DNA of 64,000 nucleotides, taken from the NCBI RefSeq assembly GCF_037975245.1, contig NC_092572.1, positions 28,131,989 to 28,195,988 of the forward strand. Direction: 5' to 3'. The stretch is from Apostichopus japonicus (taxonomy: Eukaryota > Echinodermata > Holothuroidea > Aspidochirotida > Stichopodidae). Of the stretch, positions 1-64,000 are shown piece after piece (the first letter of the stretch is position 1; every line of letters begins with the position of its first letter). The notes below the pieces were generated by a model, which saw only the letters and a program-made list of their open reading frames with translations, was not told the origin of the DNA and did not search any database. Position numbers and translations under genes: made by a program.

Positions 1-2520
1 CAAATCCACCGTTGGTCTTTTTGAGAACCTGTTGAGGACCAGGTGTCTGATATGAGCAAGAGTTGGCTCATGTGACAGAACTCACAAAATCATCCGAACT
101 GTACTTATTAAGAATTTTACCAAAACCAAACAAAACCTTGATCTCTAATAACTTAGCACACAAAGATTGCAGAGGAGTCAACTTATGGACAATTTAGATC
201 GGAATATGCCCACGAAAATATAAAGAATGGACTTGAAAGAAACTATAGAGGTCACTGGAGGTCAACCTGAGGTGAAAGGTCACCCAAATGCAGGTCGACT
301 ATTGGATTGTAATACCGTAACTCCCAACCTTGATGGACATTTGGTTCTTAAGTGATTGCAAAAATAGTAGTTTTTGACCACTAATTGACCTTTATTGACC
401 TTGGATCACATGACTGTTATGTTTAGAAATAATCCTTTACCCAATTCACAGCTAGTCCACACATATCAATCATGTCAGCCCCTGCCAATGGTAGCTTCAC
501 AAGTTACTGCACAGAAAAAACATATATTGACCTATTATTGAACTTCGGTGACCTTGGATCACATCATGGTTATTTTGGAAAATGTGCCCCTACTTCATTC
601 ACAACTTGTCCCAATATATCAGCCATGTCAGACTTCGTGACTAGAAGTTGTTGCAAAAATTAGCATAAATTGGCAGTTTTTTGCACACAAGCAACCTTGA
701 ATGACCTTGGATGACCTGATGGTATTTATCAAAAATATTCCCCTTGATGATGTGCACTCTGTCCTAAAATTGTTATTTGTTCCAATGTACACACACACAA
801 CGTTATTGCTAATAAGGTATCAAAACCAACCTTTGACCCCTCATAACTTGAGAACCGGGTGTCCGATTGAAGCGGGAGTTCGTTTCCTCTATAGAGCACA
901 CAGAGCTCTATCTTACATCAATCTATTGACAAACTTTTTTTTGGGCTCTGCATCTCCTAAAATGAGCATATTTTTCAAAATTTGACCTTTGACCTTTTGA
1001 CCTCACGGTCAGATGTAGTTTGACACACCGATTCCAAAAAACAACATGACAAGTCTGTACGACCATCCTAACTGTACTTATTTAAAAAAAAATGACCTCT
1101 GATAACTTCGCACACGAAGGTCGCACAGGGGTCAACCAAGGACAATTTTGATCGGAAGGTACTTTGGAGATCCGATTATGGCCACGAAACTTCAATGAAC
1201 CAAAGAAACTGATAAAGGTCACCGGAGGTCAAACTGAGGTCAAAGGTCACCTAGATGCGGATCGACTAATGGATTACAATAGCGTAACTCCCAACCTTGA
1301 CGGACATTTTGTTCTCAAAATATTGCAAAAATACTAGTCAAAGATCACCCAGATGCGGGTCGACTAATGGATTACAATAGCTAATTGACCTTTGGTGACC
1401 TCGGATCACATGACCGTTAAGTTTGAAAATATTCCCCTATACCATTTGCTTCTTGTCCCAAAAAATCAATCGTGTCACACTTTGGCACTGGGAGTTATTG
1501 CATTAAATGTCTGGAAATTAACTTTGACCTCATATAACTTCACACACAAAGGTCCCCTGGGGTCAACCCATTGACATTTTTGATCGGTGAGACATGAATA
1601 TAGCATCAAAACTATAAAAATTCTAACATTTTTTCTTTGCCAATTTTCTCCCCCCAATATACTAGTTTTTTAACATTAATTGACCTTTGGTGACCTCGGA
1701 TCACATGACCGTTCCTTTTGAAAATATACCCCTATACCATTTGCAACTTGTCCCAGACTATCAACCGTGTCACACCTTGGCACTGGGAGTTATTGCATTA
1801 AATGTCTGAAAATTAACTTTGACCTTGTATAACTTCACACACAAAGCTCACCCGGGTGTCAACTCATTGACATTTTTGATCCGAAGATACCTTTGATATC
1901 CAAATCTAGCATCAAAACCAAACATTTTCTTCTTTGCCCGTTTTCTCCCAAAATAAACACATTTTTTTCTAATGTGACCTTTGACCTTTTGACCTTGGTT
2001 TCAGATGTAGTTTGATCTTCTGATTCCAAAAATGAATACGACAAGTCTGTACAGCCATCCTAACTCCGACCGAAAACTTTGACCCCATTATAACTTCACA
2101 CACAAAGGTCACACAGGGTCAAACTATTGACATTTATGATAAAAAAGGTTCCTTTGACATCTGAAAATAGCATCGAAACTGTAAAAATCCCCAAAGCACT
2201 TAAAGGTCACCAGAGGCCAAACTGAGGTCAAAGGTCACCTACATGCGGGTCGACTAATGGATTACAATAGCGTAACTCCCAACCTTGAAGGACATTTGTT
2301 CTCAAGTTATTGCAAAAATACTAGTTTTTGACCCCTAATTGACCTTTGTTGACCTTCGATCCCATGACCGTTTTGTTTGGAAACGACCCCTTACCCCATT
2401 CACAACTACTCCCAAAATATCAACCATATCGCAACCTGTCAATGGGAGTTCTTGCTGTTTTTAATATATTGGTTTTGGCATCTAACTGACCTTTGCGGGC
2501 ACCAAAAACAATAGGGATCT
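1..2520. repeat. TGACCT/AGGTCA-rich interspersed repeat cluster
   Basis: A diverged phrase recurs here several times. It runs from a TTGACC(T)TTGGTGACC segment through GGATCACATGACCG, a cytosolic-looking AT-rich stretch and CACACAAAGGTC, to the next TGACC tract (clear copies near 380, 540, 1385, 1680 and 2340). The copies contain direct repeats of AGGTCA, including perfect one-base-spaced pairs at 983-995, 1237-1249, 1975-1987 and 2225-2237. Short open frames across the region share no family motif and look like chance. The same TGACCT vocabulary reappears at 10100-10960, 30900-31110, 49560-53165 and 60560-60800, so this is a dispersed family rather than a local satellite. Confidence 0.7.
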
Positions 2521-4090
2521 TTCCCTAACTATGGGCTATCCACCCACCAAATTTGATCATGATACATCATTTCCTTATTGAGATATCTTGAACACAAGCC
2601 AAGTGTCACATACACATGTTTGTATTACATTCAGACCGAGAACCCCATTGTATTTTCCATTGTTCAAATCCACGTACCCTACCCTTAACAATACCCCACA
2701 CAATAGAATTCTTCCGAGGACGTGGTGATTCTTTAGAAATCACAACCAAGGACCTGAAATTCTTTCGTTCAAGTCCTCGGTCAGATAGCAAAACAAACGC
2801 ACACACACACACACGCCAAGTTGAATGCATAGGTTCCTTGCTTTGCAAAGAGCAAGGAACCAAAAACACTTAAGTTTGCAAACCACTCTACCATTCATCA
2901 AGACATTCCAAGCTGTCATTAGAGACATGCTAGAAGACTGTTAGAAATTAGTTACATTAATTTCAATACAGGTAAAGAGTTCATCTTTTAACTTTGCCCC
3001 AAATTCCTCAGGAGCCTAGTCAGTTTCATTGTGCATACCTTCTGTATATTACCTGTGAATGTATGAACTATGCAGGTTAGTTCTGTGATAGTAATGTGAA
3101 CACAGAGTGGCAGCCCGTATTAAGTGTAATTTGGAATTGATTAGTATATTGATCTCCTATGATGGCAGAATGCACAAAGAATGTATTTATTATTTAGGAA
3201 TTAATACCTGTAACAGCTATAGTGAGTCTACAAGTACAGTAATTACTAAAGTGTAATGTGTGTAAGTTCTGTATCATTTTAACTGAACATTGTTTAATAG
3301 CTGTTTACAGGGTTGATTATGGCACTTATATTCCCTCAGCCATAATGTGTGTATGGTTAAGTCCTAACCTACACTGAATTAATGTGAGAGAATTGAAAGT
3401 GCTTCAGGTTATTGGTCCAACGAGAACTCACATTGGGATATTTCTTAGTTTTATTATGTATTGCTGTGATTATGTCGAGCATTACCCGTCCCTCTAATGC
3501 ACTCACATTTATTTTTCAGTTGGTATAAGTGTCGCCATTTGAGCTATGTTTAGATCCCATGATGCAATGCTACACTTTTACTAGTTGCCATGGTGACAGG
3601 ATTTGCTGAACTTTCCATCAACTTCTAGGTTGAAAAATTTGTAGCAATATATTTAAGTAGATAGGACTGGGGCTCTATTAAGGTTTTGTTAGAATGTTAG
3701 CAAGTATTAGCAGCCCTAATAGTCACTCCTAATTGGTACAGATTCCATCAGACCAGATAAAGCTGATATTCTATGTGATATAGTCTCTGCTTTGTAGCCT
3801 ACGTTTAGTAGAAGAGGTCGCTTAGGTACATGCAGCCTAAACAAAGGTGTTTGTTGCCATGGCAACCTGTTGTCTAAGTCAAAAGTTGCAAATGGGCCGA
3901 AGTGGTTAGAGTGCTACTTGTTGTTATTATTACTAGATGAGGGATTTCCCCGTTAGAGTTTACTGCAAAATTTCCCGCTCCCGAACTTGGCAGTCATTTG
4001 TTGCTGTTAATAAGCCAATGCCTTGTCAGGAGTCATTATAGCTAAGTATTGTGTGTTCATGTACGGGTATTTTAAAGGGCATGTTTTCAT
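2521..4090. other. Gene-free stretch
   Basis: No coding exon, RNA gene or mobile-element end is recognisable. It holds a short CA run near 2799-2815, an 11-bp-arm inverted repeat at 2832-2861, and otherwise unique AT-rich sequence. Open frames near 2606-2873 overlap on both strands without splice or family support. Confidence 0.5.
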
Positions 4091-4099
4091 GGACTGCAG

Positions 4100-5440
4100 G
4101 GACATAAGTTTTTCTGAGCAAGTTTTCAAGACTTTTTTAAGTCCTAGTAACAATACTGTATTAAGGGTCTACACAGTTTTTATTATGAAAGAAAATTTCA
4201 GAGGATTTTGCCATTTATTCGCCTTGTACTGTATACATGTGTTGCTATGAGAGGTTTTGCTACTTCAATCCTATTAAATTTCTTCTCATTTTTTCACTAA
4301 ATTTATTCATATTGCCACAAAATAGCAATAAGTGTGCCCTTAGGAGATGTTTGTATGCACCAAGCCCAAATATGTTTCTACTGGAGGTCTAGAACTGGTC
4401 TACAGTTTTTGTAATTCAAGAAATTTGAAAGGAGTTTGGAATTATTTACACTGTACTGTATGTGTTGCTATAAGAGGTTTTGCTTCAGCTTTCAATCCTA
4501 TTAAAACTTTCTTCTCATTTTTTCTCTAAATTGATTGATATTGCCACAAAATAGCAATAAGTGTGCTCTTATGAGATGTTCGTATGCACCGAACCCAAAT
4601 ATGTTTTATTAGAGGTCTACACACTTTTTATAATGCAAGAAATTGCAGAGGATTTTGAAAATTATTTGCCTTGTACTGTATGTATGTGTTACAGTGCTAC
4701 TTCCATCTATTAACATTTTTCTTCTCATATTTTCCCTAAAATTATTGATATTGCCACAAAATAGCAATAAGTGTGCTCTTGGGAGATGTTTGTAGGCACC
4801 AAGCCCAAATATGTTTCCATTGGAGGTCTACAAAGTTTTTCATAATGCAGGTAATTTTTGAGGATTTCGGAATTGATTCACCCTGTACTGTATGTATGTG
4901 TTGCTATAAGAAGTTTTGCTACTTCAATCCTATTAAAATTGTATCCTCATTTTTGCTCTGAATTCATTCATATTGCCACAAAATAGCAATAAGTGTGCTC
5001 TTAGGAAATGTTCGTATGCACCGAACCCAAATATGTTTCTATTGGAGGTCTACACAGTTTTTTATAATGCAAGAAATTTCTGAGGATTTTGGAATTTATT
5101 CGCCCTGTGCTGTATGTAATTGCTATGAGAGGTTTTGCTACTTCAATCCTATTAAAATTTTCTTCTCATTTTTTCTCTAAATTTATTGATATTGCCACAA
5201 AATAGCAATAAGTGTGCTCTTAGGAGATGTTCGTATGCACCAAACTCAAATATGTTTCTATTGGAGGTCAACACAGATTTTCATAATGCAAATAATTTCA
5301 GAGGATTTTGGAATTTATTCGCCCTGTGCTGTATGTATGTAATTGCTATGAGAGGTTTTGCTACTTCAATCCTATTAAAATTTCCTTCTCATTTTTTTCT
5401 TTAAATTTATTGATATTGCCACAAAATAGGAAAAATTGTG
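4100..5440. repeat. About 220-bp tandem repeat, about six copies
   Basis: A marker phrase, ATTGCCACAAAATAGCAATA, recurs at 4311, 4540, 4750, 4972, 5191 and (mutated) 5414, giving spacings of 229, 210, 222, 219 and 223 bases. Each unit also has a GGAGGTCTACACA-like segment, an AGAGGATTTTGGAATT-like segment and a TACTTCAATCCTATTAAAA segment. The array begins inside a unit near 4160 and ends just after the last marker. The similar short open frames in successive copies are a by-product of the repetition. Confidence 0.9.
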
Positions 5441-5781
5441 CTCTGAGGAGGTGTTCGTATTCAATTATGTAGGATTACCTAATATTAACAAGCTGGATTG
5501 TGTACTGTGAAATGAAAAAAATGGCACTAATTCATATTTGATATGAAACTCCCTATAGTATTGACTGTGTATTTCTCAATCAGCAGTTTGAAATTTGCAA
5601 CAAAATTTCAACTAAAGATTTGAGTCCCAAATTTCATATTATTTCCAAGACTTGCAAAAACAGTACAAATAAACGTAATCTACAGAAATGTTCGCAGTCA
5701 CTGATACCTAACTTGGTAGTTTTACTAGCCTTTTTCATTTATCTAGATGTAAAATAAAATTCCTATGTTTACCTTTTTACA
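5441..5781. other. Short gene-free stretch 3' of the propeller exon
   Basis: AT-rich sequence between the tandem array and the minus-strand exon. It should hold the 3' UTR of that gene. The nearest clear minus-strand polyadenylation-type hexamer is near 5407, inside the last tandem unit. Confidence 0.35.
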
Positions 5782-6601
5782 CTATCCTACTGTACTTACT
5801 GTGCTGTATACATCCAGTATTCCTTCTATTGTTGTTGCAAACATAAACCTGTTTACATCGTTTATCCTGATTCTAATCAACGACTCATTAATAACTCGGA
5901 AAGTAAACAATGTATGATTCTCAGAGAGAGAGTAAACAACAACAGCATCAACAGGGAGAGACCAACATGATACAAACACCAGACCAAACTCACTGCTTAC
6001 AGTGATACTGTATGCAGATGGGTAGTCTGGTGTGTTGTATTCATGTAACATCACTCCCTCCATGTTGTATCTAATGGCTCTAGTATTCCTGAGTGTAGAT
6101 ATAAACAGATTATCTCCATAAACTGTTATATCTAAAGGATAATCACTTACTAATCCTTCCAAGGTGATTGTCTTGATTTTATTTAAACTAAAATCAAACA
6201 CAATCACCTCGTTAGGAGACAAACCAATAAATATCTCTCCCTCTCTGACAGTCATACACTTGGCTGGTCCATTGCGTAACTGATCACTGTGTGTGGGTAT
6301 GTCGTCTGTCTTGATATTGAAGACATCCAACTGATCACCACACACAGTGACTATACGAGCATCATCCAAGAATGAAACACAACGAGGCCGCCATCTTGAA
6401 GGATTCTTAAATTCTATAGAATAAAACCGAGTTATAAATTGCGTCGAAGAATTAGGAATATTAAATGCAAACAGGTCTATGAATGATGTCCCTGTAACTT
6501 CGTTGTAACCGCTAACAGCAACTTTGGTAGAATCCACCGTCACATCTTGCAACTCCCAGCCGACTTCACCGGTAAACCTGGGCAACTGCGTACGATGAAC
6601 T
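5782..6601 (-). CDS. Probable beta-propeller-type terminal exon (partial gene)
   Basis: A long open exon of about 270 residues ends in TAG at 5782. The frame has no good initiator ATG and runs upstream to an acceptor-like site (pyrimidine tract, then TTAAAG, just before 6601), so this is probably the last exon of a multi-exon gene. The protein has recurring short beta-strand-like blocks of roughly 40 residues: hydrophobic strand, a D/N-containing turn, hydrophobic strand (for example around VTVYGDNLFISTL and FGLVFVSCW). This resembles NHL or WD-like propellers found at the C terminus of TRIM proteins, but no diagnostic motif fixes the family. A GTAAGT lies inside the last codons (near 5795), so an alternative splice to a further exon is possible. 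Upstream exons were not recognised in the window. Confidence 0.6.
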
Positions 6602-6804
6602 CTTTAATAAACAAGGCAAAAAAAGTACAATATTAGGTCAAGTTTACAAGGCCGTGTCCATGGTAACGGAGAATGTTGTCAGACACTATGCATATAGTCG
6701 CTGGAAAATGTACCTTTTCATAAGAAAAACAAGAAAATAACGGAAGCTGAAGCATCCTCCCCCAATACTAAATAATAAACAAAAAATAAAGAAACAAACA
6801 AACA

Positions 6805-7705
6805 ACTAAACAAACTAACGGATCGAGTATATTTTGCGAACATGTTGAGAGGAATTTCGCCCTAAACACGAGCTCTGGGATATGGAAATAGCTAGTTTAT
6901 TTACATGATTGAGTGTATCAATTCATAGGACATACAGTATAAGCGATTGGCCCGTAAGACGGGCTTTCGTCGAGCACCCGGATCACGGGTGAACATTATG
7001 CTGTGATTTATTAATTATTAAAATTAAGAATTAAACAAACAATAAAATAATTGTGGATCAATGAGACGCGAGGGCTTAATTAGGTTACTCAGAAGCTGGT
7101 GATTATGTTTATTATATTCTCAGGCTGACCCCACCCTGAGCAAATTATAAAAAAAGAAACAATTAACAGGAAAAATGTACAGAAGGCCAATTTTAATAAA
7201 TTCTAGACAACTATATGATAAGCAAATGAGCAAACAACTATAAACAATCAATTAACGGATCGAGTATGTTGAGAGGAATTTCGCTCTAGATGCGAGCTCA
7301 GATCTGTACGTTACGTGTGAGGCGATCCCATACAAAAAAAAGTCCTGCATAAAATCCTGCAGGATCCAGCTGCGGGCCGATTTTATGCAGGATTTATGCC
7401 AGGATTTATGCAAGGATTTGGCAACATCCTGCATGCTTATGAAGGATTCCTGTACATGCATCATCGAATCCTGCATGCATATGAAGGATTCTTGTACGTT
7501 TGGAAGGAATCCTGTTACATATCCACAGGACTTTTTTTTATTATTATATATACAGGACTTTTTTGTATGGAATTGGCACGTGGAACGGGCTTTAATTTGT
7601 AGAGCGCCTGGATCACGGAAAAAAACGGTACGGTAACGTTATGCTGTGATTTGTAGGGGAATTATTAAACAAACATAAAAATGTTAGGCGTGAGGGCTTT
7701 AATTG
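6805..7705. repeat. Diverged direct duplication with a TGCAGGAT-rich insert
   Basis: Two related segments lie in tandem. ACGGATCGAGTAT...GAGGAATTTCGC...CGAGCTC occurs near 6820-6872 and again near 7255-7297. ACGGGCTTT...CGGATCACGG...TTATGCTGTGATTT...GAGGGCTTAATT occurs near 6959-7082 and again near 7587-7704. The second copy carries an extra block (7340-7515) built from TCCTGCAT / ATGCAGGA words in both orientations, including a perfect 14-bp inverted pair at 7343-7356 and 7379-7392. Frames through this block are repeat-driven. Confidence 0.7.
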
Positions 7706-10060
7706 TTCCTTGTAAAATATGCACTTACCCCGTCCCCCACCCCCCTCCCAAGGTAAGGTAAGTCAATAATTAAAGAAATGAAAAAAAGAATGACAGGAAA
7801 ATTCGAGTCGATGGCGCTATAGCAATTAGTATGCTGGATTAATAAATGTAAATAAAGCGGTAATGTATAATAGATGGCGGGCTTCCACAATTCATTATCA
7901 AATCAAGTTTTACACCCTACAAAGCGGCCGCAAGGTGCTTTTCACAGTAGAGGACGTCACATTCTTATAAAATATAGGCTTAAATGTAAGGATATATCAT
8001 ATAGAAAGTGCATTTCCATGACCAAAAGGCCCGCTTTCCTACGCTTATATCCTTCACAAAGAAGCACATTCAGAAGGGAATTTCAAATATTACGAGTATT
8101 GTAGTGAATTACCAAAATTTATGATATTGCCCATGTACGACGTTAATCTGTTCTCTAAGCTCCAAACCCGAAATGCGAACCATATAAGATTTGTGGAAGG
8201 GGTCATGCGTAAAGGTCCATGTGGTTCAATATAATATGGATATTTCAAAGACATATAACGGTTGTATATGGCATGAGAAATGCCTATAGGTAACTTATAC
8301 TTCGTTTAAAAAATCTACAGCTCTTCATTGTTCACTAATCAAATCAAAACATACAAATACCACATTTATACGACAAACTACATTAATGGTACGTTAATGG
8401 TAAATTATAAACTTGGCTAATCATTCATAGATAAACTTGGCTTTTATCCGTATGACATCTATTCAATAAGATCAATAATAAAAGTAAAATGATACATTAA
8501 TCTTTGATTGGATCACACGGAGCATACATTCAACCAATCAAGGGGAGCGGTGGGGCAATCACACCTAATTCAGGCTGGTTTTACACCCCTTGAAGGGTGT
8601 TGGAGCGGTGCGGTTTGTCTCTTGGTTAGTATTTCAGCACTTGATTGTGTTCACGAATATCAAATCGGAATTACAATTAAATGAAACCACTACCTTATAG
8701 TACCCTAAATGTAAAAGTAATTCCTTTCCCTCACATTTATTGTTTTGCTTGCAAGTCTCTGCGAAGGAATTTCTCACACTTTAACAACTTCCGGTGAATT
8801 CGTCACCCCCCCCCCCACCAGGGCTTTAAACAAATTCCGGTGATATGAAACAGGAATGATCCTCTTAAGAAGAAATAACACCGCGGCGTAAATAATTTGG
8901 TACTTAAGGCGGATCCCAACGAAAATAAAATAACCTTGCACCCATCCGCCAACGTCAACGTAAAAAAATCCAAAAAAAATCACTTTCTTAGCTACGTACA
9001 GTTACAATGAAATACGTCTCCTCGTACACCCACCAAAATGGTAAGTAAAGCGAAATAATATTGGGGGGGGGGGGGGGGCGGTGGCTCCTTGCTATTACGC
9101 CACTTAAATATTTCAAAACGCTTCAATTTCTGAGGGCTTGGCCCTCTAAACCCCGCCGGGCCTCTTTCGAATATATATTGACGGTTAAGCAGTTAACATG
9201 ATGATTCTTTTAATGTAAATCAATGAACCGGTTATCAAGATCCCGATGTTTCTTTGACCGATTAGATATTTTCTGCAGACGCCGATGAATCGCTAGCAAA
9301 AAACAGAGGGGAACGATAAATTGTACCGTATGCTACGCCCCTTAGCCATTTCTCTGTCTAAGCTAGTGAAGTTAAAGAAAGCTGCCAGTATCTAAGTCTT
9401 GTCCGTCGCCAATAGATGGAGCTACTTATTTACCTCAGAGATGACTTTTTTCTGCATGTTTCTAGTTACCACCATTTCCGTCTGCACCATAGCAGTCAAG
9501 GCACTGATGTATATAGTGACATGGATATACAACGGTTTTATGTACTTATATACGGGATAATCCTTCTAGCTTCAGTTTCAAACTTCGACTGGTTTTGAAT
9601 TTCACTTGTTAATGCTGTTTGATATTCTTCTCTATCGTGAGGCTTCCTTTAAGACTATATGCTGTCGGGAAACGATGCTTTGAAAACGAGCTTATTGCCG
9701 CCAGTGTCACATGTATAACTCACAAGAGAGTGAAAACGGCTGTTTACATTTATTAGCAAATGCACTGCCTGTAACTATGAAATGTATCTCAACAGAACAA
9801 CCTCACACACACAAAAACTATAAGACTTCCCTTTGAATTTCAAAATATATAAATTCCGCATTTTTCCTCATTATTTCTAATATTCATATTACACAGCCTC
9901 AAATACGAGGGCGCAACCCTCTTGCTTCATTATGAAGAGAGATAAAGAATTTAAAATTAGGTTTACGGCCGCAATAATGAATTCTGAGATTTCACCAGTG
10001 AGTAATACTATACTGTATAGCTCTGTGCGCTAACTATACCTGTTTGTTTCTACACACGGG
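7706..10060. other. Gene-free stretch with homopolymer runs
   Basis: No supported gene. Poly-C runs lie near 7736-7747 and 8806-8818, and a poly-G run near 9062-9078. Small open frames near 8774-8983 and 9416-9598 are hydrophobic-biased but have no initiation context or splice support. Confidence 0.45.
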
Positions 10061-10099
10061 CGAGTCCTGAATGAATCAGTGACATTGACGTCTTATTTA

Positions 10100-10960
10100 G
10101 AATGACCTTCGACCTCATAAAAAGCAATATATTTGTACTGACCCAGGTGAATCTACTTACAAATTATGAAGTTCATTTAGGTTGCACCTCTGGAGTTATG
10201 GTGTTAACATGATTCTCAGACTTCCATCACTGTTAACCTTAAACGATCTTTGACCTCCACTATAAATAAATAATGATTCTTGTATACTCACTAATATGGA
10301 TCTCTATACCACACATTCAAGTTTCAATATTTGAGGCATTGTCATAAAATTATCAAACGTTGACCACTATTGACCTCACATGAGCTTTGACCTCAACATT
10401 ACAAAGTGCTTTATTTGTACCAACTAAGGTAAAGTGACTTACAATGTATGAAGTTTTAATTTTGGAGTTATGTTAATAAAATTATGTGTTGTTATTATTA
10501 TTATTATTATTAATACAAGGTTTCAATATTTGGACCTCATAACTACATAATACGTTTCTTGAACTACTTAAAGATGGATTCACATACGACGTATGAATTT
10601 CATCTAAACTTTAATTTAGAGTGTTTACAAGGTTTTCAGACTGTAACCTGTGTTGAACTCAAGTGATCTTTAATCTCCATATAAAACAACAAATTATTGT
10701 ACTAAGTAAGGTAGATACACACACCAAGTATTAAGTCCATCCGAGCTTGAAGTTGACCTTCTTGAGTTATCTCGTTTATAAGGTTTTCAGACTTTGACAT
10801 CTGTTGACCTCGTATGTCCATTTGCATCCACCAATTTCAATTAGGTTCTTTTACTAACTTAAAGACAAATCCATATACAATGCATCAACTTCAGCCATCA
10901 TATACTTTTTGAGTTATTGTGTTTACAAACAGTGTTGCATACACACAGACGCACCGGCAC
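10100..10960. repeat. TGACCT-type interspersed repeat units
   Basis: About five diverged units of 140-170 bases. Each contains a TTGACCT(C) segment, a CTCACTAA-like segment before GGATC/GATTC, a GTATGAAGTTCAT-like segment and a GTTTACAAGGTTTTCAGACT segment. The run ends in an ACACACAGACGCACC tail. The same phrases recur near 30900-31110, 49560-53165 and 60560-60800. A TTA trinucleotide run lies at about 10490-10512. Confidence 0.65.
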
Positions 10961-13530
10961 AAATACCCACACACGACAACAACATCAAATAAATTCCTTA
11001 TGCCTCCGGCAACTTAAAGAAAAAAGAACTGAGGAAGAAATGAACCGTCGCATCGCTGAAAGGAACACATGGATACATTTATGACATATTAGAATGAAGC
11101 AATTGTGAAGTGGGAGATGGGTGTAACCTTCAGTCTAAAGAGAACGGGAAATGAGGGACTTAAGATGGTAAATGGGGGGGGGGGGCACATAAAGCGGGTT
11201 ACTAAAGAGGGTATTACTTACGGTGTGATGATGGGATGCTTCGTAATGTCCATCTTCTGACAGATTACTCAAAGTTGCTCACGATCCTGCTCAACTAAAC
11301 CGAAATAATAATACTAAATTAAAGTACAATACAAGTGCAAAAATGTTTGTATCTTTCAGTAAGCAGCATTGTACCTTTAACATATACGGGTTGGAAAACT
11401 ATGTGCATAAATAGGTCTAACATACTCACAGCGTTGTTTGTTCTATGAAGACATGTTCAAAAGGCTACTTTCGGAACACACAATTTGGATACAGGGTTTC
11501 ATTGATGTTGAGAAATATACAGCATAAAATAAGTGCGTCCCAGAAGTGATTTAATCTTTGGACGAATTAATGTGTTCAACTAAGTACAGTCAAATTAGAC
11601 TATATTTAGTAGAAATATCCTTTTTTTTTAAATGTACCTCAAATACAGATTCAAATGGAAGGCTATAATAAATAACTAGTATGATGTACATAAACAAAAT
11701 AGTGTAACAGTAAGAAATAGTGATGCAAACATGTTAGTTCTCTCATTGAGATTTCCAATAATGAAGTAAGTATTTTACGAGTTGACAATAGGCCTACATT
11801 GCAAGAGCGTCAAGAGGAGTCTACAGTTTTTCATCTGAATCGAGGTTGACCACTCACTAAGAGTGAATGCTTTTATTATGGAGTGATATGTAAGCTATAG
11901 TAATAACGCTACAAGAACTTCACGCTTAAACCTGATATACTAATATCATTCCAGTTAAAGAATATTCCCATAGCTGAACTGAAGTTCATTGTCTAAAATA
12001 ATTACTGGAAATCTTAATTCATCACAAAATTTGATGAACGTATCTGGCAACAGTTCTATATTGATTGTGTTTCTCCATGCAAAATGTACGAAAACAATAC
12101 AATAAGTAAATACTTTATGAAATTTAATAATGTTAGTTAACATTATATATCAGGAATATAAAGCTTGTCAAGATCATCTGCCATTATGAAACACATATTG
12201 CTTATAATGATCAGGAAGTTGTTAACGTACACTTCCTGTAGTAGAAACGGTTTATAGGTAAAGGGCATATACATTGAAATAACCATATCTAACGTTAGAA
12301 GCAGTGTATTAAGATGGTGGTCTCAGTTAATTAATACTATAGACTATCTTTCTCAAGACTTACGCAAAAAGAAACGTCTAATGCAAGTAATTTGACCTAG
12401 TTTCGAATGAGGTGTAACAGAAGTGTTAAACACCACCATCGATTCCAGAAACCCCAGCTTGCTACCGTCGGTAATTAGACACTAGTGAACAGTCAGTACA
12501 TACAGCTGCGGTCAATACCCACAGCACAGTGTACAAACGATACAGCGATGGACATCTCAGGTCCAGCTAAAGATAACAAGGTATCACGTTTCATTACTGA
12601 ACTGTCTGCATTTTGTAGCGACACGAACAAAACGTCACTTGCAAGCAACAGAAAGTTAACTTTTTTTCAGATGGCCGCACGCGGTTTGGGGGGAGTCTCC
12701 AATGCCTTTAAGCTTATGTACATGTCACGGTATACCCGCTACCGGAGTAACGCTACCTTCTAAACCATAGCCATTGACAAATATAATACTAATAACTGGG
12801 TGTTCTGATGTTATACACACAGTAAGGGTAACACTTACATTGAAAGCCACTCTAATTCACTTGCGTGATATTGCCGTGTGAACCAAGGATCCTTTGAATC
12901 CTTCTTCGTCAACTTAAAACACACCCGAGCTGAAAATGATCACGAATAGTACCTTGATGTAACCCGAAGAGGAGGAAGTTACCCCAATGTAGTAAGAACG
13001 ACGTTATGGAAATACGATAAATAGAAATGAGTCGTGAGAGTTGCAATATGAAAGCAGATTATTACACTGAACAACACTGTACATATCAATACTGATCGCG
13101 TGACTGATAAACAACGCCCACTGTCACACGTCTGAGACTGTAATTTGAGCTCCACAGTTGGGTTCAAAGGTTCATTTGTACACGTACACGGAAACTAGCA
13201 GATTTATGGTATGTATCTTCAAGTCAACTAGTGTAGATTTTCCTTTCCTGTGTTTCCCTTTCAATATTCAGTTTCACAGTAGAATGGATATATGATATTC
13301 ATTGTGTAGCCACACGACTATGGCAAGCCATATGGGACAAACACCGTATAATATATCCGCGTACTAATTCGAATATATACACCTCTGGAAATCGCTTTCC
13401 TACCGCTTCTTGGATTGTATATCGAATGAAACTGTGGCGTGATGCCTGGTTACACGGCATGTACTGTACTGTGGCTTCTGACTGGCGCCTCCAACAAAGA
13501 AATTTCCAAATAGGGATCGCCACCAACTAA
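10961..13530. other. Gene-free stretch
   Basis: No coding exon could be supported. Open frames at 12485-12763 (+), 11955-12143 (-), 12979-13167 (-) and 13299-13526 (-) have no recognisable domain. A poly-G run lies at about 11176-11185. Confidence 0.4.
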
Positions 13531-13531
13531 T

Positions 13532-13604
13532 GGCTGGTTAACTCAGTTGTTAGAGCGCTGGGTTTGTAACCCAGAGGTCATTGATTCGAACCCCGTTCTA
13601 GCCA
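13532..13604 (+). tRNA. tRNA-Thr(UGU)-like sequence, probably a pseudogene or SINE head
   Basis: The 73 bases fold into a tRNA shape. The acceptor stem GGCTGGT pairs with TCTAGCC with one G-T and one terminal T-T mismatch. The D arm CTC...GAG is intact. The anticodon stem CTGGG/CCCAG is perfect, with loop TTTGTAA and anticodon TGT (Thr). The T loop TTCGAAC is present, but the T stem ATTGA/CCCGT has two mismatches. The decayed T stem, and a tRNA-derived SINE only 60 bases downstream, argue for a pseudogene or another SINE head rather than a working tRNA gene. Confidence 0.55.
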
Positions 13605-13664
13605 AACATGTTTTTGCTCTCTTCCATTAATAAGTAAAACATTAGTAAAACATAAGTAAGACGT

Positions 13665-14035
13665 GGAGTGTTAGCTCAGTGGTTAACGCCGGTGCCTTTC
13701 AATCATAAGGTCCCGAGTTCGACTCACTCCAAGATTAATGTATGTTGTCCAGTTATAGCCAAAAGAATTGTACAATGTTTCATCTTTGATGGATTTTGAA
13801 GGAAGTTGCAGCTATTTTCATGATTTCGAATGCCTATTAGAGTGATTAGGACAATGTTGTTCATAGGTGTCCGTCGACCTTTAAGCTCAGCCATGGGAAT
13901 ATTCTTTAAGTAGAGTCCTGGATTGACATTAGTAAATTATATTATGATTGAAAGCAACCGGTTAACGGTCAGCTTGCGGCTTTGATAAGCCAATGATGGC
14001 TTCTTCGCGAGTTTCTGCTTACAGGAGGATCTACA

Positions 14036-14040
<5 letters not shown>
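13665..14040 (+). mobile_element. tRNA-derived SINE, copy 1
   Basis: The 5' head (13665-13731) is tRNA-like, with GGAGTG/CACTCC acceptor ends, a Pol III A box TAGCTCAGTGG (13672-13682) and a B box GAGTTCGACTC (13715-13725). It is followed by AAGATTAATGTATGTTGTCC, a variable middle, and a 3' block starting at 13971 (AGCTTGCGGC...TGATAAGCC...TTCGCGAG...CAGGAG). The element ends in CATA repeats. The same head and 3' block recur at 37476-37718 with a different, shorter middle. Two copies sharing both ends, with internal Pol III boxes and a simple-repeat tail, fit a tRNA-derived SINE. Confidence 0.85.
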
Positions 14041-14402
<362 letters not shown>

Positions 14403-14403
<1 letters not shown>

Positions 14404-14952
14404 CAGGTTTAAGCGTGAAGTTCTTGGAGCGTTGTTATTAGTGGTCAACATCTATTCAGATGGGAAACGGTAAACTCTTTTCGAGACTTTTGCAATACAT
14501 GTATTGTCAAAGTGTGAAGTAGTAGGTTCATTGTTAACAGTTTTAATGAGAGAAGTTGTTATTGAGAAGTTACCTTTAATTATTTCAGAAAAAGTTAGAC
14601 AACCGTATTTCCTCTACATCATTATAGAGCGGTGATGAAGTGTGTTCATGGTTCGCTATTTGAATCAAGTTTCTTACCGTTACACTATTTTGGTTGTGAC
14701 TTAACCACACTAGTTATTGATGATACAATTTGAATGAGGTATTGTAGGTAGATATTGAAAAATGATGTTTTTGCTAAAGATAATGATCAAACTTGGTCCA
14801 AAGCTATTCCAGAGGCTCAATCTCTATATTCGTCTCTGCCCGGTTCAATTGTTTCTTGGACGCCCTCATTTAATCGTACTGCGTGTATATTTGTCAACAT
14901 CCGTTGAAACTTTGTATTAAAATTATGCGTTCCGAAGTCAAGTAGCGTTTCA
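14403..14952. other. Gene-free stretch
   Basis: Unique AT-rich sequence; nothing recognisable. Confidence 0.4.
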
Positions 14953-15269
14953 CAGGCGCGTAGCCAAGGGGGGTGGGGCGAAGGGGGCAGCCGCCTCCCC
15001 CATTGAGCATATTTTTTTAAATTTTTTGTTAATGTTTTTATGATATCGCTAGTAATTTCAAAAGAGAAAATTCAAAGATGCAACTTACAAGGCCTGGGAA
15101 GTGCCATTTCCAGCGATCTAAGAGGCATTTTCAGCCAAACTTTTCTTGTACGCTTCGCGCCAGCTCATGGTGGCGCTACGCTTAGATAGTTTTCAATGCC
15201 GTATCTACGGCTCTGATAGTTTGCTTACATTTTCGCCCCTCCCTTGGCAAATTCCTGGCTACGCGCCTG
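14953..15269. mobile_element. hAT-like MITE
   Basis: A 317-bp segment has terminal inverted repeats CAGGCGCGTAGCCAAGG on the left and CAGGCGCGTAGCCAGG as the reverse complement of the right end. It is flanked by GCGTTTCA (14945-14952) and GCGATTCA (15270-15277), an 8-bp duplication with one mismatch. An 8-bp duplication and a CAGGCG-type terminus fit the hAT superfamily. It encodes nothing, so it is non-autonomous. Confidence 0.85.
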
Positions 15270-15477
15270 GCGATTCATGATGTCTAAAATAGAACAACAA
15301 CGCTGTACATATGTTACATGTTATTTTGCAAGTAATTAAAGAGTTATTGTTGCTATGCTGCTTACTTATATATTGTATACATCTACGTTTATGCTCTAAG
15401 TATGATTAATATTGTAACGGAAATGTATCCCTTTAAGTAAATTGTTATTGTAATATTTTCGTTTAGGATTGAGCTTT

Positions 15478-15563
15478 CCCTCAGTTCTACCCGTCGATGG
15501 CCTCTCTCCCAAAATATGTGACCCTCAGTTCTACCCGTCGATGGGCCCCTCTCTCAAAACATG
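15478..15563. repeat. Short tandem duplication
   Basis: CCCTCAGTTCTACCCGTCGA plus a TCTCTC...CAAAA..ATGTG extension occurs twice in tandem with a few differences. The rest of 15270-16178 shows nothing recognisable. Confidence 0.7.
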
Positions 15564-16178
15564 TGTAGAGCTTTTGCGAGTTGCAGGTGGGGACAGCCAA
15601 TGAAAATCGTACCCCTGTTTTGTTTGTAAACTTTGCTGAATCAGCACCCGAATTTTGAGATGTTCCCCTTGTTAGTGGTAGCGCAGATTGTTTTCTTAGT
15701 TTGAGCTCACCACGCTCACGAGGTATTCCGAGATTGGCCTCTGACAGAGAGAGAACCGAGAGAACGCCTATTTTCTGTAAGTTGCTACCACTTAACTGGT
15801 ATATTTATTCTATCACACGATTATGTGCTTGGCATGACTCCTAGGTTTAATTGTTTGTCTTAGGAAAGATAAAATCGGGTATCTTTGGGGCGACAGGGGA
15901 TATTGTTCGTACACCTAGGGAATTCTAAGAAAACTATCGTTGCGCTAAGTATTTTAAGTAACAAGAAACGAGGGTGTATTTTTAAGACATCATATTTGTT
16001 GTCACTTTCTATAGGGGGTTCGATAATTGTAATTTCGACTTCACTAGGAGGCTCAACAAACGCTAGTATTATCCTTCATCTGTAAATACATTTACCCACG
16101 TACTGGTTCGGTTGTGATCTCGAAAAGAGATATTTTATTTAGTAATATAAACTGGTTAAGTCTTTAAGCTTGTTGTTG

Positions 16179-16184
16179 AGTACG
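16179..16184. repeat. Left target-site duplication of the giant transposon
   Basis: AGTACG, identical to 36952-36957 immediately outside the right terminus. An exact 6-bp match at just these positions is the expected trace of a staggered-cut insertion. Confidence 0.88.
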
Positions 16185-16501
16185 TATGGCAAGCCGTTTT
16201 ACTTTTTATTCGATATTTGATGATATCATCAAATATTTGCTGATATCGGCAAATGAATTGGTGATATCAGCAATTGAATTGTTGATATCAGCAAATCATT
16301 TGCTGATATCAACAATTCCAACATATCACTAATTAATTGGTGATATGAGGTACCGAATTGCTGATATCATTAAATGATTTGCTGATATCATTAAATGATT
16401 TGCTGATATCAGTAATTGAATTGGCGATATGTTGGAATTGCTGATATCAACAATTCATTTGCTGATATCAACAATTCATTTGCTGATATCAGTAATTCAA
16501 G
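16185..16501. repeat. Left terminal array of GATATC units
   Basis: The first 55 bases (16185-16239) match the right end perfectly in reverse complement. About 11 GATATC cores follow by eye, mostly spaced 20-21 bases, separated by CAAATnnnTTTG-like or CAATTnAATTG-like palindromic spacers. A few cores are mutated (GATATG, TATCAC). The array ends about 180 bases before the HECT gene start codon. Confidence 0.92.
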
Positions 16502-16682
16502 CGTATCGAGCCAACGTCTACAAAAAGGAATTGGAAACGAGCGCTAAAAACAAAACCCATCCACACAAACCCCGCTAATTCTGAAGTAATGGCCGTATAC
16601 ATGGTACAAACATTTTAAGCTACATCGGCTATAGCCTAGATATACATGTGTGACATGTGCACTGCATCGTATAAATTGCAAG

Positions 16683-19600
16683 ATGGAAGAAGCCGGTCCA
16701 AGTTCCAATCTCGGTTCACAGCGAACCGTCCATAACCTAGTCGGAAGAGCAAGACCAGCTATTGCCGGGTCTAGTTCGGAAGCAGAGAATGATAACGATT
16801 TCGATGTTGTCCGACAGACTTTCCGATCTTTTCGGAGACGTCGCGATACAGAAGAGAGCTTGCGTAAGTCTGACTCTGACGTTAGCCTAATTGGGTCCCC
16901 TGCTTTTTGTGTTTTAACATTAGACTTAGGCTAGGACTAATACTAGTAACGCGGTACTAATTTAGAATCCGTACCATTCGACCCTACTTCCTAACCCGGT
17001 ACTAATTTAGAATCCGTACCAATCGACCCTACTAAGTAACCCCTAACCCTATTCCCTTCTTCCTTACCCTACTCACTAACCCCTTACCATATTACTTACT
17101 TCCTAACCCTAATTCCTACTTACCCTACTCCTTAACCCTACTTTCTAACCCCTAACCTTATTCTGCCTATTCGAATTAAGCTTTACCATTCATATGGTAC
17201 GGATTCTATAGTTAGGCCCTAACCCCTAACCCTATTCCCTTCTTCCTAACCCTACTCCCTGACCCCTAACAGTAACACTTTAGTTTCCAATTTCTTGACT
17301 TTTTTTCTTGAATGTCTGTTTGCCGAATAAAAAACATTTAGGATCCACAGACTGATTGGCCATGACAAATATAAGGCCTACTTCCTAACCCTAATTCCTA
17401 ACCCCTAACCCTACTCGCTAGCCCTACTTCCTAACCCCTAATCTTATTTTGCCGATTCGAAGTAAGCTTTGCCATTCATATGGTACGGATTCTAAAGTAA
17501 GGCCAAGGCGGGAATTACTCACAGAAACTCCTTTTGTGTTTCTATTTTGTTAAAAATACAATAGGTCTAGCCTGGGGCAATATTATTCTATGCTAGTCCT
17601 ACAGTGCTTTGTACAGTACTTAACCCAGGGCCCATGCTAGGCTATATGTTACAGACTACAGTACTTACACTAGGGGCTTGATGGCCTAGCCTGGTTTGGC
17701 CTAGCATAATAATTTAGTTAGGCCTAACACATTTGAAGCCTACTTCGGCCTAACACCAGGTGTTAATATAATAAGAGAATAACATGTAGGCTAATAAAAA
17801 GGCAAGGTTTAAAAAAAACGTTTTAAGGGGAGAAAAGTGCTCCTCCCCTTTAAGAAATTTTGCCTTCAGAAGGGGGCTTAGATTCAAAATGGTTCTATCA
17901 TTTTCATTTTCTCAAACTTGTACTGTATGTTTATGCACTAGAAATTACCATTTCTTGTGAAGAACCCAGAAATCAACATGTTTTGAGAAATTAAGCAAAC
18001 TATATTTGGAAATAAAGAAAATGTGAACAATTTTCTTCTTATTATAAATGTTTTAACTGACCCCTTTGTTAATTTAAAATCAGTACATTTAAAGATGTAC
18101 TGCATCTTCTGCCAACCATAAACCTAAAAAGTAGCGGATCCAGGGTTTGGAGGAAGGGGAACCAGTCATGAAGGCAAATCCCTCACATGGGAGCATTGGA
18201 GAAAGGTGCGCCTATGACAGGGGGGGGGGGGGACTGGGGCAGAATATAAGCAGCTTTTGTTTGCAATTTTGACGGCCTTAGAATCATAATCAATACAATT
18301 TATCAGCAAATGGCAGCAATAATTGCCAAAAATAATGACTTAAATATAATAATAAATAAATACCATATATTAAAGTGCTGTTATCATGAAATAAAACATG
18401 CTCAATAGCACTGTACAAAGAACCAAAACCTGGAATATAAAATTACCAAACATGGTGAACATGCCTTCAAATTTTTGGAAAATACAGAGGCTGTGGCTGG
18501 TTGAACCCCCACATAAATCTGCACCCATTAAGGATGGGGGGTTGGTGCTGATGTTGGTTTTAAAGTCATATCCTAGACACTGTCGAAGCTGACAAACTTT
18601 GTCCTATCATTCATTGACTCCATTCATAGGGCAGTTTTTAGTAACACAAAAACATAAAGATTTTTTTCCCTTTTCTTTATAATTCAGGGTCTTCAAAGAG
18701 GGGTAGACAATTTCGAGTGGAATGGAAGGGGACTCCTTTTCTTTTGAGAAGGTCCAATCCAGACTACTTTCCATCACCTGCGGAATGTAGATTTTTGAAG
18801 GAGCAACACTTTGGTGAGAAGATCTTATTTTCTTATATGAACCAGGCTTTTGACTTTTATTAAGTTAGAATCAAAAGATGGACATAGTTACTGAGTGAAA
18901 TGAGTATTGTAATCGATGTATGGCACTGAATTACTAAACATCTTACAGTACATCGATCCATCTTTTGCCAGTCCTTATCGTGTTGAAATACTATCATACA
19001 TAGAGTTATACTGTCCAAAAATGTATGATGGTGTGATGTACTTTGTCTGTGTAGTACTAAAGAACTGGTCAAAATGCGAGTTCGGAAGCATGTTGATTAT
19101 TTATTCATGGCACATGGCTCAAATTAGCCTCACTTAGCATTACTATATAATCTGCACTTCTCTTAATTACCCAATGTACGTAGCAGGCTAGTGCATTCTC
19201 AGTTACACCAGTTGTTTAAATCTTCAGTGTCCCTTTAATGTAACCACCATCCTGTGGTAGTCCTGCACGATACATACTTACCCAGATACTGTAGGGACCA
19301 CGAGCAGTCATCATAGCATGAGTGCGTGTGTTTGAGACACTAGCTTGTATCAAACACTTAGCCGGCAAAATGGGAAATAATTATCTCAGCAAAATTTGCA
19401 CTGTTTAATGACACAGTATCCCTTTCCCGCAGCTGTATATGAGAAATATATTAGCAAACACGATAGACTGATACATTTACTGTATGTGCGTTGTGTCTTT
19501 TACTCTAGGCACCCCAGATACTCCATTTGAACCATTTAACCGCAACTGGAGTATCGAGATGCTCAAGACAAAAATTTCAGAATTATACCCCGAGAAGTCT

Positions 19601-22600
19601 CTTGGGGTTATCGGCTTCAAATTTGGCAGGTGTGACAAAGGGAAGAAAATTCATCTAGTTGAGCCGGCAAATGTAAGGGAACTCGAGAAGGCAGTGGGGA
19701 GAGGGAAACTTGTAGTCATTCCTAACAATGACATTGGACTTACTTCGGTAAGTGTAAGACGTATTGGGCATTGAATGAACATATACATGTGCAAGTTTCA
19801 GTGTGATCAGTTGTTCTGTGTTTTCATTTTAGCTTAATCTTTCCTTAAATTTCTAGTATGTCTATAATTAACTGGTAATATTAATATATGTCAATAGACT
19901 TAAAAGGGCCTTTGTTCGAATGCGTCCAGCAAGTGCAGAAATTTCAATTGGTAATACTTCAGTTGATGATATCATAACTTAATTTAAGGTACAGTATACA
20001 TGAGTTTGTAGAAGATATCTTTGAGTTCTAGGTAAACAATACAATGAAATAATACAATGACAGTATGCTACCGTAAGTGCACTCTTTCTAAGACTGTGTT
20101 ATCATACTGTACTTTAAGTTTTAATTGAACATCCGGGAATTATCAACCACATTCTAGGATTGATGGATACAATTCACTGTTAAAATTACTCAATGATTTA
20201 TTTAGAAAATCATTCATTGCAATCACAATTTCCAAATTTTACTTTTTTCCTTTTTGTGTTAAAATGTTGCAATTCGTTCACCATAAGCCTTTGTGTTTAC
20301 AGTACCTCATATTTTTTCATAATTTGTTTTTAGTAATTTTTATAAATGTTGTACAGTACCTATTACATTGTTTCTTACAGATTGAAAGTAGCAATAGACT
20401 GGAAGAATCTGGAACTCCAACTGTCACCTTTACTACACAGGATGGACAAAGAAGATCATCAGGTAAGCAAGTGATATCTTTTTTGGTTGCAACTATATGA
20501 TTCACCTATCCATTGCAATTGACCTGAAGCTAGACTAGCAATACTGTCGCCAATATAAGTCATGTAACACTTCTATCGCCGTAGTTCACTAACCTAACCA
20601 TGGCCTAAGAGTCAATGGTCATGATCTGCTTTAAAGAGTCACATAAGATCCAACCATAGACGTCAAGTGGTTCTCTGCCTTTGCAACATGATGCACAATA
20701 TTGTTCCGGTTCTTTTAAGGATCAGGGATATTGCATTAGGCAGGGCATCATGAGGAGACAAGAATATTGGACTCTGGATATAACGTTAAAGGGTACTGTA
20801 GATGCAGTCACCACAATTTACCTACAGTAGGTATATCCTTGTAACCTAATACATGTACGCTATGTTTCTTTTCTATCATGTCACGTGACAATATTTTTGT
20901 TACTGGATCGCTAAATTCATGCAGGATAAATACCTTGGTTTACCTTAAAGATAAAAGTGACAATTCCACATTCAAGAAAAGATAAGATTTTCTTAGTAAA
21001 TGCTTTTAATGGTTTTCTGTTTACACATCCGAAAGAATGGAGTCAATTTGATGTCCTGAAGTGTTGTAAAATACCGCTTAAACTTGTCATTTTCTTGTTA
21101 AAAAAATGAGCATTTTGCGAAAAGCAGTATGGTGATCATGTGGTCTAAATCAACCTGTGACGAGACAGAGGGTTTGATGGACAGCTTATGTCCGTTTATG
21201 ACCAGGGTTGAAGGTTATGTGTTGCTGCCGTGCCACACCATGTGCGTGTATGTAGTCTAAAGGTGCCTGCAACTAAAATACAGGGCCCAAATGTTGATTT
21301 AGTCATGTGAAAAGAGGCAAGGCAAAAAGAGCTGGATAAAATTCAAGTAGGGTATTTTTAGAAACCGTAGCAATGATAGTTATTGTACATTGTACCGGGC
21401 CCTGAAGGGGGGGGGGGCAACCAAATGGTATCAATCATGAGAAAAGAGACAAGGATAATTCTTTTTGCGGTACACCTACAGTATTAGACATTTGGTATCC
21501 CAAAATACTAATTGCAGCAACTTTATATTGTACCGAGCCTGTGTAGGCAGCAATCAAAGAAAGGCCCTTCGGCCCACACATAATTCATTTATGTGAAAAT
21601 GAGCAGGATAAATCTTTTAGTTGCATTGGACTCCTTGGACATTGGGGTATCCAAAAATACCAATTACAACAACTTTATGATGTAACAGGACCCATGCAGA
21701 CAGCAGCCAGAAAGGGCCTGTGGCCCACACATGATATTTAATCATGTGAAAAGAGAGCAGGATGATTTTTTATTGGTGCTGGACCCTATGTTTTTTGGGT
21801 ATACCCAAAAACCTATGACTGCAAATTTATCCTCTACCATGGCCCAGACAACCCCCCCTTCCCCCAAAAAGGCCCATACATTATTTAACCATTTGCAAAG
21901 ACCCAAGGATAATTCTTGTAGTTGCATTGGACCCTTTACCCATTGGAGAAAACCAAAAATTGCCCATCTACAACTTTTATCTGTACCGTGACTCAGGCAA
22001 CAGCCATAAAGGGCCCATGTCCCACATATGATTTGATTATGTTAACAGAGAGCAGGATAAGTCTTTTAGGGGTGTTGGCCTCATTAGTCATTGCCGTATT
22101 CAAAAATACCAACGACATCATTTTTTCCTGTAACAGGGCCCATGCAGCAACCTTAAAGGCCCAATTGCCCACACAGGAATTAATCATGTTAAAATAGACA
22201 AAGGGCCCGAAATTCTTATTTTTAGAAAAATTATTCTGATTTACCAATAATTCAACAGAAAATTCACCTCATTTTCGATTTTAACACATTCGTGAAGGAT
22301 CAGTTTATTATCACTCCTGTTTTATGAGCAACATTTATCGTTGCTTATATGGTTAAGATTTTTGCTTGCTTGCTGCAACTCCATGGAGTTGCCGCCAGTG
22401 AACAAAATGCAATCTCTTGCTGAGAGGAAATCTTTGTAGAAACCATTGCAAAATTCTTTACATTAATTATCTGTTTATGTCATTTATTCTAGTGCTATTC
22501 AAGGTCATTGCATTGTTTGCAAATTCTTAAATTCATATAACTTATGGAGGCGCAAAATCAGTATTTTAGTCTCAATTTGTTTATACCTTTCCTGATGTCC

Positions 22601-25600
22601 TATTTGAAAAATTCAAAAAGTATGTTATTTGGTAGCATGTAAACTACAGTGGATGTAAGAATTGGAATTTTTTTTTCTGTCTCTATTTTTCTACTTTAAA
22701 TATAGAATGTTTAACGTTCTGAAAGTCATGAAAAGTACCGTACTTGAAAAGGAAATTCAAGGAGCTTTGTTAGATTTAGCTGGTGTTTCAGAATACTGTT
22801 GGGAGACTTGTATACCCTTTGAGCTTGTAAAATACTAGTTATGTCTTATCTTCATTCCCTTTCTACTTGACATCAAAAGCACTCATGACAGCCTCAACAT
22901 CAACATCACCTGCTAGAGTAACAACACCAACAGTACCTGCCACAGCTTTAGAACCAAATACCCCTACTTCAACAGCCACAGATACCGCTACCTCGCAGCC
23001 AGCTGGACCATCAACGATGGTGTTAGGTAGGTCTTAAATTTATTTAGAAGACACGGGGGGACTAAGGTACAAGTATGTAAACATTTTACTTGCTAAAGTA
23101 TAGTTATCTTAAAATTGAACAAGGAAATGATGAATGTTTGTCATATATTATTTGAAAGTTTCCCTGGGTTAGACAGCAGTCAACCACACTATCCCACCCC
23201 ACCCTCTCCCAAATGGTATTAATATACTGTACCTATGTGGGATTGTGGGCATCACCCAGCATCAAGTCTGAATATTTTCACAACTGCAAATTTGGGTGGT
23301 TGACATATACCCACTGATAGTGTTTTGGTTATATATTGTAATGTAACTGTCATTATGCCATGAGGGGAGAGCCACATCAGTTACTATTATTTGGTAAACA
23401 AGTAAGTTTAACAATCCTAATGAAAGTTTGTTTGGTGTGTTGATGTCTGGTGCAATTAGCAGAATCCTTTTGATTTTGTGGATATGATAAGTGGATAGGG
23501 CAGAATTAGTTATTATGTGATGTCAGTTACTCTGCAACAACATCTGATTTTAGTCACCTTCACTACAAAGTCATTGGAAGTAAGCGTTCAAGTAAATGAA
23601 GGATGTGGAATGTCCCAGTTATTTTAAAATTAAATGACAGATATATTGGTAAGACACAGTGCACAGTGAATTGCGGGTAACCCCAAAATTGAAATAACCG
23701 CATATTATAAATACAGCAGGTGTCATTGAGAACTGTCTCTATAAACAATAGGAATCATCTGTTCTTTCGGATACTGTTAGTCATTTTCTGTATTTAACAA
23801 AGAATTGAAGTGCTAATTGAGCAAAGACCTACTGCATTAACTAAGTTGGTATAATCTATAAAAAAAATATTGACAGTTTAAGCTGTTTATAAAAAATACC
23901 TTGTAATGACTTTTTTGTGTCGGTTCACCCTAAATTATTGTATGTAAAGTCTGTATAGTATATATTTGAACAGTGTTGGACAAAGTATGTGGTCTAGCAC
24001 CGTGTTGTTTGTTTGAGTTCTTGATTTAAGTATGCCTTTTTTTCTCTTGAAAAATTATGTAACAGACAAAGTTGCAGTACATGTAGACTCAATCAATACT
24101 GGACTTAGTAATCCAACTTTCGTAAATCACTTCATTTCTTAGTAACATACTGCTTGGTGAATGCATTATATAGAAATAGTTTCCAGTTCATCAAATTGTC
24201 TCTACTTATTTCTTAGATGCCGCTGCTGACGATGAGTTACCAGATTTTGACTTGCAGTTTAATGTCATGTATGGTAAATATATTCATCCCTCATTTTCAA
24301 AATCTGCATCATTATCACATAATCAACTTCTACCTCATTATTTGTACACATATAAATGGTAACAAAGAACAGATGTGTATGCACAAATATATTGAGAAGG
24401 ATACTATTACAGTTCTCATACTTGGTATGTAGATACCGCATTTTCATAAGAAAAACTCCCTTGACTTTGATGGCAGTTTAAGGTTATCTAAGGTCACCAG
24501 TGGTCAAACTTTCAAAACCTTGTGAACACATTATCTCAAGATACAGTAAGAAGCATGGATACTTTTCATATGTAGCATGTGGTTGTGTTGCATTAAGTAG
24601 GAGAACCCCATCATTTCTTTGTGAAGGCCAAAGGTCATCTCAGGTCATCAGAGGTCAGACTGTTAAAAAATCTGCCAAAAATATTTTGCCCTACAATTAC
24701 CTTACTGAAATGTAACCCAATGCCTCTCTTGCATTCTGGTTGTTCCTCAAAGAAGGTTTAACTTTAAAATTAGTATTTATATTGCCCTTTCTAGGTGAGT
24801 AGATGACTCATGATGTTTTTCATGGAGGTAGGGATGCACTGGATATCTGGTCCGGCTGGACTATGTGACCAGACAGTAAACAATATCCATGTCTGTGTCC
24901 GGCTAGATCTTTCATGAAATACGATCGAATCTTTCACAGATTCTGGGCAGAATTAATTCTTAGAAGGTGGTGGTACTGTAGTTTCATAAATACATGTATC
25001 ATCTTTCCCCATTGTTTTTTTTTTAAATGTGTATTACATAATAAGAGATTGTCCAAGGTATGGTAGGTTAGGTGTTCATTTCACTTTTAATGTAAGTTGA
25101 TTGTGGTTTCTTAAAATTTAGACAAGTTAAAAATTATTCACATCTAAAATTACCAGAACTGACAGTGAAGGCAATTTCAAAGTTAGTCTATCCCCAGTTA
25201 TCACACACAGAAAAGTATTAAAATGTTGTTGTTGATTAATCATTTGAATGGATGAACAGCCACATTGATGTCACTGGAAACAACCATTCAGAACATGTTT
25301 CCATTAAAATACTCAAGCAAAGTAATTTATTTTGCTGTTGTTCAAAAGCCTCAAATATGTGATTTTGAAGATTTTTACATCTTTTCACCATGAAATTTGA
25401 CATTTTGCTTTGGAACCAAGTAATGTTCTGGATTTTTCCAGACCCTACATACAGTTATCACACCAAAAAGCTTCATTAATTTTCCAGTGCCTCATTTTGT
25501 GTGATTCTTTTTGGAGATAAAGCTGAGGTACAACAAATTTTATAATATGATTATCCACCAAAGTAAGCTGGGAGCAAAATGCATGCACTGACAGGGTGTC

Positions 25601-28454
25601 CACACAGTAGGGAAAAAAGGTAAAGTCTGGAATTTTTGTACGATCTTGAAAGTCCATGAATTGTGTAATATAGGTCTGGAAAAAATGCCATATGGTCTTG
25701 AAAATTAAAAACTTACACTTAAGGTACTTGAGATCATGTTGGTATGTGTGTCCAGTGTCCACAGTGTCTAAATGCATTAAATCAAGTTTGCAGTTTTATT
25801 TCTTCCCAACATAAAGCTTTCTTATTCAGTCTTAAAAATGGCCATTCTGGTCTTGATAAAGTCTTGAATTTCAGTATCTCGAAAGTGTGGTATCCCTGTA
25901 AAGAACTTTACTGCTAGGATTTTACCATACATAATGAGCATTTTTTAAAAATTTTTTTAAGATCCATTTGATACAGATCCTCCTCCTAAAAGTGGAACAA
26001 ATGAGATGGAACAGGACGTAAAGCAAGGTACAGACAGATTAAAAGTTTTTCACTGAGTTTGGCTTTTGATTACAGTGGCAAGATTTGGTATCATAACAAT
26101 CTGTATCTGAGTACAGGCCGAAGTATGTAGGTATTTGAGAAGATTATGGAGAGGTTTTTCTATGTGTTGTGTACAAATAGACTGCTGTTCTTGTGTCAAA
26201 GGTCATGATAGGTCAAGGCAGGTTAGAATGCAATTCACAATAAATTGTCTCAGTCTATTGAAAAAGAAGCTATAATCAAGTATGTATTTTATAAACATAC
26301 TTGAGCCATTTGATCTGGGTGTATCATATATGTACTTTTACAACAAGATTAGTTAAAGTATGCAATTCCAAAGATATTTTTCTGATGGATCTGCTACTGA
26401 GGCCAGCTACTACTAGAATCTTCGGTGTACCCCAGTATATTGACCTTACATATGAACTGTATGGAACAGAGAACTACTGCTGTTCACAAAATAGATGCAG
26501 TACCAAGTGATGAACTGTGGATGGCCTAAAAATAACATGAAAAGAGGATTTAACATCTGACTTCATAGCTCCGTTGGCAAAGCAAGCATAGAAAGTGGGA
26601 GGTCCCGAGTTTGAAATATATTAGAGTCATTTTACTTTCACCACTTCCATACTTTTGGTGTTATGTACAGTATATATAGCATTACATATACTAACAATAA
26701 TCACAGTGTAGCAGTGTAACTCCTAAAGTCTGTTGCACACCTCATTGACATTGACATCATTTATTTCCATCATCAATTAAATACAATAATGTTGAGCGTA
26801 ACATTTTTAAGCTCACAGAAAGCACAATACAATATAGAGACAACATTCAAGATTAAATGGAAATGGAGAAAAAAGAAGCAAAATGCTTATAAATACTTTC
26901 CCCAAACCTAAAGTAACACATCTCAATTCAACAGTCACATGCATGATAGCAGTGTGCATGTCTTCACTATGGAGACCACCTCAGTGAAGCCTGTATTAAG
27001 TGACATTATAAATGCCATAAAATATGTTGATTCTGCTCGTCTGACAGATTGCCATTTTACTGTGGTTTTAGCAATGAGCAGTGTTTTGTATATTATCCAG
27101 TCAGGATACTTGAATGTACTGTATGTATGTTACTTTTCAAATGAGGAAAAACTATGGAAGAAAAGCATGTAAGTAGCTCAGAAAGTCAACTACATGCATA
27201 GAAGTCAGTTACAGGTTTGGCAGCAGCCAGTCACATTCGTATGATCATTGGATTTGACAGAAAACTAGGTCAGGATAAGAAAATCATGAATCTGAAGGTT
27301 ATATTGAGTTTACATCTTGTCGAATATGGGCTGGCTCATTTTTCAGTGAGTTACATTGACTGATTTGCATTGTAATTTATCTATGGTTTTTTGTAATCTT
27401 TGCAGCTTTCTTAGAGTTGAACATGAGTCTGTCTGGAGAAGTGGAGGTCACAATTAAGCGTGAAGAGGTGGTTGACTGTCTCTTTAACATTCACACTAAT
27501 CCTGAGATTTGTAAACAAAAGATGAAAGTTTGCTTCGAAGGGGAGTCTGGAGATGATTTTGGTGGCCTTACAAAGGAGGCTCTCACCCTTTTCTGGAACA
27601 ACGTAACAAAGGAATTCTTCACTGGTGAACATATCACTGTACCTGGCCTGCCACTTCACCGCCTTCGCAAAGAGGAGTGGAAGTTCCGATCGCTTGGCAG
27701 GATTTTGACTCATACTGTTGCATTAACAGGTGCATTACCCTGTCGACTTTCCCAGTCAGGAATTATTGCTATGGTGTTTGACAGTGGTGTAAATCCAGAG
27801 TATCTCTGGAAGGACTGCCTCATGTTTGTTTCACCTGCAGAAAATGTTTTAATTTACAAGGCTTTAAATGACTTTGCCTCACTGACACCTACCTTGTTGG
27901 ATCGCCTTACTACATTTTTCAGTGTAAATGGCTTACTTGAAGTGCCAAAAAGAGATGAAATAAGAGACCAACTTTTGGCAATTGCAACAGAGAAGCTGGT
28001 GAAGTCTCCAAGCCGTTTCTACGCTCTGATGAGGGAAGGCATTCCAGAAGCACACCTCGGTCTGTTCTGGCGTCATCTTTCTCTGGAACACGTGTCGTAC
28101 ATAATGGACTCACAGAGACCTACTCCATCAAGAGTTGTAGAAGCTCTTCGTACCGCTGATGACTTGAGACCTCAAGAAGAGTGTGTATTATATTTCTTAA
28201 CGGAGTATATACGATCACATGACACTGATGATCTTCTTAACTTTTTACTGTTTGCAACTGCATCAATCCACCTGCCAGAAGGAGGAATAACAGTGTCTTT
28301 TGTTGCCACCTCAGGACTGCTGCGCAGGCCAGTGGCACATACTTGCTCCAACACACTGGAAATCAGCACAGCATACAACAGCAGCCAAGAATTTAAACGG
28401 GAAATGAATTTGTATTTAAGAGATAAGTATTCCTACCAATTCACACTTCCATAA
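16683..28454 (+). CDS. HECT-domain E3 ubiquitin ligase of the transposon (8 exons)
   Basis: Predicted exons are 16683-16863, 18688-18813, 19509-19747, 20381-20462, 22880-23026, 24217-24273, 25962-26027 and 27406-28454, all with GT/AG borders. They total 1947 bases, an unbroken 648-residue frame. ATG 16683 was preferred to an upstream ATG at 16650 for its AAGATGG context. Residues 1-60 are Ser-rich with an Arg cluster. Exon 3 encodes a compact domain of unknown type. Exons 4-7 form a Ser/Thr/Pro and acidic linker. Residues about 300-648 are a HECT domain, with the FGGLTKEAL start and a C-lobe AHTCSNTLEI motif whose catalytic Cys is about residue 613, 35 from the end. HECT enzymes pass ubiquitin through this Cys to lysines. 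The size and divergent HECT resemble the G2E3-like group abundant in fish and cnidarians (inference). It reads towards the integrase gene. Confidence 0.9.
16985..17510. repeat. Degenerate TAACCC-rich block with inverted GTACGG words (intron 1)
   Basis: Degenerate CCTAACCCTA / CCCTTCTTCCTAACC repeats fill this part of intron 1. They are bracketed by the phrase AGAATCCGTACCAT (two copies near 16960-17030) and its reverse complement ATGGTACGGATTCT (near 17195 and 17480). The remainder of intron 1, to 18687, holds a poly-G run near 18220-18232 and no recognisable gene. Confidence 0.65.
21290..22215. repeat. About 147-bp tandem repeat in HECT gene intron 4
   Basis: A phrase CATGTGAAAAGAG(AG)CAGGAT recurs, with variation, near 21304, 21436, 21590, 21742, 21888, 22038 and 22184, about 132-154 bases apart. 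Each unit also carries a TTGCATTGGACCC-like segment, a CCAAAAATACCAATT segment, an AACTTTAT..TGTA segment and GGCCCACACA. The array lies wholly in the 2.4-kb intron between exons 4 and 5. Confidence 0.8.
26566..26618 (+). other. Possible decayed tRNA/SINE head in intron 7
   Basis: TAGCTCCGTTGG at 26566-26577 resembles a Pol III A box, and GGTCCCGAGTTTGAAA about 22 bases later resembles a B box, as in the SINE heads elsewhere in this window. The arms do not fold well and no body or tail follows. Confidence 0.3.
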
Positions 28455-31400
28455 ACAGTCTCCCTTTCCGTATTTCTTTGTTCATGTACGTGTTGAATTT
28501 TTTATTACATTTAATTCAGGGTTGCCATGCACTAGCCATCACCTTAAGTTTTTAATGTTTCCTACATTCCATCCATTTCTGGCAACTATTTTTGCATACA
28601 CTATTTTGATACTTTGACATTTTGTAGTAGCCATTTGTTTAAATTTTAGATTCACTTGTAGACGTCAATTCTTGCCCTGTTGTTTATTGATACATGTGTA
28701 TTATAAAGTAAATGCTTAAAGGGTGCCAAATAAGTCAAGTCTAAATGCTTTATTTTCACAAAGATGCAGAGGGGTTCCAAGTGACATTTCAAGATTAACT
28801 TTTCTTAAATCAATTTCACATTAATATATCAGTGTTTTATTCTTCCCAATTATTGATAAGTATCTGGTCTTTCCTTATCGTTTTTCTGTTTAGATCTAAG
28901 GACAATTTAACATAGCTTCCGTTTAAGAATAATGTGCTTACAACTCAAATAGACAGGAGCAACTCACAAATGTGCTGAATTTATAAAAAAAAAAAAAGGT
29001 CTCAACAAAAGACAAGTTGCAAACTTGGTGACCTGATGTAGATGAGCTATGTAATGACCCAAGAAGTCATTAACATCTACCTGGTAGTAAAGCCTCTCCT
29101 TTTTCAGCTTCAGTTTATGTTTGTAATGTCACTTTAGGTATTAGCACGTATGTTATGAGAAATCTTATACATCTTCTTTACTTTCTTATCAATTACCATT
29201 GCTCTTTTATTTTAGTGCTGTTCCATTTAACTGCAAGGATCACTCTCATAGTCAAGGTAATCTCTATAACAAAGATTCTTGTATAAGCATTAATTATATT
29301 TCAGTAAGAACATTGTTTTCATAAAGACGAGATGGACACAGACAGCTGTTATCACAGAGCAATATATTCCACCAACACAGTGATAGTGTTGTTTTGTTCA
29401 TACCGCAGACTCTCATTTCATTCAACGTGAATTGATCTGTATTAGTTTGAACTTAATAATCTTTTTGTACTTTGACTTTAAATATGATACTTGACATTTT
29501 CTATCAAAGTTGCATTGGCTGACCCAAATGGATATTACCAATGAAATACCTCTAACTGACATACATGATCCTTTAATATTTTACAAAATGTGTGGGTTGT
29601 GGTTATACTTTTGAATAGTCCACATACCTTTAAGTACCATTGCATACTGATTAACTATGAACGTTACCTGTACCTCTTAATCTCTTTTGGACGTGTCTCC
29701 AGCTGCTTTTTACAATCAGTTGCATGTAAAGACATACTTCATATTTCATTTAGGACAAACCTTGTCATGATACCATTACAGAAATATCTTGTTTTCAGGC
29801 CCTTACCAAAAGTTTATATTCCAACTTGCCAAAATATTGAAGTATGATCGGTGCATATCAGGCTCACATTAGCCTTATGAAAGTCACTATTAAGTACCTT
29901 AATCCATCAAAAATAAGAACAAGCAAAACTACGCACATAATTTCAGCAAATGTATTCTGCCTTACTCATGATTTTTAGCTTTGCCTTTCTAATATATGAA
30001 TTTCACATATTATGTAAAGTATCAGCAGTGATGTAATATCCTTTTTTGGTAACTTTGTGTGCTATCGGTGTTTTCTTGCCTTTATAATAAATTTTGTTTT
30101 TAATAGAGACAAACTTTTTTATCTTTCTCATCATATGTCGTGCAGGTTTGCAAATCATTTTAGTGACAACTTTTTGATTTGATTGAAGAGAGCAAACCAA
30201 TAAGTCAGAATTTGAGAAACACTACTTAAACTGGCTGTGGGCTGAACAAGTTACATTCAGTTCACCTTTCCAACGGTGTTGTAAAACATCACAAAGGATG
30301 TTTAGGAAGGGTAAAACAAGAAATTTGACAGGATCAGCTGATGTTTCACACTTGAGTAAGGGCGACTGCTTATGCCATTTTAAAGAGTTTCAACAAGATC
30401 ATCCCTGAATTTAACACCATTACATTTCCATCATCAAAGGCATTGACTACGCCTTATGTTTCTGGCATGTGCATAATAGATTATTCCCATCTTTTAGCCT
30501 GCCTCTCCTTAAAATACTCAAATAGTAGTTATGAATATGGTAAGTGCCAACTAAATGAGTTGTATGTATTTGCACTAGTCCTCATTTTATTTGTTCAACA
30601 TGAATGTAGTTCATAGTTCATACTGCCGTAGATTTCCACGACCCTTAAAAAAATTAAAAAAAGTCAAATGATTTTGCAACATCCCATATTATTGCTGACC
30701 AGAAGTGCACAGGTATTGGAATATTCATTAATGCATGCTTCTACATACAGTATAAGGTTGAAGTTCAAACCATATTTCACTTCCTAAGTGATGATATTTA
30801 TTTATATTTATATCTAATTGATTCAAGGAAACTTAACCTCTATGAAAAACAATAGCGATCAGCTACTTACCAAGGACTACATATATACAAATTTTCACTT
30901 CTTGAGATCTGGTGTTTACAAGGTTTGAGAGTTTTCACTCTTGACCTTGAATGACCTTTGACCTGCATGAAAAACAATAGGGATCATCTACTCACCAAGG
31001 GCTATCTACAATGCAAGTTTGAAGTTCAAGCAACTTTCCCTTCTTGAGATGGAGTGTTTATAAGCCAAGGCGTCACACACGCACACACAAAGTAAAGTGA
31101 ATTACAGCAGTACCAACATCTGTTAGGCAAAATAAGCTTTACATTTGGAAAAATATGAGAAATAGCCTTTGATGAAAACAATGATTTTAGAAAAAGGATT
31201 AATTTTCCAGAAGACCTTGAACAGCTCAGGAAAACTAGATATTTCCATTAAGTTAACATTGTTTTTATATGTGTAACATAAGTCAGGGATATTCAGTGAC
31301 TTTGTGTTACATGCCTAGCTTTCTCTGAAGATGATGTTGAATGCAGTTAACCTAAATACCTGTGAAAAATATTTAAGGTTTTAAAACTGATGAAGATAAA

Positions 31401-31557
31401 ACATTAGTTAGCTAATCATGCAAAATTCATAGACGTTAAGGAATTTTCCTCAAGTTGCAAATTTTGCCATCAGTGTCTTATAGTCGGCTCTACAACGCCA
31501 TCACCATCTCATAGATTCCTTCGGCAAGGATTTAAAAATACAAAACACATTTTCAGC
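28455..31557. other. Intergenic region between the two transposon genes
   Basis: It must hold both 3' UTRs. There is a poly-A run near 28985-28996. At 30900-31110 two TGACCT-type interspersed repeat units occur, with a DR1-like pair at 30952-30964 and an ACACACG tail. Small open frames (for example 29590-29847) have no support. Confidence 0.5.
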
Positions 31558-34500
31558 TCATCGCAACATTTCATTTAGGATGGTGACACATCTTCTGTAT
31601 TTCAATTTGCTACCTCCATTGGTGTTGTCCACTGCATTTCTCAGTTGCTGCATCTGATCGTTGTCAAGACCTTCTATTGAGTGACTGTCAACACCATCCA
31701 TGGATACAGTTCTTCCCACTGTTTGCTCACTGCCTTCTTCATCATTAGCCTCCAAGAGAGAACACAATTTTGCTTCTAGGTTGTCATCTTCCTCTTGAAA
31801 CATCTCCCTTACTACTGTTGCTGTTGAGTTTGTGTTCTGTAGAAAACCATCTAGCCAAATTTGATGAGGTGTTCTACTTTGCTCTGTTCTAATTTTATGG
31901 CTGTTCCACCCATTTCTGAACTGTTCCATGAGCTGATTGATTTCATCCAGATAGACAAATTTAAGTGCAAACATTTCTGTGGGGCTGTCAATGTGTAAGA
32001 GGTCATTGTCTTCTAATTTATAAAATTCTTTATACAAAGTTGAAGTGACATCCTTGTGAACATCTCGCCACAGACGCTCGATTCTTTCATTATGTACTGA
32101 TTGTCCAGTGATGTGGCTTCCCCGTCCACTTCCTCTTAACAAATTCATGAGAAGGGCAACATCAATGTTTTCACTGCCATAGTCTGACCTGACACGGGAG
32201 GGAAGACCATACCTTTTTGCAGCTTGCACAAACGATCTCTGAACAACATCAGCCTGGTTAGTTGTAGAACAATTTAAGTACACAACCATGCGTGAATAAC
32301 CGTCGATGCCACCATGTGTCACAAATCCCCATCTGTGTGAAACAAAACAAATCTTCATATCATTTACAGTACTAAAACTTATGTTTCGATCATGCCATGA
32401 GTTTCAGGTTTATTAGACATTTGGTTCTGTAATAATGGTGTTACAGGCAAAGCATCACAAAACAGTACAATAAAACAGAAGGAACAAGAATGCAAAAATT
32501 GATTGAGGTTTGATGACTTCATTACACTAGACATCTGCTCGTTCACCAGAAATAGTTCTTAAAATATAAATGTCCTGAATAGCTTTTGGATCTACCAGTA
32601 CACTATGGCATGTACAAAACACATCATTCTTCTGTGAAAAATCACCCACAATAAACAATAGGGGTCATGTAGTCAATGTGAGCAACCTCACACCAACTAT
32701 GAGAAGTATCCATTATTACTCCCTTCAAATATTGTGTTTAGGTTTTCAGAGTTGACCTCTGGTGACCTCAAAATGTTCTGAATTGTTGTTCTCAGTAAGA
32801 TGAATGTGACTCACGGTATTCATAGCCCAGCCAACATGCCCAGCTGGGCTTAGAGGTAGTCTGTATTGGCCCCAAATTATAGCATGCTATAATTTCTAGA
32901 CGTTTTTAAAAAGTACTTTCCTGGAGGTCTTTACTATCCAAATTGTTCTCAGACATTCTAAATGAACACAAGATGACTAAATTTCCCAGTGAGGTAAATT
33001 TCTTGAAAAAAATATATCAAGAGTAAAGTAACCCATGTTTTGGCTAATGTCGGGCTTTCCGTTACTCTGGAGCCCAGCTGGCTCCCAAGCGCGGCCCAAC
33101 TGGGCAGACACTCTTATTTGATTGATGCTTATTTCTTAGAAAATTCATGTTGTTGGCATTTTGTGTGTTATTGGGAGTTTTAAGTTAAAGGATAGGCTAT
33201 GTGATTACAGCTTAATGTCAATCTAAAATTTAGTTCAATTTTTGCTGGGCTGCAGCTGGGCTATTGCTGGAGTTTCCCACTATTTGGAACCCAGCTAGGG
33301 CCCTACTGGGCACTTCTTTGGACAAACACTCTTCAGTTCATAAACCCAATTTTGTCAACCTTGAAAAAAATAAAAGAAAAAAATTAACATGTTTGTATCT
33401 GGCTTAACCCTTACAAAAACTTCACACATGTTTTCCTGCCTACCGTTTTGGGATGTACTTATTTATCAAGCAAGGCCATATATACTGTAGCTAGGCCTGT
33501 AGCGGTTAATTACCCCACGGACAAGTTTGAATTTTGAGAAATAAATGTGTGTCATATATGGTATTCTACAGTGTGTAGACTAAATCCGTGCAGCATTTCA
33601 AATTGAAGTTTTCTCATAGCTTTGAGTCCAAACAGTATCTATTGGTGTGTTTAAGCATCAGTCATCACCTACTGCCTTAATGGAGGATCTGAACAGAAAC
33701 CGCCCAAATGAAAGAAAGAAAAGGCACCTAACTATATGCATATTACTTGCTTTCATGCCCATATGGTTTACCCAAAAAGCAGCTGGAGCCCACCTATAAC
33801 CCAACCATAGCCCAGATGGAGCCCGGCTGGGCCTAGGTCGTGCTAGCTCAGTTGGGGCCCACCTAGGACCCACGTGGGCCCCGGTTGGGACAAACACGGC
33901 TTGGCCCCAGCTGGGAATGTTGGCTGGGAGGTTCGAGGACTAACTGACAGCAACTTTAAAGAAATTAATAGATTGTGAAAAAATTGATATATTGGGATTA
34001 CTGTGGATATGCCAACCTTGGAATTGTCTTCTTGTTTTTCACTATGTGGCCAGACAGCCAGGCCGCACTGGATATCCGGTGCATCCCAAGGCTTTACAGC
34101 GAACAAGCCAATTGAATACATCGAGGCAGTCACCCGAGGACATTTTGACAGTGTGTAGTATGAAGTCTAGCTTTTTATATACCAAACAGTGTGTTAGTCT
34201 GTTGATTATTTAAAACCATCACAGGGAATAATTTAGTGTTCAAATTTTGCCTAGCATTTCTGAGGTTTTTTCAGTTCTTAAGCATAAATACATTAAAAAC
34301 CCTGGGGTTATGCATGCGAAAAAAATGCTACAGATGTTCCATTTGTGTAGCATTTTGACCAGTTTGTATAGCCAAATGAGATGTGATACTGGATAAATTA
34401 TTCCCTGCACGTCCATAGAGCAAAATTGAGACAAACCTAATGAGTTTCATATGGCCATCTATATGCCAAAGACTGTTGGGTGTTGGAACAAAGTAAGTTC

Positions 34501-36182
34501 TTCTGGCCACGGTCCTTCCCCATCTACTGGCAGTTCCCACCGGATCAGCTGTACGCAACATGGAGCGATTTTTTTGCCGTGGGACCAGAATTCCTTGGCT
34601 CCTAAGGTATCCATTTATCATCTGAAAATAAAAAAGCATACAATATACAGCATCAGAAAACCACGGGGGGCAGCATGCAATTCCACCCTGGAAAAGACAG
34701 AAAAAGGTCCCATAATTGCATTGACTGGGCCGAAAAAATATAGGAAAAGTGAAGAAAATGGCCCCATAAATTCTTATCACAGAATATGAGATGAAGCTAT
34801 TCTTATTTTTTTTCTGGTAATGAAGTTTCTTTGGCCAATCTCAGCCTAGTTTTGATAGAAACTGCTACCAGCCAAGATCAGTCTGTGCTGATAGACCATA
34901 CAGTACACCATTGTTAGTAGCGACCATGCTAGAAAGTTTGTGTAACCTTTGGGATCAGTATGTACGTAGATATTGTTGATATTTTTCCCACACAGGCAAA
35001 CATATGCCGTGTACCACTATTAACACGAAAACACACGTGTTTTCGAAGATACCAACTAGCATTTGCACTGCTAAATTTGACAGTGAAATATCAGCCATTT
35101 ACCCTACAAAACCACCATCTTATATACAAACAGTTACCCACCAACTGTTATGATTGACCTACTTATTTGAGAATCTTTTGCAACTTCAATTCTTCAGAAT
35201 GGAAAGAATGTATTATTGTAACATGAACAAACCTCTGTGCCACTATTTGGGTGCTGCTTACTCAAGTTAGTAATAATGGCTGTTAGGTCTTCTTCACTCA
35301 TGTTTGTGTAACGTTGTCTCATTTTCATCCCATGTTGGTAAAGGAGCTTGTACACAGCAGCAACTGAACACTTAAACTGTTGCGCCATTCTCTTTGCAGA
35401 ATAACCCTTTTCATACAGGTAACGCAACTGCTCAAATGGTATTTCCAATCTCGGCCTTCCTCTTCGACCTGTTGAACAGCAAAAGTAAACATACACTGTC
35501 ACTAAGAAAACAAAAACAGATTCACAATCAAACAGTGACGTAGCCAGAAATAGGATGTTTAACTTCCGCAGTCACATGCAACGTTGCATTTTGACTTATG
35601 AAAGATAATCTAGAGTGCCAAACTTGTGTGCGAGTGTAATGACATACCGTACATTATACAACGGGAGGGGAAAGGGGACTAAGTTACACAGTACTACTAC
35701 TGCCACTGGGAGTGGTACGGTAACTACTCATGCACTTGTTACAGGGAGGACAAACGTTGGGCAAGCACCGAAGGGCCAGGCCTATAAACCTATAGATGAG
35801 AGGCTATGACAAATAATACCGGGGTGGTTAAGTAGTTCAATATGAAAGACCAAAATGTTAAAAGTATACCATGGTCGGCGACAGGAACAGGCTGGTAAAT
35901 GTGCCCATTAGACTGGCTCCCCGATGGTGGCTGCAACGTTCCGTCTGGCTGTGCCTGTGCGTCTGCGATAGAAAGGAGCTGATCTAGCACAGCTGCTATA
36001 GAATTGAACCTGTGCTCATCGATGCTCGCGTTAATCCGCTCTAAATTTCTCTTTGCTTGGAGAAGACGTTCTTTCGCTTCAGAAGCATTGTCATTGTCAG
36101 TTAAGAGCCGCTCTACTTCGCCCAAAATCCGAGAAATTCTGTCAAGAACGATCTGTGCTTCGTCATTTACAGCCATCGCCAT
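31558..36182 (-). CDS. D,D(34)E integrase/transposase of the giant transposon (4 exons)
   Basis: Minus-strand exons are 36182-35870, 35468-35233, 34621-34437 and 32332-31558, with GT/AG borders and matching phases. They total 1509 bases (502 residues). ATG 36182 sits in ACCATGG; ATGs at 36227 and 36233 are alternatives. Residues 1-75 are helical and may form a coiled coil. Residues 105-111 (GRRGRPR) look like an AT-hook and are followed by a helix-turn-helix (SAKRMAQQFKCSVAAVYKLL). The catalytic core spans about 225-370: Asp238 in WHIDGH, the RWGFVTHGGIDGYSR block, Asp295 in RSDYGSEN and Glu330 in NERIERLWRD, spaced D-56-D-34-E. The tail is acidic. This is the retroviral-integrase-like family often annotated as integrase core domain in fish, cnidarians and echinoderms. 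It would cut and join the element's ends. The second exon junction (AG|A) rebuilds Arg245. Confidence 0.92.
32826..33928. mobile_element. Nested CCCAGC-rich inverted-repeat element
   Basis: It begins CCCAGCCAACATGCCCAGC and ends with the inverse of CCCAGCCAACATTCCCAGC, giving 23-bp terminal inverted repeats with one mismatch. Inside are many CCCAGCTGGGC-like palindromic words near each end. It lies in the third intron of the integrase gene, hence inserted after or carried with the giant element. No obvious target duplication was found, so its class is uncertain. Open frames at 33658-34133 come from the GC-rich repeats. Confidence 0.7.
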
Positions 36183-36271
36183 GGTGAAAGTACCGCTATC
36201 GGTACCCTGTTGTCTCGCCACTGTCATTTGCATGTACTGCACATCGTGTGCGCATGCTTGTAAGGCGGGCT

Positions 36272-36951
36272 GTCACGGTTGATTTACTGATATCATCGTC
36301 ACGGTTGAATTACTGATATCAGCAAATGATTTGTTGATATCATCAAATGAATTGGTGATATCAACAAAAGCCTGCATTAGTGATATGTACGGTTCATTTG
36401 CTGATATCATTAAATCAATTACTGATATCACCAATTGATTTGTTGATATCAGCAAATGAATTAGTGATATGTTGGAATTGTTGATATCAGCAAATGAATT
36501 AGTGATATGTTGAAATTGTTGATATCAGCAAATGAATTGGTGATATCAACAATTATTTGTTGATATCAGCAAATAATTGTTGATATCATCAAATGATTTG
36601 CTGATATCATCAAATGATTTGCTGATATCACCAAGTCATTTGGGGATATCACCAAATAATTGCTGATATCTGCAAATATTTGTTGATATCAGCAATTATT
36701 TGTTGATATCAGCAATTATTTGGTGATATCAACAAATGAATTGGTGATATCAGCAAATGAATTGGTGATATCAGCAAATGAATTGCTGATATCAACAATT
36801 ATTTGGTGATATCAGCAAATAATTGTTGATATCAGCAATTATTTGATGATATCATCAAATGATTTGATGATATCAACAATTATTTGCTGATATCACCAAA
36901 TATTTGATGATATCATCAAATATCGAATAAAAAGTAAAACGGCTTGCCATA
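36272..36951. repeat. Right terminal array of GATATC units
   Basis: About 28 GATATC cores by eye, mostly 20-22 bases apart, with CAAATnATTTG or CAATTATTTG spacers, end in the 55-bp perfect inverted repeat (36897-36951). It is twice as long as the left array and lies about 40-90 bases upstream of the possible integrase start codons, so the promoter must fall in or beside it. Confidence 0.92.
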
Positions 36952-36957
36952 AGTACG
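36952..36957. repeat. Right target-site duplication of the giant transposon
   Basis: AGTACG, identical to 16179-16184, immediately outside GCCATA at the right terminus. Confidence 0.88.
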
Positions 36958-36987
36958 TCCCAATAAGATGTATTGTATGCCTCCACG

Positions 36988-37135
36988 AGTTAGTGTAACT
37001 GCGTAAGTGCGTAACTGCGTTAGTGCGTAACTGCGTAAGTGCGCAACTGCGTAAGTGCGTAAGTGCGTAGTTGCGTAACTGTGTAACTACCTAATTGCGT
37101 AACTTGATAAGTGCGTAACTGTGTTACTGCTTAAG
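36988..37135. repeat. 16-bp minisatellite GTGCGTAACTGCGTAA
   Basis: About nine degenerate copies of an 8/16-bp unit (GTAAGTGC / GTAACTGC) start 30 bases outside the right end of the giant transposon. Confidence 0.85.
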
Positions 37136-37475
37136 TGTACAGACAATTCCTGTACCATTTATTTTAACTGCTTATCAAAGTCTGTCAATGCCGTAATCTG
37201 TGGTGAATTCATATGCCAGTGGATCAAAGATCAACGTAATAAATCAATAAATAAGAGATCAACCAGTCATCAACCTCTTCTCCGATTTTTGTCTTAATGT
37301 GTTAAAGATTTTTATTAGTTCAAGCAGCTGGACTTCAGGAGAAACTGGTCAACGTTACAATATAAACCATAACTATTATTTTGGTACAGTGGAGCAGGAA
37401 CGTGTGCACATTGAGATGTGTGTCAGGAGATGGACACTTGGAACCAGCCCACCATCACACCGTAAGTAAAGATTT

Positions 37476-37718
37476 CTTCTGTAGCTTGGTGGTTAACACC
37501 GGTGCCTTTCAATCATAAGGTCCCGTGTTCGAGTCACTCCAAGATTAATGTATGTTGTCCAGTTACAGAGTTGTTGAAAATTGAAAATTCATAATCATGG
37601 GCGTTAAATATGAATCTACGAGACTGACTTCGATCAGCTTGCGGCATTGATAAGCCAATCGAGTTTCTTCGCGAGTTCCTGCTTGCAGGAGAATCTAAAA
37701 TACATACATACATATATA
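37476..37718 (+). mobile_element. tRNA-derived SINE, copy 2
   Basis: It shares the tRNA-like head (A box TAGCTTGGTGG at 37482-37492, B box GTGTTCGAGTC at 37525-37535) and the AAGATTAATGTATGTTGTCC segment with copy 1. It also shares the 3' block beginning 37636 and a CATACATACATATATA tail. The acceptor 5' strand is damaged. The middle is about 140 bases shorter than in copy 1 and unrelated by eye. Confidence 0.82.
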
Positions 37719-40612
37719 AATGTAACAGGTGTTAACTCTTTGGTATATAACACCCACACTTTCATATAGCAGATGTTTGTAAGCTACTCTTTTTCGCATA
37801 GAAGAATTGGGCCGAAGTTATGTTCAATCCTTGGGGGGGGGGGGTTGAATCCTGTACTGATTAGTATAGGGGCATAATCTTAGGGCCAGACGGGTCCAGG
37901 TTCCTTTCAATTATTAATAAGGGGGATGTGAGACCCTGGGATATTTTAAGCCGAACCTCTTGTAGGGGGCGGGGTGGTTCCCTCGATAAAGTAACAAATA
38001 TACGTTACGTGGTGCATTCTGTGGCATATTGAAACTTTACATTAGGTCTTTTATTAGGTAATAACGCAGTTATGTTTAAATAAACACTTGGTTTGAGTTC
38101 TGTGTGAGGTTGAAGCTCGATCTTCTTCTCCCCCTGGGCGAAGAGTTGTCTCATTCTTCTTCGACTGAACGCAATAAAACATTTAAAAAATGACTGACGA
38201 CGGGAGACAATGCTTCCCATCCCATCTTGTGCACGCACGCCACTGTTAGTAATGAACCCAACCAACCGAAGTGCATAACATATTCAAGCTTCTTGTAGAA
38301 AACGATTTGTACACACCCATGTGCAGTCATGTTACATTTGAAGATATGTTATATTGAAGTTTGCTTGAAAATAAACCTATGCCTATACAGACAATCAGTC
38401 AGAAAATCCATCGTAATCATCACAAACAATACTAAACTGCATTATTACACACGTAAGAAAGATACGCAAGTCCGTGTTTGTAATCACCAATGACCAGTTT
38501 GCTGGTACTGATATGGGTACAAGGTTCCTACTAAAAATATGAGTATGAGTACAAGGTCCCGGATAGATGACCGAATACAAATCCATACTTACGAGTACAC
38601 GTGTATATGATTGTCACATATTAAGAGCTAAAACACATGAGTAAGGTCAGATAAATCTACATGAGTGCCTGGACAGGCTGGGTACTAGAAGGATGATTTA
38701 TTCCGTGAGTACCTTAAACTCCGCACTTTTTGGCTTATAAAATTCCAGCATAGAAGTATTATCATGCAATTACATGATGCACGTAACTAGGTAAGGCTAA
38801 AAGAAATAGAAAATAAATATTTGGTTTAAAACCCTTTACGGGTGTAATGTTAGTAGTGTGTTCCTCTTTTAGCGCCTCATGTTCAGAAACGTTTGAATGG
38901 ACCTGGGAATGTAAAGACCCACGTCTAACTTGTGTATGACGACTATTCAAGCATAACTAACAATCAATTTCTTAGGCACGATTGTTTCATTTCGTGTTCA
39001 GATGAGATAACGAAGTAACTTTTATATTTCACTGGCAGTATTAGTAAAAAAGGCAGATCCTATAACTTCCGTTCAATAATCACAAGTTTAGAGACAAAGC
39101 TGTTGTCAGCCGAAGAAGCTAAAACTAATTACAATCCTTGATTTGAAAATTCAATGAAATGCTTTTAGAATATTAATGTATGGAGACCAGTATACGGGAC
39201 TTTCGATAGGTTACTATTTGATAGAAGAAAATTCACGATAATTTGTAAAAAAGACGAAAGAAATGTGGTCCCTCGAAGACACGGATGTTTCATAATTAGT
39301 TATTGCACAGCGCCATCTATTCAGGGATTTCGAAAGATCCCCAGAGTTAAATGGGAGGGGGGTGGGAAGGCAGTGTCCAACCACGATTGTATGAAACGGA
39401 CTGACTTTCATTACGTCAAATAAATTCACGTAGAAAGGATTACTTTTTCAGGGTTTCGAAAATTAAGAACTATGGGTTTATCACACATGAATGTAGCAAT
39501 CGTGGTGCAGAAAAAAAGAACGAAAGAACGGAAGACGAAGAACGACAGTTAAAAAAGAATTACACTTGCATTACCTGGTGCTCCCGTGTGGTAAGAGAGA
39601 GAGAGGGGGTAGTTATAAGGGTTGTTTCCTGAACTAGTACCTTCCCCACGATGCATTTGGCAAGCGCCATGAATCCTTAAAGTTTCTTGACTATGCTAGG
39701 AGACGTATTAGTCACTCGATATGAAAACTAGGCTGCTGTCTTGTTCGTATGTCTCGCGTCTCACATTCCGGTAAAGGTAGTAGCTTTTAGCTAATACATA
39801 AACCAGTGCGAGTTTTATTAGACGTGTGGAAGATGCTGCAGTCTGGACCATTGTTATTGGTTGATGTTGGTACCGTAGCCTAACACAATAAAGTCAGTGA
39901 TTGTACATCCGCTAATAGGCTAACCACTCTTGGGCAAAGTGTCAGGCTATGAGAGCGCCTGCAGTACTGACTTGAATTTTCAGGATAGTTGCAGTCGTTA
40001 TCGCTTTTTATGCTTGGAAGGTTAAAGCGTGTAAGGGAAGCTACACAATTTGTGAACATTAAGGAAGAACGACGAAGCTCAACATCACAGTTTAGCAATT
40101 CGCTGGTGAATTGCAGCGATTCCGAGACAGAGAGTAGATTGGGAAGGCTGCAAAAATACAATAATTCTAAACTTTCTCTTCTGGCTCAAAATCGAAACTG
40201 TCCTGGTATTGAAAATGGCGAGTACCATGCTTAGACCAAACATTCATCTACCGTAAGGCAACTAGGACGAGCTTACTTGTGGGACATACCTTCGACCTCG
40301 TTTTTAACTAAAATAGGGAGATTTTAAACAATCCCCACCCAAAGCAAATCGGGAAATCAGGGGGAATAAAGCAACATCTAACTTAAGAAATCTCTGGTGA
40401 AAAGTACTGTGCTGTAGAAATATTTTGGGGTCTTACACGTCACCCAGCGCAATGGAATGTAGGCTATATAATACTATGGTACTCGCGCTAACGTTAGCGA
40501 TGCAGAACACGATGGCAGAAGCTTTTTATACAATTGCCAGCAAAACGAAGTGGATTAGGTAATAAAAATCGCAGACCGTGAGATTATCTTAATCTTAATC
40601 CGGAAGACTCAC
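37719..40612. other. No confidently supported gene
   Basis: It holds a poly-G run near 37832-37844 and two weak candidates. One is a minus-strand frame at 38005-38265 followed by an AATAAA on its own strand. The other is a plus-strand Ser-rich frame at 39989-40234 after an acceptor-like TTTTCAG at 39980. Neither has a recognisable domain. Confidence 0.35.
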
Positions 40613-40812
40613 GATGTAAAACCAGGGAGTTGAAATATAATCAGATGAGTTGAAAGGTCTCCGGTCGGAAGGCCCTGCTCTATCGAAATTCTGACAAATT
40701 TATCAGGTGACTCGTAACTTGTTACCGTAAAAAACGGATGATCGACCGACAGAATATGCAGTATGCTACCTGACGACATTAACAGCAGGCAAATAAACAC
40801 AAAACGAAACAT
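40613..40812 (-). CDS. Candidate signal-peptide first exon of an unidentified secreted or membrane protein
   Basis: From ATG at 40812 the frame encodes a typical signal peptide: Arg near the start, the hydrophobic core FVFICLLLM, then a small-residue region SSGS. About 45 polar residues follow without a recognised domain. The frame runs into a donor GTGAGT directly after 40613, so the exon would end in phase 2 and the gene continue towards lower coordinates. No matching second exon was identified. The probable propeller exon at 5782-6601 is on the same strand but over 34 kb away, with the giant transposon between; a link is only a possibility. Confidence 0.45.
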
Positions 40813-43600
40813 TTAATTGTAGGTGTTAATTAAATCACGATCGCACAAAGTATAATAAATTACATTAGATATACTCAATTCATGTGTAGGCCTATATACT
40901 GTACATGCATTGTCAATGTCGAAAACTTGACATGAAATATTTGGGAAAGAATCTTATAGTTTTGTTTGAACAACAATAACCACAAAATGAAATAAAATAA
41001 ATAAATATTAACTTAACTTCAATGTGGACATCGAGACATGGTGATTTAGAAATGGCATGTTGAGGGGTTTTTTTGGGATAAAACTAAAGACTTAATGAGT
41101 CATTTTCTGCTTTTTCATAGGCTGACAAAACTTTGACGTTTAGGAATTGAAACTCTAATTAAAGGATGAAGAATAGCTAGTAAGTCAACTCTCGACGAAT
41201 GACAATAGTCATAAGTTTTTTAGAGCAAAACTTTCTAGTATACATATCAACAGACAGTCACATACTCTCCTTTGATTGAGAGATGTTTCTTGGACATCTT
41301 AGGAGAGTGACTTCTAACTCTTTGTTATGAAGAGTAGGAATGTTTGATCCAGGCCGATTTTATGACATATTTCTCGGAGGTACATACCATGCAATGTTCT
41401 GCATTCATCAGCTCATACCACGCAAAGGTGTGTATTTCATCAGCACAGCTTCTACATCACATTATTGGTTCTGTAACATGATTGCACATCATCATACAAA
41501 GGTGAATGTTGTGACTTTATGTAACAATTGATAAACAATGAAAAGTGTTCTGCTGGTAATGACTCCAACAACCACTATTCCTTTATATTACTCCACCTTT
41601 GTTAACAATACCGTATAGACTATATGCTACTCTATTAACCACTCTACTGTGAAAACACAAAATGCTGGCAAAAGTGCACAGCACGTCGCATTATCTGTGG
41701 TGACAAACAACTTAATTGAGAAATATTTTAAATTTAAGGCGAACACTTATAAAACAATCATCCATGGCGGAAAATCAAGGAGAAGTAATCTTGCTGTTCT
41801 AATTCTGAAATTTGCCTTCATGACTTTTAATCTCCACTTTGAATTGCCAGGTGAAAAATATTCACCAGTAATCGAATGGCAACCCACGACAAGAAAATTA
41901 ATCAAAATCCTCACTCTTTGTATTGTATTTCACGGGATGATATATAGACTGTTTCAGCTTCGATTGTTAGACAAATTGAACGTTCGTCGTAACTGCTCAC
42001 ATGAATATCTGAAAAGGACTAGGAATATATGAAAATCACTATGGCAACTCTCTTGATGTCAGATATGATGAACATACAAAAAGAAGGGAAAACGAAAAGA
42101 AAGAAAGAAATAAACAAACAAGAAGGAGAAAGAAAGGAAATTGTATGATAGAGAGTAGCCTGTAGTGATAAGGACATATATAATGTGTACGATGTTATAT
42201 CGAAAACATTTAAGAGTAGTAAATCAAAAAAATAGAAACATTAACGGAAGAAAAGAATTTAAACTGGACAACCACTAGTGATATATGTTATTGTCTTATT
42301 TAATGGAGGAATGTTATTAAAAAGACAATTAATATACATTAATTAAATAATAATGCATAGAGATGAGACTTGTTAAACAATTAACCCGCCTTTTAGGAGA
42401 GTATAGGAGCTTCAAGTATGGATATTTGAGCACTGTGTGTATTACAGTTATAAATATGCACGAAGCAAAGATTTGTAGGTGTTCAGTGACACTAATATCC
42501 TCAAGTACTGGGTTTCAAAATCGAAATTTTTAGTTCTTAGGAAATCTTATATTCACAAACACATATGAAATTCTGTAGGCTAATAAACAATATACTTAAA
42601 ACTATTTTGGATTGCTGTAAAAGTCTGATCTAAGACGAAAAAGTTTTGGACGATGGGATGGCAAAGGTATTAGAACATTCGATATAGGTACCTCACATCA
42701 GAAGTGTCTGGTTGGTATGAATGTGGCTGTATTAATGATCTTATATTACACCACCATGCAAGTATATTATATATATATTGAACATACTTAATTTAGGATG
42801 GTTAAACAATACGATATAGTTGCTAATATGGCTTTTAGAGGTATATTCCGGCTTTCCTAAAATCATGCGGCTAAATATAGGTGTTAACTTGAGTATAACT
42901 AGGTTAGGCCCCTATAAGCTAGGCAACTATAACGTTATGATATGTCTAACGTTAGTAAATGTACCATGAAGTATACCTAGTAGGGAACCGGTTTGTTAGG
43001 CCTAGCCTATACTATAGTCCTAGGCCACTATATATACAGTTTCTGTTCAATTCAAATATTAATGATAAAGAGCACGTTTACAATCAATTATAACGTTACA
43101 AGTATGTGTCAATAATATAAAGATACTGCAAGATCACAAGGGAGGGAACTTAGCCGCGGTAATAATTTGAAACTGTTGACAAAATCGGTTACAAATGCGA
43201 TTCTGCGAAGCTTCTGTTGGCGTTAGTGGTTTGCGGATTCGGAATTTATAAATTTAGCGCTAACACAAGACAAATGTCAAAGTTCAAATTTAGTCGGATC
43301 ATACTATTTTGCACTAGGAAGGCATTTTGCCTACCAATTGTTCAAATCGCCGAACAAAGTATAACATATTTTTTTCAAATTGATTATATAGTAAATATTT
43401 CATATTTTTAATCATTGCGATGCAAAAGTTTAATCGTTTAATCATAATTGTGTTAAATATGACAAAGATTTATTTTACACCCCTCATAAGTTGGCTAATT
43501 TAGCATTTTCAATATATTACGATACGGTTACTGCTTACGAACTTACATTATAATATTCTCGATAATTACGCCTAAAATAAAAGCAGTCAACATAGTCCAA
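40813..43600. other. Gene-free stretch with one unexplained open frame
   Basis: The only notable frame is 41649-42032 (+), 127 codons from ATG, basic and hydrophobic, with no family motif. It may be chance or a lineage-specific gene. The rest is AT-rich unique sequence. Confidence 0.3.
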
Positions 43601-43603
43601 ACC

Positions 43604-43945
43604 CAGTTGGGCCAGTGTGAAACCTAGTTCAACCCCAATAGGGCAAGTGCACCAGTCAACATAGTTCAAACCCAGTTGGGCTAGTGCAAAAACCACTGAA
43701 ACCTAGTTGAAGCCAAACTGGATCAGTCCAAACATAGTTCAAATTCAGTTGGGCCTGAACAAACCCAGTTGAACATTGTGTAAACCCAGTTGAACCTAGC
43801 TCGTGTACAGCATAGCCCAGTTGGAACCCAGTAAGACCCAGTTAAACACAGTTAAACACAGTTAAACACAGTTAAAAACCAGTTAAACATAGTAGGCCCT
43901 AGAAGAACCTAGTTGATTTTTTAACTGGGTTCTACTGGAATTTCT
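43604..43945. repeat. CCCAGTTGGGC / AACCCAGTTAAAC-rich repeat
   Basis: About 340 bases dominated by ACCCAGTTGGGC, AACCTAGTTGAA, AACATAGTTCAAACCCAG and a short run of GTTAAACACA units, closing with TTAACTGGGTTCTACTGG. The vocabulary resembles the nested CCCAGCTGGGC element at 32826-33928 and may be a related family. Confidence 0.7.
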
Positions 43946-45537
43946 ACCAGGGATAGGAGCTATTATCTAAAACGTCAGCTGCTTACCATACGTCATTATA
44001 CAAGTGTCCTAAGATAGTAATATTACTTCACGCGTCATTGTAAACTTGACCTAGTGTGACATGAATGGAACCCTGTAAAATGCAGAGAGCAAAAACGATA
44101 TAAAAAATAGAAATTGGCGTGAGAAAACACTAGTCCTTCCAGAGGGTTGAGAAGTGAACAGGTAGTTCAAAGAAGCCGTCGACGCGCACTCCGAGGGACC
44201 TGGAGAATAAAGGAGCTGGCCAGACGTACTATTACATGACACACTGTACAAAAGACATGACCTGGAAATCCTTCCAGGTCCCTATATACAACTTTAATTG
44301 TTAAATTATTTCTTCTCTTTTATCAGTAGTGTACATTTGGATGTACAAGGAAATCCATGTATTAAATAATATCAGTAATGTATGACATCACACGAGCGCT
44401 CCAAAGTTCATGTCTGTACAATTTTCCATGGAACGGGATTTGTGTGTTCGGGGGAAGCGCACACTGTTGTACGTGAAATGCGACAAAACAAATTGATATG
44501 CATAGGTTTCTAACACACATAATGTAGTGAATAGCAATCTAAAAGCAATATAAGAATCTGATTTATGAAGAACATATTCCTAATTCCATATACCCTTCGA
44601 ACCAACTTGCAATGTGTACGACCCTAAAAGCTACGAACGATCAGTATCAGTTATTCAATTGTTTCAAAAGGCGGGATCTTTGGAATTGAACATGGTAACG
44701 TAACCTTTCGCAATTTAACAATTCCCGAAAGTTGGTGGTTCACTTAGTTACATAATGAATGTGGCAGCCATGCTTTTATGACATAACTTGTTAACATAAT
44801 ACACATAATATGGAGTTACACAACAATGAAGTGACGCCGCGGTATGACGTCACGTCTCATGACCTAACATGGCTGGTACGTACGTCACCGTAAGAAACGT
44901 ATCGTCCTAGCCTTTGTCGTCACATGTTTATTGTAAACCTACTTAAACTATTTAGTCTTTCGTGTAACGTATACATTAGTCATACGCTGTGGGGGGGGGG
45001 GGGGTATGCAGCAATAATTCGATATTCATAATAGTTGAATTCACATAACTGTCGAATAATAATGGAACAAGTTGTGACAGCTGCCTAATGATAATACCTC
45101 TCTAAACTGAACTTTCGTATCAGAGCACTCGTTTTGACTGTACAATAGTTCATAGCCTTTATCTGGTAGAAACATGATAGTCATACTGCTCATACTGTTA
45201 GTACGAGAGCTCTGAAGCGGGACATGACAGTACAGTGTAGATCAAAAATGTCCCATCTGGTGAAATGATGACACAGTTGAAGTCTACACTAAAATGATTA
45301 TGCAAAATCCATTGTATGAAGATCTTAGACAATGTCTTTAATTGGAATTAGGGCGCATTCCAGTGAAATTCGAAGCACTTCGTTTAAGTTGTTACGCTGT
45401 ACAAAATCTGGTATTCACGGCCTTAACCTGAAAATGCAGATGAATGCGGTCTTGATCTAAAACATATTAATTCGAAGCGTATATCGAACAGGGAATACCT
45501 ATCTGCTACCCTACTGATACCATTTTGTTTCCAACAG
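43946..45537. other. Gene-free stretch
   Basis: No exon recognised. A poly-G run lies at about 44991-45003. Earlier exons of the GPCR gene may be here or further upstream, but I could not see any transmembrane-segment frame. Confidence 0.35.
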
Positions 45538-45737
45538 CTAAGTTCCGCCGAGAGTTTCAGGCCGCCCTCTGTCCTTTCCTACAAGCCAAACAACGCACAA
45601 GAGGCTATTCCAGAGCAACACTTAACAGCCGGACTAGGCGGACGATAAGCCGGGAATCACGCCCGTCTAGTAACACTGCCGCTCTATCCACGGAGAGTAT
45701 GCGCATGTCCAATTTATCCAGATTTCCAGAATCCTAG
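45538..45737 (+). CDS. C-terminal exon of a class A GPCR (partial gene)
   Basis: After a good acceptor (TTTCCAACAG) the exon reads AKFRREFQAALCPFLQ, then an Arg/Ser/Thr-rich tail to TAG at 45735. The xKFRREF segment is the amphipathic helix 8 that follows transmembrane helix 7 in rhodopsin-family receptors, and a Cys a few residues later suits a palmitoylation site. The tail (SRRT and STES-type clusters) offers phosphorylation sites, as in arrestin-regulated receptors. The exon starts in phase 1, so GCT (Ala) is completed from the previous exon. The receptor subtype cannot be told from this part. No other exon of the receptor was found. Confidence 0.72.
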
Positions 45738-46160
45738 GAGGCGGATGAAAATGGTCATGTGATACAATTGAATGTTCTTATCACAAGGAAGGTAACACAA
45801 AAAGTGCAGTTCTAAATTCTACGACAAGACTAGAGTATATGGTCCGGTGAATCTTAAATCTCGTTTGCTGTAATATCTTTCATGGCAACATCGTAATGTC
45901 CATGTGATCTGACAAATCAGTCGAAGATGATTCTGTACAGTAGTTCAAATATCCGAGCAAGATGTCCAAACAAAATGTCCAAACAAAATCAAAACTATAG
46001 GATTAAATGTGTCCTCCGAAAGGAAATAAGGGCGGCATTGCGGAACTTAGCATTCGTGGAATCCGGATGTGTGACCTGATAATTTCGTAACGTAAAATAA
46101 TACAAAACTATTATCAAACTGCTTATCAACTAAAGAACCTGTGTAAGAAAATGCGTACAA

Positions 46161-46534
46161 GTAAGTGGGCCTGACGTTTCGATCCTAGCAAGATCTTCTT
46201 CAGAGGCTGAATGACAAGTAACGGTAACAGAATGGGCAAATACATGCACATAATACAGGCAGGTTAATGAGCAGGGTGAACACAAAACGACAGATGTAAG
46301 AGGATTAGTAGACTAGGGATGGAGAGAAGAAAGAAACCAACAGGCCGGGGGAAGAGGAGAGGTATACATAGGAGATAAACTGTAGAGGGACAAAGTATCT
46401 CTTAAAAAGAGAAGGAAAAAGACAGACAAATGTAGAGGAAATATTGGAAGAGAGCTACGAGAAGACGGGTGACAGGGAGGGAGGGGGGGGGGTGGAGCAG
46501 ATCCTTCTAGGATCGAAACGTCAGGCCCACTTAC
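46161..46534. mobile_element. Inverted-repeat-bounded segment with GACGTTTCGATCCTAG ends
   Basis: A perfect 28-bp inverted repeat (46161-46188 and 46507-46534; core GGGCCTGACGTTTCGATCC) bounds about 320 bases of AG-rich sequence with a poly-G run. This end sequence is reminiscent of a motif widespread in invertebrate repeats. Read on the minus strand, the left copy contains CTGAAGA...GGATCGAAACGTC, which resembles parts of a hammerhead ribozyme core. No target duplication was seen. Confidence 0.6.
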
Positions 46535-47094
46535 ATTTACAATAATCGTCACGCGTAATATTTGCAATAGGGGTTCTACTCGTAATGCGTTAGGTTGGCA
46601 TATAATATTTCTTTTAATAGTCTAATAAGAACTTCATGTCAGAAAACATGAACAAATGCGTGTGTTTCTAGTACGTTTTCTGCTTGCAAGCAGTCGTTTT
46701 GTTACAGATCTTTTTTCCGTTTTTGTTTTGAAAAAATCAACTTACGTGACTCCTATCAAATGATGGTACTAACCAAATATTTAGTACATGGACTATTGTA
46801 CAGTTGGTAAACAATTTCAATATAAAAAAAATATATAGTGTTGTACTACTCCTAGTGTATATGAAGCGTTGAATGCGGTCAAGCCAAGTGTTTAAATTAG
46901 GTTTGAAAATTCGTATCTTAAAATTTGTTTTTCAGTAAATATTTACTGACACGCTATGTAAGCAACTTACTCGTTGCCAGATAGGGATGAAATGCATTAA
47001 ATCATATAGCAGAAACCGTGGAACCTGGACATTGTTGATACTTGGTTTTCAACGAAATATTGCGAAAGGTTCAACATAAATTTGTGTACATTAA

Positions 47095-47625
47095 GATCAA
47101 TGGAAATTCGCGTCTCTATATGATTAACAAAGAATAGCGTAATATTGGATCAACGAATAACGATAGGATCAACAAAGCTTCGCGTTTACTGTACGAACAA
47201 TAGAGATTCACCTGGTGCAATAGGATCGGTACAGATTAGTGTTACGATGTGTTACGATATGCTCGGGCTTCATATTAACAGCGATTAGTGCTCAGTAGCA
47301 TCATATGTTCTTGTAAGATACAATGGAGGTTAACGTTTGATAGCATCAACAGAGGTTTACGTTTGATAGCATCAACAGAGATCCGCGTATAGATAGCACG
47401 AACAAGGACTCGCATTAGATAGAAAAAGAAATTCACGAACAATAACATCAATATATATTGGAGTTTGATTACATCAACATAGATGAGGATTTGAAAGCAT
47501 CAACATAGAATCGAGTTTGATATCATCAACATATAATCGAGTTGTTTGTTATCATCAACATCGACTCGCGTTTTGATGGCAGGAAAACAGATTCGCGATT
47601 GATAGCATCAAGAGAGATTTCCATA
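47095..47625. repeat. Degenerate minisatellite with GATAGCATCAACA phrase
   Basis: About 14 diverged units of roughly 28-36 bases around GATAGCATCAACAnAGATTCGCGTTT. The clearest are at 47335-47400 and 47480-47580. Confidence 0.7.
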
Positions 47626-47901
47626 TAATGAAAGAAGTATATTTATTAGAACTGTTATTTGTATATAGATTATTGTACATTCTGTACATAGCTACTTTTA
47701 AGAAAACCAAATACCTTAAGAAGTATTAATAGAGTTATTATAATGTTACAAATTCAAAATGTGTAAACTTGTATAAAGGGAATTATTTATTTTTAAATGT
47801 TATCTTATTGGGGAAAACTTCAATCCACAAGTGTATAACGTTACGCTGTGCGATAGTTATATATGGGTCGGTAATGTTGAAATCCATATCAAAGTAAGGG
47901 A

Positions 47902-47934
47902 GCAGGCGCCCTACATCGCTTGTAGGGCGCCTGC
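47902..47934. repeat. Perfect 14-bp-stem hairpin
   Basis: GCAGGCGCCCTACA, loop TCGCT, TGTAGGGCGCCTGC. It is GC-rich in an otherwise AT-rich region. Confidence 0.85.
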
Positions 47935-48017
47935 GAAAGTAGTGTTCTTCATGGTAAGGATCGTCAAAATTTAGTCCACATTATTGGGTTTTAAAGATTT
48001 CCTGTGTCACTTTTTAG

Positions 48018-48237
48018 CCAAAAGGTCGTAGAAACTGTATTATATAAACTACGTGACATTATTACAAAATGCGGCAAGATTTATAAGATGCGTCAGGTTA
48101 GTTCAATACGTCGAAGTGTATACCTCCTGTGTCATTCATTGGCCGTGTATGGTATACTGCTAGATTGCAGACGTGTGCAGTTTGTTCTACGTCAATTCTG
48201 TGACAATCTGAATGCGACATTTGACAGTTTAAATTGA
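48018..48237 (+). CDS. Possible terminal exon of an unidentified gene
   Basis: After an acceptor-like CACTTTTTAG the frame runs 72 codons to a stop at 48235-48237. It reads as amphipathic helices with several Cys (KLRDIITKCGKIYKM, VYLLCHSLAVYGILLDC, FVLRQFCDNL). No family was recognised and no partner exon found. Chance cannot be excluded. Confidence 0.28.
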
Positions 48238-49560
48238 CATCCACTTAATAGATATATAGATGTGACAAGATGTAACCGTTTCAAATCTTAAACAGAAACT
48301 AAAGAGTATGATTTTCAAATTTGGGCTAGAATGAGTTACAAACCAGTGACCTCGTGGTTACCACATAACGGTCACACAATGGTTACTCCCTTAAGTATTT
48401 AGTTCTCATAGACATGAACAAATCCCTTTAATTCCTTTATCCCCCGATCATATACGTTAATTAACTGTTTATGGTAATTGCGTTTATGATATGCATAATT
48501 ATGAAAAACTTCAGTGGGTTTCTTTACACGGATACGTGTGAGCCCTTGTGATTCCAATAGGTAACAAAATACAAGTAAGAGGAATGGCAATGGATCTATT
48601 AATGTTCCTATTTTGTTTGTATTAAATGAATATTTCAAATTTGTAGTACATTATCCCGTTAATCAAATTGTGTGACGTTTTTCAGTGAGGTCAGTTCAGC
48701 GTTCTCATATGATGTTTAACGAAACATGATGTGTTCAGATAGCCTTGCCTACACACCTCCATTATATTACCCTTTTGGGTTTTGTTGGGTAGCTTTCCAT
48801 AACAACTCACTGCTTATACATAGTCATGATAACCTGTATTTGAAGGGGACGATGATACGGAAGGAAGGGGACCAGTATGGATGGCATGATGAGAGCTATG
48901 GAGGGGATGACGGACGTTGAAGAAAGAAGACGGTCAAACATTGACCACACCCCTATCTATTCCACCTTTGGTTCTTCTATAATTGATTGATACAGTCACC
49001 CCACACAACCCCCATCACTTTCCTTGTTGCTCAAAATTAGACTAATTATTGTTATATGTGTATTGCATATTGTTTGTAAGGGGGGGGGGGGGCAAATACT
49101 GTATTATACAATAAATCTTTAGTACGCAACCAAAAAGTGAAACCGAGTTTGAAATTTATTTAAGTCATATTTTATTCAAACACGATCTGCAGGAGGTTGG
49201 ATTTTCCACTTAAGGCTCTTGTGAAATTACATCTCAAGCACTGACGTTCATCCAACTTTTACCTTTGGAGCTATCCTAAAGTTTGTGAGAATGTCATCTC
49301 CATTCTCAGATCAAATGTCTCACCAACAAACCAACAAAAAGCAAAAACGATAACTGTTCTTGTACTGAACTATTACGGTTGTAAAGCATACGAGGTTTAT
49401 GCAAGTAAGGATGAACATCGAAAATATCTTGTAGAGTTGATGATGGATTTAAAGACAACATATCACCTTCACTTCGGGATTTATTGTATTTAAAATTGGC
49501 GCTACATATAGCGTATGGTAGACATGGATACCTTACGATATCAGTTATTAATTAAAAGAC
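48238..49560. other. Gene-free stretch
   Basis: Nothing recognisable apart from a poly-G run at about 49080-49092. Confidence 0.4.
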
Positions 49561-52500
49561 TTTCACTTGTTGACCTCTGCTGACTGAAATGCCCCTTGAC
49601 CTGCAATTACAACACAACTCAAGACGGTGGATCTACAACGTAACGTCATACGTATGGTCATTCAAGTGACACTGTCTGTTGTTATTAAGTTTGCAGGGTT
49701 TTGAGACTGAACTCTGACGACTGAAAAAGACCATTAATATCCACAAAGCAATAAAGTCCTCTTATTCATTAAGGTGGATCTATGTACTAAATATGTAACA
49801 ATGTACACGATCTTTCACACTTTCACTTCTATGTGCGTCAAATGAAGGTTTACCAGAAAATGCAAGAGTTTCACATACTAAGGTGGATCAACATACAATG
49901 CACGAAGTTCATTCACGCTTTACTATATAATGGACACAACCTTGAGTTACATTGACTTCGAAGGACCTATAACCTCATAAAATGCAAGAGAGCTCTTACT
50001 AGGGTGGGTTTACTTACAAGTAGTTGTCAAACCACTGTACATGAAATCATTTGTTTATTTTGTTAACCTGAGTACATGAGCACATATAAAGTTACATAAC
50101 TTATAACCAAGACTTTAACCAGAAAGTAGCATTGCTATTATCAAGATGAAACAGTCGGGAAATCTTTAGAAAAGCTTAGCAAACCTCATTACACAGAAAT
50201 GTCAAATATGCAGTTGAGTGGTTTAGATGGGGTAATTAGACACATCTTTTAGATGCCTACCTACAAGACCACGCCAGATTGTGCTGTTTTATTGACATCA
50301 AGGAACCATTGATTTCTACTATAACATCGACGATGTTGCAATGCAGTTAAGTTGACTTTTGCAAAGTTACTTTCACCTTCTATTATGGTTCATAGTTACT
50401 ACACGAAATACAGCATTCAATGTTGCTGAGTGTGTAGCAAGGAATAAGCCAACTTTACATATCGCTGATTGTCCTACTTATGTCCATTTTCAAAATATGT
50501 AAGCAACTTCCGTATTCATACCATTAGAAGAAAAACACAACTCTGCTTTGAACTGAAATGACCTTTGAACCAATTTCCCACTCATTACTGAAACAAGGCA
50601 AAACGTTTTATCATGCAAAACCTATTGTGACTGGAAGACTACTTCTAGAGTATTGCTTTTGTTGTAAACTCCAAACAGTTATCAATTGAGTAACACATCC
50701 AAATAGACTTCAACCATATTAATATACAATATTACTATACACTGAAATAAACCTTATCATCCAGCAGTAAAAAAAAAAAAAAACATTTCCAACAACTGTG
50801 ATTGGCAGAGTAAATCATGATGATATAACACTGTGATAATCCTTGAGTGCTGTTAAAGGGAGCTCGGGAAGAAAGATCTGGTTGAGAGCACCAATGGCAT
50901 GTAGTATCTTAATCAACTTTGCTTTCACATAACATCATAATCAAAGTTAGCTGCGACCAATTTGATGTATATCTTGTTTGGCGCCCTCTACAAAGTTAAA
51001 ACAAGCTTCTAGAGAGATGGTACATTGGTGACCCTTTCCAACCAGCAATTGCCAGAAGTCCTCCCAGAAGAGATTAGAACCCTAGGATTTTTCTTTGCCA
51101 CAAATGACCCTAGATTTATGTTTTATGGTTTAATGAAGCCACTAACAAAGGCAAAAACTTGGAGAACCTTCGTCAGGATTGAGCAAATGAATTGCCAGCA
51201 AATAACATTAGAGCTGGTGTTGACAGAAATATAGAGACACGTAATTGTTATTGCATAAGCTTTGTTGACTTTGCTAATTAAGCTGTAGACAATTATGTTT
51301 GGTACCCATTATGAGGTTTCCTCATATGGGGTTTTGGATGAAACTTAAGCTTGCTGAATCAGATATCATGTCTACAATGTTTTTAAACCTTGACCTCTAA
51401 TAAACTCAAATGATGTTTCGTTTCCTTTTGTTATATCTGCCATTAAATCACAATGATATACATTTGTTAATGCAAATTCGTAGCAATGATGCAGCGGGAC
51501 GAGAAGATTACTAACAGAATGCCAAAATGCATTGTGGTTTCCATGATGTAACATAAGCAGTGTTCTTCGTGAATCTGAATTAATGTTTAGTGAGGGTGTA
51601 CAACATACTTGATCTTAGTAATACAGTAAAAAAGCAGTGACAAACAGATGTGACAAACAATAAACCAACAAACGACACAGGCTGTCCTGAAATTACGTTT
51701 GACCTAAACAACTGGTTTGTTGTACTATATCTGAAACATCAAAAATTGCATCTGTGCTTATTTGACCCCCGGTGAACTCAAACGGCCATTGGCCTCCACC
51801 CATAACATTAGGCTTCCTGTAATTAATGTGGTACTATAACATACCTAATATATTATCTGTCTGAGCTTCCCTTGTGATATTATGTTTAGGTAGGTGCGTT
51901 AGTGTAGAGAAACAGGTAAGAGAGGAGTGAAGTAAATGGTAGGCGTTTGTTGACTTGGTATGACAGTTGACCTCCACCAAAATCAAAAGGCTTCTTTCAC
52001 TCAATGTTATACACCTTCATACCAAGTATGAGATCTGCCCAGGCTTCCAACATTTTGATATCATGCTTACAAGATTTTCAACATTTTACCTATGATGACC
52101 CTAACTGACCATTGACCACCACAAAAACTACAGGCTATTCTGTACTCACATGGTTCATACCAAGTATCAGATATGCTAAATCTTCCAATAATAAAATATC
52201 ATGTTTACAATGATTTCACAATTTCACATTTGATGACCCCAAATACCTTCGACCTCCACATAACACAACAGACTTCTTTGTACTGAAAGTGGTACTTCTA
52301 CACACCAAATACGAGGTCTGCCAAGCTTCATTTCTTGAGATATTGTGTTCACAAGGGTTCTACAATTTGACCTCCAGTGACCAAAAATGACCTTTCACCT
52401 CCACCAAAAATGCTTATTGTACTCATTGTGGTTCATATACATACAAAGTATGACCTTTTTCCTATCTTCCCTTTTCAGATATCGTGTTTACAAGCTGGGC

Positions 52501-53165
52501 GTCACAATCGCACACATACACATACATAAATGCAAAGGTTACGATTAGCATCGAAACCAAAAGGAAAATCGGGTTCATTTACCTAAAATAGAGCCTTCAC
52601 ATACCAACTGAGAAATATGTCAAAGATTGCTTGCTTGAGACATCATGTTTACAAACTATTCAAGTTCATGAAATCAAATTACCTTTGATCGCCAAAAAGG
52701 ACTCATTATGGAGCAGCTAAACTCTTGAAATGTCATCTTTACAAGTTTTTCATATTTTTGCCTCTGCTGACCTACAAGGACCTTTGACACAATAAGTTTC
52801 TTGAATTTTAATGAGGGATATTAAAATTCGAAATATGAGATTCATTCAATATTTCTTTCTTGAGATATCGTGTTTGGAAAATTTGTAGCTTCTGATCTCT
52901 GCTGACCTCAAGTGAAAGTTGACCTCCAATGATTACAATAGAGGTTCATCTAAATGAGTATTGAGCAATTAAACACTTAATATATTCATTCAAAGTTGTA
53001 ATCTTAATGTATGGTATTAACAAATTTTTCACATTTTGCCTCTGCTGACTGCACATGACCTTTCACCTCCACCATTAACAAAATGCTTGACATCAACAAG
53101 GATTATCTACAAGGAAAATTTGAGGCCTTCCAGTCTTATCGTGTTTACAAGCAAGGTATCACACA
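49560..53165. repeat. Long array of diverged TGACCT-type repeat units
   Basis: Successive diverged units of roughly 150-180 bases carry TTGACCTCCACC, ACTCAnnnTGGnTC, CATACCAAGTATGAGnTCTGCC, CTTGAGATATCGTGTTTACAAG and TTTTCACAnTTTG segments, clearest from 51720 to 53165. Tails of CACACATACACA type occur near 52510 and 53155. A poly-A run lies at 50771-50783. No gene is visible inside. Confidence 0.72.
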
Positions 53166-54640
53166 CAGTTGCCCATCACTATAATTGATTACAAATTACG
53201 ACAAAACGAAGAATATGAAACGGACACAGATGTAAATATCTTCCATTTGCATGTTGGTTACTGTGTGACACAAAGTGTGTGTTTAAAAACATACAGGTTT
53301 ATTATTGTAGACTTGCTTTATTGAATATTACATGGTTGGAATGTCACTGGAAGCTTTTGACAAATAGTAGGTCTACTGGGTAGAATGTGCTTGCAAATAA
53401 AAACAGTGTAAGGACAATCCATGTTATACACCATATGTAATAATGCTTCACAGTGATAATGAACACATCCTGTAACCATCAATGGTCTTTGCAATGTTCT
53501 TTGAAGTGCATTCTGTGAAATGCTAGATAATTCATAGTTCTACTGAATTTTACTTCACAACATGTTATCAACCATAACATTAATATAGTACACACCAGAT
53601 AAAATGAACTCTGAATGTTCTTTTCTCTCATCATACTTACTATGCAAAGGAGGACAGTACATCACCAACTTGCAATAACCACTTGCACATACTTGTTTAT
53701 ATGATACTGACAACTATGAGCTACGTTCAACACTACATAAATTGGAATGGGAAAACTCTCTGATAGTATTTAAGAGGCAACACTGGCAAATTGACACATT
53801 GAATAAACTATATATTTAAATTAATATTACCCAATTTAACCGAGCAATTCTATCATGTACAAGGGATGTGTTTATGAAACTCCTAGTTGATAGCATTGTG
53901 TATATGACAAAAACCAATTCCCAGTCTACTTGTCGTATAACCAACACGCCTTCATTATCTCGTTTGTTGAACTGATTGCTATTGTGGTAATTATACTGTA
54001 TTAAACTCCTCCTCCTCCTCCTTCTTCTCCCCTATTTAGTCATTGTAACTGTAACATATACTTTGTTGTACATTCAGTAGTACTGCAGTATATATTTGAT
54101 ACAAATGGTGATTTTCCGGTGATGTTAATGAAGTCAGTGATCTGATCTCTACCAGTTTCTACAGCATACATTACATTTGTCATACTTGTAGCTTGCATGT
54201 AGAGTAGTTCTTTAGACTAGTCTGATGTCAAACTTCATGATATCTCCTTCAGATGAGAGCCTGGGGTGTTGCCCTGTGGTCATACCAACATCGCTTTATC
54301 CCCTATTCAGGTTGCAGCTTGATCATGTAGATGCATTCTCCTGACAATAACCTTTGAGCAAAATAGCAGAAGCTGGTTCCTTCAAAATAGCAGTACTCTA
54401 TTGCCACAGATGTTGTACCAAATTTGGTGCCCCTAGCCCAGTCAGTTCACATTGTGCCCCTTGGATTAATTCTCAGGCATAAATGAATTGGTGACAAGGT
54501 GGCCACTTGAAGTCCTTTCCTTTAGATACAAAGTATGTGTCTTTGCTACAATATTTTGCTTCTTCCTCAAAGCTTGTATAACGATAGCTTTAAGTCAACA
54601 ACTACTGTGATAGATCATCGAGTCCATGACTTACAATTCT
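53166..54640. other. Gene-free stretch
   Basis: Unique AT-rich sequence with a CTC/CTT trinucleotide run at about 54007-54030. It may be the 3' UTR and downstream flank of the cysteine-rich minus-strand gene. Confidence 0.35.
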
Positions 54641-56401
54641 GATGTCATAACTGTCTCAATCCCATAACAAGCATCCTTGGTGCAAAACTTAAGATATTAT
54701 AAGTCTGTTGGATAGTTTGGCCTTCAAGTTGACATGTTGCTCTCCTGATTGTATCGAATTCAAAGCTGTCTATGAAAAAGAAGAAACCAGCTTATAACAA
54801 AAATCATTCATTTCAAATCGATTAATTTCACAGTTTTTTGGCAGTTTGGTTCAAGTTTCCATTTATTGATTATTCATTTCTATATTGAATTATACATCTA
54901 GTACTTTGTACAACATTTATTAAGATAGGCTAAAATAAACACATTTAATTTGTAAGATTAAACTACACATTTATAATAAGAATAATCACGGTTGGTCCAT
55001 CATCAGAGCTTCATTGCAGAGAAAATGATCCTTTTTATCTGAGGTTGGTTATTTAGTACAGCTATTGCAGCCAATTTCAATTATATTAAACCATTTCCAC
55101 TATTTTTATTAATAATGAAACAAAGAAAAGAAAGTATGAAACCATCATTCCAATGATGGATTTCCAACTTATTTATCGAACTGCCCTGGAAAAAGAATGT
55201 TATTTCAGCAAATGACCTAACTGTCAGGTAGATTACCAATTCTGTTTCTATATCCTGATTCTTAACTTTATAATTATATACTGATTTTGTCATTGTATAC
55301 TGTCTGATACAGAGAATATGCTCAATACCCATCTATAGAGACGACAGTCACTAGGTGGGCTCTAGTTTAGATGGCTGTTCCCTGTGGAGGGTGGTGCCAG
55401 GTCTGGGATAGCCAATCTGCATAAGCTTTTTACGCCATAGTCTCCTGTTTACTTTTCCAGATAGTGCTTATTTATCTGTCAAACAAAAGTTACTGTCTGT
55501 TTTGCCTACCCTTATTCCAGTTTACCTATATTTCCATAAAGATATCACTTTTCCACAAACGTTTAACCTACCAGAAGGTCAACCTGGATCACATTCCTAC
55601 ACACCCAATCAATAAATTTTTACTATTTACTTGCTATTTCTGACTATCTGACTTGAGACTGATTTCAGATATACTAACTGGTATCAAAGCACCAATCAAA
55701 TCCAGACTGCTAACTTAATACAAAGTAAATAAAAAGGTTACAAAAAGTCCAAGAGAAAACGAAATTACAAACGTATTCCCACATTGAAATGGATATTGAG
55801 GTCACGAACAATGTAAAACCTATATGAAAATTAAAAAAATGCTCCACTGTTTCATATTTGGTTAATTGCAAAAAATCATTTCAATTTCTTGTCCCTCAAT
55901 CAAGATATGGCTGATTAATTCACTTGACTGATTGTAACCTACTTTGACTGGCTGAACCCTTGATTCTTCCCTGGAGTGGCGGTACCACTGCGATGTCAAA
56001 TATTCTTCAAAAGCTCTCCTTGTTATAATCTTCTTAGAGATTTATCCTTTGAAATCTGATGTATTTTCTGAATGTCTCCATTTTTAGATAGAAACGATAT
56101 TTTTCCTCTGTAGAAAAAGGGAGTTAAATATTGTATAACAAGAAAAAAGGAAGATTCTAGCTAAATTTCAATTTCATCGCCATAAACTCAGCTGTAAGTC
56201 CTATTTTAGTCCTATGTATTGCATTTCTGTCATGTTGTCTTAATTTCTTAGTACAGAAATGAATTGGTACCAGTTCAGTGTCTTGATGAGCTACTGTGTC
56301 ATTCTCAGTAACAAGTCACTAGGTGGAAGGGGGGGGGGGGCTTCAATATACCTGTTGGGATTTAGAGAAATATAAATAAAAACACAACAGGCTTCATTTA
56401 C

Positions 56402-58062
56402 TTGGCTGAGTGCATATCTAGAACCACAATGAAAACATTCCATGGTTCCTTGCTGCTGCTCATTGATTAACAGGGAAGACTCCAAGTATGCATTCATGAT
56501 CGAAGCATCCCCTGAAGATATACATGTACAAACTGTTGTTACCAAAATAATGCTAGCCAGGGCACTTTATAAATATGAATGAACCATGCATTGTATTAGC
56601 ACACATCAGAATGTGTCTGCTATCTACAAATATCACTGATCCAATTGTGAAGATCAAACATATGATTTCTACATAATTAACTGCAATTTGATAAATAATC
56701 CCTCATCCGGTACTCATCATTAGTCATGACATGAGCACAGAAAACAATTACGTTCAACTACTCACTAAAAATTGTAATGGTCAATAACTGCCTTGTGAAG
56801 TTATTAATCAATACACACTTGTAACCTTAATATTGTACAGCCACACCTCCTCATAAATACACAAGTTACCAATTGGAACCCACATTGCCATTTGTAGGCA
56901 ACCTACCTATAACACATTCACGTTTAAAGAAACTGTGACTAATGATTGTCAAGTTATTACAATTTTAAGATTTTACCGTTTCATCCTATGACCTCATTAA
57001 TATTCATGATATGAGCACCAAAATCAATAGGATTCATCATCTCATTGATGGGTGGACCACCCACCCATCAAGTGCGGCATTGATCAATCATTCCCTTGCG
57101 AAGTTACCATGCATACAAACTAAAGTGTCACACACACCCATACACACACACATACACACAGGCCGATCTAACTACAAAGGTTCTTTGATTTCAGCAAGAA
57201 ATCAAAAACAGTATCTGTAAAAACAACATATATTTCATATGATACTTCTTTTTTTGGGGATTTTTGGTCTCGGATATTACTAGAGACTCAATTACTGCAC
57301 AATGTTTTTATGAAGTGCAGTAAATAGTACTACAGATATTATGACAGCTGTTTACATATGTAACCAAAGTTACATTACCACATTCATTATATCATGCAAG
57401 GAATTCACTCAAGTAAATTAGGGAAATATAATAGTTCTGGATATCTGACAAATCTATGAATCGATAACATACCATACGAGATGCTGATGTTCATACTGTC
57501 ATACCATTCGGTCATACTGTCAACTATGAAATGATATTCTGTTAACATTAGAACCGGTAAGCAGCACTAATAGCTTTGGCTAAGATGGTAGTTGATTATA
57601 AATGCAAGTCTCACATTCTAAATTGATGTATGTTATTAATATTAGTTTAAAAGCTGAAATTAACAAAAATCCAAGTAGGAATAAAAAAAATCTGGAACTA
57701 TAAACCAATTTAATTGCTTTAAGACAATTCTGAGTTTTGCTTGTTTCTTGATATAGTTCATTCAAATATAATTTTATGTTCATATCAATTGAATGGAGCA
57801 ATGATCAGCTCACATATAGCTTCATATATTAGTTATTATGTACAGGTACAATGTTTAAAATATACTTACTTCTACATAACATATTTTCCATTCCACAAGA
57901 ATCTGTCAATGTGTTGTCAATACCACTACAAGTTGCCTCACTGACAGTCACTGTCACATTCGTTCCTCCAAGAAAAGAGGAAAACTGGAGAATCTTCTGA
58001 CAAACAGAACAGTTTGGCTGAAGATTTCTAACTCTGTCAGTTGGCAAAGCACTTGCCTGGAT
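56402..58062 (-). CDS. Two linked cysteine-rich exons of an unidentified gene
   Basis: The minus-strand exon 58062-57870 (acceptor TGTTTAG, donor GTAAGT, phase 1 end) encodes IQASALPTDRVRNLQPNCSV and continues with Cys pairs. Exon 56511-56402 (acceptor ATCTTCAG, donor GTAAAT) continues in phase, rebuilding Arg from A|GG, and ends near ECFHCGSRYALSQ. Together they give about 101 residues. The Cys spacing (CxxC, then Cys after about 23 and 10 residues, then CxxC) only loosely recalls saposin-type domains, so I do not assign a family. A further exon with a strong acceptor starts at 54769, but its reading phase is unclear. These exons follow the death-domain exon by 530 bases on the same strand and could belong to a separate gene or an alternative 3' end. 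Confidence 0.42.
56690..57185. repeat. Interspersed repeat pair with ACACACCCATACACAC tail
   Basis: Two related segments near 56700-56800 and 56985-57100 share CTCATnnnnnATTnnTnATGACATGAGCAC...CAATnnnnTTCA-like text and a following GGTCAATnA/TGATCAATnA...CCTTG(T/C)GAAGTTA phrase. The second ends in a CA-rich tail like other repeats in this window. The rest of 57186-57869 shows nothing recognisable. Confidence 0.5.
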
Positions 58063-58597
58063 CTAAACAATCATCAGTTATCATTTTGGATAGTGGCTAA
58101 AAAGGAAGAAAAAGAGTTTAGTAAAATGAAATTTGATGTTCAAATAGGTTCTATATGCAAATGGCCCAAAAACTTCTTAACACCCATAAACACCCATAAA
58201 ATAAAAGCTTTTTCGGCACTGAAAGTTAAACAAAAAAAAGTATATCCTACACAGACATGAAAAATACAAGATAGTCACAATAATGAATCTTATTTTTTGT
58301 TCAGGATGATAATAGGTGTCTTACATAGGCAGCAGCTTTGTAAGTTTACAGTGAACAGATGTATGATAAGATTACCTGGAACACTGAAATTTGATTCCAT
58401 CTGTCCCCTCATTTAATGGGAAATTTGTGAAAGTGAGATTCTACAGTTTATGTGAAGATTTAATTTTGCAGGAGGAAATCAAATTTACTGAATAAGTGAT
58501 ATCTTTAATAGAAAGTGATAATGCATGAAGCAGATATATAATTAATTTCTAAGTTCCTTTGAGGTATTTTATATTATTAAATTAAATACTTACCTTG

Positions 58598-59031
58598 CTA
58601 ATACAGCTTCTCTTGCAGGTCTCTGCGGCCAGCTGCTATTAAAGCCTCTCCCAGTACTCTGTATGTGGCTTGACTTCCATTTCTCTGTTTCCAAGTCAAC
58701 AACATCTGATAAACAGTTTCCTTGTGTCCCTGGTTGGTATAATCACTCTCAAGGTTATAAAGCTTTGAGTCTTCTAGTCCAAGATTTCTGCCTACAGCTT
58801 TCCATTCATTTTTAATTTCCTCTGAGAGATCCTGTAATATGATCAGAGTTTATGTATATTGAGTGTTATCTGAGTTGAACATACATAAACTATATCAGTT
58901 TTCTATCAGGTCCACTGTCTAAAGTATTTAATAATTTTTGATGCATTGATTACAGAGTGTAAAAGTTACCTCAATCATGTTCCAATAATTTTTCACAAAT
59001 TATACGATAGCTGACACCTTCTGTATATTAA

Positions 59032-59118
<87 letters not shown>

Positions 59119-59123
59119 CATAC

Positions 59124-59162
<39 letters not shown>

Positions 59163-62100
59163 CTTATATTAGAGCATGATACAGAATGGCAGATTTAACA
59201 AGCAGCTCATAAGACACTAAATTCCAACAGTGGAGTCACTCAAAGGAATTTGTGGATTCCTCTGTCCCCCACCCCCCCCCCCACCCCAATTAAGATAATG
59301 GTGACTTGGAAAATCACTGGTAATGACTTGACTATGAAAAAAATCCATGACCACACTGCAGAATAAATCAGAAAAACTCCAATAGTTGTCACTAGCTAGG
59401 TGTCTCTCAGATGTGATGAAAATAATAAATAACGCTTCTCCCAGGTACAAATTTTAAACTCCTTTGCACGCGTGCAGACCCAGAACGAGCAAATCAAAAA
59501 CACTTTAAAACAAACAATTGGTGACAAGTTGTGAGTCACCACCCAACTGACGTGTGTAGCACTCTCAATATATACGCAATACATGACCTAGTTGCACATG
59601 GCACCATGTAGCCCTTGCACATAACTACAAGGAATGGCAGTGTGCCACGCACAATGCTCATGTGATTTGTTTAAAAATTTTTGCAATTTCCTCGTTCTGG
59701 GCGCATATTTTCGTCTTGCATGATTGCAGACAAAGCGACCACTAATGGAGTTTACACCTATAGATATCTTTGTAGTGTGGAATTTGGTGCACATCCCCAT
59801 CTGTCACACATACAAATGGCATACAGCATATTTAATATAAGCACAATAAGACTTGTGACACCTTACTTTGGGTGCTGGAGTACAGATTTATATGGAATAA
59901 CCTGATTGATTGAGCAACTTGGGAAAATATGTCCTAGAAACAAGCACTAGAAGAACCTGACAATGCAAAGTCATTATCTTTTGAAACTTGACAACAGCAG
60001 TGTCATAAGTGGAAAATCTCTGTCACCTAAAAGAGTAAAGGTCAAATCCTGTGACAGTTAGTGACATATAGGAATGCCACTTGTCGAAGATATTGTGGTC
60101 AAAAATTAAAAAAATGATATGAGAGTCATTTTGTAAGCAGGTAGTAGATCTGTCATATTGTTGCTCCTAATTTCATTTCGGCAATTTAAGACTTAATGTT
60201 GTCTGTCACCAGGATGTCAGATATTATGAGTGCTGAATGTTTTGGCTCTCTGACATATAGAACTGGGACCTCATAGTAGATTTCAGAAATGGTGACCACT
60301 ATGGTAAAATTATCAGTGAAGCCCTAAGTATGAAATGGACCCTATTCCTAACCCATTTAACATATAAAATTTCATTTGAATGCTGCAATCCCACCCTTCC
60401 TCAACATTAATGTGTAACCTTCTGAAAGGGTGGTATAAATCTGTAATTATTTGTTTTGGATAGGTGAAGGTAGTACACATAATATGGGGCAACAATCATC
60501 TAACTGCAAGTTTTCACCTATTCTGTCATTGGTCAAGCTATATACAGCTGTAATATTTTTACTACTATCTACCTAAAAAGACCTTTGAACTTTGAACAAA
60601 AAAAAGTGTTTTGGACTCAATAAGTATTTTTAAGCATTCCATTTTGAGTAGAGAGCTTACACAAGTTTTCAGACTGTAACCTCTGTTGACCTCAAATGGC
60701 ATTTGAACTAAAAAAACAAAATGTGTCCTCTCTCAATAACATGCATCATTGTGCTACATATGGATTTCATCCAACTTCTACTTTGTGAGTTGTTTACAAG
60801 TCTTTTGGACTTTGACTTTGGCAAGGAATCATGGAATAAAAAGATATAAAGAAATAACAATTGTCAAATGGTGCATTCAGAGGCATACTCAGGCTTTAAC
60901 TTAAGTCCTCATAAATAGCTCAAAATGGAAGGTTGGGGTAACAAAAAATTACAAATTCAAAATTTCTTCCCACTGTTTGTGTATGGGCCTGAACCTTTAT
61001 GGGAGGGATAGAAATCATAGTTATGTATTCTAATACTCAGCCCTGTTCTAGCATAGTTTGTATACTCATACTCAGTCCTGTTCTAGCATAGTTATGTGTT
61101 CTCATACTCAGCCCTGTTCTAGCGTAGTAATGTGTACTCATACTCAGCCCTGTTCTAGCATAGTTATGTGTTCTCATACTCAGCCATGTTCTAGCATAGG
61201 TATGTGTACTTATACCCAGCCTTGTTCTAGCATAGTTATGTGTACTCATACTCAGCCCTCTTCTAGCATAGTTATGTGTACTCATACTCAGCCCTGTTCT
61301 AGCATAGCTATGTGTTCTCATACTCAGCCCTGTTCTAGAATAGTTTGTGTACTCATACCAGTTCTCTATTAGTCCCCAAGTTTAAAGATTGTATGACACA
61401 GGATTTAATGTATTGATTACAGAATGACAAATCATGTATACCATATATTGTTTATTTACATCCATTGAAGCATGACGAAGTTCCTTTATATCCAGACTCC
61501 TTCTGAGTATCTTGTGTACTACAACATGATACTAAATGATGGATCTGCCAAGCTTTTCTCAAAAAGAAAAAATAATTTATTAACTGTTAACACTTTACCC
61601 ACAAAGTGGCATCTTCAACTGGTGAAGATGCATCAACTCTTGTCTGTTGGGAAAGTCTCACATCTCTTGGCTGTAATGCTTGAGAACTCCCCGAGAGAGA
61701 TGTAGCCAGTACTTTCTGCGATCAGAATTAATAATACAAGTTATACAAAACTTCAAAAACAACAATTTTTAACTTTTGATCCACCTCCACACATCAATAG
61801 TCGTTTTACAAACAATAAACAATGGACATAATAGTATGAACTAAAGGAAGGGAATGACAAAACATATTTATTTGTATAACCAGTGTGTTATACTAGATTA
61901 CCATTTGTTCTTAAACCTCTTAATACATTTAAGAATTTTGAACTTTTGTCTACATCCTAACATCTATGATGGTTGTGTACAAACCATGGACACAACACGA
62001 ACATGATCTAGTTAAGAATTACAAACAATCATACGACTCATTACTATTAGCTATGAACAGTAGTAAACCATGCTCAGAAGTCTTTCAAGTTAATATGTTA

Positions 62101-63632
62101 GTGTAATATGTAAAAGTTATTACCTTGCTTCCATCCGTTGCCTCTATTTCCATAGGAAGTGTGTGGATTGGCATGCTTTGAGCTATTTGCTCTGTAGGCC
62201 AAGTTGGTGCAGCTACACGTTGATTGTCACTTCTGGTTTCTCCTAAATGTAAGCAATTAGATATACTGCATCTTTAGCCATGTTTGTTCTTTCTCCACAG
62301 ATATCTCCTGGCCTGAGGTTGGAAACTGCCTGGTTGTGGAAACACTGGTAGCTAAACTTGTACGAACTCTTATTAAAGAATATGTTTCAGACAATCGGTT
62401 GTCACATGGTAGTTTCTAATAGCCGAACTGTCTTTGAGTGTAAGTGTTGGTCAAGTGGATATGATCAATTGCACATTGAAATTCCTCCATTTCTTATATT
62501 TTACATAGTTTCTTATACTCTTAACGCATTCCACAGCTACTCACAGTAACCACATTTTTTTAAATTATTTGCACAATGACAAAAGTATAATCAAATGTGA
62601 TATGTAGAGTATCGTTGTGCACAAAGAATGTTCAATCTCAATGTCACACATCAATTTGACAATGCAGCTCTTCTCTTAATGTACAAATGTACTGTATCTG
62701 TCTTCTAAATGATCAACAGTTAATATTCATTGGCTAAAGATGGCGATTTTAATGTAGTAACCATTCTAATCAACATATTAGTGCTACTGTACATACTGTG
62801 AATATTTCAATTATTTATGAATGTCATTTTCTATTTTTCACTAAAATAAAGTAATTTTTTAAATGGTAAGGTGATACACTCTGTATACATTCCACATTTA
62901 CCTTGTGGCACCATTGAAGGGTTACTATGATAATCTGGTATCATGGTATTCTGACGCTGTTCATTGGAAACAGTTGGGACTTCTTGAGAAAAGCTTGGCA
63001 TTGAATCAGTACTCTGAAATACAAAGATACAATCAGACTTCTTCAATGTCTTCAAATAAGTTTTTATCACTCACACTTTGACATGACTTAATTGTATATT
63101 TTTTATCTCTTAAAAAAGTTATTTATGAATCATTCAGTATAGACAAGAGCTTAATATGAATGTGTAACTTAAAGCAATAATTACAAACTGAATTACATTG
63201 GTAAAGATGGTACAATTTGGTATTGCATTTGGCTAGAAAGCAACAATATGGAAAGTGTGTCTTTACTTTCTTCATTCTATGAGCCAAATTGGCAGTTTAG
63301 TAGGTTGTTAAGTCATCATGCAGAGTATGCAATGTTGTCAATTCCTCAAGCTCCAACATAAGATATATGTTCTGAAATGATCTAAACTCCAACATCCAAC
63401 ATTGTCACTGTCACTTGTAATCCGTCCTTTACAGGCTTGCTTTTCTGTTTGCTATTAATATAGTTTTACAGTCAAAATAACATTACTTTGGAAGATATGC
63501 TGAGATGACAAATATACTGAAATTTACCGTCACTGCAGCTGTAGATTCATTAAAGCGTCTCTTCTTTGAGCGTGGGACATCTGCTGACTGTGATGGCACA
63601 GGACTGCTTGAGAGGGAGGATGCTGATATGTC
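58598..63632 (-). CDS. Death-domain protein with nuclear-localisation-like motif (3' part of gene)
   Basis: Five minus-strand exons join in frame: 63632-63528, 63013-62902, 62242-62124, 61715-61599 and 58831-58598 (phases 0, 1, 0, 0), totalling 687 bases or 228 residues plus stop. The first visible exon has Ser-rich text and the basic cluster PRSKKRRF, a likely nuclear-localisation signal. The next three encode Gln/Ser/Pro-rich, probably disordered linker. The last exon, from [19 protein letters not shown] to QEKLY, is a death domain with the expected [10 protein letters not shown] core, an acidic helix and a conserved late Trp (LLTWKQRNG). Death domains mediate homotypic assembly in apoptosis and innate immune signalling. 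The start lies beyond the window's right edge or in an exon I could not identify. The TAG stop is followed after four bases by a donor-like GGTAAGT, suggesting a spliced 3' UTR or alternative ending. Confidence 0.8.
59033..59159. repeat. (TA)n microsatellite
   Basis: About 125 bases of TA dinucleotides with a few CATA interruptions, in the last intron of the death-domain gene. Confidence 0.97.
60560..60810. repeat. TGACCT-type interspersed repeat fragment
   Basis: GACCTTTGAACTTTGAAC, a CTTACACAAGTTTTCAGACT segment, CTGTTGACCTCAAATGGC and a GGATTTCATCCAAC segment match the family seen at 10100-10960 and 49560-53165. It lies in the last intron of the death-domain gene. Confidence 0.65.
61031..61362. 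repeat. 36-bp minisatellite, about nine copies
   Basis: The unit ACTCAGCCCTGTTCTAGCAT plus AGTTATGTGTACTCAT recurs with CTCAG at 61036, 61071, 61107 and then about every 36 bases to 61323. Because 36 is divisible by three, both strands show open 12-residue periodic frames that are not genes. Confidence 0.95.
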
Positions 63633-64000
63633 CTGCAATTTAATACGTTGAAATGAGTTAGACACACATTATGATAATATTGACTAGTAAACAGGTAGCT
63701 ATAATTGGGCTAAAAAGTGAATCCTTCACAATTGAGGATATTAAGTGCAGCACTGCAGACAAGATTGAAAGGTGAATTCACAAAATGTTCATACTTTGAC
63801 TTTCGTGACCTTAAAAGACCTTTCATCGTTTAATTCCTATACTCGAGCAACATTACATAGCAAGTATGAAGCTCAACCAAACGTTACATTTGGAGTTCAA
63901 CTGAAAGGATATGTGTACTTACTAAAGCAGATCCACATTCCAGGTACAAAGGTCATGCAAGCTGTATTACTGAAGTTTCCCATAATTATTGCCTTAGAAT
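63633..64000. other. Right edge, intronic or upstream of the death-domain gene
   Basis: A TGACCT-type repeat fragment (ACTTTGACTTTCGTGACC... GTATGAAGCTCAACC) lies near 63793-63890. A GTAAGT donor on the minus strand near 63920 could end a further upstream exon, but the frame needed to join phase 0 at 63632 meets a stop after ten codons without an acceptor, so it was not called. Confidence 0.35.

Follow-up and report, generated by a model that had tools for sequence, protein, structure and literature searches.

A 20.8-kb DNA transposon of Apostichopus japonicus fitting the IS3EU/GingerRoot type, with a HECT gene as recurrent partner of its transposase

The described transposons closest to the element considered here are IS3EU and GingerRoot. 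In the available text of Kojima and Bao (2023, PMC10045372), IS3EU elements always have TA..TA termini, usually have 6-bp target site duplications, lack the HHCC domain and form one lineage with GingerRoot, whereas Ginger1 has the HHCC domain. The first catalytic aspartate of IS3EU/GingerRoot transposases lies 100–300 residues from the N-terminus, and these proteins are related to those of IS481 and IS3. The fungal TET+ IS3EU elements, as described in the accessible part of Kojima (2025, PMC12730594), have terminal inverted repeats (TIRs) longer than 30 bp ending in TAYGG..CCRTA and 6-bp duplications; the extra genes of fungal IS3EU are TET/JBP and alpha-kinase, and the extra enzyme gene is opposite in direction to the transposase. 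The words "hect" and "ubiquitin" are absent from the available texts of both papers.

The analyzed stretch of A. japonicus DNA (64,000 nucleotides, hereafter the window) contains an element of 20.8 kb, which occupies positions 16185..36951 and is flanked on both sides by the hexanucleotide AGTACG (16179..16184 and 36952..36957). The original prediction described perfect inverted ends of 55 bp, this duplication just outside them and matching GATATC arrays inside them, and all three are present. The left TIR (TATGGCAAGCCG..., 16185..16239, plus strand) occurs once in the window, as does its exact reverse complement, the right TIR (36897..36951, minus strand, ending in GCCATA), so that the termini of the element read TATGGC..GCCATA. 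The subterminal arrays are formed by palindromic units of approximately 21 bp on the left (16215..16497) and by units of approximately 20–21 bp on the right (36314..36921), centered on GATATC in both cases. The first 420 bp of the element contain 11 copies of this motif and the last 679 bp contain 28, mostly spaced by 20–21 bp, far above the base-shuffled ends (mean 0.1–0.2, maximum 2), while the interior contains 5 copies in 19 kb vs. 6.3 in shuffles. One stretch per array was folded as a single strand, and both fold far better than shuffled sequences (z of -7.5 for 16205–16304 and -12.4 for 36800–36930), as expected for palindromes.

Two convergent genes had been claimed within these ends, and the profiles agree, with an integrase core (PF24764) on the minus strand and a HECT domain (PF00632) on the plus strand. 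The integrase gene consists of four exons that join in frame through GT-AG introns and encode a protein of 519 aa with one terminal stop. Exon 1 (35870..36233) is supported by exon joining and starts at the first in-frame ATG, a predicted start, with no conservation seen relative to F3 and F4, two diverged families of the same genome that are described below. Exon 2 (35233..35468) encodes a helix-turn-helix domain (PF02796, 3.5e-5) conserved in F3. Exon 3 (34437..34621), supported by profile, conservation and exon joining, carries the first catalytic aspartate in the motif HIDGH, whereas exon 4 (31558..32332), supported by profile, exon joining and alignment, carries the second aspartate, the glutamate and the stop. 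The DDE residues are D255, D312 and E347, with 34 residues between the latter two, and the second aspartate and the glutamate are invariant in all six aligned integrases, which are 28–64% identical. The description of this protein as a retroviral-type integrase holds loosely, since the core, matched best by PF24764 (2.4e-86), also matches rve barely above the cut-off (8.1e-8). It does not extend to the HHCC domain, which is absent, as a single cysteine precedes D255, and the nearest NCBIfam models are the prokaryotic IS481 (1.3e-15) and IS3 (1.6e-11), both scoring well under their curated cut-offs.

The HECT gene was delineated in part. Its last exon (27396..28454) contains most of the HECT domain, the catalytic TC cysteine and a TAA stop; it exceeds the PF00632 cut-off, is conserved in F3 and F4, and has E6AP and HUWE1 as PDB matches. 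Two internal exons were located as conserved cores with approximate edges by tblastn against F3, namely 18666..18815 (36% identity, 2e-6) and 19541..19735 (34% identity, 9e-12), both on the plus strand. Seven of the 12 in-frame exons originally proposed are thereby supported, the four integrase exons by joining in frame and the three HECT exons by being conserved at the protein level in a diverged family; the remainder of the HECT model is a prediction. PF00632 was above the cut-off in four other families as well, and the alignment of all five families matches HUWE1 over positions 2–312 of 319 (3.2e-19). Both residues of the catalytic TC are invariant in these five families, which are only 24–38% identical. 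Retention of the catalytic cysteine at such divergence argues for ligase activity; most probably, the protein functions as a ubiquitin ligase to the benefit of the element and is not a hitch-hiker.

Further copies were collected from the assembly of 671,581,487 bp (35 contigs). A search with the left 116 bp of the element revealed at least 24 elements with a full-length match, besides the window element and its duplicate on contig C12. Twenty of those listed were fetched; the retrieved sequence included both ends in 19 cases and a single end in one. These 19 shorter copies (438–6,789 bp), which resemble the window element at their ends, are all flanked by exact 6-bp duplications. Two further full-length copies were found via the integrase, one of 20,435 bp at C17:6325041-6345475 (duplication CTCCCG) and one of 20,787 bp at C16:29793053-29813839 (duplication CGCCCG). 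Thus, paired inverted ends that bracket the same two genes and carry different 6-bp duplications, as anticipated, do occur, and the independent full and shortened copies, each with its own duplication, substantiate the proposed single complete mobile unit. The closest copy, C12:27815550-27841581, was rejected as an independent insertion: it has the identical duplication and near-identical flanks (100% identity over 1.5 kb on the left; on the right, 811 bp belonging to a 7-kb stretch of 99.8% identity), and is therefore either a duplicate of the locus or a retained haplotype. For a 91% copy near C17:20492323, the right end was searched for and not found.

The searched integrase and HECT exons of both full-length copies are 99% identical to those of the window element at the amino acid level. 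In a 6-kb stretch from the middle, the window element is 98.1% identical to either copy, and the two copies are 99.7% identical to each other. The perfect TIRs and the ~98% identity of this stretch indicate that the window element was inserted fairly recently, in line with the original prediction. Synonymous and non-synonymous changes are few: 1 and 3 in the HECT exon between the window and either copy, 3 and 3 in the integrase exon between the window and the C17 copy (the C16 alignment, one codon short, was left out), and, in the F3 pair, 6 and 1 for HECT and 5 and 4 for integrase.

The insertion site itself recurs in the genome. A 180-bp query formed by joining the two flanks through one AGTACG yielded 40 scored matches (77–100% identity), 38 of which continue uninterrupted across the junction, whereas the two filled C12 sites align only as far as the junction. 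All 20 fetched paralogous empty sites, nearly all of them top-ranked, contain a single 6-bp target (10 AGTACG, 7 AGTAAG, and 3 AGTGAG). The predicted empty-site string is found literally in 8 of them, and the remaining 12 contain slightly different versions of it. The element therefore lies within an interspersed repeat, into which it was inserted precisely. Target preference was characterized on 22 duplications, 20 of them different, from the 19 short copies, the two other full-length copies and the window element; the C12 duplicate was left out. All 22 contain CpG, compared with 9.0% of the window 6-mers, and their G+C content is 78% vs. 37%. Cytosine occupies position 5 in 22/22, and guanine occupies positions 2 and 6 in 17/22 and 18/22, respectively. 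The preferred target is near-palindromic and CGGCCG-like.

Three diverged families of the same genome are represented by complete elements of 13.2–21.4 kb with convergent HECT and integrase exons within matched ends. F3 (C16:5792413-5813831, 21,419 bp, duplication CGAACC) has a TIR of 49 bp, the first 17 bases of which, TATGGCAAGCCGTTTTA, are the same as in the window family; its HECT and integrase are 38 and 51% identical to those of the window, respectively. F4 (C3:14225777-14244133, 18,357 bp, duplication GCCGTC) and F6 (C8:13960563-13973751, 13,189 bp, duplication AAATAA) have TIRs that are perfect over the first 13 and 35 bp, respectively. The duplications of F3 and F4 contain CpG and that of F6 does not; likewise, the termini are TATGG in F3 and F4, and TACGA, sharing TA..TA only, in F6. 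A further candidate, F5 (C16:42952460), was dropped as a complete element, as the integrase-side end, TATGGTTGGCC.., was the only one seen. The arrays of F3 are 21-bp palindromes on CTTAAG, a motif present 20 and 23 times in the respective 560-bp ends, from which GATATC is absent. Those of F6 are 22-bp units AATCTGT..ACAGATT (AATCTGT occurs 17 and 25 times), whereas F4 has a few ACGCGT motifs in place of a long array, so that end arrays are not universal. Relative to the window element, F3 and F6 keep the array spacing at 21–22 bp, about two helical turns, with unrelated sequences. We infer that the arrays are putative repeated binding sites of the transposase that may co-evolve with its helix-turn-helix domain. 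The original prediction did not include the preference for CpG in the target, the end arrays that recur in other families with different sequences, or the genome-wide pairing with HECT genes.

This pairing was quantified by joining the PF24764 and PF00632 profile loci to the HECT loci obtained with window-exon queries, with near-identical copies and the C12 duplicate counted separately. A HECT locus was found within 15 kb of 42 of the 83 PF24764 loci, and 41 of these pairs are convergent (one is divergent). When the HECT loci were shifted by 0.05–1 Mb, 1000 trials gave 0.74 on average and never more than 4. With the window-exon queries alone, an integrase match lies within 10 kb of 21 of the 37 merged HECT loci, in convergent orientation in all 21 cases, vs. 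a mean of 0.22 and a maximum of 3 in 2000 shift trials. Chance proximity, or a host HECT gene beside the integrase, was rejected on the basis of both shift nulls. The other 41 integrase loci, many of them short or with stops, have no HECT match within 15 kb. Six of them (C12:2795255, C17:16568265, C17:19327331, C18:14910806, C20:27732746, and C21:12249102) have stop-free open frames of 266–431 aa; thus, HECT is a recurrent rather than a universal partner. Weak convergent HECT C-lobes were found at two loci that had seemed HECT-less by window-exon queries (C5:2013712 and C6:17699708), and no convincing HECT was found in the 10 kb fetched at C4:4261597. PF24764 was absent from 14 control genomes, which are uninformative about animals, as PF00632 itself was also absent from all 14.

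Our preferred explanation, with a probability of about 0.87, is that the element is a complete DNA transposon of the IS3EU/GingerRoot type with two genes, one of which most likely encodes a helping ligase. The 519-aa transposase would bind the terminal bases, and its helix-turn-helix domain would contact the palindromic arrays. The protein would then excise the element and insert it at a target containing CpG by means of cuts staggered by 6 bp, with gap repair producing the duplication. Shortened copies (0.44–6.8 kb) that retain arrays and ends could be moved in trans. The substrate of the HECT ligase might be a host factor of silencing or repair, or else the transposase, whose turnover or release would then depend on ubiquitin; the likeliest use of the ligase would be to destabilize such a host factor or to clear the transposase complex.

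That the HECT gene is instead a host gene captured once, or adjacent by chance, with no role in the element, appears quite improbable. The 41 unpaired integrase loci, including the six with long open frames, speak for it, as do the extra genes of fungal IS3EU, TET/JBP and alpha-kinase, in the available text (PMC12730594). Against it stand the excess of convergent pairs (41 of 42) over the shift null (0.74 on average, never above 4), the persistence of the pairing down to 24–38% HECT identity, the catalytic cysteine invariant in all five families, and the presence of both genes within matched ends in four families. Polinton/Maverick elements carry a family B DNA polymerase, a packaging ATPase and capsid genes, and combine a length near 20 kb with a 6-bp duplication and an integrase. 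The window element shares the latter three features, and could be seen as a Polinton or another virus-derived element with replication and capsid genes lost. We consider this hardly credible, given that the transposase is nearest to IS481/IS3, that the ends are TA..TA, and that none of the 27 pattern matches obtained when viral contigs were scanned with the transposase alignment was confirmed as a relative. Polymerase, packaging ATPase and capsid domains were all below the cut-off in 20 of the 129 frames of at least 50 aa in the element, a scan that short exons could escape.

Two broader readings concern the extent of the group. A superclade with two convergent genes, widespread in animals and meriting its own name beside IS3EU, is possible, if doubtful. 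The deep divergence within one genome (28–64% for integrase and 24–38% for HECT), with gene pair and orientation constant, points toward it; the terminal consensus and the 6-bp duplication, however, are those of IS3EU, and this genome, the sole animal genome searched, also harbors open integrase loci that lack HECT. It is unlikely, in part owing to the six unpaired loci with long open frames, that the elements form an ancient animal clade in which the ligase would serve permanently in co-transposition or against silencing, while arrays co-evolving with the transposase would give each family its private 20–22-bp address. Under that reading, a late host HECT gene, such as vertebrate G2E3, could be a domesticated descendant; according to the accessible part of Marin (2010, PMC2837046), G2E3 arose after the split of chordates and echinoderms.

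For the preferred two-gene transposon, the fact that a ligase has stayed next to the transposase across such divergence suggests an effect of these elements on the turnover of host proteins, an idea made testable by recent copies with intact catalytic exons. Insertion can also be viewed cleanly in this family, given its empty sites at paralogous loci, its targets with CpG, and palindromic arrays in which the sequence changes and the spacing is retained.

The original prediction assigned the element to no named superfamily. This part does not stand, as the ends, the duplication length and the transposase type match IS3EU/GingerRoot: the window element has TA..TA termini that fit TAYGG..CCRTA and a DDE core lacking HHCC, and 6-bp duplications flank all 22 window-family copies with both ends, as well as F3, F4, and F6. 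It thus fits this type by traits and curated models rather than by comparison with a reference protein. The F6 ends (TACGA, not TAYGG) and the IS481 and IS3 scores under curated cut-offs argue against the placement. With transposase and ends in a named superfamily, the class is not new; the HECT gene as a recurrent transposon partner, by contrast, was not found in the open-licence literature searched (Repbase, outside this search, may contain such elements).

Compared with IS3EU/GingerRoot as described in the available texts, the element shares the TA..TA ends, the 6-bp duplication, the lack of HHCC, a first aspartate in the expected range (residue 255) and kinship to IS481/IS3, and differs in its HECT partner and, for window-type elements, in the 13–21-kb size and the 20–22-bp palindromic end arrays. 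With the fungal TET+ IS3EU, again as far as described there, it has in common the long TIR, TAYGG..CCRTA, the 6-bp duplication and a transposase opposed to an extra enzyme gene, which is HECT here and TET/JBP or alpha-kinase there. The prokaryotic IS481 and IS3 elements likewise encode a transposase with helix-turn-helix and DDE domains and, to our knowledge, have neither introns nor a ligase. An integrase-like transposase and TIRs are shared with Ginger1, Ginger2, and Polinton, although, unlike that of Ginger1, the integrase lacks HHCC. Finally, the HECT domain resembles those of HUWE1, over nearly the whole profile length, and E6AP, including the catalytic cysteine, and differs from them in being strongly diverged and transposon-encoded.

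The two-gene element (16179..36957), a DNA transposon most probably of the IS3EU/GingerRoot type, is inserted within an interspersed repeat. A genome search with its joined flanks (16065-16184 and 36958-37017, linked through a single AGTACG) identified both flanks as part of this repeat and recovered at least 38 related copies without the interruption elsewhere in the genome.

A second copy of the element's locus lies approximately 0.33 Mb away on the same contig (C12:27815550-27841581), set in the same flanking sequence and with the left part of the element tandemly duplicated over roughly 5.35 kb. This copy represents either a segmental duplication or an assembly haplotig.

Outside the element, the reading-frame scan of the window revealed a minus-strand open frame of 273 aa (5782-6603), which had no match in a Pfam profile search at E 0.1 and may be a host-gene exon, and a stretch open on both strands (7252-7638) that contains short tandem units and is perhaps a small palindromic element. 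The window also carries tandem arrays of 219-bp units (4166-5460) and 36-bp units (61016-61358), as well as an ATAC microsatellite (14036-14400).

Among the loci matching the integrase or HECT ubiquitin-ligase genes elsewhere in the assembly, six HECT-like loci with stops occupy 13.94-14.34 Mb of contig C9, accompanied by only one small integrase match nearby; they may represent elements that have decayed in a cluster, or clustered HECT pseudogenes. On contig C17, many integrase and HECT loci are packed into one 10-Mb part (15.4-25.5 Mb), and this crowding perhaps reflects a region of low recombination.
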